Assembly (NCBI GenBank): GCA_036504895.1
Contig: DASXUJ010000104.1
Coordinates: forward strand, 1-49,755
Reading direction: 5' to 3'
DNA length: 49,755 bases
Source: Syntrophorhabdaceae bacterium
Lineage (GTDB): Bacteria > Desulfobacterota > Syntrophorhabdia > Syntrophorhabdales > Syntrophorhabdaceae
Positions 1 through 49,755 of this stretch are shown one piece after another. The notes under the pieces are model-generated. The model was given only the letters and a program-made list of their open reading frames with translations, did no database searches and was not told where the DNA came from. Both the position numbers and the translations under genes were made by a program. Numbering within the stretch: position 1 is the first letter of the stretch; each line of letters begins with the position of its first letter.

Positions 1-2591
1 TTAAGAATGATGCCGAGGGAGGAGAGAACCCTCGCATCGAGAATAAAGGGTTCGATGTTTTTCTCGACTCTTACCGACTTGAGACCAGGAAAATTCCGGG
101 CTATCTCATCGATCAGAGAATTCAGATATTGATCGGCAGATATATTCCTGAAGTCAGCGGAACGGTAAAGCTTATCGTAAAGGACCATCATACTCTGGAC
201 GCGGCTTCTTGCGTCCGCCAGTGCCGCCACTACCGTGGGGTCTTTAAGGCGGCTCGCCTGGAGCGCGAGGAGGCTCATGATGACGTTCATGTTGTTCTTG
301 ATCCTGTGATGGACTTCCCTGAGAAGAAGCTCTTTCTCCGAAAGAAGGGCTTCTATCTCTCCCTGGGCGTCACGTCGCTCCAGCTCGCCGGCCGCGCGGA
401 TTGCCGCCAGCTTCAACACGGTCTCGACGAGCCTCGTGTCCTCCATCGGGCGTCGTGCAATCACCGCAATGAGACCGATCGGACGGCCGTCCGAGCCCCA
501 AAGAGTGGTCCCCACATAACTTTCCGCCCCCATCTCCCGGAGTATCTCATCCCGGGGAAAGAGGTCCCGGACTTTTTGAGGGAAAGAGCAGATTGTCTTT
601 CCCACCACCTCCTCGCAAGGGGTATCGGCAAGGGTATATTCCACGTTGTCTTCAAAGGTCCCGTCAAAATAAATGGCCAGGGTTTTTGCTTTATGATCTT
701 GCCCCGAGAGGCGGTCGATGCATACATAGTCGACCTCCAGGGTCCATGCGAGGTATCGCGCGAGAGATTTGAAAAACTCACCACCCGAGCGTGCATACCC
801 GGACTGGAGGAGAAAAAGCTGTACTTCATCGATTTTTTTGCGGACGCTCGTATCCCGTACCACGCAAATCGATCCGCCGTGGTCGAGGGCCGTCAGCGAT
901 ACCTCCTGAGGGAAGAAACTTTCATCTTTTCTCTTCCCCGTCGCCTCCCCCTGCCATTGTCCATGCCGCCGGAACTGGGGCAGAATATACCGGTCGAATC
1001 TCCTTATCTCGTTATCTTCATAAAGGAGACGCCATGATTGACCCACGAGCTCGTCTGCCATGGAATAGCCATAGACGGCGGCAAAAGACTTGTTTACGTA
1101 GACCAGCAGCTCGTTCCCCCCGATCACGGCCATACCTTCCATTGAGGCTTCCATTGCATCGGTCAGCCTCTTGAGCTTCTCCTGCGCCTTCTTCTGCTCG
1201 GTAATATCCGTCATTACCCCTGCGATCCCCGCGACCGAGCCCGCCGCATCCCTGAAAAGCGCCTTTCGAAAGATCACGTCCCGCGCGGCGCCGCTCGCGG
1301 TCCTGGCGCGCCACTCGAAAGTCTGCACTCCTTGATTTGCGTATAATAGACGGTCCATCTCCTCATACTTGTCCGCTTCCTTCGTGGGATCCAACTCGCG
1401 GACCGTTCTTCCGATGATGCGTTTTCGGGCCATCCCCCTGAATTCTTCAAAGGCCCGGTTACACCCCAGGAACCTGCCCGACCTGTTCTTGTAATAAATG
1501 GGGCTGGGGACCGTGTCGAGAAGGGTGGTCACCAGTCTCACCTGGTTCTCGAGAAGCTCCTCCTTCTCCTTTAGAAGGATGAGCGATCTGTCTCTCTCGG
1601 TTAACGCGCGGCTCAGGTTGAGCCTGTTCAGGGAAAGCTGTGATATGATGCGCGCAAATTTGGAGAAAAAGGACATGGATGCGTTCACCGCCTCTTTGCT
1701 CCTGCGGGGTACCTGCTCCAGGGCCGTCATATATGCCTTTTCGTCGAAACCGTATCGTTTCGCCTGGGCACGAAAGAGGTCATAATCAGGCATTTCGTCA
1801 TCGAAGAGGAATTGTCCCAGAAAGAGGTTGCCCACATGGGCAGGACCCGCCATGATGGGCGTTGCGAGATCCATCATATTATTTTTGCACTTATACACAT
1901 TAAAGGTTCCCTCCACCGCCCCGCGCGTGAGGGTGATATCGCTCTCCACGCAATTCCTGCGCGATTCCGGGTGAAGGCGGTGGAATTTTGTGCATATCTC
2001 CTGCCACCCGGATGAAACGAGTATCTTCCCTTCGAGATCAACGACCGCCGCGCCGATTCCGGTGAGCCTGCAGAAGTCGTCCACGAGCGGTTGAAGGGCT
2101 TCGCTGTCGATCAAATCGGAAAGCCCGAGGCTGTCGTTGCCTTCGTGAAGGACCGGGACCTCATCCTTTCCCTCATGGAACGGAAGAGGGGAATGGCGTA
2201 ATCCCGACCGGCGGGACTCGAAGAGCTCGAAAGCGGCTTCGATGGAGAAACGGAGGATATAATCTCCGGAGCCTTTTACGACATACCCGCAAAGGGGAAT
2301 ATCCTTTATGCCTTCCCCGGACTCTTCAAAGGAATGGGAAGTGAGGAAGACAACGGGCAGGCTTCGAAGGGAAAGGATTCGCCTTGCCGCCTCGGCGCCG
2401 CTCATCTCGGAACCCAGGTCCAAGTCCATGAGCACAAGATCGATCTTCTCCTTTCGGGATGCCAATTCCACCGCTTTTTTCCCCGACGGGGCGACGATCA
2501 CATGGAAACCGAAACTCCGGACTTTTTCAGCGCCGGCTATGGCGATCATTGCCTCGTCCTCAACGAGGAGAATGGTTCTATTCATGGACAT
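1..2591 (-). CDS. REC-PocR-PAS-PAS-GAF-HisKA_2 hybrid sensor kinase (3' end beyond left edge)
   Basis: Partial gene; 863 codons are visible and the frame runs off base 1 without a stop. An N-terminal receiver domain carries the phospho-acceptor Asp56, Thr84 and Lys106. A PocR-type sensory domain with conserved Cys/His follows (about 160-320), then two PAS domains (about 345-590), a GAF-like domain (about 600-740) and a HisKA_2 dimerisation/phospho-acceptor box, REVHHRIKNNM, with His761/762. The ATPase domain begins at the edge. The protein is cytoplasmic, with no membrane segment. Start: ATG at 2591 with GGAGG 5 nt upstream; an ATG at 2585 is the alternative. It lies 214 bp downstream of another HisKA_2 kinase on the same strand, so the two may form one phosphorelay. 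An N-terminal receiver on a kinase suggests it takes phosphate from a partner kinase. The ligand of the PocR domain is unknown (1,2-propanediol in the archetype). Confidence 0.9.
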   Translation of the reverse strand, partial: MSMNRTILLVEDEAMIAIAGAEKVRSFGFHVIVAPSGKKAVELASRKEKIDLVLMDLDLGSEMSGAEAARRILSLRSLPVVFLTSHSFEESGEGIKDIPLCGYVVKGSGDYILRFSIEAAFELFESRRSGLRHSPLPFHEGKDEVPVLHEGNDSLGLSDLIDSEALQPLVDDFCRLTGIGAAVVDLEGKILVSSGWQEICTKFHRLHPESRRNCVESDITLTRGAVEGTFNVYKCKNNMMDLATPIMAGPAHVGNLFLGQFLFDDEMPDYDLFRAQAKRYGFDEKAYMTALEQVPRRSKEAVNASMSFFSKFARIISQLSLNRLNLSRALTERDRSLILLKEKEELLENQVRLVTTLLDTVPSPIYYKNRSGRFLGCNRAFEEFRGMARKRIIGRTVRELDPTKEADKYEEMDRLLYANQGVQTFEWRARTASGAARDVIFRKALFRDAAGSVAGIAGVMTDITEQKKAQEKLKRLTDAMEASMEGMAVIGGNELLVYVNKSFAAVYGYSMADELVGQSWRLLYEDNEIRRFDRYILPQFRRHGQWQGEATGKRKDESFFPQEVSLTALDHGGSICVVRDTSVRKKIDEVQLFLLQSGYARSGGEFFKSLARYLAWTLEVDYVCIDRLSGQDHKAKTLAIYFDGTFEDNVEYTLADTPCEEVVGKTICSFPQKVRDLFPRDEILREMGAESYVGTTLWGSDGRPIGLIAVIARRPMEDTRLVETVLKLAAIRAAGELERRDAQGEIEALLSEKELLLREVHHRIKNNMNVIMSLLALQASRLKDPTVVAALADARSRVQSMMVLYDKLYRSADFRNISADQYLNSLIDEIARNFPGLKSVRVEKNIEPFILDARVLSSLGIIL

Positions 2592-2805
2592 CCTTTCCTC
2601 CACTTTCTCGGGAGGGCGCCTTGTAAGGAACAGACCTCAGACTTCTCCCCCTTCGTCCTTGAATTCTGCAAAAGAAATGCCGCAATGCCGAAAGACGGAT
2701 AATCAATCATTTAAAGGAATTATTCCGAAAGGGCAAAGGCAACTCACGTCTCAATTCCGAAACTTAAGTCTCATGGGTGCGACAAAGTATGCGAAAAATG
2801 CCTTG

Positions 2806-5800
2806 TTATGCGCTCCCGAAGGTGATCCTGACTTCCGTCCCCCCCTCGCTGCGTAGCTCGATGGAGCCCTCGAGCTGGTCTACGAGGGTCATGACGAGCT
2901 GCATTCCCAGAGATTGGGTACGGGTAAAATCGATCCCCGGAGGAAATCCGATGCCGTTGTCGGAGACGACGAGAGTATTCTCCCTCTCCCCGGCGGAAAG
3001 GTTCAGGCATATGGCCCCTGAATTCCCGTTCGGAAACGCATGCTTGAGAGAATTGGAGAGGAGCTCGTTTATAATAAGCCCCAAGGGCATGGCGGTGTCG
3101 ATATCGAGTGAAAGTGGCGCTACGTCAATATTCATTTCCATATCCCTGCCCAACGCGTACGCGAGAAGGAGGTCCCGGGAAAGGTCGTTCACGTAATCGG
3201 GAAAATAAATATGCGCCAGGTTCCTCGACCTGTAGAGCTTGTCATGGATGAGGGCCATGGACCTGATGCGGTCCATGCTCGCGCTGAAGCAGGCGGAATC
3301 TTCGGAATCCCGTATATAACGGGATTGCATGTTGAGAAGGCTGGAGACAACCTGAAGGTTATTCTTTACCCTGTGGTGGATCTCCCTCAAGAGCACTTCC
3401 TTTTCCCTGAGAGACCCCTTTATGGTCTCTTCCGCTTCTTTTCGCGATGTAATGTCCATCGCCGCGCCGCGATAGCCCAGGATATCCCGGTTGCCGTCGA
3501 AGATGGGGACCGCGGTGGCGCTCATCCATACTGCCCTGCCTGTTTTGGTAAGGACAGGAAATTCCACGCCACTGAAGCCCACGCGGTCGCGCTTCAGTGA
3601 TTCGAAAAGATCCCTCGCCTTCGGGACCATTGGTTCCGGGAGAAGCTCGAAAACAATCTTTCCCCGCACTTCATGGGGACTATATTCCAGGACATCGCGA
3701 ATTCGATCGCTCACAAAGGTGAAGCGCCAGTAAGGGTCGAATTCGAAGAGGTATTCGCCGGCAGCCTCGCTGATATCCCGGAACCTCTGCTCGCTCTTCC
3801 GGAGCGCAACCTGGGCCTGCCTCTGGGCAAGGGCGATTGCGATCTGCTCCCCCGTGCTCTCGAGGAAAGAGATCAGCTCCGGGGTAAACCTGCCTTTCCG
3901 GCGGTCGTTGAATTGAAGAAGTCCCAATATCAGGTTGCCGTGCCTCAGGGGGATCAATGCCACCGATTCATACCCTTCCCCGTTGCACCGGTTGCGGGTG
4001 CGGGTCTGCCGGTCCTCATCGGTAGTCGTTGCGAGAAGGTCCGTGGTGCAGTTGGACCAGAAACTCCCCCGGGCCGTAAAAAAAGGAAGGGCCGGATCGA
4101 ACCTGCAGGAAAGGATATTGCCGCACATGCACTCGAGCACCGGGCTGCCCGCATCGTCCCTGATGATCTGCCCATTCAGGTCCTTTACGCACAGGCTGTT
4201 TTCGGCCGCCAGAAACTCCTTGTGAAATCCGCGTGTTTCATAATAGGGAAAATCATCCCCGTCCCTCAAGCGAACGCCCGTCGCCTCACATCCCGTCCAT
4301 TCGAGGAGAAAAGCGGTAATTTTTCGGATAAGCTCACGGATCTCACTGTGATCGTTAAGGAGGTTGAGGACCATGAGGGTTGTCTCCTTTTCACGGTGGA
4401 TCCGCTGCTCGCGGGTGATGTCCCTGAAGAAGCATTGCATGTGCCTCACCCCGCCCATGACGATGGTATTCGCCTTTATCTCCACCTCCTTCACATTCCC
4501 CTCTTTGGTCAGAATACGGTCGATGAGTACCTGCCCCTCTTTCTCCACCCTTTGAAGGGAGAAAATTCGTGAGAGTTGCCCGGGCTCCGGTGGATGGAGC
4601 ATCGTCTCGAACCTGCCTACGAGCTCCGATCGCGCATATCCGGTGAGGCGAAGGAAAGAGCGGTTACAGTCCTGGATTATGCCGTGCTCCTGGTCGGCGA
4701 GGACAATTCCTTCTATGGCTTCGTCAAAAAGCGTGCGATAGCGCTTTTCGCTCGCCTGAAGTTCTTCCATGGCAATTCTCTTCTCCCCTTCTCTCCCCAC
4801 CAGAGCGCCAGCCATCTCATCAAAGGCAGCAGCAAGCTGCCCCATTTCGCTCCTGTCATGGTTAAGGCCCGCCCGGGCCGTCAGATCGCCGCTCCCCAGC
4901 CGCTGAAAGGCCTTCAGGAGCCCCTGAAGCCTTCGCGTAACCAGCATGTTTCCTACAAGCCATGCAGAGAGAAGGGCGACAAGCAGGGCCGCGCATAAGA
5001 ACGCGAGGGTAATCCAAAATGTCCGCGTGGAGCCTGCAAGAGCTTTCTTCTCGGGAATACCTACTGTCATGTAAAGATAGGGGGTCGAACTCCTGTCGAG
5101 AGAAAGTTTTCTGTAGACGTAAAACCATTTTATGCCGCTGCGGTCGGTGCTCGTGAAAGCGCCCGCTTCCGGTGGGCCCGCCATGAAGAGGGTCATATCG
5201 GACGGCTCCTTCATGCCTGCATATCTCTTCGGATCGGGAAAGCGGTAGAGGTAGATATGCCTGTGGTCGGTAATGCCGAGGACAAAATCCCGGGGCAAAG
5301 AGGTCTGTTGAAAAATCCTGTCGTAATGGGCGAGATCGATGGTAACCGCCACAATGCCGGTCACTTCCCTTTTTGGATTGAGAACGGGGTAGGCGAAATG
5401 AATTATGGGCTTTTGAAGGGTAGGTCCCCATACATATTCTCCTACGGAAAAGTCTTTTGTTCTGACGGCGTCCCTGAAATATTTTCTGTGCCCTATCCCG
5501 TAACGGATGAAAGGCAGCGCGCTCGCGTATATAGTCCCGTTGGCCGAGGCAGCGAATATATTCGCATATATGGGGTTCTGGGTACGAAGCTCACGAAAGA
5601 GTCTGACGCTGTCAGAAACGTTCTTATTCCTCACTTCCTGCAACTTTGACAGAGTGACGAGAAAGATCCTGGCCCCTTCCATCGTGCGGGTATGGTCATG
5701 GGCCAGATCGGTGAGAACCCTCACCGATTGGTTCCTGCTATCTTCCATGTCCCGGCGCTGACGGTCCAATCCCCCGTAGATGATAATCCCCAGGGCGGGA

Positions 5801-5865
5801 AGAAGGGAAATCAGCACCAGAAGGATGAGATGGGTCCGGATGGATCTGAAAAATGCATGTCTCAT
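2806..5865 (-). CDS. Membrane-bound Cache-HAMP-PAS-GAF-PAS-HisKA_2 sensor histidine kinase
   Basis: About 1019 aa from the chosen start. TM1 is at about 11-31, a periplasmic dCache-like sensor at 32-280 (with the VGEYVWGPTLQKP region typical of Cache domains), TM2 at 283-305, HAMP at 306-360, PAS at 370-490, GAF at 500-685 with a Cys cluster (C580, C581, C587, C606, C627), PAS at 692-815, then a HisKA_2 box LREIHHRVKNNLQ with His830/831 and an ATPase N-box NELLSNSLKHAF. It should detect an extracytoplasmic ligand and autophosphorylate. The frame stays open upstream to 6138, overlapping the divergent gene at 6114. I chose ATG 5865 because it puts TM1 at the N-terminus; ATG 5940 is possible. 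Neither has a strong ribosome site. The Cys cluster in the GAF domain could bind a metal or Fe-S group, but this is inference. Confidence 0.9.
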   Translation of the reverse strand: MRHAFFRSIRTHLILLVLISLLPALGIIIYGGLDRQRRDMEDSRNQSVRVLTDLAHDHTRTMEGARIFLVTLSKLQEVRNKNVSDSVRLFRELRTQNPIYANIFAASANGTIYASALPFIRYGIGHRKYFRDAVRTKDFSVGEYVWGPTLQKPIIHFAYPVLNPKREVTGIVAVTIDLAHYDRIFQQTSLPRDFVLGITDHRHIYLYRFPDPKRYAGMKEPSDMTLFMAGPPEAGAFTSTDRSGIKWFYVYRKLSLDRSSTPYLYMTVGIPEKKALAGSTRTFWITLAFLCAALLVALLSAWLVGNMLVTRRLQGLLKAFQRLGSGDLTARAGLNHDRSEMGQLAAAFDEMAGALVGREGEKRIAMEELQASEKRYRTLFDEAIEGIVLADQEHGIIQDCNRSFLRLTGYARSELVGRFETMLHPPEPGQLSRIFSLQRVEKEGQVLIDRILTKEGNVKEVEIKANTIVMGGVRHMQCFFRDITREQRIHREKETTLMVLNLLNDHSEIRELIRKITAFLLEWTGCEATGVRLRDGDDFPYYETRGFHKEFLAAENSLCVKDLNGQIIRDDAGSPVLECMCGNILSCRFDPALPFFTARGSFWSNCTTDLLATTTDEDRQTRTRNRCNGEGYESVALIPLRHGNLILGLLQFNDRRKGRFTPELISFLESTGEQIAIALAQRQAQVALRKSEQRFRDISEAAGEYLFEFDPYWRFTFVSDRIRDVLEYSPHEVRGKIVFELLPEPMVPKARDLFESLKRDRVGFSGVEFPVLTKTGRAVWMSATAVPIFDGNRDILGYRGAAMDITSRKEAEETIKGSLREKEVLLREIHHRVKNNLQVVSSLLNMQSRYIRDSEDSACFSASMDRIRSMALIHDKLYRSRNLAHIYFPDYVNDLSRDLLLAYALGRDMEMNIDVAPLSLDIDTAMPLGLIINELLSNSLKHAFPNGNSGAICLNLSAGERENTLVVSDNGIGFPPGIDFTRTQSLGMQLVMTLVDQLEGSIELRSEGGTEVRITFGSA

Positions 5866-6113
5866 TAGTCTTCCCGGGGTCCCCGCATGAAGAAGACGTG
5901 AAAGGCGCGAATATATTTGGAAGGTGCGGGGTGAGACCATTATACCGTCACCGGCAAAAAAATAGCAACTACCGCCAAATAAACGCACCTTTTCCCGGGA
6001 CCTTGTCTTCCCCGGCTCCACCTTTTTATTCACCTTTGAGCGACGGAAATGATAGAATGGAGTAGAATTCCACGGATGAATACCGTACATATCACGTATG
6101 AGGAGGCCCTGCC

Positions 6114-7232
6114 ATGTCCCGATTATTCGAACCCTCATCTTTAAAAAATATGACCCTCCCGAACCGCTTTGTCCGGTCCGCCACGTGGGAAGGGCTTGCG
6201 ACAGAAGACGGCTCGGTCACGCCGGAGCTTATCGAGGTGCAGAGGCAACTTGCCCGCGGCGCCGTGGGGCTCATCATAAGCGGTCATGCCTATGTGAGCC
6301 GGGAAGGTCAGGCGGGTATGCGGCAGCTCGGCGCCTATTCGGATGCCCTGATTCCCGGATTAACCGCCATGACGGAGGCCATTCACGAATCCGGGGGCAA
6401 GGCGGCCCTCCAGCTCGCCCACGCGGGGTCTCGCGCCGCATTCAAGCTCACCGGCCTTTCGCCCATGGGTCCTTCGGAGACGGAGGAAGGGAGGGAGATG
6501 ACGGGAAAAGATATGAGGGATATTGCCGGAGCCTTTGCCCGAGCGGCAGAAAGGGCACGGATTGCGGGGTTCGATGCGGTCCAGGTCCATGCAGCCCATG
6601 GGTATCTCCTGAGCCAGTACCTCTCTCCCTGCTTCAACAAGAGGACCGACGGCTATGGGGGCGCAATAGAGAACAGGACCCAGCTTCTCATTGAGGTAAT
6701 AAACGCGGTGAGGGAGGCAGTGGGCCCCGAGTTCCCCATACTCGTGAAGCTCAACTCCGAGGACTTTCTCCCCAACGGCCTTACCACGGACGACATGTTT
6801 CGCGTGGCCGCCTTCCTTGAACAGGCGGGCATTGACGCGATTGAAATGAGCGGGGGCACCGTTCTTTCCGGAAAGTACCTGCCCTCCCGCCCCGGAAAAC
6901 CGGCCGAGGGAGAGCCTGAAGCCTATTACGAGCCCGTAGCGGAGACTTTCAAGAGAAAACTGCCGACCCCTCTGATGCTGGTGGGCGGCATCCGCACCCT
7001 CGAGACCGCCGAGAGGCTGGTCGATACGGGGATCACGGACTATATCGCCCTTTGCCGACCCCTGATCCGTGAGCCGGACCTCGTGGCCCGCTGGAGATCT
7101 GGAGACCACAGGCCCGCGAGATGTGTCTCCGACAACGGCTGCTTCGCACCCGGGTTCGAAGGAAAAGGTGTCTATTGTGTGGTGGAGGAGCAGGAGAAGA
7201 GAGGGTCCGACAAGGGTCATCCCGGGCCCTGA
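6114..7232 (+). CDS. NADH:flavin oxidoreductase, old yellow enzyme family (single domain)
   Basis: 372 aa TIM-barrel FMN protein. Visible family motifs are PNRFVRSAT near the N-terminus, QLAHAGSRA, the substrate-binding pair H159-A-A-H162-G-Y-L, the RTDGYGG/ENR motif, and the C-terminal phosphate-binding region LVGGIR. The length fits an OYE-type barrel only; the C-terminal Fe-S/FAD extension of 2,4-dienoyl-CoA reductase types is absent. It should reduce an activated C=C bond with NAD(P)H in the cytoplasm; the substrate cannot be read from sequence. Start: ATG with GAGGAGG about 8 nt upstream. It is divergent from the Cache-domain kinase and followed by a terminator-like hairpin, so it is probably monocistronic. 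Confidence 0.92.
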   Translation: MSRLFEPSSLKNMTLPNRFVRSATWEGLATEDGSVTPELIEVQRQLARGAVGLIISGHAYVSREGQAGMRQLGAYSDALIPGLTAMTEAIHESGGKAALQLAHAGSRAAFKLTGLSPMGPSETEEGREMTGKDMRDIAGAFARAAERARIAGFDAVQVHAAHGYLLSQYLSPCFNKRTDGYGGAIENRTQLLIEVINAVREAVGPEFPILVKLNSEDFLPNGLTTDDMFRVAAFLEQAGIDAIEMSGGTVLSGKYLPSRPGKPAEGEPEAYYEPVAETFKRKLPTPLMLVGGIRTLETAERLVDTGITDYIALCRPLIREPDLVARWRSGDHRPARCVSDNGCFAPGFEGKGVYCVVEEQEKRGSDKGHPGP

Positions 7233-7271
7233 CCTTCTGGCCTTCGTCTACTGAAAAGGCGTAGGAAAGAG

Positions 7272-7301
7272 ACCGTCCTTCAGGGCGGTTGCTTCGTTTT
7301 T
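7272..7301 (+). terminator. Rho-independent terminator after the OYE gene
   Basis: A 7-bp stem, ACCGTCC (7272-7278) with GGGCGGT (7283-7289) and one G-T pair, closes a TTCA loop and is followed by a T-rich tail ending in TTTTT at 7301. It lies 40 bp after the stop codon of the upstream gene. Confidence 0.65.
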
Positions 7302-7383
7302 CACCGCTCTTGGTCAGGCCTTTCTCATTTTTATCCCTCTATGGAGCCATCAGCATTCATTATGGTCTATAAGTTTAAATATA

Positions 7384-7412
7384 TTGACAGAAGCCGCTAC
7401 GGGGGATATTTA
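7384..7412 (+). promoter_or_regulatory. Sigma70-type promoter for the UPF0261 gene
   Basis: TTGACA (7384-7389), a 17-bp spacer, and TATTTA (7407-7412), about 107 bp before the chosen start codon at 7519. With the upstream terminator this makes the UPF0261 gene a separate transcription unit. The remainder of the 286-bp gap (7233-7518) holds nothing else I can name. Confidence 0.5.
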
Positions 7413-7518
7413 CGATTAAACTCTATTTTTCGGGCTTCTTATAATGCCGCTCCGGGCGGGCGGATATCGCTCTCCGCGCGCGTCAGCAATTCATGTGCGT
7501 CGCGGGAAGGAATGGGCC

Positions 7519-8739
7519 ATGGGCAAGAAAAATTGTCTCCTCATTGTCGCTACCATGGATACAAAAGGAAGGGAGGCCGCTTGGGTCCGGGACTGCGCCC
7601 GGGAACAAGGAGCCTCGACTTTTCTGATGGACATAGGCATCCTGGGCCTCCCCCAGGTCGAACCGGACATTACGAATAAACAACTTGCCGAGGTCGCCGG
7701 GTGCGACCTTAAGGAAGTGATAGAGACCAGGGACCGGCCGCAGGGACTCGATGCCATGCAGAGGGGTGGTACGGCCTACGCGGGCCGCCTGCTCCGCGAG
7801 GGGTTGCTCGATGGGATCATCGGCTTGGGAGGGGGAACGGGCACAGCCGTAATCACTTCCATCATGCGGGCCCTGCCCTTCGGGCTCCCAAAGGTCATGG
7901 TCTCCACCGTGGCGTCACGGGACGTCAGGGAATTCATAGGCACCAAAGATATCGTCATGTTCCATTCCGTGGCGGATCTCCTCGGTTTCAATGAATTCAC
8001 ACGCCTTATCCTGGGGCAGGCCGCCTACGCCGTATGCGGCATGATGCAGAAGGGCGCCTCCTCTCTGGGGGGAAGGCCGATGGTGGCGGTAACCGCGTAC
8101 GGCGTCAATTCCGAGTGCGCCATCCTTGCGGAAGGCTTCCTCCGTGAAAAAGGCTACGAGATGATGGGGTTTCACGCAAACGGCTGCGGGGGGATGGCAA
8201 TGGAGGAGCTGATCGGCGAGGGCAGGATCGCGGGCGTCCTCGATCTCACACCCCACGAGATCGCCGATGATCTCTACGGGGGCTACTGCAAAGGAATCGG
8301 TCCCGCCCGTTTCGAGACAGCGGGGAAAATGGGGGTGCCCCTGGTCTTTGCCCCGGGAGGCCTTGACAATGCGGTATTCAGTCCGGTCTATCCCATGCCG
8401 GACCAATTTACCGGAAGGAGGGTATACCGCCACGACGCCCGGTTCTGCGTGCGTATGGAATCACCGGAGATGGAGCGATTTGCCGCAATCATCACGGCTA
8501 AGCTCAATAAGTCGGAAGGTCCTTCTCACGTGCTTATCCCCACCAGGGGATGGTCCGAGGCGGACAAGGAAGGCAGGGAGCTCTTCGACCCCGCTGCCGA
8601 CCGGGTTTTCACCGAGACCTTAAAGAAGTTTCTCGACCCCCGTATACCGGTGGAGGAGATAAACGTCCACATATGCGACCCCGCTTTCGCCGAACGGGCA
8701 GTCGAGGTACTGCACACCATGATGAAGGCCCGAGGATGA
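7519..8739 (+). CDS. UPF0261 / Tm-1-like ATP-binding domain protein
   Basis: 406 aa from ATG 7519, chosen because GGAAGGA lies 7 nt upstream and because the family begins with a KKNCLLIVATMDTKG-type strand; an ATG at 7444 adds an unconserved 25 aa. Glycine-rich nucleotide-binding stretches are GLGGGTGTAVITSIMR and FHANGCGGMAMEELI. The family is related to the N-terminal half of tomato Tm-1 and occurs in many anaerobes and soil bacteria, often next to TIM-barrel enzymes. Its biochemical role is not established, so no function is assigned beyond probable ATP binding. It converges with the EFR1 gene 55 bp downstream. Confidence 0.88.
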   Translation: MGKKNCLLIVATMDTKGREAAWVRDCAREQGASTFLMDIGILGLPQVEPDITNKQLAEVAGCDLKEVIETRDRPQGLDAMQRGGTAYAGRLLREGLLDGIIGLGGGTGTAVITSIMRALPFGLPKVMVSTVASRDVREFIGTKDIVMFHSVADLLGFNEFTRLILGQAAYAVCGMMQKGASSLGGRPMVAVTAYGVNSECAILAEGFLREKGYEMMGFHANGCGGMAMEELIGEGRIAGVLDLTPHEIADDLYGGYCKGIGPARFETAGKMGVPLVFAPGGLDNAVFSPVYPMPDQFTGRRVYRHDARFCVRMESPEMERFAAIITAKLNKSEGPSHVLIPTRGWSEADKEGRELFDPAADRVFTETLKKFLDPRIPVEEINVHICDPAFAERAVEVLHTMMKARG

Positions 8740-8794
8740 CTTTTATGCATTGAGATCTCTGAATCGGGCCAAAATTGGAAAGGCCCTCGCGTTT

Positions 8795-9634
8795 TCACGG
8801 CCCGGGAAGATAATATTCAGGCTCCTTTCTCGATTGACAGCTTTCATATATGCGTGTAACGGCCGGACCGGAAGAAAGCTCATTCATCGCCCGGGCTTGT
8901 ACCGGGCAGACCTTGACACAGGCGAAGCACAGGGTGCACCGCCCTTTATCCGTAGTCGCGGGGTCATCCCTATCTATTGCTTCGACGGGGCAGGCATCAG
9001 CGCACAGGGTGCATCCGGTGCAAAGGGCCATGTCGGTTTCAGGCGTGAAAGAGGCGGTCTGCCTGAGACTTCTTACGCGGTAAAGCGCTTCAGGCTCCTT
9101 GTAGGGGACGTTCCCGGGCACTGTCAGCGGTTTTATCGCCCCCAGTAAATCAAGGGCTTCCATTTTCTTTCGGACAAGACCGCCGAATTCCCGGGCTTTT
9201 TGCAGGTCTTTCTCGTCGGGCCTTCCCCGGGCGATGGGCCGTTTTTCGGTAGAATAGGAGTGCTCTCCTATAAAAGCGCCTCCTGCCACAGGAATAAACC
9301 CCCGTTTTGATGCAATATCATAGAGTTCCCTGAGTGCATCATCATAGGCCCTGTTACCGTATATCACCACGAGCACGGCAGGGGTATTTTCACCCGATAA
9401 AGTGTAGAAATAGTCCGCCGCGGTCTCGGGGACCCTTCCGTAATAGACGGGCACTGCGAGTATGACGATCTCATCGCCCCTGAAGGCCCGGGTGTTTTTC
9501 GCCCGCTGCGCGGGTCTCGTGCAGTCGAGGACCTTCACCTGCGCCCCTGCCATACCGCGGGCTATCTCTTTTGCAGTGGTCCCGGTCGTTCCCGTAGGGG
9601 AAAAATAGAGACATGTGACCGTTTCGATATCCAT
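8795..9634 (-). CDS. EFR1 family flavodoxin-ferredoxin fusion
   Basis: 279 aa. An N-terminal flavodoxin-like fold carries the FMN phosphate loop SPTGTTGTTAKEIA and the AVPVYYGRVP strand. The C-terminal third has two 4Fe-4S motifs, CTGCTLCADACPVEA and CTLCFACVKVCPVQA. It should be a cytoplasmic low-potential electron carrier linking FMN to two clusters; the partner is unknown. Start: ATG 9634 with AAAGGAG 7-8 nt upstream; an ATG at 9658 lacks a site. It is last in a same-strand run starting at 13380, 63 bp behind the rhodanese gene. Confidence 0.9.
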   Translation of the reverse strand: MDIETVTCLYFSPTGTTGTTAKEIARGMAGAQVKVLDCTRPAQRAKNTRAFRGDEIVILAVPVYYGRVPETAADYFYTLSGENTPAVLVVIYGNRAYDDALRELYDIASKRGFIPVAGGAFIGEHSYSTEKRPIARGRPDEKDLQKAREFGGLVRKKMEALDLLGAIKPLTVPGNVPYKEPEALYRVRSLRQTASFTPETDMALCTGCTLCADACPVEAIDRDDPATTDKGRCTLCFACVKVCPVQARAMNELSSGPAVTRIYESCQSRKEPEYYLPGP

Positions 9635-9697
9635 AAATGTGCTCCTTTTGCCGCACAACGCCGGAAGGATAAGTCGACCTTGCCGGGCCGTAATTTC

Positions 9698-10606
9698 TTA
9701 TTGAACGGGCGCCCCCTCGAGGGGAGCGGCCTGATCGCAGCACCATTCTTCCATCGCGCCGTCGTAGATCTTCACATTCCCGTAACCGAGAATTTCGCTC
9801 AGTGCAAACCACCAGGCTGAAGCAAACTGTCCGTTGGAACAGACCACGATGATCGTCCTGTCCCTGTCGTCCCCTATTTTCTGAGAAGCAAGGGCCTGCA
9901 GGGTTCCTCTGGATTCAAAGATTCCTTCTTTTCCGTGGACGAGTGAATAAGGCAGGTTAACGGCCCCGGGGATGCGGCCTTTCCTTTTGACCGAGGGGCA
10001 GACGATCCTTCCCGTAAACTGCGCCTCCGGTCTCGTATCGAGAATAGCGCCTCTGCCCGCGCAGCCGCACGAGGCCACCACATCCTTTTTTAGAGCCAGG
10101 ACACTCTCGTTCCAGCCGCAACGAAAATCGCTCTTCGTCCTTTTGGAGACCTTCTTCGAGAGGGGTCTTCCTTCCTTCACCCATTTGTTGAACCCCCCGT
10201 CAAGGATCGAAAGGTTGCGTATGCCCGCGTACCTGAGCGTCCACGCAACCCGCGTCGCATTCACGCGGTCCTCATCCCTGTCCGTTTTGCCCACGATCAC
10301 CACGTGGGAATCCGCATCGGCGCCCATTGAGCAGACCTTGTCCTCAAGCTCGTCTTTCATGGGAAGCTGGCACCCCATATCGGCGTCGGCGGTTCTCCAG
10401 GCAGTAAAGGTGAGGGAGATGGACCCGGGAATGTGGCCTTCCCTGTACTCCTCCACTTTTCGTATATCGAGGATGATCAAGGAACGGTTATTGATGTTCT
10501 CCTGAAGCCGGCCCGTTGACAGGACAGGCTCGTACGCGGCAGACTGAACCGCTACGGAAAGGATATATCCGATTACCGACGCAAAGAACCAAAAATATTT
10601 CTTCAT
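9698..10606 (-). CDS. Exported tandem-rhodanese sulfurtransferase
   Basis: 302 aa with an N-terminal signal/anchor (KKYFWFFASVIGYILSVAVQSA), so it acts outside the cytoplasmic membrane. Two rhodanese domains are visible: an N-terminal one starting IILDIRKVEEYREGHIPG, whose active-site loop has no Cys (structural domain), and a C-terminal one with DTRPEAQF and the catalytic loop CSNGQFAS. This is the thiosulfate/3-mercaptopyruvate sulfurtransferase layout. The start has GGGAG 7 nt upstream. It sits between the gamma-carbonic anhydrase and EFR1 genes in a run that includes Fe-S assembly genes, fitting sulfur trafficking. The substrate is unknown. Confidence 0.88.
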   Translation of the reverse strand: MKKYFWFFASVIGYILSVAVQSAAYEPVLSTGRLQENINNRSLIILDIRKVEEYREGHIPGSISLTFTAWRTADADMGCQLPMKDELEDKVCSMGADADSHVVIVGKTDRDEDRVNATRVAWTLRYAGIRNLSILDGGFNKWVKEGRPLSKKVSKRTKSDFRCGWNESVLALKKDVVASCGCAGRGAILDTRPEAQFTGRIVCPSVKRKGRIPGAVNLPYSLVHGKEGIFESRGTLQALASQKIGDDRDRTIIVVCSNGQFASAWWFALSEILGYGNVKIYDGAMEEWCCDQAAPLEGAPVQ

Positions 10607-10691
10607 GGCACTCTCCCATTAGGGGGCCTCCAGGGGGAAAAGACCTTCGCCGCACCCGGCAGTCTTCCTTCGCCATGCGAAAACCCCGTTA

Positions 10692-11225
10692 TTATAGATC
10701 GACCTTCTCCATTCCGAGGTCGCAATATTTCTGCGCCAGGTCCCTGTAAACCCTGCGTCCCCAATCCCAGAAATCCTTTTCCCTTTGGGTCACGTCCTTA
10801 ATCTTTCGCGCCGGATTCCCCGCCGCGACGATCGATTCCTGTATCTTCTGCTCCCGCTTAACCACGGTCCCTTCTGCAATGATGGCGCCGTCACCCACTT
10901 CGGAGCGGATGCTCAGGATCGCACCCATTCCGATGCCCGCGAAATCGCCAATTCTTTTCGCATGGACAATAGCCCCGTGGCCGATGGTCACCCCTTGCCC
11001 GATGGAGCAGCTATCTTCGGGAGGGGCATGGACGATAACCCCTTCCTCGATCGCAGTGCCGTCCCCGATGATGATGGTCCCGTAATCACCCCGCAGTATG
11101 GCCCCGTGGCCTATATAGCAGTGGTCGCCTATCCTCACGTCCCCGATGACCTGGGCAGTCTCACTCACGTAGGTTCCTGCCTTTCCTATCTGCGGCAGCC
11201 TTCCATCGAATTTGAAAAACATCAT
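10692..11225 (-). CDS. Gamma-class carbonic anhydrase-like left-handed beta-helix protein
   Basis: 177 aa of hexapeptide repeats (IGD/IGH/IGQ turns) forming a left-handed beta helix, as in the YrdA/PaaY/Cam family. Three candidate zinc ligands are present: His66, His83 and His88. The acidic loop needed for high activity in Methanosarcina Cam is not obvious, so enzymatic activity is uncertain. Start: tandem ATG codons with AAAGGGGGA directly upstream. It is third from the end of the 13380-8795 gene run. Confidence 0.9.
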   Translation of the reverse strand: MMFFKFDGRLPQIGKAGTYVSETAQVIGDVRIGDHCYIGHGAILRGDYGTIIIGDGTAIEEGVIVHAPPEDSCSIGQGVTIGHGAIVHAKRIGDFAGIGMGAILSIRSEVGDGAIIAEGTVVKREQKIQESIVAAGNPARKIKDVTQREKDFWDWGRRVYRDLAQKYCDLGMEKVDL

Positions 11226-11257
11226 TCCCCCTTTGTCCGGGAATTTTGATCCCTATC

Positions 11258-11674
11258 TCAAAACCCGGGCACATGGCCCGCTCTACCTGGCGTTTCCCTG
11301 GACCACATATCTCTCAAAATAGTCGGTAAGGGCCTTTTTAAGCCCCCCGGCGCCCAGGTTGGAACAAGGATCTTATGTTCCGGCAGTCCGCCCAGGGCTT
11401 CCGCAATGTCCTCATCCACTATCATCATCGCGTCATCGAGATTCTTGCCTTTGGCAAGCTCACTCATGGCGCTTGCACAGGCGATGGAGGCGGGGCAACC
11501 CCTGACCTGGTACTTTACGTCGATAACCGTGTCGCCTTCCACCTTCAGAAAGACCTTCACGAAATCGCCGCATTCCGCGTCTCCGAATTCGCCGATGCCG
11601 TGGGCGTTCTCCATGGCCCCCACGTTTCTCGGCCTCTGAAAGTGGTCGAGCACTTTGTCACTGTAACCGTTCAT
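11258..11674 (-). CDS. IscU/NifU N-terminal-type Fe-S scaffold, apparent frameshift near 11366-11370
   Basis: The first about 108 residues are a normal IscU-type scaffold: YSDKVLDHFQRPRNVG, the first Cys in AECGDFV and the second in RGCPASIACASAM. After GGLPEHKI the frame reads an unrelated tail to a stop at 11258. The +1 alternative frame instead gives CSNLGAGGLKKALTDYF and ends at a stop at 11283, exactly the family's C-terminus with the third ligand Cys. One base appears to be missing between HKI and CSN, where families have HKI-x-CSN. Either a real mutation removed the third cluster ligand or the assembly has an error. The start has AGGAGG 9 nt upstream. Neighbours are Mrp (26 bp upstream) and gamma-carbonic anhydrase. 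Confidence 0.88.
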   Translation of the reverse strand: MNGYSDKVLDHFQRPRNVGAMENAHGIGEFGDAECGDFVKVFLKVEGDTVIDVKYQVRGCPASIACASAMSELAKGKNLDDAMMIVDEDIAEALGGLPEHKILVPTWAPGGLKRPLPTILRDMWSRETPGRAGHVPGF

Positions 11675-11700
11675 CTCCTGATTCCTCCTGCTTACGCTCT

Positions 11701-12546
11701 TTATCGTCTCGCGCCGGCCTCTGCCTCTTTTCCGAAACCCATGATCTGCTCCACGATCTCGTCGAATATTCTCGCCGTAGGGGTCCCGGAATAGGAGTGG
11801 ATATAGGGCTCCTCGCTATCACCGCTCTTTACGATATCCGGGTCTATCGGTATTTTTCCGAGAAATGGCACGTGGAACCGGTCGGCAAGCTTTCTGCCCC
11901 CTCCCGAAGAGAAGATGTCTACTTCCTTTCCGCAATCAGGGCAGACGAAGCCGCTCATGTTCTCCACGATACCCGCGACAGGAAGACCCAGTTGACCGCA
12001 GAAGGTGATGCACTTCTCCACGTCGATCGTTGCGATCTCCTGTGGGGTGGTCACGATGACGCCGCTTCCTTTGGACGCGAACATCTGCGCCGCGGAAAGG
12101 GGCTCGTCTCCGGTGCCGGGGGGGCAATCGACGACAAGGCAATCGAGGTCGCCCCAGGCAACGCTCTCCACGAACTCCCTGATCATCTTCGCCTTCATGG
12201 GTCCCCTCCAGATGACGGCGCTCTCGTTCCCGTCGATGAAGAAGCCGATGGACATGACCTTCAAGTTCTCAAAAACTTCGAGGGGTACAACCTCCTCGTC
12301 GCGAAGTCCCACCTTCTTTCCCGAAAGGCCGAGGAGCTTGGGAACGCTCGGACCGTGGATGTCTACGTCCATTATACCGGTTTTCAGACCCCGTAGTGCG
12401 AGACTGACGGCAAGGTTCACCGCCACCGTGCTCTTGCCGACCCCTCCTTTGCCTGAAAGGACGATGAAGACGTTCTTGATCCTGTCGAGTTTTTCCTTGA
12501 GCGCCTGTTCATTCTTTGCGCTATCCGCTGCTTCGCTACAGTTCAT
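11701..12546 (-). CDS. Mrp/NBP35 (ApbC) family Fe-S carrier P-loop ATPase
   Basis: 281 aa. The deviant Walker A GKGGVGKST of the MinD/Mrp class is near residue 33; DVDIHGPSVPKLLG and DCPPGTGDEPLS follow, and a C-terminal CPDC pair provides the bridging-cluster cysteines. It should carry or insert 4Fe-4S clusters in the cytoplasm. I chose ATG 12546 because a GGAGG site lies just upstream; ATGs at 12570 and 12597 would extend it. It lies between the DUF134 gene and the IscU-like scaffold, so the three form an Fe-S assembly unit. Confidence 0.92.
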   Translation of the reverse strand: MNCSEAADSAKNEQALKEKLDRIKNVFIVLSGKGGVGKSTVAVNLAVSLALRGLKTGIMDVDIHGPSVPKLLGLSGKKVGLRDEEVVPLEVFENLKVMSIGFFIDGNESAVIWRGPMKAKMIREFVESVAWGDLDCLVVDCPPGTGDEPLSAAQMFASKGSGVIVTTPQEIATIDVEKCITFCGQLGLPVAGIVENMSGFVCPDCGKEVDIFSSGGGRKLADRFHVPFLGKIPIDPDIVKSGDSEEPYIHSYSGTPTARIFDEIVEQIMGFGKEAEAGARR

Positions 12547-12618
12547 AGTTCCTCCAGATAAGTTATTCATATAGTTCCCTGCCCTACTGTCCCGCACTCA
12601 GCGGCATACCCGTAAAGC

Positions 12619-13380
12619 TTACCAGTGTCCTTCCACATCGGCGCTGTCGAGCCTGGTCAGTTGGCCCCTATCGAGCATCTCCAACGCTTCCCTCACGGTC
12701 ACGTGTGACGCGGTGTATGCCTCAATACCGGCCTCGCGTAAAACACTGAACGCATTGGGACCGAGATGGCCGCTTATCACGGCCTGAGCCGGTGTCCCGG
12801 CCACGACACGGGCAGTACTGATTCCTGCGCCCTGAGGTACATTCATGCTTCCCGTATTATCGATGGCTTCGAAAGAGCCTTTCTCTTTATTGTAGAGGAT
12901 AATCTTCCTGCTTCGCCCGAAACGCTCATCCACCATTCCATCAATGGTACCGTCCGTGCCGGTTACGGCCACTATGACAAGCCCGCCTTCCCGTACCCTC
13001 GTGATGCCGCCCCAGGAGCCATCGGGACAGACGACTTTGGCTTTGCATCCCCACCTCTTTCTCCAACGGCACGGTTGCGAGAAATCGGCTTCCACATCGA
13101 TATTCCCACCCTCGATCCGCACCGCCTTTCCGTTGATAAAGGCATCGGCGATCTTCTGCCTGGCCATGAGGATAAGACGGTGAAAAGTGGATTGGGAGAT
13201 CTGCATCTGCCTTGCCGCCTCCCCCTGAGACATGCCGAGCAGGTCTTTCAGCCGGATCGCCTCTACCTCATCATTGCCGAGCAGTATCTCTTCGATTTCG
13301 CCCGACGTCACCCCCTGGGGTGTGAAATATAAGGCGCGGGGCAGAAACCCCACCCTCCTCGTGCTACTGCGTCGACTCAT
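12619..13380 (-). CDS. DUF134 (UPF0251) DNA-binding domain fused to a NifX/NifB-type cofactor-binding domain
   Basis: 253 aa. Residues about 1-105 are the UPF0251 helix-turn-helix domain (EVEAIRLKDLLGMSQGEAARQMQISQ region). A linker with CRWRKRWGCKAKVVC follows, then a dinitrogenase iron-molybdenum cofactor-binding fold (about 130-240; VDERFGRSRKI, VPQGAGISTARVVA). This fusion is common in Desulfobacterota next to Mrp genes. It probably senses an Fe-S or Fe-Mo-S type ligand and acts as a regulator. Its own promoter holds a perfect 20-bp palindrome, consistent with autoregulation of the run 13380-8795. Confidence 0.9.
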   Translation of the reverse strand: MSRRSSTRRVGFLPRALYFTPQGVTSGEIEEILLGNDEVEAIRLKDLLGMSQGEAARQMQISQSTFHRLILMARQKIADAFINGKAVRIEGGNIDVEADFSQPCRWRKRWGCKAKVVCPDGSWGGITRVREGGLVIVAVTGTDGTIDGMVDERFGRSRKIILYNKEKGSFEAIDNTGSMNVPQGAGISTARVVAGTPAQAVISGHLGPNAFSVLREAGIEAYTASHVTVREALEMLDRGQLTRLDSADVEGHW

Positions 13381-13425
13381 CGGTTTAGGTACCCTTCATA
13401 TGTTCTTGTTCTCTTCTTCACAACC

Positions 13426-13445
13426 TAATGAATATATATTCATTA
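13426..13445. promoter_or_regulatory. Perfect 20-bp palindrome, candidate operator of the DUF134-NifX gene
   Basis: TAATGAATATATATTCATTA is its own reverse complement over all 20 bases. It covers the predicted -10 of the leftward promoter, so a bound protein would block transcription. The DUF134 protein encoded 46 bp downstream is the likely binder (inference). Confidence 0.7.
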
Positions 13446-13460
13446 CTAATTTCCTGTCAA
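13431..13460 (-). promoter_or_regulatory. Sigma70 promoter of the DUF134/Mrp/IscU run
   Basis: On the minus strand TTGACA occupies 13460-13455. Two overlapping -10 candidates lie inside the palindrome: TATATA (16-bp spacer) and TATATT (18-bp spacer). The start codon is at 13380. The rest of the 209-bp gap up to 13589 has no other clear element. Confidence 0.6.
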
Positions 13461-13589
13461 GAAGAATTGACACGGGTGAGGACAGGCGCGGCCTAGCGGC
13501 TGAAGCCTCGGCTCTCACGTCTGAAAAAGCATTATTGAGGGGGAATCGCGATAAGGGGCCCCCTGTCTGATAAGACCCCGAAAGGGTAT

Positions 13590-14366
13590 CTATTCTATTC
13601 CCATATCCTTGATGTACTGATTGTAGACAGGGGGTGACTGGGGTTCGTAAAAGGTGGGAAGGGGTACGGGCACCGTCATTCCCGCTTCATGGGATTCCTT
13701 GAGCCCCAGCATAATTTCGTCGAATCGTGAAGCAGGGACGGAAAAGAGGATCTCATTTTCATTTGTTCCCTCATGGATGCGATCGCCCCAGCAGGGAAAC
13801 CCGATGCTGCACCGGTCATCTCTCACCGGAGGGACCAGGGCATCGGCGCAAACCGCCCCGGGGATCACCGATACGGTGAAGCGTCCCCCTTTGGCGTACA
13901 GGGCCGCCTGGATGAGCCTCGTCATATGAAGACCGTTCCCGTAAATGATGGCAAGGTCCGGATTGAATTCGCAACTATCCAGCGGGCCCACCACCAGCCC
14001 CGCATAGGCGCCTATCTCGAAACAGTTCATCTCCCGCTCGGTCAGCGCCGCACCCTCAAGGGTTCGACAATAGCGCCGGATCGTATTCGAACCGTTCAGC
14101 ACATACTCAGGCCTCTTGCCGAGCCCCATGACCGCGACTCCGACGGGACAATTCATATCTTCTTTAAAGACCGCCGTGGTGATCCTGTTGCGCCTGGCCC
14201 AGCCGAAGGTCTGGCAAAGGGCGACCTTGTGCCTGAACGACCGGGATACGGAAAGAACGCCCGCCGGCGCGTCGGCGGCATTTCTAAGCAGCTTGATTCC
14301 TACGGCAAAAGTCTGGGGCCTCAGGTATGTTTCCAGGGCCTTTGCAAATTCACGTGGCGTGGCCAA
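13590..14366 (-). CDS. DUF169 domain protein, TTG start
   Basis: 258 aa, family DUF169 (COG2043). It carries the family's scattered Cys-containing motifs, including a CxxxGWARR segment, EDMNCPVGVAVMG and GFPCWGDRIH. The function of the family is not established; it is frequent in strict anaerobes and methanogens, and a redox or metal role is only conjecture. The start is TTG with AGGAGG 7 nt upstream, a strong site; there is no suitable ATG. It lies 28 bp behind the cobalamin adenosyltransferase gene and is probably cotranscribed with it. Confidence 0.88.
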   Translation of the reverse strand: MATPREFAKALETYLRPQTFAVGIKLLRNAADAPAGVLSVSRSFRHKVALCQTFGWARRNRITTAVFKEDMNCPVGVAVMGLGKRPEYVLNGSNTIRRYCRTLEGAALTEREMNCFEIGAYAGLVVGPLDSCEFNPDLAIIYGNGLHMTRLIQAALYAKGGRFTVSVIPGAVCADALVPPVRDDRCSIGFPCWGDRIHEGTNENEILFSVPASRFDEIMLGLKESHEAGMTVPVPLPTFYEPQSPPVYNQYIKDMGIE

Positions 14367-14394
14367 TTCTCTTCCTCCTTTATGGGCTCCCCTC

Positions 14395-14922
14395 TTATCG
14401 CTCTATGCCTTTTCTTGCCTCTATGCCCTTTTGATAGTAATGTTTCACCTCTTTCATTTCCGTGACCAGGTCTGCTATTTCTATGAGGGCGCGGGGTGCG
14501 TACCTGCCGGTAAAGATCACCTCGACCCCTTCCGGCCTAAGCCCGATCGCCTCTGTCATCTCTTCGAGGGTGAGGAGATGGAAGTGGTGCGCCGTAAGGA
14601 TCTCATCGAAGACGACGATGTCGTAGGACCCGGAGATCATGGCCTTTTCCGCTTTCCCGAGACCTTCGCGGGCCATCCTGATATCGTCGTCGCCGGGCTC
14701 GTTCCCCACGTGCATGAAAGTGTCCTTTCCATACTGCTCGATGGTCACGTGGCCGGGAATGATCGCCCGGCAGGCCGTAATCTCGCCGTAGATCTGGCCT
14801 TTCATGAACTGGCCGATATAGGTCCTGAAATCATGGCCCATGGCGCGCAGGGCTATACCGAGGGCCGCTGTGGTCTTGCCTTTTCCGTTACCCGTGTAAA
14901 TCTGAAAATAGCCTTTCTCCAC
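14395..14922 (-). CDS. cobO: Cob(I)yrinic acid a,c-diamide adenosyltransferase (CobO/BtuR/CobA type)
   Basis: 175 aa. Begins with the nucleotide loop TGNGKGKTTAALG and continues with the family's FMKG, DIVVFDEIL and TGRYAP motifs. It transfers the adenosyl group from ATP to cob(I)alamin/corrinoids in the cytoplasm. The start is GTG with GGGAGG 4-5 nt upstream. A possible promoter lies 150 bp upstream, and DUF169 follows. It supports the corrinoid-dependent operon at 36117-45237, although it is not adjacent to it. Confidence 0.93.
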   Translation of the reverse strand: MEKGYFQIYTGNGKGKTTAALGIALRAMGHDFRTYIGQFMKGQIYGEITACRAIIPGHVTIEQYGKDTFMHVGNEPGDDDIRMAREGLGKAEKAMISGSYDIVVFDEILTAHHFHLLTLEEMTEAIGLRPEGVEVIFTGRYAPRALIEIADLVTEMKEVKHYYQKGIEARKGIER

Positions 14923-15004
14923 CCGTCCTCCCGCCGCCCCGCCGTCCTTACGAAGCTTCCGGCGTGGGGCCTTCAGGGTTTTTCATGGCGCAACTCGATC
15001 GTAA

Positions 15005-15034
15005 AGTATGGCATGGTATGGCTCCAGAGGTCAA
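15005..15034 (-). promoter_or_regulatory. Possible sigma70 promoter for cobO-DUF169
   Basis: On the minus strand TTGACC (15034-15029), an 18-bp spacer and CATACT (15010-15005), about 83 bp before the GTG start. It is a weak match. No cobalamin riboswitch-like structure fits in this 150-bp gap. Confidence 0.35.
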
Positions 15035-15072
15035 TACAAAGGAATCCGCAATAAGACCGGCCAGTCGGACCG

Positions 15073-16506
15073 TCAATTATAGCAGCTCAAAGGTGATTTC
15101 GTGAGTATTCTGTTCAATGGCCGGGTAAGGTAAAACTGAACGAGAGATTCGTCGAAGGACTCGGTGAGGTTCCTGGTGATGCACTCCCCTCTTATGAAGG
15201 GTATGAAAGGGCAGACACAGCCCGTAAAGTCCGTTTTTTCCTCTTTTGTCCTCTCGGCCATGCCATTGTAAAGACTTGTGGTCCATTGGTTGTAGCTTCC
15301 GCATCGGCCTTCGGTAAGCTCTTCCCAGAAACCGGGCCCATAGGCGCCCAGAGTCACCTCGGTGCCCGCAAAGCGCTGGCATGGATAGATGGCGCCGTCC
15401 GCGCCGAAGACGAGCTGCTTTGTCCCCGCAGGGCAAAAGAGCCTGGCGCCGGTGACCATCTGGACCACGGGAAATTTCCACTCGCCGTTAAACTCGATGC
15501 CGTATTTCTCCGCTGCGAGGTCCATTCTCTCCACGGCTTCGATCTTTTCCGCGTCCGTCAACTCCATAAGCCGCTCTTCCTCCGACTGGCCGCAAAACAT
15601 GTTTGCCGTAATGATCCTCACACCCGCTGCATCCATCTCTTCCACGAATCTTTCGATATTCGCCAGATTCCACTTGCCGAGGACGGTGATAACGCCACAT
15701 TCCACACCGCTGACTATGATCCGCTTCAGATTCCGGACGACGGCGTCGTAGGTCCCCAGGCCTGCGGAATCGGTCCTCCTCTTGTCGTTATCTTCCCTGA
15801 TCCCGTCGAGGCTCACCATAACGCCGAACCGGGACCTGTTCCGTTCTATCCATTCAAAGATCTCTTCATTTATACTGTACCCGTTGGTGTAGAGCTTAAA
15901 GGTCGTATTTATCCCGTACTCATCGCCCATGGCGGAAGCCCGGTCGCAGATCATGCGGAGGGTGTCGAAATTCAATAAAGGCTCATAGCCCAAAAATGAG
16001 ATAAGAAGGGCGGGAATGCCCCTCCTCTTCAGATAGGGGAAGAGGCCCTGAAGGATCTCCTCCGCGAATTCACTGCTCATGGCAGCGCTCCTGAAATCGT
16101 AAAAACCGTGGTAGCACCCCACACATGCCATGTTGCATTTCTCGGAGACCAGGAAAGTGACTTTCGAGATCCTGGGGATTTTGTTTTTGACCCGGGCTGC
16201 TTCGATATATTCCGAGAACATCTCCTCCCGGGTCATATCCGCATCAACGAGAAATCTCTTTTCGTAGAGTTCCTGAATCAGCACCGGCCCATCGCATTGA
16301 TGGATCTCCGACACTTTGCGGGCCGCGTCCTCCACTGCAAGAGGGGAATCGAACAGATCGATGAGGTGGGTGATGTCAAAATCAAATGAGGTAAGATTGC
16401 CGTGCAGTTTACTGTAGACCCGCACTTCATTGGAGCTCAATTTTTTTACCACGAGAAACGGGGACTTTCTGAGAACAATACCGCTGTGCAGCCCTTTCAG
16501 ATACAT
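15073..16506 (-). CDS. Radical SAM/SPASM enzyme with N-terminal PqqD-like region
   Basis: 477 aa from ATG 16506, which has CAGGAG 7 nt upstream; an ATG at 16536 lacks a site. Residues 1-100 resemble a PqqD/RRE-like winged-helix segment (FLVVKKLSSNEVRVY, then a long helical part). The radical SAM cluster is C124-x3-C128-x2-C131 in SEKCNMACVGCY. The C-terminus has SPASM cysteines (LFCPAGTKQ, YPCQRF, TGCVCPF). Such enzymes (anaerobic sulfatase-maturating and RiPP-modifying types) alter peptides or proteins. A 59-codon ORF on the same strand ends 34 bp upstream and could be its substrate. The operon also holds a cystathionine synthase/lyase and HPr. Confidence 0.87.
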   Translation of the reverse strand: MYLKGLHSGIVLRKSPFLVVKKLSSNEVRVYSKLHGNLTSFDFDITHLIDLFDSPLAVEDAARKVSEIHQCDGPVLIQELYEKRFLVDADMTREEMFSEYIEAARVKNKIPRISKVTFLVSEKCNMACVGCYHGFYDFRSAAMSSEFAEEILQGLFPYLKRRGIPALLISFLGYEPLLNFDTLRMICDRASAMGDEYGINTTFKLYTNGYSINEEIFEWIERNRSRFGVMVSLDGIREDNDKRRTDSAGLGTYDAVVRNLKRIIVSGVECGVITVLGKWNLANIERFVEEMDAAGVRIITANMFCGQSEEERLMELTDAEKIEAVERMDLAAEKYGIEFNGEWKFPVVQMVTGARLFCPAGTKQLVFGADGAIYPCQRFAGTEVTLGAYGPGFWEELTEGRCGSYNQWTTSLYNGMAERTKEEKTDFTGCVCPFIPFIRGECITRNLTESFDESLVQFYLTRPLNRILTKSPLSCYN

Positions 16507-16534
16507 TGAGAAACTCCTGCCTTCAATTATCGTC

Positions 16535-16557
16535 AAGGTTCATGGGATATGAACCTT
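16535..16557. other. 9-bp inverted repeat between small ORF and radical SAM gene
   Basis: AAGGTTCAT (16535-16543) and ATGAACCTT (16549-16557) pair perfectly around a 5-nt loop. The plus strand continues with T residues, so it could end rightward transcripts. On the minus strand, where the genes lie, it overlaps the stop codon of the small ORF, and a hairpin there could lower readthrough into the radical SAM gene. Confidence 0.6.
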
Positions 16558-16719
16558 TTTCAGTCTCCCCAAAGGCTTTTCGCCTCCATCCCATATCTCC
16601 CCAAAGCAGTTTCCTTCTTCGTGCGCATCAGGGACGTCACGTGTTCCGGGCATGGGGGGCAATCTTTCGAAGTTGATAATATTGATATAGTATTGTAATT
16701 CCAGGAGCTTGTCAAGCAT
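16540..16719 (-). CDS. Small ORF (59 aa) upstream of radical SAM enzyme, candidate peptide substrate
   Basis: It starts at ATG 16719 with GGTGA about 6 nt upstream and ends in the inverted repeat at 16535-16557, 34 bp before the radical SAM start. The N-terminal half is hydrophobic/helical (LDKLLELQYYINIINF); the C-terminal half is polar, with one Cys in a Gly-rich stretch EEGNCFGEIWDGGEKP. The leader/core appearance, position and orientation fit a RiPP-type precursor. It may equally be a chance ORF in a 245-bp gap; I recognise no family. Confidence 0.3.
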   Translation of the reverse strand: MLDKLLELQYYINIINFERLPPMPGTRDVPDAHEEGNCFGEIWDGGEKPLGRLKKVHIP

Positions 16720-16751
16720 TGTTATCACCCGTGGGCCGCTAATCGGCAACA

Positions 16752-17897
16752 TCAGCACCCACCGGATAGTGCCTGTTCCAGGTCGGCAATAAGATCATCC
16801 ACATGCTCAAGGCCGACGGAAATACGGATCAGGTTGTCCGTTATTCCCGCCCGGGAACGGGCGTCCTCCGGCATGGACTGATGGGTCATGGTCCACGGGT
16901 GCTCGATCAGAGACTCCACGCCCCCCAGAGACTCCGCCAGGATAAAGAGTTTCACACGCTCGAGAAACCGGAATGCCCCGTCTTCTCCTCCTTTTATCCT
17001 GAATGAGAAGGTCCCCCCGGAGCCCCGGGCCTGTTTCGCCGAAATCGTCCGCTGTGAATGGCTTTCGAGGCCTGTATGGAAAACCCGCTCGATCCCTGGA
17101 TGGGCTTCAAGCCATTTCGCGACAGCCAGCGCATTGCGATTGTGCGCTTCCATTCTGAGAGCCAGGGTTTTAAGTCCTCTCAGCACGAGGAAGCAGTCAT
17201 GGGGCGCCTGGCAGGTGCCCATGGCATTCTGGTTGAAATAGATCTTTTCCGCAAGACCGGCCTCGTTGACCACTACCGCTCCCCCTACTACATCGGAATG
17301 TCCGTTAATGTACTTGGTAGTCGAATGAAGCACGATGTCGATGCCCAGGGCAAGGGGGTTTTGGAAATAAGGAGAGAGGAAGGTATTGTCACAGAGGGTC
17401 AGGACACCCCTCGACCGTGCGATCTCGGCTATTGCTGATAAATCGAGAACATTCATAAGGGGGTTCGTCGGAGTCTCCAGCCATATGAGACGTGTATTCG
17501 CCTTTATCCGCGATCTCAGGCCCTCAAGGTCGGTTAGTTTCACGAATTCCACCTCGACGCCGTGCTTCGCCGTGATCTCAGTGAGGAGCCGGTAGGTGCC
17601 GCCGTAAAGGTCATCATTGACGACGACGTGGTCTCCCGCCGAAAGAAGGGCCAGGACCGTCGCCTCTGCTGCCATACCGGTACCGAAAGCGAACCCGTGC
17701 GACCCGCCCTCCAGGGCGGCGAGGCAGTCCTCCAGCGCCTTTCTCGTGGGGTTCCCGGAGCGGGAATAGTCGAAGGGGCCCGCCTGCTTCACCCCTTTGA
17801 ATGCAAAGGTGGATACCTGGTAAATAGGCGGCATGACCGCCCCGAAGGCGGGGTCGGGTCCGTGTCCCGCGTGAATTGCAAGGGTCTCGAATTTCAT
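16752..17897 (-). CDS. Cystathionine gamma-synthase/lyase family PLP enzyme
   Basis: 381 aa fold-type I trans-sulfuration enzyme. Key parts are YSRSGNPTRKALE, FGTGMAAEATV, the LxWLETPTNPL motif, and the Schiff-base lysine in HSTTKYINGHSDVVGG. It could make cystathionine from an acylated homoserine, or split cystathionine or methionine; sequence alone does not decide. It overlaps the upstream HPr gene by 4 nt (ATGA), so they are one operon. A palindromic box shared with the cysteine synthase operon lies before HPr, implying sulfur-dependent control (inference). Confidence 0.92.
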   Translation of the reverse strand: MKFETLAIHAGHGPDPAFGAVMPPIYQVSTFAFKGVKQAGPFDYSRSGNPTRKALEDCLAALEGGSHGFAFGTGMAAEATVLALLSAGDHVVVNDDLYGGTYRLLTEITAKHGVEVEFVKLTDLEGLRSRIKANTRLIWLETPTNPLMNVLDLSAIAEIARSRGVLTLCDNTFLSPYFQNPLALGIDIVLHSTTKYINGHSDVVGGAVVVNEAGLAEKIYFNQNAMGTCQAPHDCFLVLRGLKTLALRMEAHNRNALAVAKWLEAHPGIERVFHTGLESHSQRTISAKQARGSGGTFSFRIKGGEDGAFRFLERVKLFILAESLGGVESLIEHPWTMTHQSMPEDARSRAGITDNLIRISVGLEHVDDLIADLEQALSGGC

Positions 17898-18157
17898 ATG
17901 CCTGCTCCTTCGCTGAATAATTCCACGATACGGTGGACCGCTTCCTTCTCGTCCGGCCCGTGAGCACTCACTTCCAGGTCCACCTGCGGTCCCGCTCCGA
18001 GGAGGAGGATCTGCATGATGGAATCCGCATCGGCATGAGCACTTTTATGGCGAAGGGTCACCTTGGACCTGAACCTCTTTGCGCAAAGGACCACCTGGGC
18101 CGCCTTTCTCAAATGAAGCCCTTCCTTATCCAATACCCTTGCTTTTCCTGTTTCCAT
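17894..18157 (-). CDS. HPr family phosphocarrier protein
   Basis: 87 aa with both classical sites: His15 in GLHLRKA, the phosphoenolpyruvate-dependent site, and Ser46 in ADSIMQILLLGA, the HPr-kinase site. The start has an excellent ribosome site, GGAGGTGAT, 6 nt upstream. No enzyme I, EIIA or HPr kinase is present in the window. It overlaps the cystathionine synthase/lyase gene by 4 nt, which is unusual for HPr and suggests a signalling rather than sugar-uptake role (inference). Confidence 0.92.
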   Translation of the reverse strand: METGKARVLDKEGLHLRKAAQVVLCAKRFRSKVTLRHKSAHADADSIMQILLLGAGPQVDLEVSAHGPDEKEAVHRIVELFSEGAGI

Positions 18158-18284
18158 AGATCACCTCCCATATAAAGGCGCCATATCTACCGCCCTCGTT
18201 CTCAAAAGACTCCTGCCGCTTCCTCCATGCTCTATCCGATCTAAGGCCTCCTTCACATACTGCGCTCTCTCGTCATAGAACTAA

Positions 18285-18303
18285 TCTATAGTGTTATTAT
18301 AGA
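18285..18303. promoter_or_regulatory. Palindromic 'sulfur box' A before HPr/cystathionine synthase operon
   Basis: TCTATAGTGTTATTATAGA matches the pattern TATnGTAnTACnATA at 10 of 12 fixed positions and is flanked by further symmetric bases (CTAAT on the left, ACTAA on the right). It lies 128 bp before the HPr start and includes a TATAAT on the minus strand, so it would overlap promoter elements. The same pattern occurs at 36063-36081 and 45285-45303. Confidence 0.55.
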
Positions 18304-18306
18304 CTA

Positions 18307-18338
18307 AGTATACTTTCATATTCCGGCTGCCTTGTCAA
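18307..18338 (-). promoter_or_regulatory. Candidate promoter of the HPr operon
   Basis: On the minus strand TTGACA at 18338-18333 is followed by TATACT at 18312-18307, but the spacer is 20 bp, longer than usual. A TATAAT at 18301-18296 inside box A is an alternative -10 without a good -35. Confidence 0.35.
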
Positions 18339-18408
18339 GTCTTTTCTATCCTCTAGAGGACGCCTGCCAACATGCCCGGATTAATGCAAAGGGCCGGTAA
18401 ATTTTTGC

Positions 18409-18443
18409 TTGACAAATTGTCTATACCATAGTACACATATAGA
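18409..18443 (+). promoter_or_regulatory. Possible promoter and weak palindromic box B before the first Cys-rich gene
   Basis: TTGACA at 18409-18414 faces right; at 17 bp spacing the -10 is a poor TACACA (18432-18437). Arms TCTATA (18420-18425) and TATAGA (18438-18443) form an interrupted palindrome with the same arms as box A but a 13-bp gap. The ATG at 18446 follows directly with no ribosome site, so the transcript might be leaderless. Confidence 0.35.
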
Positions 18444-18445
18444 TT

Positions 18446-18847
18446 ATGTGGGCTATTAACTCTTCAATCGCAAAGCGCCGCAGGGCACCTTTTGTATTGA
18501 CCGCCCTCATACTCGTCGCTTTGGTGGTCCAGCCCCTTCTCGCAGGGAGCTTTGGCACCGCGTGCGCAAAGATACCCGCCCCTCTCCATACGCAGTCTCA
18601 CTCGTGCTGCGACAGTTCGACGAAATGCGATTGCGAGCTGCAGAACGCTGCTTCATCCGATACGTCGTCCGCGACCGCGCTCGTCCAGACGCCTGTCTCT
18701 TTATACTCCCTTGAAGAGCTCCCATGGCTGTCGATAAGCAGCGTTGCGGTCTCCTCACCCGGGGCAGAGCGGCCCTATGACGCCCGGGCCCTGGCCCGGT
18801 ACCCCGCGGCAACAATTTACCTCCAAACCCTTAGTCTCCTCTGCTGA
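18446..18847 (+). CDS. Secreted Cys-rich small protein, paralog of the gene at 28600
   Basis: 133 aa. A basic N-terminus (KRRR) and hydrophobic segment (about 14-35) form a signal peptide or anchor. A Cys/His cluster, HTQSHSCCDSSTKCDCE, follows, then a low-complexity part and the C-terminal motif IYLQTLSLLC. A second gene at 28600-29004 has the same plan and ends VYLITLHFLC, and the pair brackets the DUF2318/ABC/Cus genes. I do not recognise a named family; the position and Cys cluster suggest metal binding in the envelope (inference). The start lacks a ribosome site. Confidence 0.6.
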   Translation: MWAINSSIAKRRRAPFVLTALILVALVVQPLLAGSFGTACAKIPAPLHTQSHSCCDSSTKCDCELQNAASSDTSSATALVQTPVSLYSLEELPWLSISSVAVSSPGAERPYDARALARYPAATIYLQTLSLLC

Positions 18848-19060
18848 TTCAAACCGCTGCAGGTGCTTCCCCGGAATGGAAGCCGTGTATTGCGGATATT
18901 ACCGCCTTGCCGATTCTCATGCCGACGGAAGAGCCCGATACCTGTCCTCGTACCCACGTCTCGACGGCGCGGCCAGGGCATCGGGGACCTGCGGATATCA
19001 TAACATCATAATTTCTTAGGCATTGGCGGCACAGACACGTAAATTGAATGGAGAATAAAT

Positions 19061-19537
19061 ATGACAAAATTGATTACGACCCTTATTGTGGCATGGACCC
19101 TTCTGGCGGCCTCACCCTTCTCTTTTGCTCAGACTGCGCATTCGGAGGAGGAGAACCAGGGGATGATGAAAATGCCGAGCATAGACGTCTTTTCCGACGA
19201 CATCCAGGCAACCTTTATGGTAATGGCGAACAGCTCTCACGAGAAGATGCTCAAAACCATGAAAATGAAGGAGAAACTGGAGCCAGGCTCGACTCATAAT
19301 ATCATGATTCTCGTGAAGGAGGAGGCTACCGGAAGGGAGATTCGCAATTTACCTGTCACCATCAAGGTGACAGACCCTGATGATAACGAACAGGTCAAGA
19401 CCGGTAGTTTCAAAGAAATGATGAGAACCTATGACGCATATTTCAACATGAGTAAAAAAGGGAAATACCAGATCAGGATAATTTTTGAGGCAAAAGGGCA
19501 GAAGCGGTCTGTCGGCATTTCCCATGAGGTAGGCTAA
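19061..19537 (+). CDS. Periplasmic Met-rich YtkA/FixH-like protein
   Basis: 158 aa with a clear signal peptide (cleavage near SFA-QTA). The mature part is Met-rich at its start (GMMKMPS, HEKMLKTMKMKEK) and then has a beta-sandwich-like pattern (STHNIMILVKEEATGREI...VTIKVTDPD) typical of YtkA-like domains. Clustered Met suggests Cu(I)/Ag(I) handling in the periplasm. The ribosome site GGAGA lies 7-8 nt upstream. It leads a tight run with DUF2318, ABC permease, ATPase and a second YtkA-like gene. Function is inferred from composition and context. Confidence 0.75.
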   Translation: MTKLITTLIVAWTLLAASPFSFAQTAHSEEENQGMMKMPSIDVFSDDIQATFMVMANSSHEKMLKTMKMKEKLEPGSTHNIMILVKEEATGREIRNLPVTIKVTDPDDNEQVKTGSFKEMMRTYDAYFNMSKKGKYQIRIIFEAKGQKRSVGISHEVG

Positions 19538-19562
19538 TCGAACGAAAGCAAAAGGAGCTCAT

Positions 19563-20105
19563 ATGGACAATAAAAATGGTTCATTCTTAGTAAGATATAA
19601 GTCAACATTCAACCAAAAGGGCCCGGGGCTTCGCACGCACCTCTTTGGGGCCATATGGATCGTGGCATTCATTGTCGTCCTGCTGGGTGTGAACGCCGCT
19701 CATGCCGATACCAGGACCAGTCAAAATCCGGCAGCCCCGGGGAACAAGGAAGTGGTCTACCCGGCGAGCCTCTTCGATGACGGAAAAGCGCATCATTTCC
19801 AATATAAAACAAACGACGGCGTACCCATCAAATATTTTGTCATGAAAAGCTCGGACGGGGTAATCAGGGCTGCCTTCGATACCTGCGTAGTCTGCTGGCG
19901 GGAAGGGAAAGGGTACGTTCAGAAAGACGATTCCATGATATGCAAGAACTGCGGACGCCGCTTCAAATCGACGAAGATAAACGAGGTGACGGGAGGCTGC
20001 AATCCGGCCCCTCTTGTCAGAAAAGTGGAGAATGGCAAGGTGGTAATCAAGACGGAGAATCTCGTTGAAGGAAGACAACTGTTTGCATCGGGTGGAGGCA
20101 AGTAA
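19563..20105 (+). CDS. DUF2318 membrane-anchored Cys-rich protein
   Basis: 180 aa. One N-terminal membrane segment (about 27-47) is followed by an extracytoplasmic DUF2318 domain with the pattern DTCVVCWREGKGYVQ, CKNCGRRF and TGGCNPAPL, conserved Cys pairs expected to bind metal or Fe-S/heme-like groups. DUF2318 proteins occur with FtsX-type permeases and ATPases in P19/FetM-type periplasmic iron loci, as here. The stop codon overlaps the permease start by 1 nt. Ribosome site AAGGAG is 6 nt upstream. Role: probably periplasmic metal reduction or delivery (inference). Confidence 0.88.
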   Translation: MDNKNGSFLVRYKSTFNQKGPGLRTHLFGAIWIVAFIVVLLGVNAAHADTRTSQNPAAPGNKEVVYPASLFDDGKAHHFQYKTNDGVPIKYFVMKSSDGVIRAAFDTCVVCWREGKGYVQKDDSMICKNCGRRFKSTKINEVTGGCNPAPLVRKVENGKVVIKTENLVEGRQLFASGGGK

Positions 20106-21262
20106 TGACCCTCGGGGATATTGCGGTAAGTAACCTCAGGCGGAGGAAGGGAAAGGCGCTGTTCGTCCTCGCAGGCCTCTTTATCGGGGTATGCACCGTG
20201 GTTCTGCTCCTGAGCCTCGTCCAGGCGATGAAGCAGAATATCAACCATAAGCTCGAGATGTACGGGGCAAATATCCTGATCGTCCCGAAAACGGAGAGTC
20301 TTTCCCTCACCTACGGGGGCCTCTCTCTCGGCGGCGTCTCTTTTGAAATGCAGGAGATAAAGGAAGAGGAGCTCGGGCAGATCAGGAATATCAAAAATAG
20401 CGCCAACATCGCGGCGGTGGGGCCCATGATCCTCGGCCCCGTCACGGTGGGAACTAAGCGAATTCTCATGGCGGGGGTGGATTTCCAGGCCTTCGGGATG
20501 CTCCGGCCCTGGTGGAGCGTACAAGGCAAAATGCCTGATGATGACGGAGCAATACTCGGCGCCGAGGCCGCCCGGGCCCTGGGACTCACCACGGGCAATA
20601 AGGTGAGAATCAATAACAAGGAGGTTCAGGTCACAGGTGTGCTGGAGACTACGGGGTCTCAGGATGACGGCCTCATCTTCACGCCCCTCGCCACAGCCCA
20701 GGGGATATTGGGTAAGAAGGGCCGCATCTCCATGGCGGAGGTAGCTGCCCTGTGCACGGGGTGCCCTATTCCGGAGATGGTGAAACAGATTTCCGACCAG
20801 CTTCCGGGGGCGAACGTCATGGCCATTCAGCAGGTGGTGAAGGGCCGCATGGAGACCCTCGATCAGTTTGAGAAATTCTCCTACGGGGTCTCCGGACTGG
20901 TGCTTCTCGTGGGAAGCCTCATGGTACTCGTTACCATGATGGGAAGCGTACGGGAACGGACCGTGGAGATCGGGATATTTCGGGCCATGGGCTTCAGAAG
21001 GAGCCATGTAATGAGGATCATTCTCCTCGAAGCGGCCATTATCTCGGGAATTGCCGGGGTCCTGGGTTATCTGGGCGGTTTTTCGGCGGCGAAAGTTTTG
21101 ATCCCCTTCTTTGCCGAAGGCCACGGGGCTGTGGTGCCATTCAATCCCGTTCTCGCAGGAGGGTCGATTCTGCTGGCTCTTTTCGTGGGACTCCTATCCG
21201 GCATCTACCCGGCTTTCATGGCGGCCCGCCTCGATCCCAATGAAGCCCTGCGTGCCTTGTAG
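20105..21262 (+). CDS. FtsX/MacB-type ABC transporter permease
   Basis: 385 aa. N-terminal TM (about 17-38), a large periplasmic MacB-like domain (40-260), and three C-terminal TM helices with the FtsX signature (VRERTVEIGIFRAMGFRRSHV, then GIYPAFMAARLDPNEALR). This class moves lipoproteins or drives periplasmic mechanochemistry rather than forming a solute channel. It overlaps DUF2318 by 1 nt and is followed by its ATPase 16 bp later. A CTGCP motif in the periplasmic domain adds two Cys that could contact the DUF2318 partner. Confidence 0.93.
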   Translation: MTLGDIAVSNLRRRKGKALFVLAGLFIGVCTVVLLLSLVQAMKQNINHKLEMYGANILIVPKTESLSLTYGGLSLGGVSFEMQEIKEEELGQIRNIKNSANIAAVGPMILGPVTVGTKRILMAGVDFQAFGMLRPWWSVQGKMPDDDGAILGAEAARALGLTTGNKVRINNKEVQVTGVLETTGSQDDGLIFTPLATAQGILGKKGRISMAEVAALCTGCPIPEMVKQISDQLPGANVMAIQQVVKGRMETLDQFEKFSYGVSGLVLLVGSLMVLVTMMGSVRERTVEIGIFRAMGFRRSHVMRIILLEAAIISGIAGVLGYLGGFSAAKVLIPFFAEGHGAVVPFNPVLAGGSILLALFVGLLSGIYPAFMAARLDPNEALRAL

Positions 21263-21278
21263 AGAAAAAGAAGGATAA

Positions 21279-21944
21279 ATGAAAGATATTAAGGGAGACC
21301 AGCTCATAAAACAGTATGGAGAAGGGGACGCCATGGTGACCGCGGTCAGACATGCCAGCTTTGAAATCGCTGCGGGAGAGTTCGTGGCGATAGTGGGGGA
21401 ATCGGGTTCCGGCAAGTCGACCCTCCTTTCCATGGTAGGGGCCCTCAACACCCCTACTTCAGGGCGCCTCACCGTGGACAATATAGACGTATACGGCCTC
21501 GGACAGGATGAGAGAGCGGACTTCAGGAGAGAGACCCTGGGGTTTGTGTTCCAGAGTTTTCACCTCATCCCTTATCTCACCCTTGCCGAAAACGTGATGC
21601 TCCCCCTCGCTACCCGAAAAGAGGCGAAAAAGGAGAAAAGGAGCGCCGCCCTTCATGCCCTCGACCGCGTGGGACTTTCCGGAAAGGGCGAAAGACTCCC
21701 GAATCAAATTTCAGGCGGCGAGCAGGAACGGGTAGCGATCGCCCGCGCCATCGTCAACAGGCCGGCCATACTCCTGGCCGACGAGCCTACAGGAAACCTG
21801 GATTCCAGGACGGGAAAGGAGATCATGGAACTTATCGAGGAATTCAACAGCAGCGGTGGCACGGTGGTCATGGTCACCCATAACTCGGAATACACCGCAT
21901 ACGCGGGCAGGGTACTCAAGGTGGTTGACGGGGTAATTGCATGA
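21279..21944 (+). CDS. LolD/MacB-type ABC transporter ATP-binding protein
   Basis: 221 aa ATPase with Walker A GESGSGKST, signature ISGGEQERVAIARA, Walker B ILLADEPTGNLDS and switch His in VTHNSEYTAYA. The signature has an uncommon E in place of the usual Q (SGGEQ is typical of the LolD/MacB subgroup). It pairs with the FtsX-type permease immediately upstream. Ribosome site AAGGA lies 5 nt upstream of the ATG. Confidence 0.94.
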   Translation: MKDIKGDQLIKQYGEGDAMVTAVRHASFEIAAGEFVAIVGESGSGKSTLLSMVGALNTPTSGRLTVDNIDVYGLGQDERADFRRETLGFVFQSFHLIPYLTLAENVMLPLATRKEAKKEKRSAALHALDRVGLSGKGERLPNQISGGEQERVAIARAIVNRPAILLADEPTGNLDSRTGKEIMELIEEFNSSGGTVVMVTHNSEYTAYAGRVLKVVDGVIA

Positions 21945-22026
21945 AGCCCCTGCAGAAAAGGGAAGAAGATATTATGTTCAAATATCTCCATATTCATAAA
22001 ATAAAATGGGAAAAGGAGAATATTTT

Positions 22027-22416
22027 ATGAAAACCGTATCGATCGTAGTGATGGCTTTGGTGCTCCTCGCCGGCATTGCCTATGCAAAAGATTATGAAGT
22101 GGCCAAGAAAGTGGGAGATTACAGCGTGGTGGTAAAGATGGACAAGAATCCTCCTGTGGCAGGGCCCAATAACGTGGAGATCTCCGTCACCGACGCCTCG
22201 GGAAAGGCGGTGAGCGACGCAAAGGTAGTGCTCGGCTACTCTATGCCCGCCATGGCCGGTATGCCCGCCATGAACTATAAGGCCGAAGCCCAGCCCAAGG
22301 GGGCCGTATACAGGACAAAAGTCGATTATTCCATGGCGGGATCATGGAATAATCAGATAAGGATCACGAAAGACGGCAAGACGGCATCGGCAAAATTTAC
22401 GGTCGATGCAAAGTGA
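22027..22416 (+). CDS. Periplasmic YtkA/FixH-like protein with Met motif
   Basis: 129 aa from ATG 22027 (AAGGAG 8 nt upstream; an ATG at 22006 lacks it). Signal peptide ends near AYA-KDYEV. The rest is a YtkA-like beta sandwich with PVAGPNNVEISVTDASGKAV and the Met cluster GYSMPAMAGMPAMNY, a pattern often seen beside copper efflux genes. It is the second YtkA-like protein in the run and directly precedes tolC-cusBA. It is probably a periplasmic Cu(I)/Ag(I) chaperone or sensor (inference). Confidence 0.85.
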   Translation: MKTVSIVVMALVLLAGIAYAKDYEVAKKVGDYSVVVKMDKNPPVAGPNNVEISVTDASGKAVSDAKVVLGYSMPAMAGMPAMNYKAEAQPKGAVYRTKVDYSMAGSWNNQIRITKDGKTASAKFTVDAK

Positions 22417-22518
22417 TAGAAGGCCGGCAGGAAAACCTGCAGTGCGGAGATGGCCGCGACGGGGATGTTGTTCTTGAGAATAGTCAGTGGAATGGAATAA
22501 CGGCAAAGGAGGCGGACC

Positions 22519-23820
22519 TTGAAAACACGACATATAACGGATGGCCGGAAAGGAAAGGGAATTGTCTTCCTTCTTCTCATGCTGTCCCTCATTATCTTCT
22601 GGCAAAATGCATGGGCCGAGGAGGCGCTCGATCTTCAGGGGCTGATCGACGAGGCGGTGAAAAACAGCCCGGATATCCGGGCCTTTGGATCGCGGTCGGA
22701 GGCAGCCAGATACAGGATCCCCCAGGCAGGCAACCTCCCCGACCCCATGTTCATGTTCGGGTACCAAAATGAAGGCTTCCAGAGAATCACCATAGGGGAA
22801 GAGACCCAGGCGATGGGGATGTTCAGCCTCTCCCAGATGTTCTATTTCCCCGGCAAACGCTCGATCAGGGAAGAGATGGCCAGATGGGACGCCGAGGGGA
22901 TCGCCGCACTGCATGACGCGGCGAAGCTAAGGCTCGCGGCGAGAGTCAAGGAAGTCTACTACGAGCTCTTCCTCGCCTATAAGATAATCGACATCCTCAA
23001 AGAGAGGGCCGATATTTTCACAAGGGTGGAAGACGCCGCAAATGCCCGTTACTCTTCCGGCACGGGGATGCAGCAGGAAGTCCTCATGGCCCAGACGGAG
23101 AAGTATATGCTTCTCGAACGGGAGGAGATGCAAAAGCAGAAGATCGAAACATTGAAAGGCATGCTCAATTCCCTGGTGGGGAGGCCGGTGACAAGCCCTC
23201 TCGGGAGACCCTCGAGCATGCCTCTGACCCGGTTCACCCTGCCCCTCGGTGAGCTTCTCTCGATGGCAAGGGAACATTCCCCGGAGGTGAGGTCGAAGGA
23301 GAAGATGGTCAAGGCCGCGGAGGCGAAGGTAAAGATGGCGAAAAAGGACTATTATCCCGACGTCACCATAGGGACCGCTTATTTCCCCAGGACTCAGGGC
23401 CTCATGGATATGTGGAACCTGACGGCGACTATAAATCTTCCCATCTATTATAAGACGAAACAGGCTCAGGCAGTCCTCGAAGCGTCCGCCTCCGTAAATG
23501 AGGCAAAAAACGAGCTTCAGGCAACGGAGCTCATGCTCGCCTCTTCGGTCCGGGAGAGCTACTCCATGGGAACTTCCGCCGAAAGGTTGATGACCCTCTA
23601 TAAGGATGCCTTGATACCCAAGGCGCAACAGGACGTGCAACTGAGCCTTTCGGGTTATGTGACGGGCAAGACCGACGCCATCACGATAGTAACCCGGCTC
23701 AAGACGTTTCTCGATGTAGAGCTTCTCTACTGGAACCAGCATACGGAGCGGGAAAAGGCCATCGCGCGGCTCCACGCACTTACGGCGACTCAGGATATGG
23801 CGAGGGGGGCAGAGAAATGA
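22519..23820 (+). CDS. TolC family outer-membrane efflux protein (CusC-like), TTG start
   Basis: 433 aa. A signal peptide (GIVFLLLMLSLIIFWQNAWA) is followed by the two TolC repeats, rich in long helices (DLQGLIDEAVKNSPDIRA; GELLSMAREHSPEVRSKEK). It should form the outer-membrane duct of the Cus-type pump. The start is TTG with AAAGGAGG 6 nt upstream. Its stop overlaps the adaptor gene start by 4 nt (ATGA). A remnant resembling its last about 12 codons precedes the second adaptor gene at 47648. Confidence 0.92.
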   Translation: MKTRHITDGRKGKGIVFLLLMLSLIIFWQNAWAEEALDLQGLIDEAVKNSPDIRAFGSRSEAARYRIPQAGNLPDPMFMFGYQNEGFQRITIGEETQAMGMFSLSQMFYFPGKRSIREEMARWDAEGIAALHDAAKLRLAARVKEVYYELFLAYKIIDILKERADIFTRVEDAANARYSSGTGMQQEVLMAQTEKYMLLEREEMQKQKIETLKGMLNSLVGRPVTSPLGRPSSMPLTRFTLPLGELLSMAREHSPEVRSKEKMVKAAEAKVKMAKKDYYPDVTIGTAYFPRTQGLMDMWNLTATINLPIYYKTKQAQAVLEASASVNEAKNELQATELMLASSVRESYSMGTSAERLMTLYKDALIPKAQQDVQLSLSGYVTGKTDAITIVTRLKTFLDVELLYWNQHTEREKAIARLHALTATQDMARGAEK

Positions 23821-25136
23821 ACCGGAAAAATCTGATTCTTATCGGTGCGGTGATATTTGCGGCAGGAATAGCATTACTTTATACCAAGCCATGGCAGCGG
23901 CCCAAGGCTCCCGGGGAAGGAATACCGGCAGGAACGACCGTCACTCAATCATCGCCGGGAATGGCCAACATGCCGGGGATGGCTGCGGAGAAACCCGGGA
24001 CCGGGCAGCCCACTTCCCAGGAAAAGCCTGTGGAAGAACCTGCCACCATTGAGATACCGCCCGAGAAGCAGCAGCTCATAGGGGTCAGGGTGGCCCGCGC
24101 ATCGGTCCAGCCCCTCCGGAAGAGCATCCGGACCGTGGGGAAGGTCGAGTACGACGAGCGGAGGCTCACTACCGTCAACACGAAAGTCGAGGGCTGGGTC
24201 GAGAAGCTCTACGTGAATTTTACCGGTGTCTACGTGAAAAAGGGAGACCACCTCGCCGATCTTTACAGCCCCGAGCTTTGGGCGACCCAGCAGGAATTCA
24301 TCAATCTCGTGAGATGGGCGAAGAGCACGGAGAGAAAGGCCCTCAAGACCGCCGGCGCCGGCAGCGAGCCTGACCTGTCGTCGATGCTCAGGAAAGATGC
24401 GGAATCGACCCTCGATGCGGCACGTCAGAGGCTCAGGCTCTGGGATATCAGCGACGAGCAGATAAAGCGGATCGAGGAGAGTGAAAAGCCGATACGGACC
24501 CTTGCCGTATATAGCCCCGCCAGCGGATACGTGCTTCAGAAATATGTGGTTCAGGGCATGAAGGTGATGGGCGGCGAGAAGCTCTTCGACGTCTCCGACC
24601 TCTCGAGCGTCTGGATATTGGCCGATATATATGAATATGAGCTTCCGTCCGTAAAGGTGGGCGAGACCGCGATGATAAGGCTCAGCTATTTTCCCGGCAG
24701 GGAGCTTACCTCGCGGATTGAATTCGTCTCTCCGTCTCTCTCGTCGGAGACGAGGACAGTGAAGGTAAGATTCAGCATACCCAATCCCGAAGGCCGTTTA
24801 AAGCCCCAAATGTTCACCGACGTAGAAATCGGGATCAACCTGGGGAATAAGCTCGCGGTACCCGACGAGGCGGTGATCGACACGGGCCTGCGTCAGATTG
24901 TATACGTGGACAAAGGGGAAGGCGTCTTCGAGCCCCGCCAGGTCACCACAGGGGCCCGGGCCGAAAAGCTGATCGAGATCATCTCAGGACTTAAGGCAGG
25001 CGAAAAAATTGCCTCATCGGCCAACTTCCTCATAGATTCAGAGGCAAAGCTCAAAGGCGTCGAAGCCCGGGGCACCGCTCCCACCCCAAAACAGGGAGGC
25101 CAGGCTCCTGCCGCTGCGGGCGGACACCGGCATTAG
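23817..25136 (+). CDS. cusB: CusB-type RND periplasmic adaptor
   Basis: 439 aa membrane-fusion protein: N-terminal anchor (about 5-23), a Met-containing stretch (SPGMANMPGMAAE, possible Cu(I)/Ag(I) site), barrel-sandwich and alpha-hairpin domains (VEGWVEKLYVNFTGVYVKKGD; LYSPELWATQQEFINLV), a beta-barrel, and a His-containing tail GGHRH. It links the RND pump to the outer-membrane duct. It is nearly duplicated at 47648-49018. A heptanucleotide-repeat hairpin separates it from cusA. The CusB label rests on the following CusA and on the Met-rich N-terminus. Confidence 0.9.
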   Translation: MNRKNLILIGAVIFAAGIALLYTKPWQRPKAPGEGIPAGTTVTQSSPGMANMPGMAAEKPGTGQPTSQEKPVEEPATIEIPPEKQQLIGVRVARASVQPLRKSIRTVGKVEYDERRLTTVNTKVEGWVEKLYVNFTGVYVKKGDHLADLYSPELWATQQEFINLVRWAKSTERKALKTAGAGSEPDLSSMLRKDAESTLDAARQRLRLWDISDEQIKRIEESEKPIRTLAVYSPASGYVLQKYVVQGMKVMGGEKLFDVSDLSSVWILADIYEYELPSVKVGETAMIRLSYFPGRELTSRIEFVSPSLSSETRTVKVRFSIPNPEGRLKPQMFTDVEIGINLGNKLAVPDEAVIDTGLRQIVYVDKGEGVFEPRQVTTGARAEKLIEIISGLKAGEKIASSANFLIDSEAKLKGVEARGTAPTPKQGGQAPAAAGGHRH

Positions 25137-25142
25137 AGGGGC

Positions 25143-25318
25143 AGTCGTTAAAGAGCAGTCGTTAGTCTCTAGTCTTTAGTCGTTAGCTAAAGCAAGGGCA
25201 TGAGAGAGCCGGAGGCTATGGACAGAGAATACGGTTCGTTGCGCTGCCGCCTTTAGACTAACGACTATATACTAAAGACTAACGACTAGATACTAGAGAC
25301 TATCGACTATCGACTGAG
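25143..25318. repeat. Degenerate heptanucleotide repeats forming a large hairpin between cusB and cusA
   Basis: The right arm (25256-25318) is nine consecutive 7-mers of the form (G/T)ACTANN, for example GACTAAC, TACTAGA and GACTATC. The left arm (25143-25191) is built from the complementary 7-mers AGTCGTT, AGTCTCT and AGTCTTT. The arms can pair around a loop of about 60 nt. The same repeat follows the second cusB (49025-49150), and a fragment is at the right edge (49740-49755). Confidence 0.85.
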
Positions 25319-25326
25319 GGTTAATC

Positions 25327-28300
25327 ATGATTGCTAAATTAATAGAACTGAGCGCACGGAACAAGTTTATCGTCTTTCTTCTTATCTTTTTTTCCATGGC
25401 GTGGGGATTCTGGTCCCTCCAGCGTACCCCTCTCGATGCGATTCCCGACCTCTCCGACACCCAGGTGATCATCTATACCGATTGGACCGGGAGGAGTCCC
25501 GATCTCGTTGAAGACCAGATCACCTACCCCATCACCTCGACGCTCCTTGCCGCCCCCCATGTGCAGGCAGTGAGGGGCTTCTCCTTTCTCGGAAGCTCCT
25601 TCATCTACGTCATATTCAAAGAGGGGACCGATATTTACTGGGCACGAAGCAGGGTGCTCGAATACCTCCAGGCAGTGAGGAACAAGCTTCCCCAGGGCAT
25701 CAACCCGGTCCTCGGTCCTGACGCCACGAGCCTCGGCTGGGGGTTTTCCTATGCCCTGGTAGATGAGACGGGGAAACATGACCTCTCCCAACTCCGCTCC
25801 CTGCAGGACTGGAACCTTAAGCTCGCAATAGAGAGCGTTCCCGGCGTAGCCCAGGTGGCGAGCGTGGGCGGTTTCGTAAAGCAATACCAGATTACCCTCG
25901 ATCCCAACCGTCTTTCTGCGTACAACGTCCCTATTACGAAGGTTATGGAGGCAGTGAGAAGGAGCAACCTCGATGTGGAGGGGCGGGTCATCGAATTTTC
26001 CGGCGTCGAATATATGGTGAGGGGAAGGGGCTATATAAAGACCATCTCCGATATCGAGGACATCCCCGTGGCCGCGAATGGCGCGGGCACCCCCGTCTAT
26101 CTTAAAGATATTGCCCAGATAAAGCTGGGGCCCGAAATCAGGAGGGGACTGGCCGAACTGGACGGCAGGGGGGAGGTTGCTGCCGGCATCGTGGTGGTAA
26201 GGTTCGGGGAGAATGTGCTCAATGTGATCGACCGGGTCAAGGCAAAGATCGCGCACGACATCGAGCCGTCTCTCCCGAAGGGAGTGAAGGTGGTCGTTAC
26301 CTATGACCGGTCCGACCTCATACGCCATGCCATCGGCACGCTAAAGGATGAGATTATCAAGCTCTCTATTGCCGTGAGTGCGGTCTGCATCGTTTTTCTC
26401 TTTCATCTGCCGAGTGCCCTGGTGGTGATCCTTACCCTCCCTATCGCCATTATCATGTCCTTCATCTGCATGTACTACCTCGGAGTGACCTCCAACATCA
26501 TGAGTCTTTCCGGCATCGCCATCGCCATCGGGGCTATGGTCGACGCCTCCATCATTATGGTGGAGAATGCCCATAAGAAACTCGAAGAATGGGAAACGGG
26601 GGGCAGGCAGGGACCAAGAACCGATGTGATTATCCACGCCGCTCAGGAGGTGGGACCGTCCCTGTTCTTCTCCCTCCTTGTGATAATGGTCGGGTTTCTG
26701 CCTGTATTCTCCCTTCAGGCGCAGGCGGGACGTCTCTTTACCCCTCTTGCCTACACCAAGACCTTTGCCATGCTCTTCTCCTCCTTTCTTGCCGTGACCC
26801 TGACGCCCGTGCTTATGACCCTTTTTATCAGGGGGAAGATACGACCGGAAGAGAAGAACCCTGTAAGCCGGGCCCTACACTGGGTCTACGAGCCTGTGGC
26901 CGCCTTTGCGCTCAGGTTCAGAAAGAGCGTTCTCATCGGGGGGATCCTGGTCCTCCTTCTCTCAGCCTATCCTTTTATGAAGCTGGGCAGCGAGTTTATG
27001 CCGCCTTTGTATGAAGGTACCCTCTTCTATATGCCCGTCACTGCCCCCGCCATATCGATCACGGTCGCGACAGACCTCCTTCAACTGCAGGACAAGCTCT
27101 TAAAAAAAATACCCGAGGTGAGCCAGGTCTTCGGGAAAGCGGGACGGGCAGAGACGCCGACGGACCCCGCACCGCTCGAAATGTTCGAGACAATTGTGAA
27201 TCTCAAGCCTGAATCGCAATGGCGAAAAGGTATGACGGTAGAGAAGCTGAAGGATGAGATGAACGATGCCCTCTCAATACCGGGAGTCTCCAACTCTTTT
27301 ACCATGCCCATAAAGGCCCGGACCGACATGAATGCCACGGGCATCCGAACACCGGTGGGCATAAAAGTGCTGGGTCCCAACCTGGAGGAGATCGAGAGGA
27401 TAGGCCTCGCGATCGAGCATCACGTCAAGGACATTCCCGGCACGAGAAGCGCCTATGCGGAGCGCATCACCACGGGATACTTCCTGGATTTCGAGGTCAA
27501 GCGCAAGGAAGCGGCCCGCTACGGTCTTAGCGTGGAGGACGTCCAGGAGGTGATAGAGGCCGCCATCGGAGGCATGAACCTCACCACCACCATAGAAGGA
27601 AGGGAGCGCTACACCGTGAATGTGCGCTACGCCCGGGAGCTTCGGGGAGACCTGGAGAGATTGAAGAGGATCCTCGTTCCCGTGGGAATGCAAGCGCCTG
27701 CCGCTACGGGAGGCATGGGAGGGCAGCGGGGTGCACCGGCGCCGGTCTCCCCTGTCATTGCCCAGGTACCCCTCGAGCAGTTAGCGGACATCAAGGTTGC
27801 GAAGGGGCCCACGGCAATCAAAAGCGAACAGGGTCTCCTTGCTTCCTACGTCTTTATCGATTTCGGCGGAAGAGACATCGGGGGCTACGTGGAGGAGGCC
27901 AAGAAAAAGGTGGCCGGTCTCAAGATTCCCGAGGGATACCGCCTCGAGTGGAGCGGCGAGTACGAATACCTCGTAAAAACTCATGAACGTCTGAAGATGG
28001 TGATCCCCCTCACCCTCCTTATCATCTTCGTGCTCATCTATTTCAATACGAAATCGGTCACGAAGACCCTCATCGTCCTTTTGGCCGTACCTTTTTCCCT
28101 GGTGGGGTCCTTCTGGTTCCTCTACTTCCTGAACTATAACATGAGCATTGCAGTCTGGGTGGGTATCATCGCCCTGGCGGGCCTTGACGCGGAGACCGGG
28201 GTCGTCATGCTCCTCTATCTCGACCTCTCCTACGAGCAATGGAAAAAAGAAGGAAAGCTCACCAGCATCCAGGGCTTGAAGGATGCCATCATGCACGGCG

Positions 28301-28548
28301 CCGTGAAGAGGATACGCCCCAAGATCATGACGGTAAGCGTCATCCTCGCGGGCCTTGTCCCCATCATGTTCAGCACCGGCGCAGGCGCGGACGTGATGAA
28401 AAGGATAGCCGCGCCGATGGTGGGAGGGGTTATAACCTCCACGATTTTGGAGCTGATCATTTATCCCGTTATTTTTATGATCTGGAGGGAACGAAAACTT
28501 AAAAAGGAGAATCCCGAACAGGCGGCCGAAGGGCCGATGGGACATTAG
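25327..28548 (+). CDS. cusA: CusA-type Cu(I)/Ag(I) RND efflux pump
   Basis: 1073 aa inner-membrane proton antiporter with 12 TM helices and two large periplasmic loops. It keeps Met569 (FYMPVTAP), Met619 (PLEMFET) and Met668 (RTDMNATG), which lie at a constant offset of 4 from the Met573/623/672 site known in E. coli CusA. This supports Cu(I)/Ag(I) rather than Co/Zn/Cd as substrate. The start has GAGGG 7 nt upstream. It is downstream of TolC and CusB, separated from the latter by the repeat hairpin. Extracytoplasmic Gly-rich insertion near residues 785-800 (TGGMGGQRG) is unusual. Confidence 0.95.
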   Translation: MIAKLIELSARNKFIVFLLIFFSMAWGFWSLQRTPLDAIPDLSDTQVIIYTDWTGRSPDLVEDQITYPITSTLLAAPHVQAVRGFSFLGSSFIYVIFKEGTDIYWARSRVLEYLQAVRNKLPQGINPVLGPDATSLGWGFSYALVDETGKHDLSQLRSLQDWNLKLAIESVPGVAQVASVGGFVKQYQITLDPNRLSAYNVPITKVMEAVRRSNLDVEGRVIEFSGVEYMVRGRGYIKTISDIEDIPVAANGAGTPVYLKDIAQIKLGPEIRRGLAELDGRGEVAAGIVVVRFGENVLNVIDRVKAKIAHDIEPSLPKGVKVVVTYDRSDLIRHAIGTLKDEIIKLSIAVSAVCIVFLFHLPSALVVILTLPIAIIMSFICMYYLGVTSNIMSLSGIAIAIGAMVDASIIMVENAHKKLEEWETGGRQGPRTDVIIHAAQEVGPSLFFSLLVIMVGFLPVFSLQAQAGRLFTPLAYTKTFAMLFSSFLAVTLTPVLMTLFIRGKIRPEEKNPVSRALHWVYEPVAAFALRFRKSVLIGGILVLLLSAYPFMKLGSEFMPPLYEGTLFYMPVTAPAISITVATDLLQLQDKLLKKIPEVSQVFGKAGRAETPTDPAPLEMFETIVNLKPESQWRKGMTVEKLKDEMNDALSIPGVSNSFTMPIKARTDMNATGIRTPVGIKVLGPNLEEIERIGLAIEHHVKDIPGTRSAYAERITTGYFLDFEVKRKEAARYGLSVEDVQEVIEAAIGGMNLTTTIEGRERYTVNVRYARELRGDLERLKRILVPVGMQAPAATGGMGGQRGAPAPVSPVIAQVPLEQLADIKVAKGPTAIKSEQGLLASYVFIDFGGRDIGGYVEEAKKKVAGLKIPEGYRLEWSGEYEYLVKTHERLKMVIPLTLLIIFVLIYFNTKSVTKTLIVLLAVPFSLVGSFWFLYFLNYNMSIAVWVGIIALAGLDAETGVVMLLYLDLSYEQWKKEGKLTSIQGLKDAIMHGAVKRIRPKIMTVSVILAGLVPIMFSTGAGADVMKRIAAPMVGGVITSTILELIIYPVIFMIWRERKLKKENPEQAAEGPMGH

Positions 28549-28599
28549 TGTGAAAATGACCGGCCATGAGACGAGATGGAATATCCGGGGTATTCTGCT

Positions 28600-29004
28600 A
28601 TGAAGGTAAGATTGCTAAAGAAATATCAGCTGACCGGCGCCCTGTGGCCTGTTCTCATCCTTCTGGTTCTTTTGAGTCAGACCTGCCTGGGTGCGGGAGT
28701 TTCCGCAGAACCATGTGTGGGTTTGCAGAAGGTCCCCCGTCACCACGGTACGCATGTTTCGGATAACTGCGTGACACACTGCGCCGGGAAGGGGTCGTGC
28801 AGCATTAGTTCCGCTGCCGGAGCGATGAATGTTGCTCCCCCATGGGAATTGCCCGCCCCTTCGACTCCGCCTCATAATGAGGCGTCTCTCTATATGCCGT
28901 CCATGGCTCTTCGCCCGGCACATAATGGCGCCTTTCAAACCGCCCGGGTCCCCCGCGGAAGGGGTGACCCTGTCTATCTCATTACCCTTCATTTTCTCTG
29001 TTGA
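28600..29004 (+). CDS. Secreted Cys-rich small protein, paralog of the gene at 18446
   Basis: 134 aa from ATG 28600 (142 aa if ATG 28576 is used; neither has a good ribosome site). An N-terminal hydrophobic segment (ALWPVLILLVLLSQTCLGAG) is followed by Cys/His residues (EPCVGLQ, HHGTHVSDNCVTHCAGKGSC) and a C-terminal VYLITLHFLC that matches the 18446 gene's IYLQTLSLLC. It lies just after cusA. The plan suggests an envelope metal-binding protein; no named family is recognised. Confidence 0.6.
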   Translation: MKVRLLKKYQLTGALWPVLILLVLLSQTCLGAGVSAEPCVGLQKVPRHHGTHVSDNCVTHCAGKGSCSISSAAGAMNVAPPWELPAPSTPPHNEASLYMPSMALRPAHNGAFQTARVPRGRGDPVYLITLHFLC

Positions 29005-29102
29005 TCGGGAGGCCTTTTTGACCCTGTTCCAGAATAGCGGGGCCGGAGATATCCGGTACGACTAAACCGCCATGTAGGCGGAAAAAAATGAAGGAGCTTT
29101 TT

Positions 29103-29315
29103 ATGAAAACAAATAGATTAGTGGTAAGTATCGCAATGGCTGCCGCGCTGTTTATGGGGGTTATCGGCACAAGTTTCGCTGACAACACTGAGGCAGAAAC
29201 CTGCGGCGCATGCGGGAACGGCAACAAATGCGGGTCCGTAAGTTCAGCTCAACCGCAGGCCGGTAAAACGGACGTGGACCGCTCCGACTGGCAAAGAATC
29301 AACAGAGCTAAATAA
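29103..29315 (+). CDS. Small secreted Cys-rich protein
   Basis: 70 aa from ATG 29103, chosen for AAGGAG 6 nt upstream. The signal peptide ends near SFA-DNT; the short mature part contains TCGACGNGNKCGSV, three Cys that could hold one metal ion, and ends in a polar tail. It follows the second Cys-rich gene and is closed by a strong hairpin. Composition and neighbourhood suggest a periplasmic metal-binding peptide, but no family is recognised. Confidence 0.65.
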   Translation: MKTNRLVVSIAMAAALFMGVIGTSFADNTEAETCGACGNGNKCGSVSSAQPQAGKTDVDRSDWQRINRAK

Positions 29316-29326
29316 GACCGTGAAAT

Positions 29327-29353
29327 GCAGAGGGTCCCGAAAGGGCCCTCTGC
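29327..29353 (+). terminator. Strong GC hairpin at the end of the cus operon
   Basis: GCAGAGGG plus CCC (29327-29338, with one bulged T) pairs with GGGCCCTCTGC (29343-29353) around GAAA. No T-tract follows, so it is a stable transcript end or a factor-dependent terminator rather than a textbook intrinsic one. Confidence 0.5.
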
Positions 29354-29576
29354 CCGGTCCACCGATCTTGAAGAAACCTTCAGCAATTCCTAATTTTACA
29401 TCATATCCAAAGATAGATCCATGAATGCAAACACGATTATAGACGGCAAGGTCAGGCGGGGCAGGAAGACAGTTGTCATAAGACCCCGTATCAGACATGC
29501 GGTCTTAAGGATCTCAGCTAACGTGCTCGCCAAATATCGGGCTTGACGGACAAACAGGGCGGTCCCCTTTGGAAAT

Positions 29577-30212
29577 ATGAGGGAGATGGGTACAAAGAAA
29601 GGCGTGTTGAAGAGATATCGCGTCCAGTTAATCTCGCTACTCGTCGGGGCAGGCGCGGGATACATTCTCGCGCACCCTTACACCATGCTCATCTACGCAT
29701 GGGCACATGCGCATCAGGCAGGAGCGGGCAGCTTCTCCGTAGGCAGATTGTCCGCAGCGGCTTTCACCATTTTTCAGCCCGTCATGCTTCCCATGGCACT
29801 TTCGTTCGCATTGATCGGAGCAATCGTAGGGTTTCTTGCCGGGACCGTGGTGGATAAGAAGAGGCGGCTCTACGTGGCAGAACGGGAGACCGAACGGAGG
29901 AGAGCGGCATTCGAGACACTCCATCAACTCATGGTGACCCTCTCTCACTACCTGTTGAACGCGAACACCATCATTGGAGGAATGGTTCGCCATTGCCAGA
30001 GAAGGGGCGGGCTCGACAAAGACCTGCTTCACGCCCTTGAGACCATCAACGAACAGGCCATAAAAGTGGAGGCTGTCGTCCGGGCGCTTCAAAAGGTGGA
30101 AGAGATCAAGACGGCTTCTTACACCGCCGACAGTACCATTGTCATGCTGGATGTGACCAAAGAACTGGAATCCGAGCTTGCCGGCAAGGGCCCGGAGGAA
30201 CGGGGTAGTTAA
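29577..30212 (+). CDS. Membrane protein with histidine-kinase-like helical domain but no ATPase domain
   Basis: 211 aa. Two TM helices (about 16-35 and 72-95) are followed by a cytoplasmic helical region, LHQLMVTLSHYLLNANTIIGG..., with the look of a HisKA dimerisation hairpin (Ser-His in place of the usual His-Glu). The protein stops before any HATPase_c box. The stop is genuine, with no kinase remnant downstream. It could be phosphorylated by, or dimerise with, another kinase, or be a relic. Start: ATG 29577 or 29586, both with imperfect ribosome sites. It lies between the Cus genes and copA. Confidence 0.6.
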   Translation: MREMGTKKGVLKRYRVQLISLLVGAGAGYILAHPYTMLIYAWAHAHQAGAGSFSVGRLSAAAFTIFQPVMLPMALSFALIGAIVGFLAGTVVDKKRRLYVAERETERRRAAFETLHQLMVTLSHYLLNANTIIGGMVRHCQRRGGLDKDLLHALETINEQAIKVEAVVRALQKVEEIKTASYTADSTIVMLDVTKELESELAGKGPEERGS

Positions 30213-30379
30213 GGCGATGAAACGGCATGGGAAACCATTTTAGCATGAAGCTGCGGAGAAAGCCCTTAGATATATCGCAGCGCGACGGCAGAAAGAATGA
30301 GCACCACGATGGTCAAAGACTCAAAAAAGTGAAGGGAACACCGACAATATATATACCCAGCTCCCACCGGAGGTAAGTT

Positions 30380-32782
30380 ATGAACGCGACCGACCCTGTC
30401 TGCAAGATGGTGATCAAGGAGAAGGACGCTGTTGCTACGACAGATTACAAAGGCACCACGTACTTCTTCTGTTCCCCCTCGTGCAAGATTGAATTCGACA
30501 AGGACCCACAGGCTTTTCTGAGCACTTCAGCACATGCCGTTTCAGGGCCCCTTCACGATGCCGAAGAACGGTTTTACACGTGCCCCATGCACCCGGAGAT
30601 CCGTGAGGCCAAGGCCGGGTCCTGTCCGAAGTGCGGGATGGCCCTGGAACCCGTGACGCCGGCCGTGTCTTTCAGGACCGAATGGACCTGCCCGATGCAC
30701 CCTGAGATTGTAAGGGATCGACCGGGCAACTGCCCCATATGCGGCATGGCGCTCGAGCCACGGGCGGGAACGGGAGAGGAAGAGAACCCCGAACTGATCG
30801 ATATGTCGCGCCGCTTCTGGTCAAGCCTTGCCCTCACTATCCCCTTGTTTACCCTGGCCATGGCGCCCCACTTCTCCCGTGTACTGACGGGACTCATTCC
30901 CCCGGCCGTCTCGGCATGGATCGAGTTTCTTCTCGCCACTCCGGTCGTGGTTTGGGGGGGTTGGCCTTTCTTTGTCCGCGCCTGGCAGTCCGTCGTCCAT
31001 CGCAGTCCCAACATGTTCACCCTGATCGGCCTCGGCACGGGCGTTGCCTATGCCTACAGCGTCATGGCGGTTCTCTTTCCCTGGATATTTCCTGCTTCTT
31101 TTCGTGGAGAAGGCGGGAGGGTGGGCCTTTACTTCGAGCCCGCCGCCGTGATCGTCACCCTTGTGCTGTTGGGCCAGGTACTCGAGCTGAAGGCACGGAG
31201 CAGGACAGGCGCCGCCATCAAGGCCCTCCTGGGCCTCGCGCCTAAGACAGCCCGACGGGTGAAGGACGGCAGGGAGGACGATGTCCCTCTGGACCAGGTG
31301 ACCCCGGGCGATCTCCTGCGCGTCCGTCCCGGGGAGAAGGTACCGGTTGACGGCGTGGTGGTTGAAGGTCAGAGCGCGGTGGATGAGTCTATGGTGACGG
31401 GAGAGCCGGTCCCCGTGCGCAAAGAGAAGGGCGACCGCCTTATAGGAGCTACGGTGAACGGCACGGGGAGTCTTATCATGAGGGCGGAAAAGGTTGGCGC
31501 GGATACACTCCTGGCGCAGATCGTCCGAATGGTGGCCGATGCGCAGCGCAGTCGCGCCCCCATCCAGAAACTTGCAGATTCTGTGGCCGGGTACTTCGTC
31601 CAGTCCGTGGTCGCCGTGGCTCTGGTCACTTTTGTCATATGGGCATGGATAGGGCCCGAGCCGCGGATGGCCCTCGCCCTCATCAATGCGGTTGCCGTGC
31701 TCATCATCGCCTGCCCGTGCGCCCTCGGGCTCGCCACGCCCATGTCGATAATGGTGGCCACAGGAAAAGGTGCCACGGCGGGGGTCCTCTTCAAGAATGC
31801 GGAGGCCATTGAAGTCATGAGAAAAGTGGACACCCTCGTGGTGGACAAGACAGGCACGCTCACCTTGGGCAAGCCAAAGCTCGTCGAAGTTTGGCCCGCC
31901 TCGGGGTTCGTGGAAAAGGAGGTCCTTCGTTTCGCCTCCAGTTTGGAGCAAGGGAGCGAACACCCCCTTGGCGCGGCAATAGTGGGCGGAGCGGGGGAAA
32001 GGGGTATCAGGCCGGAAGCGGTAGAGGATTTTCAATCCATCACGGGAAAAGGGGTGATGGGCAGGGTTGACGGGAGAGATGTCCGTCTGGGGAACGCCGG
32101 GTTTGCCGGTGACCCCGGCGCGGAGACCGGTGCTCTTTCCGGCAGGGCGGAGGAGATGCGAGGCCAGGGCAACACGGTAATGTTCCTTTCGGTTGACGGG
32201 AAAGTGGCAGGCCTGCTCGGAGTAGCCGATCCCATAAAGGAGACGACACCCGAGGCTGTCGGCCTGCTCCACGATGAGGGCGTGTGGATCGTTATGGTTA
32301 CGGGCGACAGCCGCACGACCGCGGATGCGGTGTCGAAAAAGCTCGGTCTCGATGAGGTTATTGCTGAAGTATTGCCTGATAAGAAGGCAATCATCGTGAA
32401 GCAGCTTCAGGATCGGGGCAGGACCGTGGCCATGGCGGGGGACGGCATTAACGACGCGCCGGCGCTGGCGCAGGCCCACGTGGGCATCGCCATGGGCACG
32501 GGTACGGACGTGGCGATGGAAAGCGCGGGAGTGACCCTGGTGAAAGGCGACCTCCGGGGTATAGTCCGTGCCAGGGCCCTGAGTCGCGCTACGATGCGGA
32601 ACATCAAGGAAAACCTCTTTTTTGCATTGATCTATAACGCGTTAGGGATTCCCGTAGCTGCCGGGCTCCTCTACCCCTTATGGGGAATCCTGCTGAGCCC
32701 CGTTTTTGCCGCGGCGGCCATGAGCTTGAGCTCGGTCTCCGTAGTCGGAAACGCACTCAGATTGAAAAGGGTCACGTTATGA
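30380..32782 (+). CDS. copA: Copper-exporting P1B-type ATPase with YHS and two heavy-metal-binding domains
   Basis: 800 aa. An N-terminal YHS domain ([20 protein letters not shown]) is followed by two HMBD repeats (YTCPMHPEI...[10 protein letters not shown] and WTCPMHPEI...[10 protein letters not shown]), then eight TM helices. The transmembrane metal motif is C445-P-C447, and the phosphorylation site is D489-KTGT; TGEPVPV and [10 protein letters not shown] are present. It exports Cu(I) from cytoplasm to periplasm. The absence of the usual CxxC HMA domains, replaced by YHS/HMBD, is typical of the CopA/CopB-like group in these bacteria. Ribosome site CGGAGGTAA is well placed. Confidence 0.95.
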
Positions 32783-32817
32783 AGTGAATAATCAAATGGT
32801 TATCGCTCCTGTACTCA

Positions 32818-34365
32818 TTACCCTTTTCTCATGGCGCGGAAACGCAGTATTTCAGAGAGGCGATAACCCGTATAACGACCTATGAGTATCTGCAGCGCGG
32901 CGAGGACGAGGAGAAGCTCGGGATAGACGAAAAAGGTGAGCTGGAGGGTCTCAACATGGAGGATGCAATGGGTTATGGCCGCCACGGCCGCGCTCCCCAC
33001 CGCATTCTTTAAGCCCTCACGGATCCCCGATTCCTCGACGATCACAAAGAAGCGCTCGATCATCATGGTGAGGATCACGAAGGGGAGTAAACCAACCGAC
33101 ATGAGCTCCCGTATGCTGAGCTTATCTCCCACCACGGCAAGAAAGGCGAAAAATCCTATGACCACCGTGAGGATTACGGACAGCCTGGGCACGAGCAGGA
33201 GGTGGAGCTTGTTGAGGAGCAGGCGCATAACATACCCTATCAAGATTACTCCCGCAAATATGGCGAGGCCCCAGGCGAGCCCGGTGGTACGGAACGCCAG
33301 CGCCAGAAGGACGGGCATAAAGATGCCGAAGGTGGGAAAGCCTATGATGTTCCGGAGCACGCAGACCAGGAGCGCCCCGATCGGTATCAGAAGGAGGATA
33401 CGAAAAATCGCCTGAAATTCAGGGGGCAAGGAAAAGAGAGACCAACTGCTCAGAAGCCGGTCGGGAGAACGGATATGCTCGAAATGGGCAATCCACTGGC
33501 TTACGATCCGCTGGCGCAGGTCATAGCGTACCTCGGGTATGCTCCCTCCTTCTGCGCTTATTACGGGTGTGTCCCCGCCCGTGAGAGGGAGAAAGGGGAT
33601 GGACTTGCGGTATATTATCCCCGAATCGGGTTGAACGTGGGCCCATTGGGCGCCGGTCCAGACCGAGATCCAGCGTGTGGGCGTAGAAGTGATGCCTTCC
33701 GTAAAAATGAGACCGTGGCGAACTCTTGCGGCGAGGCCCGCTGCCCTGAACAAACCCATTAGAGCGGTGATCCGGCCCTCCCTGGCAACCAGCCTGGACC
33801 AGTCGATAATATCCTTCCGATCAGGCCGGGGCTCTCCCCAGTTACCCGAGGCGGTTGCGGCCACGGCACCCAGCCGTTCCTCCAGTGAGAGACCGGACCA
33901 CCCGGCTGCCAGACGGGCTGCCAATTTCTGATCGGCTTCCGAGAAAGAAGCCGGGTAGGGGCCGGGCTCCATCGTGCGCACTCTGAAGGAGCCGGCCGGC
34001 CTAATCAGAATCGAAGCCCGGTAATTGATGAGGGCCCCTTCGGGCCCCGTGTCTCCTCGCCAGACGCCCATATGGTCGGTGCCTTCGCGGAGGAGATAAA
34101 AATTGAGCCTCCCCGAAGTGATCCGTTCCTCTGTCACCATCTGCGTTCCCCGACCGGCGGGTATTCCCATTTTGACTGTGATGCCTTTTTCATTCGGTTT
34201 AAGGCGGGCCTCTATTGTCAGCTGCCACACCTTCACGCTCGCGGACGGGAAAAGAGGATAATCGAGCCGAATGACCCGATAGGCGATAAGAACGGCGCAT
34301 AAAACGATGAGGACCGCCGCTATCATTACTGCGGGATGCTTGATTGCCCGGGGATTCACCGGCAT
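32818..34365 (-). CDS. UUP1 family: inactive transglutaminase domain plus seven TM helices
   Basis: 515 aa. One N-terminal TM (about 13-30), a periplasmic inactive transglutaminase-like domain (about 50-300; LAAGWSGLSLEERLGAVAATASGNWG, then RAAGLAARVRHGL), then seven TM helices to the C-terminus. Elsewhere this family accompanies a RimK-type ligase and a retropepsin-like protease; neither is present here. It converges with copA (35 bp between the stops). The start codon lies in one arm of a 6-bp inverted repeat (34359-34364/34374-34379). An ATG at 34326 is an alternative start. Confidence 0.85.
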   Translation of the reverse strand: MPVNPRAIKHPAVMIAAVLIVLCAVLIAYRVIRLDYPLFPSASVKVWQLTIEARLKPNEKGITVKMGIPAGRGTQMVTEERITSGRLNFYLLREGTDHMGVWRGDTGPEGALINYRASILIRPAGSFRVRTMEPGPYPASFSEADQKLAARLAAGWSGLSLEERLGAVAATASGNWGEPRPDRKDIIDWSRLVAREGRITALMGLFRAAGLAARVRHGLIFTEGITSTPTRWISVWTGAQWAHVQPDSGIIYRKSIPFLPLTGGDTPVISAEGGSIPEVRYDLRQRIVSQWIAHFEHIRSPDRLLSSWSLFSLPPEFQAIFRILLLIPIGALLVCVLRNIIGFPTFGIFMPVLLALAFRTTGLAWGLAIFAGVILIGYVMRLLLNKLHLLLVPRLSVILTVVIGFFAFLAVVGDKLSIRELMSVGLLPFVILTMMIERFFVIVEESGIREGLKNAVGSAAVAAITHCILHVETLQLTFFVYPELLLVLAALQILIGRYTGYRLSEILRFRAMRKG

Positions 34366-34575
34366 TTTAGTTTTGCCGGATGCCGACGCACGGGCAACCG
34401 GGGAGACAGCCGAACTCTGTGGTCATCGCTCCTTCCTCCATGCTTACGGGCATCATTGAAAATCATGATTGTGCCTTCATCTCCTGAATTTATAACAGAC
34501 AGGGTGAAAAATGAATAGATACGGGCGGAGATCAGGGGAGAGGATTTGATGTACGAATCAGCGGCCCCTGCGTTT

Positions 34576-35070
34576 TTATCCGGCATAAGGGCAAATCGAT
34601 TTCCATTCGGCCTCTTTTGGCGGCGGAACCTCAAGCCCAAGCCCCTTTGTTCTCGCCTCAACGCATATGGCGTCAAGGGTCACGGAGTCAAAATAGTCCA
34701 TCAGCAGCCTCGACGCCTCGCTCCACACATCCGATACGACGCATTTTCCGAAGCGCTTGCACGCCCCCTTCGAGCCCCGCGTGCCTCCGGAGCAAAATAC
34801 AAGCTGAATCTCGTGCCCGTCGACAGCCCGTATCACGTCTCCCACGGTTATCTCTTCGGGCCTCCTGGCGAGAATATATCCCCCCGACGGCCCCCTTGCG
34901 CTCCTTATGATTCCCCCTTTCCTCAGTTTCTGAAATATCTGTTCAATATATCGCGGGGAGATGGCTTGCCGTTCGGAGATACTGCTCACCTGCACGGGAG
35001 CCCCTTCCGAGTTGTATGCGATATCGCAAAGAGCCCGTACGCCGTAACGAATCTGAGTAGTGAGTTTCAT
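34576..35070 (-). CDS. Rrf2 family transcriptional regulator with three candidate ligand Cys
   Basis: 164 aa. N-terminal winged helix (MKLTTQIRYGVRALCDIAYN, then ISERQAISPRYIEQIFQKL) and the wing GPSGGYILAR are diagnostic of Rrf2 proteins. Cys93, Cys104 and Cys110 give a Cx10Cx5C pattern near the IscR/NsrR Cx5Cx5C cluster site, with a longer first loop. It could bind an Fe-S cluster or sense thiols; CymR-like function with CysK is the alternative. Ribosome site GGGGAG is 5 nt upstream. It is divergent from the DUF2325 gene and close to the cysteine synthase operon, whose promoter carries palindromes. The regulator-site link is inference. Confidence 0.9.
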   Translation of the reverse strand: MKLTTQIRYGVRALCDIAYNSEGAPVQVSSISERQAISPRYIEQIFQKLRKGGIIRSARGPSGGYILARRPEEITVGDVIRAVDGHEIQLVFCSGGTRGSKGACKRFGKCVVSDVWSEASRLLMDYFDSVTLDAICVEARTKGLGLEVPPPKEAEWKSICPYAG

Positions 35071-35292
35071 CTTCTCTCCCCTGATGGAATTTTATAAGGA
35101 ACTGTCATTTCCACCGTTCCGCCCGTCACCACCTGCGACGCCTTCACTGGAAAGAAGGAGCCTCTCGGGCAAACCTCGCTGCTTACGGTAATGGCCCCGG
35201 CTATTCCCCGGGACTTTCCCGGTTATCCGCCGGGACTTTAGCGGAAGATGTCGGGAAATGGCGCTTCCGGGAAGGAAATATATAACTTCTCG

Positions 35293-35322
35293 ATTTTAGT
35301 GATAATTTAGGCTATTTGTCAA
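35293..35322 (-). promoter_or_regulatory. Sigma70 promoter of the Rrf2 gene
   Basis: On the minus strand TTGACA (35322-35317), an 18-bp spacer and TAAAAT (35298-35293). The leader to the start codon at 35070 is about 215 nt, containing GC-rich inverted segments (CGGGACTTT repeated near 35210-35240) whose role is unclear. Confidence 0.5.
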
Positions 35323-35358
35323 GTACATTCTTTAGATCGTCTGCCTCTCGCTTTTTTC

Positions 35359-35395
35359 TTGACACCGACCCTGAAGAGATATAGTCTAGTTATAT
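35359..35395 (+). promoter_or_regulatory. Possible promoter and weak palindromic box E before the DUF2325 gene
   Basis: TTGACA at 35359-35364; at 15-17 bp spacing the -10 candidates are TATAGT (35380-35385) and TAGTCT (35382-35387). The 17-mer ATATAGTCTAGTTATAT (35379-35395) is a palindrome with identical outer arms and matches the TATnGTAnTACnATA pattern at only 8 of 12 positions. Confidence 0.4.
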
Positions 35396-35577
35396 GATCT
35401 GTTTACTATACTTTTATGACAAGGGAGAGTGGGGGGACCGGAACGACGATCATTGCCTTTCAGTAAGCTGAAACGACAGCGGTCATTTAAAGCAGCACAG
35501 GGTCCGCACGTATGGTTGTACTCTTCTCCTTTTGCCATTCTCCGCCTCACGGAACACGATAAGGAAAAGGTGCGTAA

Positions 35578-35922
35578 ATGAAAGAAACTGGATTGAAATC
35601 ACTTAAAGGTGAACAGGGTAAAGCAAAAAGGACTATCGCGGTAGTGGGCGGCATCGTGGGCCTGGAGCCTCAATACAGGCGTGCCCTTGAAGAAAATAAT
35701 TTCTTTCCCCGAATATATAATCGGGACAGCGCAAGCCTCGGGGAAAAGATCAAACGGATAAATGGCATAATTCTTTTTACGGGCACGGTGTCGCACAAGA
35801 TGGCGGAGAAGATCAGGAAGATGGCGGCACTCCGCGAGATACCCCTTATCACGGTCCGTCCGAGCAGCATTTCAGCCCTTAAGAAGTCGGTAGTGAGTTT
35901 TCCCTCCCAACCCCCGCTATAA
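35578..35922 (+). CDS. DUF2325 domain protein
   Basis: 114 aa. It has the DUF2325 layout: TIAVVGGIVGLEPQYRRAL, a central acidic part, TVSHKMAEKIRKMA and ITVRPSSISALKKSV. In most family members the middle motif is a TDCVSH-like stretch with Cys; here the Cys is missing (GTVSH). The function is not established; the family is seen in anaerobic and redox-linked loci. It is divergent from Rrf2 and upstream of the corrinoid operon, and is followed by a hairpin. Confidence 0.75.
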   Translation: MKETGLKSLKGEQGKAKRTIAVVGGIVGLEPQYRRALEENNFFPRIYNRDSASLGEKIKRINGIILFTGTVSHKMAEKIRKMAALREIPLITVRPSSISALKKSVVSFPSQPPL

Positions 35923-35934
35923 CCCTCCCTTTTC

Positions 35935-35967
35935 GCCATGACCCCGCGGAAGCCGCAGAGTCATGGC
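35935..35967 (+). terminator. Hairpin terminator after the DUF2325 gene
   Basis: GCCATGAC (35935-35942) pairs perfectly with GTCATGGC (35960-35967); inside, GCGG (35946-35949) pairs with CCGC (35953-35956). It is followed by a moderately T/C-rich stretch without a clean T-tract. It separates the DUF2325 gene from the next promoter. Confidence 0.5.
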
Positions 35968-36041
35968 GTCGTTCTCCTCACCCTTTTTCGAAAGCCTGAA
36001 GGCCGGCCTGATCTCTTTCTTTTCATCTCTCAAAAATATGC

Positions 36042-36070
36042 TTGACACAATTTCTCCTTCATCGTATAGT
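36042..36070 (+). promoter_or_regulatory. Sigma70 promoter of the corrinoid/cysteine synthase operon
   Basis: TTGACA (36042-36047), a 17-bp spacer and TATAGT (36065-36070): the best promoter in the window. Transcription should start near 36077, leaving a leader of about 40 nt before ATG 36117. Confidence 0.75.
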
Positions 36071-36094
36071 ATTACTATCGACTTACTATAGTAA
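36063..36094. promoter_or_regulatory. Tandem palindromes over the -10 and start of the corrinoid operon (box C)
   Basis: First site 36063-36081: the core ATAGTA-T-TACTAT is a perfect palindrome lying over the -10 and matches TATnGTAnTACnATA at every fixed position except the last. Second site: TTACTATAGTAA (36083-36094), a perfect 12-bp palindrome at the predicted start of transcription. Position implies repression. The same pattern occurs at 18285-18303 and 45285-45303. Confidence 0.65.
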
Positions 36095-36116
36095 TTAGAG
36101 AACGGAGGGCAGGCGT

Positions 36117-36776
36117 ATGGCGGAGTTGAAAGAACAGGTGATCAGGGATTTATCGGACGGTGTGGTGGAAATGGACGAGGAGAAGGTTATTGACGCATCA
36201 AATTTGGTCGTGACGAACGGCTTAGACGCGTACGTAGCAATAGAACAAGGCCTTTCCCATGGAATGGAGCGGGCAGGACAGCTTTTCGAGGAGGAAGAAT
36301 ATTTTGTTCCCGAGCTCCTCATATGCTCCGACGCTATGTATGCCGGTCTCGAAGTTCTCACCCCTCACATCAAGGCAGCGGAAGGTGTTGAGAAGAGAAG
36401 AATAGTGCTCGGGGTTATCGAGGGAGATACCCATGACATCGGCAAGAATCTCGTCAAAATTATGTTGGAGACGTCGGGCTTCGAGATTATAGACCTGGGG
36501 AGGGATGTGCCTGCCTCGAGATTCGTGGAAAAGGCCAAAGAGGTGGATGCCGATGTGATCGCTATCTCCACCCTCATGACCACCACCATGTCCGGAATGG
36601 CCGAAGTGATCCATTCCCTCACGGAAGAAGGTATACGGGACCGCTTTAAGGTGATCGTCGGCGGCGGGCCCATTTCCAAGGGTTTTGCGGAGCGGATCGG
36701 CGCGGACGGCTATGCGGTCAATGCCTCTTCGGCAGTGAAGCTCGTGAGACAGATCACGGATGGCAATAACCAATGA
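36117..36776 (+). CDS. Corrinoid-binding methyl-transfer protein (MtaC/MtbC/MtsB type)
   Basis: 219 aa. A helical N-terminal cap (about 1-88) precedes the B12-binding Rossmann domain with D104-x-H106-x2-G109 (GDTHDIGKN), His106 being the lower cobalt ligand, then the SxL (STLMTT) and GG (VGGGPIS) motifs. It carries a methyl group on cobalt between two methyltransferases. Start: GGAGG 8 nt upstream. Its stop overlaps the next start by 4 nt. It leads a ten-gene operon with its own promoter and palindromes; the methyl donor is unknown. Confidence 0.95.
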   Translation: MAELKEQVIRDLSDGVVEMDEEKVIDASNLVVTNGLDAYVAIEQGLSHGMERAGQLFEEEEYFVPELLICSDAMYAGLEVLTPHIKAAEGVEKRRIVLGVIEGDTHDIGKNLVKIMLETSGFEIIDLGRDVPASRFVEKAKEVDADVIAISTLMTTTMSGMAEVIHSLTEEGIRDRFKVIVGGGPISKGFAERIGADGYAVNASSAVKLVRQITDGNNQ

Positions 36777-37837
36777 ACGATAAGGAAATGACCCCCTTGG
36801 AAAGGCTTCGCTCATATGGGAGCGGCGCGTCGATAGACCGTCTCCCCTGCGTCCCCATCGTGGGAAACACGGCTGCCCGCGTGATAGGCGTCAGGGTGTC
36901 CGATCTTCGCAACAACGCCGCCCTCCTCGCGAAGGCCCATATAGAGACCTACCGGTTATTCCGGTACGACGGCATCCGGATTTTCACCGATCTTTACGTG
37001 CAGGCAGAAGCCATGGGCGCGCAAGTGTACGTTCCTGCAGACGAGACGGCGTACCTTCAGGAACCGGCAATCGAGGACGTCCGGCAGATCCCGGATCTTA
37101 AACGCGCCGATCCTTATCGCGACGGCTCCATGCCTGCCCACCTCGAAGCAATGAGGATAGCAGTCGATGAAGTAGGCGATGAAGTGCCGGTAACCGGCGC
37201 TCTCACGGGCCCCTTTACCAATGCCTCCTTTCTTATCGGCACCGTAAAACTGGCGAGGCTCATTTACAAGGACCCCGATGCGGCGCATCGTCTGTGCGAG
37301 CTGTCCCTTGCCACCGGTCTCGTGTATGCGAAGGCTATGATAGATCTCGGGGGTACACCGAGCCTTACGGACGCCATGTCTTCATCGACGGTGATAAGCC
37401 CCCGCCAGTTTCGGGAGTTTTCCTATCCCTACCTGAAGCGGCTCATCGACTACATCCACGGAAGGGGCCGGTCCGTGACCCTCCACATTTGCGGCAAGAC
37501 GAACGCCTTATGGCAGCTCATGGTGGATGCCGGCGCCGATTGCCTGAGCATCGACAACGAGGCGGACCTCTTCGACGCGAAGCTGAAGGTCGGCGGCCGG
37601 GCGCGGCTCATGGGAAACGTGAGGCCATCGGAGGTAATGCTCGAGGGCACGCCCTCCGACGTGAGAGCGGCGGTAATCAAATGCGTGCGCGCCGCCCATG
37701 ACAACCCGAAAGGATACATCGTGGCCTCGGGATGCAGTCTTCCCACGGAGACCCCTTTTGCGAACATAAAGGCCATGGTCGATACGGTCCGTGAGATAGG
37801 ATACCCGGTAAACCATGGATTATTGGAGAGAGGATAA
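36773..37837 (+). CDS. Uroporphyrinogen decarboxylase-family methyltransferase (MtaA/MtbA-like), first copy
   Basis: 354 aa TIM barrel of the UroD/MtaA class. The candidate zinc ligands are the His and Cys of LHICGKT and the Cys of ASGCSLPTETP, as in methylcobamide:thiol methyltransferases; the porphyrin-site Asp/Arg pattern of true HemE is not evident. It probably moves a methyl group between the corrinoid protein and a thiol or other substrate. It overlaps the corrinoid gene by 4 nt, so equimolar, coupled translation is likely. The direction of transfer is not decidable from sequence. Confidence 0.9.
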   Translation: MNDKEMTPLERLRSYGSGASIDRLPCVPIVGNTAARVIGVRVSDLRNNAALLAKAHIETYRLFRYDGIRIFTDLYVQAEAMGAQVYVPADETAYLQEPAIEDVRQIPDLKRADPYRDGSMPAHLEAMRIAVDEVGDEVPVTGALTGPFTNASFLIGTVKLARLIYKDPDAAHRLCELSLATGLVYAKAMIDLGGTPSLTDAMSSSTVISPRQFREFSYPYLKRLIDYIHGRGRSVTLHICGKTNALWQLMVDAGADCLSIDNEADLFDAKLKVGGRARLMGNVRPSEVMLEGTPSDVRAAVIKCVRAAHDNPKGYIVASGCSLPTETPFANIKAMVDTVREIGYPVNHGLLERG

Positions 37838-37841
37838 GAGA

Positions 37842-38876
37842 ATGGCGCAGCTCACGGAAAAAGAACGGCTATTGACGGTGTTGGAGAGAAAGGCGGTCGA
37901 CCGTCCCCCTGCCATATGCCCGGGAGGGATGATGAACGCCGCGGTAGTGGAGATAATGAGGAAGACGGGCCATGTTCTTCCGGAAGCACACTTCGATGGA
38001 AAACTGATGGCCGAGCTTGCATTCGATGTACATAAAGAGACCGGTTTCGAGAACTTCGGCCTGCCCTTCTGCATGACCGTGGAGGCGGAGGTATGGGGAA
38101 GCGACATAGAATTCGGCAGTATTTCGTGCGAACCGAAGATAAGGAAGGAGCATTTCCGGTCCGTCTCCGACGTGAGAGAGAAGAGCGTAGACGAACTCCT
38201 CTCTTCGAGAAGAGTAGGCGCGGTCCTCGACGCCATCGGAAGGCTTTCGAGGGAGCATCCCTACATCCCGGTCACCGGCACCCTTACCGGCCCCGTGAGT
38301 CTCGCGGCGTCCATCGTCGACCCCATGACCTTCTATCGGGAGCTGAGAAAGAATCGCGAAGATGCCCACAAGGCGCTTTCTTACGCAAGCGAATTCCTTG
38401 CCGCTTTTGCCGCCGCAATGATAGAGGCCGGAGCCGATGTCATCGCGATCGCCGATCCCAGCGCCACAGGAGAGATATTGGGTCCCCGCCTATTTGAAGA
38501 GTACGCCCTGCCCTATCTCAACCGCGTGATCGACACAGTTCACGCCCTTAAGGTACCCGTCATCCTTCATATTTGCGGCGACCTGAAGCCTGTAAAGCGG
38601 CTCATCCCGGCGCTCGGGGCCGATGCGATAAGCACGGATGCGGTGGTCAATCTCAAGAACCTCAAAGACGAGTTTCCCGGTCTTACCACCATGGGCAACG
38701 TGAGCACCTATCTGCTCGAATTCGGCGAACCCCACAGTGTGGCAAGAAAGACCGGGCAGCTGATATTGGACGGGGTCGACATCATATCTCCCGCCTGCGG
38801 CCTCAGCACATCCACCCCTCTCGACCGCATAAGGGCGATCACTAAGACCGTAAAGGAGCACAATGGCACGCGTTAA
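37842..38876 (+). CDS. Uroporphyrinogen decarboxylase-family methyltransferase (MtaA/MtbA-like), second copy
   Basis: 344 aa from ATG 37842, four bases after the previous stop (ATG 37815 would overlap it). Same fold and zinc motif: LHICGD and SPACGLSTSTP. It differs substantially from the first copy, so one probably handles the methyl donor and the other the acceptor. A run of helices after GTLTGPVSLAASIV matches MtbA-like proteins. The gene overlaps the next by 14 nt. Confidence 0.9.
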   Translation: MAQLTEKERLLTVLERKAVDRPPAICPGGMMNAAVVEIMRKTGHVLPEAHFDGKLMAELAFDVHKETGFENFGLPFCMTVEAEVWGSDIEFGSISCEPKIRKEHFRSVSDVREKSVDELLSSRRVGAVLDAIGRLSREHPYIPVTGTLTGPVSLAASIVDPMTFYRELRKNREDAHKALSYASEFLAAFAAAMIEAGADVIAIADPSATGEILGPRLFEEYALPYLNRVIDTVHALKVPVILHICGDLKPVKRLIPALGADAISTDAVVNLKNLKDEFPGLTTMGNVSTYLLEFGEPHSVARKTGQLILDGVDIISPACGLSTSTPLDRIRAITKTVKEHNGTR

Positions 38877-40488
38877 ATTTCTCCCCAATGATGTCACCAT
38901 CGATGTCAACGAACAGGTCACGATCCTCGACGCAGCCCGGCTCGCCGGTGTGAGAATAGAATCACCCTGCAACGGGACAGGCAAGTGCGGAAAATGCAGA
39001 GTGACCCTCGACGACGGGGAAACCCCTGTGCTTGCGTGCACAACCGTGGTCAGGGACGGTGTCTCCGTTCATGTCGTTGAGGAGGATAACCGCTCACTTG
39101 AGATCCTGAGCCACGCGAACCACGTGGAGACATCGGTCGACCCCTATATCCGGAAGATCTTCGTCGCAACGGAGGGGAGGACGCTCGTCTATGGAGGAGC
39201 CTATCTCCTCGGGTCTGAAAAAGGAGATGGGGTGGACAAGAATTATGGCGTGGTCGTCGATATCGGAACCACCACCCTTGTCGCCTCGCTCGTAGACCTG
39301 ACTGGCGGACATGAGTTGGGCACTGCCTCCTCGCTCAACCCCCAGGCGATCCATGCCCAGGATGTGCTTTCCCGGATCACGTTTTGCGCGGAGCCCGAAG
39401 GGATGGATATTATGTTCGGGGAGTTCGCGAAAGAGGTGAACCGCCTGGTGGGCGAAGTCTCCACACGAGCGGGAATCGACAGGGAGAACATTTACGAGGC
39501 GGTATACAGCGGGAACACGTGCATGCTTCATCTCGCCACGGGCACAAACCCCCGCTCCCTGGGCAGGTATCCCTACACCCCGGCGCTTACTGGCGGACAG
39601 GTACTTTCCGCGGAAGAGATGGGGCTTCGCATTTCGAAATACGGCCTCGTCTATCTTCCCCCCGTCATCTCCGGGTTTGTAGGGGCCGATATCACCTCAG
39701 GGATACTCGCCACGAGACTCCATGAAAGAAAGGGGAAGACCCTCTTTGTGGATATCGGCACCAACGGGGAGATGGTATTAAGCGTGGACGGCACACTCGT
39801 CGCCTCATCCACTGCAGCAGGGCCCGCCTTCGAGGGCATGAATATCACTTTCGGTATGAGGGCCGAGCGGGGTGCGGTGGAGGAGTTCAGCGTGACCGAA
39901 AGGGGCGTCTCCCTAAAGACCATAGGGAATGCAGCGGTGCGGGGCATATGCGGGAGCGGTCTTCTCGACATAGTGGGAGAGCTCGTGGCCCACAGGGTGA
40001 TCGACGACAAAGGGAAACTCGTCGACCCGGCGAACGGTATATATCCCTTTCTCAAGGACCGCCTCGGCAGGGAGAACGACAAGCCGGTCTTCTATCTTTC
40101 TCCGGGCGTATACCTGTCCCAGAAGGACGTGCGCCAGGTCCAACTGGCAAAGGGGGCCGTCAGGACAGGGATCGAGTTTCTGCTCCGCCATGGGGGAATC
40201 ACTGCTCGCGACGTGGACGAAGTACTTATCGCGGGTTCTTTCGGATATCACCTGCGGGAAGAGAGCCTCATCTCTACGGGCCTCTTGCCCGCCGAGTTCA
40301 GAGGAAAGGTGGAGTTCGTGGGCAACACGTCCAAATCGGGGGGACACGTGTTTCTCGTCAATAAAGAGGCAAGAGAAGAGATTACGACCCTTGTCAAAGG
40401 GATTAACGTCTTGGAGCTTGCAAATTATCCGGACTTCGACAAGGTCTTTGTCAAGTCCCTGGGATTTCATCAGGAGGAATGGGCGTGA
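38863..40488 (+). CDS. RACo-type ATP-dependent reductive activator of corrinoid proteins
   Basis: 541 aa. An N-terminal [2Fe-2S] ferredoxin domain has C36, C42, C45 and C59 (PCNGTGKCGKCRV). After a linker comes the ASKHA/DUF4445 actin-like ATPase: VVVDIGTTTLVASLVDL, FVDIGTNGEM, ICGSGLLD and LIAGSFG. Such proteins rescue corrinoid proteins whose cobalt has been oxidised to Co(II). Co-location with the corrinoid protein makes this role very likely. Ribosome site AAGGAG is 4-5 nt before the start. Confidence 0.94.
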   Translation: MARVKFLPNDVTIDVNEQVTILDAARLAGVRIESPCNGTGKCGKCRVTLDDGETPVLACTTVVRDGVSVHVVEEDNRSLEILSHANHVETSVDPYIRKIFVATEGRTLVYGGAYLLGSEKGDGVDKNYGVVVDIGTTTLVASLVDLTGGHELGTASSLNPQAIHAQDVLSRITFCAEPEGMDIMFGEFAKEVNRLVGEVSTRAGIDRENIYEAVYSGNTCMLHLATGTNPRSLGRYPYTPALTGGQVLSAEEMGLRISKYGLVYLPPVISGFVGADITSGILATRLHERKGKTLFVDIGTNGEMVLSVDGTLVASSTAAGPAFEGMNITFGMRAERGAVEEFSVTERGVSLKTIGNAAVRGICGSGLLDIVGELVAHRVIDDKGKLVDPANGIYPFLKDRLGRENDKPVFYLSPGVYLSQKDVRQVQLAKGAVRTGIEFLLRHGGITARDVDEVLIAGSFGYHLREESLISTGLLPAEFRGKVEFVGNTSKSGGHVFLVNKEAREEITTLVKGINVLELANYPDFDKVFVKSLGFHQEEWA

Positions 40489-41171
40489 AGAGAGAAAAGA
40501 AGAAAGAGAAAGAGCCGTTCAGCTGCTCGTCCTGCGGTCTCCTCAACTGCTACCGGAGAGACAAGAGCTTCCCCCGGGCGTGTCTTACCACTGCCTTGAA
40601 GGCGGGGGACATGGAAGAGGTCCTTACGCTCTATAAGGAGGAGGGGCAGGATTCGCAAATCGCACGGGCTGCTGCCGAAATAGAAGGGACATACTTCGGC
40701 AAGCTCACGAGGGTTGAAGAGATCATCGAATTCGCACGGCGTATGGGGGCGCGAAAGATCGGTATCGCCAGCTGCGTCGGCCTGATGAACGAAACGAGGA
40801 TCTTCGCCCAGGTGCTCGAGAAAAAGGGGCTCAAAAGCTACACGGTGATTTGCAAGGTCGCGTCCATCGATAAGACGGAGATCGGGATTCCCGAAAGCCT
40901 TAAGGTGGAGCCCGGCTGCCACGAATCGCTCTGCAATCCTATACTCCAGGCAAAACTGCTCAATAAGGAAAAGACGGACCTCAACGTGATCGTCGGGCTA
41001 TGCGTGGGACATGACTCCCTTTTTGTAAAGTATTCGAAAGCCCTGGTCACGACCCTCATCACCAAGGACCGCGTTTTGGGTCACAACCCCGCGGCAGGGC
41101 TCTATACGAGCGGGTTTTACTATAAGAGACTCCTCACGGAGGAGCCGTTCGCACCACACAAGGAGGATTGA
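40485..41171 (+). CDS. DUF1847 Cys-rich protein, probable GTG start
   Basis: 228 aa from GTG 40485, 7 nt after AGGAGG; the ATG at 40479 is only 2 nt from that site. N-terminal Cys motif CSSCGLLNCY, then AARAAAEIEG, GARKIGIASCVGLMNE, and PGCHESLCNPI. DUF1847 proteins are metal-binding in appearance and accompany corrinoid methyltransferase systems in anaerobes and methanogens. The exact function is unknown. Its start overlaps the activator's stop by 4 nt, showing translational coupling. Confidence 0.88.
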   Translation: MKREKKKEKEPFSCSSCGLLNCYRRDKSFPRACLTTALKAGDMEEVLTLYKEEGQDSQIARAAAEIEGTYFGKLTRVEEIIEFARRMGARKIGIASCVGLMNETRIFAQVLEKKGLKSYTVICKVASIDKTEIGIPESLKVEPGCHESLCNPILQAKLLNKEKTDLNVIVGLCVGHDSLFVKYSKALVTTLITKDRVLGHNPAAGLYTSGFYYKRLLTEEPFAPHKED

Positions 41172-41174
41172 TCG

Positions 41175-42197
41175 ATGAAAAGATTATTTGCCTATGCAGT
41201 ATTCGCCATTTTCCTGGCCCTCTCGGCCACGCCGGGCCACGCGGCACGGGACCTCAAGAGATTCAATGTCGGCTACCTTGCATCCACGGGCCATGCCATG
41301 TACTTCGTCGCAAAAGAGAAAGGTTACTTTGAGGCTGAGGGTCTCGATGTCCAGCTCTTTCTTTTTACCAATTCCGGAGAAGGCATGAACGCCGTTGCCG
41401 CAGGCAAGCTCGATGCAGGCTCTTTCGGCACGGCCCCGCCATTGGTTCATATCACTAAGGGGGCTGATCTCACGATCTTCGGCGGTCAAATGTCGGAAGG
41501 CCACGGAATCGTGGCAAAGCCCGACAAGGCGGATCTATTCAGGGATTTGAAGAATTACAGGGGTAAAACCATTGCCACCGTTCGGCTCTCCACTGGAGAT
41601 GTCATCTTCAAGGGAGGTCTCCACCGGGCCGGTCTCGATTGGAAGAAGGATTTGACCGTCAAAGAACTTGATTCTCCCGGTGCAGTACTGGAAGCAGTGA
41701 AGAAAGGGAGCGTCGATGCCGGCGTTGTATGGCCCCCCTTTCTCACCCTTGCCGAGCAGCAGGGACTCAAGGTGGCCCGTCGCTCGGGCGAAGTGCTCCC
41801 CGGCCACACGTGCTGCCGCCAGGTCGCCCTCACCTCTAAACTGAAGGCAAGTGAGGCCGACTACGTGAAGTTCGTGCGGGCTTTGATACGGGCCCATGCA
41901 TTCTACAAGGCCTATCCCGATGAGACGATCGAGATTACGGGCAAGTACGTGAAGATCGACAAGTCCATACTCAAGAGAGACCTCTATAACGGGAACCTCT
42001 ATCTCAGCCCCGACCCGGAAAAGGCAGGCGTGCTCGCTTTCTGGGAGTACATGAACAGGGCGGGTTATATCACTTCTACGGAAAAAGTGGAGACCCACAT
42101 CACCACGGAAATCTTCCGAAAAGCCCTCGAGGGACTTATAAAAGAGTACCCCAATGAGAGGGACTACAAGGCCCTGAAGGCGAGTTTCCGGATTTAG
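41175..42197 (+). CDS. ABC transporter substrate-binding protein, SsuA/TauA/NMT1 type
   Basis: 340 aa. Signal peptide to about residue 23 (GHA-ARD). The mature protein has the NMT1/SsuA-like pattern: FNVGYLASTGHAMYFVAKEKGYFEAEGLDVQL, then NAVAAGKLDAGSFGTAPPL. It binds a small anionic or organic solute in the periplasm. Relatives carry sulfonates, taurine, nitrate or thiamine precursors. Here the operon (cysteine synthase, corrinoid methyltransferases) suggests a methylated organosulfur compound, an inference. Ribosome site AGGAGG is 8 nt upstream. Confidence 0.9.
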   Translation: MKRLFAYAVFAIFLALSATPGHAARDLKRFNVGYLASTGHAMYFVAKEKGYFEAEGLDVQLFLFTNSGEGMNAVAAGKLDAGSFGTAPPLVHITKGADLTIFGGQMSEGHGIVAKPDKADLFRDLKNYRGKTIATVRLSTGDVIFKGGLHRAGLDWKKDLTVKELDSPGAVLEAVKKGSVDAGVVWPPFLTLAEQQGLKVARRSGEVLPGHTCCRQVALTSKLKASEADYVKFVRALIRAHAFYKAYPDETIEITGKYVKIDKSILKRDLYNGNLYLSPDPEKAGVLAFWEYMNRAGYITSTEKVETHITTEIFRKALEGLIKEYPNERDYKALKASFRI

Positions 42198-42207
42198 GAG
42201 AGACCGG

Positions 42208-43266
42208 ATGAATGGAACAGCAGCCCCGGGACAGGAATTTTGGGGATCGAAGGCCCGGCCTTTCGGTCAGGCAGGAGCCGCTCGGAAAATTGCGGCAAAA
42301 CCAGAGGGAAGGGAGAAGACGATGAAGAAGACTATACCGGGAAAACTCGCATCCATACCCAACTTCCTCTTTCTTGCCTTCTGCCTCCTTCAGTTTTTGC
42401 CCACCAAAAGGCCCGGCGAGGCGACAATCTATCTTCAGATATTCCTTGCCCTCGTGGAAACAGCGTATCTTTTCCATTATTTCCTGAGAAAGGAGACGGC
42501 GAATGTCCAAACCTCCGGCGATCTTATCACTATCTTCTATGTGGCCATCTTTCTATGGGAGCTTTTTACCACAAGGCTCGATTTCCTGGACAAATTGCTT
42601 TTCCCTTCACCCGAATTCATCCTTGCCCTGCTTGTCAAAGAGATCCCGGCCTTTCTTACCGGCCTGGTGAGTTCTCTCCAGATCCTGATCGCGGGGTACG
42701 GAGCGGGAGCGCTTCTGGGGATAAGCCTTGGCCTCTTCGCAGGATGGATCGCGAGGCTTCGAAGAGCGGCAATACCTCTTACCCGGGCACTGGGGCCCAT
42801 TCCTCCGACAGTCTATATCCCTTATGCGATCGTACTCCTTCCCAGTTTCAAGCTTTCCTCCATCTTCATCATCTTCGTGGGCGCCTTCTGGCCCATCTTT
42901 ATCAACACGATGAACGGGGTGCTGAGCATAGAAGGGAGGATCATCGAATCTGCGAAGGTATTGAACCTCGATCAAAAGACCATGCTTTTAAAGGTAGTCC
43001 TGCCCGGAACCCTTCCTAATATCATGACCGGGGCAACCATCGGGCTGGCTATGTCATTTATTCTCCTCACTGCGGCCGAGATGATCGGGGCCACGTCGGG
43101 CCTCGGATGGTACGTGAAGTATTTTTCGGATTTCGCCGATTATCCCCGGGTCATTGTGGGGATTATCTATGCAGGCATCGTGGTGACCGCCATCATGTAT
43201 GCCTTCGATAAACTGGAGAGACGGCTCCTTCGATGGAGACGCCTCGACGCACATCACATTAAATAA
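42208..43266 (+). CDS. ABC transporter permease, SsuC/TauC type
   Basis: 352 aa with about eight TM helices and the EAA loop near GRIIESAKVLNLDQKTMLLKVVLPGTLP. Two starts are plausible: ATG 42208 (AGGAG 7-8 nt upstream, 10 bp after the previous stop) and ATG 42322 (GGGAG 7 nt upstream), which removes an unconserved 38-aa extension. It partners the binding protein just before it and the ATPase at 44218. An extra N-terminal pair of TM helices relative to ordinary SsuC proteins is visible. Confidence 0.9.
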   Translation: MNGTAAPGQEFWGSKARPFGQAGAARKIAAKPEGREKTMKKTIPGKLASIPNFLFLAFCLLQFLPTKRPGEATIYLQIFLALVETAYLFHYFLRKETANVQTSGDLITIFYVAIFLWELFTTRLDFLDKLLFPSPEFILALLVKEIPAFLTGLVSSLQILIAGYGAGALLGISLGLFAGWIARLRRAAIPLTRALGPIPPTVYIPYAIVLLPSFKLSSIFIIFVGAFWPIFINTMNGVLSIEGRIIESAKVLNLDQKTMLLKVVLPGTLPNIMTGATIGLAMSFILLTAAEMIGATSGLGWYVKYFSDFADYPRVIVGIIYAGIVVTAIMYAFDKLERRLLRWRRLDAHHIK

Positions 43267-43278
43267 GGAGAATGGATC

Positions 43279-44208
43279 ATGTCAAGAATTGCAAAGAATC
43301 TCACGGATCTTATCGGAAGGACCCCGCTTCTGCGCCTCAACAAGGTGACGGAAGGGATCGATGCGGAGATAGTGGGAAAGATCGAATCCTTTAATCCTGC
43401 GGGGAGCGTCAAGGACCGCATCGGCTACGCCATGATCAAGGACGGCGAAGACAGAGGGCTCATCACGAAAAGAACGGTGCTCATAGAGCCCACCTCAGGC
43501 AATACGGGCATTGCCCTCGCATTTGTGGCTGCGGCCAAAGGGTACCGGCTGATCCTCACCATGCCCGATACGATGAGCATCGAGCGGAGAAACCTGCTCA
43601 AGGCCTACGGCGCAGAGCTGATCTTAACGCCCGGCGCGGAGGGCATGAAAGGGGCGATCCTGAAGGCGGAAGAACTCTCCCGGACGATACCCGATTCTTT
43701 TGTGCCCCAGCAGTTCAAGAACCCGGCAAACCCCGCGATCCATCGCGCCACCACGGCGGAGGAGATATGGGAGGATACGGACGGCAAGGTGGATATTCTC
43801 ATATCCGGCGTAGGCACAGGCGGCACGATCACGGGCGTGGCGGAGGTAATCAAGCCGCGGAAACCAGGCTTCAAAGCCATCGCGGTGGAGCCCTTCGATT
43901 CTCCCGTCCTCTCGGGAGGGAGTCCGGCGCCCCACAAAATCCAGGGGATCGGGGCAGGCTTTGTCCCCGACGTACTCAACCTCAAGCTCGTCGATGAGAT
44001 TATCAAGGTGAAAAATGACGAAGCCCTGGATACGGCCCGGAGGCTTGCAAAGGAAGAGGGGCTTCTCGTAGGCATCTCATCCGGGGCGGCTGCCTTTGCG
44101 GCCATTCAGGTTGCCAGACGACCCGAGAACAGGGGCAAGCTCATTGTCGCCATACTTCCGGACACGGGTGAGCGCTATTTGAGCACGATCCTCTTTCAAC
44201 AGCAATAA
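43279..44208 (+). CDS. cysK: Cysteine synthase A (O-acetylserine sulfhydrylase)
   Basis: 309 aa fold-type II PLP enzyme: Lys45 in GSVKDR is the Schiff-base residue; [21 protein letters not shown] and the C-terminal SSGAAAFAA are standard. It makes cysteine from O-acetylserine and sulfide. It interrupts the transporter genes, between permease and ATPase, which ties sulfur capture directly to the import system. CysK is also the known co-regulator of the Rrf2 protein CymR in Firmicutes, relevant because an Rrf2 gene is 8 kb upstream. Ribosome site AAGGAG is present. Confidence 0.95.
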
Positions 44209-44217
44209 GGTGGGTTT

Positions 44218-45033
44218 ATGGCAAAAATAGTGTTGGACGGGGTCAGGTTTTCCTACGGCAGTCAGGAGGTCCTCCGGGACGTCGCCCTCTGTGTGGATCA
44301 AGGGGATTTCCTTTGTATCGTAGGCCCCTCGGGAGCGGGGAAAAGCTCCCTCCTCAGGCTTATCGCGGGGCTGGCGACACCCTCCTCGGGAAGCATCACG
44401 ATTGACGGCAAATACATCACGGGGGCGGGTCTTGACAGGGGCGTCGTCTTTCAGGACTACACCCTCTTCCCCTGGATGACGGCGGGAGAAAACATCCTCC
44501 TCGCCCTAAAGCAGGCCTACCCCGCAAAGGAGACCCGGGAGCTCAAGGGACTGGGTCAGGACTTTCTCGAGCTGGTAGGTCTTCCGGAAGTGTACGATAG
44601 ATTTCCGGGCGAGCTCTCGGGCGGCATGAGGCAACGGGTTGCCATTGCGCGGGTCTTCGCCGCCGACCCGCCCATACTCCTCATGGATGAGCCCTTCGGC
44701 GCCCTTGACGCGGTAACGCGGATAAAACTGCAGGACCTCCTCATCAACCTGTGGCAGCGAGAGAAGGGCCAGTCCAAAACGGTGGTTTTCGTCACCCACG
44801 ACGTGGAAGAGGCCCTCATCCTCGCAAACAGGATCGCCGTCGTCGGGATCAATCCCGGCGTTATCAAAGAGGTGTGCGAGGTCACGCTGCCGAGGCCGAG
44901 GATTCGTCAGAGCCTCTTCAGCAATCGGGATTTCCTTGCCTTGAGAGGCCACCTGGTGGAAGTCCTTCATGACGAGATATTGAACCAGGTCTCCCGGGAC
45001 CAGGTGGCGTTCCCCGGGGGAGATAAAATTTGA
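44218..45033 (+). CDS. ABC transporter ATP-binding protein, SsuB/TauB type
   Basis: 271 aa. Walker A GPSGAGKSS, Q-loop VVFQDYTLFPW, signature LSGGMRQRVAIAR, Walker B ILLMDEPFGALD, H-loop THDVEEAL. The C-terminal extension (about 210-271) is longer than in minimal SsuB. It energises the permease at 42208. It follows cysK by 9 bp. Ribosome site AAGGTGG lies 4-5 nt upstream. Confidence 0.95.
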   Translation: MAKIVLDGVRFSYGSQEVLRDVALCVDQGDFLCIVGPSGAGKSSLLRLIAGLATPSSGSITIDGKYITGAGLDRGVVFQDYTLFPWMTAGENILLALKQAYPAKETRELKGLGQDFLELVGLPEVYDRFPGELSGGMRQRVAIARVFAADPPILLMDEPFGALDAVTRIKLQDLLINLWQREKGQSKTVVFVTHDVEEALILANRIAVVGINPGVIKEVCEVTLPRPRIRQSLFSNRDFLALRGHLVEVLHDEILNQVSRDQVAFPGGDKI

Positions 45034-45045
45034 AGGAGGATTAAA

Positions 45046-45237
45046 ATGCCCTATATCAGCATCAGGTTGGTAGGAAAGCTCACCGTCGAGCAAAAGGAGA
45101 CCATCGCAAAGGAATTTGCCGACGCCCTTCTCAGGATTGCAGGAAAGGCGAAGGACAAAACCAATATTGTGTTTGATGAAGTCGATCCATTCAATTGGGC
45201 CGAGGGCGACCGTCTCCTGGGAAATGGGAGACCCTGA
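45046..45237 (+). CDS. 4-oxalocrotonate tautomerase family protein
   Basis: 63 aa. The chain begins Met-Pro-Tyr-Ile, leaving the catalytic Pro1 after Met removal, and continues ISIRLVGKLTVEQKETIAKEF, the hallmark of the family. It lacks an obvious second Arg pair of 4-OT proper, so the substrate is unknown. It ends the operon begun at 36117; GGAGG lies 6 nt upstream. Why a tautomerase accompanies this transport/methyl-transfer set is unclear. Confidence 0.85.
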   Translation: MPYISIRLVGKLTVEQKETIAKEFADALLRIAGKAKDKTNIVFDEVDPFNWAEGDRLLGNGRP

Positions 45238-45284
45238 GAATGGCCGGTCTTCTAAGCCCCCTCCGGGGTCTTCCCCCACGTTAT

Positions 45285-45303
45285 ACTATAGTACTACGAT
45301 AGT
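45285..45303. promoter_or_regulatory. Palindromic 'sulfur box' D before the PP-loop/bioB genes
   Basis: ACTATAGTACTACGATAGT equals its reverse complement at 16 of 19 positions and fits TATnGTAnTACnATA at every fixed position. It lies just upstream of the -35, an activator-like or upstream-operator position, unlike box C. Confidence 0.6.
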
Positions 45304-45308
45304 CTTAG

Positions 45309-45337
45309 TTGACAATATCGCGCAGAACTGGTATATA
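45309..45337 (+). promoter_or_regulatory. Sigma70 promoter directly before the PP-loop gene
   Basis: TTGACA (45309-45314), 17-bp spacer, TATATA (45332-45337). Transcription should begin at about 45344-45346, at the ATG itself, so the transcript may be leaderless. Confidence 0.7.
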
Positions 45338-45345
45338 AGCGGCAG

Positions 45346-46338
45346 ATGAATCGAAAAGCCATATCACTCCTCTCCGGGGGACTCGACAGCATCCTCGCCA
45401 CCCAGTTGGTCAAAGAGCAGGGAATCGAGGTCATAGCTCTTCACTTCACATCCCCTTTCTGCACGTGCACCAAGGGGGACAAAGGCTGCGGACTCCAGGC
45501 GGTGAGGACTGCCCGGGAGCTTGACGTGGAAGTCCAGGTGAGGCTCAAGGGCATGGACTACCTGGGGATCGTCCGGTCTCCCCGTCACGGGTACGGAAGG
45601 GCCATGAACCCCTGTATCGACTGCCGCATATTCATGCTCAGGGAAGCCCGAAAAGTAATGGAAGAGACGGGTGCGAGCTTTGTCGTCACCGGCGAAGTTC
45701 TGGGCCAAAGGCCAATGTCCCAGCGCAGAAATACTATCGACCTCATAGAAAAGGAGAGCGGCCTCGAAGGGCTTATCCTGCGGCCTCTCTCGGCGAAGCA
45801 CTTCCCGCCCACCATGCCCGAGATCGAAGGTATCGTTGACCGTGAAAAGCTCTATGACATCGCGGGCCGGGGCAGAAAGACCCAATACGAGCTGGTGGAC
45901 GCCAGGAGCCTCAAAGAATTCAGTTGCCCGGGCGGGGGATGTCTCCTGACGGAACCCGGTTTCGTGGGCAAATTGAAGGACCTTTTTTCTCACGAAGACG
46001 CTTTTACCATGAAGGACGTGGGCCTTCTCAAAATAGGAAGACATTTCAGGCTGAAGAGGGGGCTGAAATTGATCCTCGGGAGGAACGAGGGAGAGAACGA
46101 GCGCCTCGCCGCGGCCCATATGGTTCCCCACATACTCCTAACCCCCGTGGGTTTTAAAGGACCGACAGGGCTCCTAATGGGAGCAGCCTCAAATGAGGAT
46201 CTGGTAAGGGCAGGAAATATCATGGCATTCTATGGGAAGACCGACTCCTTCCCCATCACAATCGAATCGAAGAGAAGCTCCGGGGAAATCCTGCTGATAG
46301 AGAAGGTAAGAGTCGAATTGGACACAATCACAATTTAA
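45346..46338 (+). CDS. PP-loop ATPase, tRNA-thiouridylase-like (TrmU/ThiI superfamily)
   Basis: 330 aa. The pyrophosphatase loop SGGLDS is at residues 10-15. Several Cys pairs follow: PFCTCTKGDKGC, NPCIDCR and SCPGGGC. These resemble sulfur-transfer or zinc/Fe-S sites of tRNA thiolation enzymes. It probably adenylates an RNA base or other carbonyl for sulfur insertion; the target is unknown. No ribosome site precedes the ATG, which sits at the predicted transcription start. bioB follows after 16 bp. Confidence 0.82.
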   Translation: MNRKAISLLSGGLDSILATQLVKEQGIEVIALHFTSPFCTCTKGDKGCGLQAVRTARELDVEVQVRLKGMDYLGIVRSPRHGYGRAMNPCIDCRIFMLREARKVMEETGASFVVTGEVLGQRPMSQRRNTIDLIEKESGLEGLILRPLSAKHFPPTMPEIEGIVDREKLYDIAGRGRKTQYELVDARSLKEFSCPGGGCLLTEPGFVGKLKDLFSHEDAFTMKDVGLLKIGRHFRLKRGLKLILGRNEGENERLAAAHMVPHILLTPVGFKGPTGLLMGAASNEDLVRAGNIMAFYGKTDSFPITIESKRSSGEILLIEKVRVELDTITI

Positions 46339-46354
46339 TCAGGGAAGGTTTCAT

Positions 46355-47335
46355 ATGGATAACAGGATAGACATCCTTAAAAGACAAGCCATCGAGTCGA
46401 AGAACATCGGTCCCCTTGAGGCGTCCGTACTTTGCGAGACCGGCACTGCCCGCCCCTTCTATCTTATGGCTGCCGCCTCGGAAATCAGGGAGCACTTCAA
46501 AGGCAGACGGATCAACCTGTGCGGTATCGTGAATGCCAAATCAGGACTATGCACCGAGAACTGCAGGTTCTGCGCCCAATCGGCCCATTACTCCACGGAT
46601 GCCCCGGAATATCCTTTCGTAGGCAAGGAACTGATCCTCGATCGTGCGCGCATGGCAAAAGAGCAAGGCGCCCACATGTTCGGCATTATCACCAGCGGCA
46701 CGAGGATTAATGATAACGTCGAATGGGACCAAATCTATGACGCCATATCGGGGATAGCCGCACTCGGCCTCAAGCCCTGCGTCTCGCTTGGAATGCTCGA
46801 TAAAGAACGTGCCCGGGCCCTTAAGGAAGCGGGGCTCTACCGGTACCACCACAACCTCGAGACTGCCCGAAGCTTCTTCGACAACATCTGCACTTCCCAT
46901 GAATATGAAGAAGATGTAGATACGGTGATTATCGCGCAGGAGGCGGGGCTCTCCACGTGCTCCGGAGGCATCATCGGCATGGGCGAAAGCATAGCCCAGA
47001 GAATAGAGCTCGCCCTGACCTTGAGAGACTTAGGCGTTGATTCCGTGCCATTCAACATCCTCAATCCGAGGGCCGGCACTCCGCTCGCGAATACGCCGCA
47101 GGTAAGCCCCATGGAGCTTCTTATCACCCTCGCGGTCTACCGATTCATTCTCCCCGACAAAGATATCAAGCTTTGCGGAGGAAAGGAGCACAACCTCAGG
47201 CAATTGCTCCCTCTGGGGATCGTGGCAGGATGCAATTCCCTCATGACGGGTGATTATCTCACCACAGCGGGAAGAGATCCTGCCCTCGATATCGAGATGG
47301 TGAAAGATCTGGGACTCGAGCCTTTGCCGGAATAA
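46355..47335 (+). CDS. bioB: Biotin synthase
   Basis: 326 aa radical SAM enzyme. C66-x3-C70-x2-C73 in CTENCRFCAQSAHY binds the 4Fe-4S cluster; the second-cluster Cys and Arg (NICTSH, GRDP region) are present. It inserts sulfur into dethiobiotin in the cytoplasm. A ribosome site, GGAAGG, is 7 nt upstream. It shares a promoter with the PP-loop gene and lies behind box D, adding a sulfur-consuming enzyme to the putative regulon. Confidence 0.96.
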   Translation: MDNRIDILKRQAIESKNIGPLEASVLCETGTARPFYLMAAASEIREHFKGRRINLCGIVNAKSGLCTENCRFCAQSAHYSTDAPEYPFVGKELILDRARMAKEQGAHMFGIITSGTRINDNVEWDQIYDAISGIAALGLKPCVSLGMLDKERARALKEAGLYRYHHNLETARSFFDNICTSHEYEEDVDTVIIAQEAGLSTCSGGIIGMGESIAQRIELALTLRDLGVDSVPFNILNPRAGTPLANTPQVSPMELLITLAVYRFILPDKDIKLCGGKEHNLRQLLPLGIVAGCNSLMTGDYLTTAGRDPALDIEMVKDLGLEPLPE

Positions 47336-47647
47336 GAGGGCACACTACTAACCCACGGGCCTCCTCGCCCGTAGCCCGTCCGAAAAAACCTCATCCACAC
47401 CTCGATCTTCTTTGCCGCTTTGCCGCTTCGCGTTCGCCTGCAGCCTTTCGGCATCACCCCTTCAAAACCGCGGCCTCACGCCTTATGTTCAGTTATTCAT
47501 GCGAATAAGTAAAGATCGAGCAAAAGGAGTGGAATGGTATGAAAAGCTCCCCGTGGCAAGGACGGATAAGGTGGAAATTTCCGTGGCCGATGGGTCGGAA
47601 GAACCGGTAGCTACCGCGGCCCCGGATATGGCAGGGGGAGAAGTAAA
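47336..47647. other. Intergenic region with tolC 3' remnant before the second cusB
   Basis: A 6-bp GC hairpin (ACGGGC 47355-47360/GCCCGT 47367-47372) follows bioB, without a T-tract. The last about 35 bp before cusB2 (frame ending TAAPDMAGGEVK) align with the end of the tolC gene at 23820 (TATQDMARGAEK) and run into the adaptor start in the same way. No complete tolC is present. Confidence 0.6.
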
Positions 47648-49018
47648 ATGAACCGCAAGAATCTGATTCTCATCGGGTTGGTAGTAGTTGCGGCAGCTAT
47701 CGCTTTTTTTTACATGAAGCCCTGGCTAAGGACAGGCGCTCCGGGAAAAGCGCCCACGGGTGGGGTTGTAGCCCAACCCTCGCAACCCGCAACCAATATG
47801 CCGGGGGTGACACCGGAGAAACCGGGGATGGAGGAAATCCCCGTGAAACAGCCGCCTGCCGCGGAGCCTCCGACCATTGAAATACCTCCCGAGAAACAGC
47901 AGCTCATTGGGGTTCGGATCACCCGGGCGTCGGTCCAGCCCCTTGAGAAGAGTATCCGAACTGTAGGGAAGATCGAATATGACGAGAGGAGGCTCACCAC
48001 GATAAACACCAAGGTGGAAGGCTGGATCGAGAAGCTCTACGTCAATTTCACCGGCGTACATATCACGAAAGGGCAAAGGCTCGCGGATATTTATAGCCCC
48101 GAGCTTTGGGCAACTCAGCAGGAATTTATAAATCTGGTACGGTGGGCGAAGAGCGCCGAGAGGAAAGCCCTCGGGACCTCCGGCTCCGGAACGGACATGG
48201 ACCTGGCGGCATTGCTGAGAAAGGACGCGGAAACGACCCTCGATGCGGCCCGGCAACGACTCAGGTTGTGGGACATATCGGAGGAGCAGATAAAAAAGAT
48301 CGAGGAGAGCGAAAAACCTGTGCGCACCCTTGCCGTCTATAGCCCCGTAGGCGGATACGTGCTGCAGAAATATGTCGTCCAGGGAATGAAGGTCATGGGA
48401 GGCGAAAAGCTCTTCGATGTATCCGACCTGTCAAGCGTCTGGGTTGTCGCCGATCTTTACGAGTACGAGCTCCCCCTGGTCCGGGTGGGCGAGACGGCGC
48501 GGATACGGCTCAGCTATTTTCCCGGGAAGGATTTCCTCTCCCGCATTGAATTCATGGCGCCCACCCTATCGTCCGAAACGAGGACCGTGAAGGTGCGATT
48601 CACCATACCCAACTCCGACGGGAGGTTAAGGCCCCAGATGTTCACCGACGTAGAGATCAGGATACGCCTCGGGAACAGGCTCGCAGTACCCGATGAGGCG
48701 GTAATCGACACGGGTCTGCGTCAAATCGTATATGTGGACAAAGGAGAGGGGGTCTTCGAGCCCCGCCAGGTTACCACCGGGATAAGGGCTGAAAAGCTGA
48801 TCGAGATAGTCTCTGGCCTCGAGGCAGGGGAAAGGATCGCGTCGTCCGCTAATTTCCTCATCGATTCGGAAGCGAAGCTCAAAGGCGTAGAAGCCGCGGG
48901 ATTGCAGAAAAAAGGAGTCCCCGTCCCTGTTCCCGTGCCAGCTCCGTCCCCGACTCCCGCTCCACCCCCTCTTCCCGCCCCCGTCGTCCCCGCTCCGCCT
49001 GGAATGCATAGACATTAG
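47648..49018 (+). CDS. CusB-type RND adaptor, second copy (no tolC beside it)
   Basis: 456 aa paralog of the adaptor at 23817; most aligned residues are identical, including the start MNRKNLILIG, the hairpin and barrel segments, and the HRH end. It differs in the N-terminal Met-poor linker (QPSQPATNMPGVTPE) and has a Pro-rich tail (PVPVPAPSPTPAPPPLPAP) before GMHRH. The ribosome site GGGGGAGAA is good. Its upstream 35 bp and downstream repeats match those of the first copy, so it is a segmental duplication. No cusA is in the window; one may lie just beyond the right edge. Confidence 0.9.
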   Translation: MNRKNLILIGLVVVAAAIAFFYMKPWLRTGAPGKAPTGGVVAQPSQPATNMPGVTPEKPGMEEIPVKQPPAAEPPTIEIPPEKQQLIGVRITRASVQPLEKSIRTVGKIEYDERRLTTINTKVEGWIEKLYVNFTGVHITKGQRLADIYSPELWATQQEFINLVRWAKSAERKALGTSGSGTDMDLAALLRKDAETTLDAARQRLRLWDISEEQIKKIEESEKPVRTLAVYSPVGGYVLQKYVVQGMKVMGGEKLFDVSDLSSVWVVADLYEYELPLVRVGETARIRLSYFPGKDFLSRIEFMAPTLSSETRTVKVRFTIPNSDGRLRPQMFTDVEIRIRLGNRLAVPDEAVIDTGLRQIVYVDKGEGVFEPRQVTTGIRAEKLIEIVSGLEAGERIASSANFLIDSEAKLKGVEAAGLQKKGVPVPVPVPAPSPTPAPPPLPAPVVPAPPGMHRH

Positions 49019-49024
49019 AGAGGC

Positions 49025-49150
49025 AGTCTCTAGTCGATAGTCGTTAGTCTCTAGTTAAAGACGGCAGAGCACCCCGGTCAGTTGTGCTGGTTCACTCAAC
49101 CCGCTTCTTGAGGATTTGCTTCAACTAGCGACTAGAGATTAGAGACTATT
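49025..49150. repeat. Heptanucleotide-repeat hairpin after the second cusB
   Basis: Left arm AGTCTCT, AGTCGAT, AGTCGTT, AGTCTCT (49025-49052), right arm AACTAGC, GACTAGA, GATTAGA, GACTATT (49123-49150). It matches the element after the first cusB (25143-25318) and overlaps the stop codon of the leftward gene at 49146. Confidence 0.8.
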
Positions 49151-49613
49151 TATTCTCGTCTTCTTTGGAGCCGATCTCCACGAGCTTTTTTGTCATAATT
49201 ACCAGTCCTATCTGCTGCGTCCATTCCGAGACGAGATTGCTTATTACCGTGCCCCATTTGCTTTCAGGATTTACCTTTAAATAGAGGGCCAACCATCCTA
49301 TTCCCGTTAAAACTAAGACGATCGTGAGGGAATGCTCGTAGAGGAATTTGGCCGCCTGCTTCTTCGGCAACCGACGGGGCTGACGGCTCTCTCTTGAGCC
49401 TTTTTCATAAAACCATTTCGTGGCAAATACCGATATGAGCAGTCCCACCCAATCGGCAATCGCATTGCCGTAGAAGGATCCGGGATGGGATTTCGGATCG
49501 GAATAAACATAGAGAATCACCCAGAGCGCAAGAATAGCCCCCGCCATAATGGTGAGTGAATGGCGCTTCCACAAGGTTTTGACCTGCTTTTGTCTATCCT
49601 GTTTTCCTCCCAT
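49146..49613 (-). CDS. Small membrane protein with internally duplicated TM unit (DUF6766-like)
   Basis: 155 aa. Two similar units, each starting HSLTI and each with a pair of hydrophobic segments ending in KxFxExGS or KKLVEIGS, form a four-TM protein with a basic linker (RESRQPRRLPKKQ). It faintly resembles the DUF6766 pattern; I am not sure. The start has GGGAG 7 nt upstream. It sits on the strand opposite cusB2, with its stop in the repeat hairpin. The function is unknown. Confidence 0.6.
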   Translation of the reverse strand: MGGKQDRQKQVKTLWKRHSLTIMAGAILALWVILYVYSDPKSHPGSFYGNAIADWVGLLISVFATKWFYEKGSRESRQPRRLPKKQAAKFLYEHSLTIVLVLTGIGWLALYLKVNPESKWGTVISNLVSEWTQQIGLVIMTKKLVEIGSKEDENK

Positions 49614-49739
49614 AACTGCTCCCGGATCATCTTAAACTCCTTGCCATTACATAATGCAGCAAGGGAGCCTTGACAATGAAGGGGTTCTCTCCCTTTCTTT
49701 CATCTAGACTTGTCACGCCGCCGTTTCTCTGCTGTCTTT

Positions 49740-49755
49740 CATTATCGACTATCGA
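49740..49755. repeat. Heptanucleotide repeat fragment at right edge
   Basis: ATTATCGACTATCGA matches the last units of the repeat just upstream of cusA (25298-25318). It suggests the element continues past the window. Confidence 0.55.

Follow-up and report, generated by a model that had tools for sequence, protein, structure and literature searches.

The window analysed here, a stretch of 49,755 nucleotides from a Syntrophorhabdaceae bacterium, carries a plus-strand operon of ten genes that overlap or lie at most 12 bp apart (Table 1). The first five encode a corrinoid protein (36117-36776), two MtaA/CmuA-type URO-D methyltransferases, a RACo-type activator and a DUF1847 protein; the last five encode SsuA-like and SsuC-like proteins, CysK (43279-44208), an SsuB-like protein and a small tautomerase. 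The first-pass annotation spoke of a cysK/corrinoid operon; the corrinoid protein is encoded by the first gene, and cysK is the eighth. The corrinoid protein and the methyltransferases fall below every equivalog cut-off for a named substrate. Directly before the operon lies a DUF2325 gene (35578-35922), and an Rrf2-family regulator gene is 1 kb from the corrinoid promoter. Elsewhere the window holds a heavy-metal efflux block (22519-32782) with an outer-membrane factor, a CusB-like adaptor, an RND pump and a YHS/HMBD P-type ATPase, and a second CusB-like gene at 47648-49018.

Table 1. Promoter, palindromes, operator sites and principal genes in the window.
Feature	Position	Strand	Remarks
Predicted sigma-70 promoter	36042-36070	+	TTGACA (36042-36047), 17-nt spacer, TATAGT (36065-36070)
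Palindrome 1, ATAGTATTACTAT	36066-36078	strandless	ATAGTA-T-TACTAT; -10 hexamer plus right arm of dyad
Palindrome 2, TTACTATAGTAA	36083-36094	strandless	self-palindromic left arm of dyad
Main operator (predicted), TTACTAT-N9-ATAGTAA	36072-36094	-	about -5 to +18; genome-wide model match 36071-36093
Weak second register of operator	36062-36083	+	overlaps -10, 11 bp upstream of main register
Operator, exact core	45286-45302	+	directly upstream of TTGACA-17-TATATA promoter of ThiI-like gene (45346-46338) and bioB (46355-47335)
Operator, exact core	18286-18302	+	upstream of minus-strand genes for HPr (17894-18157) and a Cys/Met-metabolism PLP enzyme (16752-17897)
Operator, one core mismatch	18426-18442	+	upstream of Cys-rich protein with N-terminal hydrophobic stretch (18446-18847)
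Weak candidate site, 9/11 positions	35379-35395	+	DUF2325 promoter
Rrf2-family regulator	34576-35070	-	IscR-like, three Cys; 1 kb from corrinoid promoter
Ten-gene operon	36117-45237	+	adjacent genes overlapping or separated by no more than 12 bp

The promoter before the corrinoid gene had been described as near-ideal, and it matches 11 of 12 consensus positions, being the top plus-strand promoter of the scanned region. We infer that transcription starts at about 36076-36078; every position given relative to +1, that of the operator among them, is likewise predicted. The two perfect palindromes first reported here are present, palindrome 1 covering the -10 hexamer, and they are separated by 4 bp (cgac, 36079-36082) rather than 5 bp. 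Single palindromes of such size are not rare in the window, with 38 found against 30 expected from shuffles, and we dropped their count alone as evidence, as too common. The window has one close pair with a common half-site, whereas none of 60 dinucleotide shuffles has any.

The two palindromes are better read as a single 23-bp dyad, TTACTAT-N9-ATAGTAA, with arms at 36072-36078 and 36088-36094 and nine bases between them. Palindrome 2 would then follow from the self-complementarity of the left arm, ACTATAGT, and palindrome 1 from the -10 hexamer together with the right arm. The CTAT-N9-ATAG inverted repeat occurs five times in the window, where 0.37 is expected, and CTAT/ATAG repeats at all other spacings from 0 to 19 occur 0 to 2 times each; this excess at N9 is a stronger signal than the palindrome pair. 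The core of the operator, CTATAGTAAGTCGATAG, lies on the minus strand at 36075-36091. A second register, with 9 of 11 consensus positions at 36064-36080, scores 14.4 bits against 23.7 bits for the main register, and it is probably a pseudo-site that arises automatically because the left arm is self-palindromic. With one common dyad and a second register so weak, the strong cooperative repression predicted from two abutting palindromes is not supported. The inverted repeat ACTAT-N9-ATAGT, just downstream of the -10, overlaps the promoter and start as expected for a CymR-type operator, and the element is best taken as one putative operator of 19-23 bp, ACTAT-N9-ATAGT, extended to TTACTAT-N9-ATAGTAA.

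The 17-bp core CTATAGTN6ATAG has exactly three copies in the 4.35-Mb genome, all of them at promoters on the window's contig (36075-36091 on the minus strand, 18286-18302 and 45286-45302); since the core was derived from these sites, the informative part is its absence elsewhere in the genome. The site at 18426-18442 differs from it by one mismatch. A fifth site, like that at 18426-18442 a weaker copy, lies on another contig, C62, before a gene near cysK and an Rrf2 gene; we call this gene rhodanese-like from the start of its sequence only. A profile built from seven sites hits five places genome-wide at E<1, four in the window and one at the C62 rhodanese-like gene, and as all five belonged to the training set, the finding is that the genome holds no further places. 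The weak candidate at the DUF2325 promoter is not matched by the genome-wide profile model. A one-mismatch site was also seen 64 bp before an MnmA/ThiI-like gene (L013 1501-1517; G000:C21:12136), on a contig that carries the closest Rrf2 paralogue (75%); the genome-wide model has no match there.

Predicted operators precede the corrinoid/SsuABC/cysK, PLP-enzyme and ThiI-like/bioB promoters, and most genes under the operator appear to be sulfur genes. The HPr-like gene runs into the beginning of the PLP-enzyme gene, as if the two formed one operon under the 18286 site. The ten genes of the corrinoid operon are predicted to serve sulfur scavenging. The corrinoid operator had been contrasted with a 'box D' upstream of the -35; that name is undefined in the first-pass annotation, yet the contrast is real and the site at 45286-45302 fits the description. 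Sites directly upstream of the -35 are also found at the C62 rhodanese-like gene and at the ThiI orthologue of a same-genus genome, G002.

Sites of this kind recur in relatives. A matrix made from the five own-genome sites reaches at least 13 bits in 8 of 34 regions, these being the promoters of cysK and C62-type Rrf2 genes in relatives, with the own genome left out. Permuted matrices gave a mean of 0.20 and shuffled regions a mean of 0.11, and none of 300 permuted matrices and none of 200 shuffle sets reached eight promoters. Related sites lie over the -10 and start of cysK and Rrf2 genes, as does that at 36072-36094. The promoter was also compared with those of related genomes, a check suggested earlier. 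The segment 36064-36100 resembles the cysK promoters of G002 (1 of 500 shuffles as good) and of a second genome, G037 (0 of 500), the G002 cysK promoter sharing 16 of 19 bases with 36070-36088. Only one operon proved fully syntenic, L108 of Syntrophaceae MAG bog_1155, where gene order is the same from DUF2325 to SsuB; its promoter has no significant match to the window promoter (176 of 500 shuffles were as good), and the likeness was dropped as support. In L108 the DUF2325 gene likewise stands first, with the promoter upstream of it. G002 has kept the operator at two promoters: directly upstream of the -35 at the ThiI orthologue (74% identical), and covering the -10 at a Cys-rich-gene homologue (26% identical, E 9e-13). 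When 99,462 positions are scored with a matrix of four foreign cysK/Rrf2 sites, the window sites take ranks 1, 2, 4 and 6, although the four foreign sites were chosen for their likeness to the window sites and the test is not independent.

Other searches gave less. Exact-core searches across relatives returned matches no commoner than a reversed control, many of them inside genes, and a stricter form of the core, sought in 395 genomes, was found only in the window and in one match within a coding frame. A scan of inverted-repeat spacing over 36 promoters of relatives gave no clear N7 peak, probably a consequence of pooling different site types. The tandem operators that precede cysK in Acetobacterium (L176) looked at first like a parallel and were rejected, as the sequence is very A+T-rich and they stand apart from the apparent cysK promoter. 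At another locus (L135, 7304-7325 and upstream of cysK), an Rrf2-cysK promoter carries ATCTA-N9-TAGAT, with the same arm spacing and other letters. In genome G185 (L186, 2541-2929), CATACTAATCCTAYCARTTTAGTTGACA occurs twice in the interval that separates the corrinoid genes from a divergent SsuA gene, and both copies continue into a TTGACA that resembles a -35.

The source genome has four Rrf2 matches, two of which are candidates to read the operator. One follows cysK on C62 (106103-106546); most genomes of the family have a relative of it, and the nearest of these, at 78% identity, is that of G002, where it is the sole Rrf2 match and of the CymR-like C62 type. The other is the Rrf2 protein of the window. 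In IscR, the Fe-S ligands are three cysteines and a histidine, His107. The window protein finds its best solved-structure match in IscR (4hf0, E 4e-26) and has its cysteines, C-X10-C-X5-C, at about the IscR ligand positions; in the alignment to 4hf0 the equivalent of His107 is absent, with Ser in its place, and the score against TIGR02010, the NCBIfam IscR model, is 130.8 bits, below the cut-off of 207.55.

We favour, with moderate confidence, the reading that the element is the operator of a CymR-like Rrf2 repressor over the -10 and start, with the C62 Rrf2 as candidate reader and a small sulfur/cysteine regulon under its control. When cysteine or sulfur suffices, a dimer of the C62 Rrf2 would sit on 36072-36094 and block polymerase; when sulfur runs short, it would leave the operator and the corrinoid-SsuABC-cysK operon would be made. 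The products may then import a sulfur compound and demethylate it, with the sulfide passing to CysK. A site over the -10 and start should repress, and of the earlier repression reading this much stands: the geometry supports occlusion of the -10 and start, and the cysK/Rrf2 sites of relatives are alike, whereas cooperativity is unsupported. Where the site directly adjoins the -35 (45286-45302, the C62 site and the G002 ThiI orthologue), either repression or activation could result. It is tempting to speculate that one Rrf2 acts through one operator with opposite results, repressing over the -10 and start (corrinoid-cysK) and activating or fine-tuning at the -35 (ThiI-like/bioB, rhodanese), but we regard this as unlikely.

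Several observations weigh against the favoured reading. The C62 cysK promoter itself has only a weak matrix match, of 6.0 bits, and another consensus, TCCCATTAAATTAGTAGG, is found at many of the family's CymR-like promoters. A CymR-type matrix from other family members scores about 3-7 bits on the window sites and 14-27 bits on its own members, and was rejected as a model for sites that it does not recognise. Because this matrix fails on the window sites, either operator specificity has drifted or another Rrf2 reads them. The misfit favours the window Rrf2, to which, as a local Fe-S-sensing sulfur regulator of IscR-like type with three cysteines, we assign a lesser though appreciable chance. 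Its gene lies close to the promoter, inside a 27-kb span with four of the five sites; G037 has a site between cysK and a divergent Rrf2 gene whose product is 48% identical to it, and related genes elsewhere are near ThiI-like and bioB genes. Yet when 14 other promoters of the window Rrf2 type and of own-genome paralogues were scanned, only that of G037 had a site, in a region shared with cysK. The window gene's own upstream 350 bp scores at best 10.4 bits, and G002 has kept the operator without having this type of Rrf2. The assignment to an Rrf2/sulfur-regulon class is better supported than that to an individual protein.

The motif, which was found without reference to any protein, could also be read by a sulfur-regulon transcription factor of a family other than Rrf2, with its gene elsewhere. 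We consider this quite unlikely, as the sites recur at the promoters of Rrf2 genes themselves and at adjoining cysK promoters; a site at a regulator gene's own promoter is the usual sign of autoregulation. That the palindromes are functionless by-products of an A+T-rich -10/start region would agree with how common single palindromes are in the window, but a 17-bp core common to several promoters, its genome-wide scarcity, the N9 peak and its presence in relatives make this very improbable. The element also lies at the predicted 5' end of the transcript, where it might act as RNA, in a leader hairpin or riboswitch. The leader folds worse than its shuffles (-2.6 kcal/mol, z +1.96) and an Rfam search of it matched no family, and the probability of an RNA role is close to negligible.

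CymR is the Rrf2-family repressor of cysteine metabolism in Bacillus, Staphylococcus and Clostridium, and its DNA binding is aided by CysK when cysteine is plentiful. In B. subtilis CymR represses cysK and ssu genes, and in C. acetobutylicum the regulator gene adjoins cysK (PMC3828012). The system described here is similar in that the predicted targets include cysK and SsuABC-like genes, the C62 Rrf2 gene follows cysK, and related sites occur at the cysK/Rrf2 promoters of relatives; it differs in that the target operon is corrinoid-based. The element may work like a CymR-type operator, of which it is a putative member only. As for the IscR/NsrR side of the family, the ScNsrR site has been reported as 23 bp (PMC9338935), the same length as the dyad here. 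The window Rrf2 resembles IscR in cysteine positions and best structure match, and departs from it in the Ser at His107 and the sub-cut-off family score. MtaA/CmuA/MtgC-type corrinoid operons with RACo likewise have a corrinoid protein, two URO-D methyltransferases and a RACo-type activator; unlike them, the operon here is joined to an SsuABC-like importer and CysK. Among open-licence papers, a literature search on Rrf2 with corrinoid genes, DUF1847 or a corrinoid/SsuABC/CysK operon returned nothing relevant.

The element is of an ordinary kind; its target operon is new and its predicted regulon compact. The regulon has five sites, and the recognition unit is now read as a single dyad in place of two palindromes. 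Several other genomes (L130, L135, L136, L140 and L176) also have corrinoid, cysK and Rrf2 genes close together. In many anaerobes, relatives of the corrinoid protein (L105-L184) have cysK and SsuABC-like genes no more than 10 kb away, and these neighbourhoods suggest a widespread role in sulfur metabolism. If the two-position reading were true, it would give a compact anaerobe switch for corrinoid-dependent sulfur uptake from methylated compounds. With the corrinoid operon tied to cysteine/sulfur control, its substrate is likelier to be a methylated sulfur compound or a sulfonate than a carbon source.
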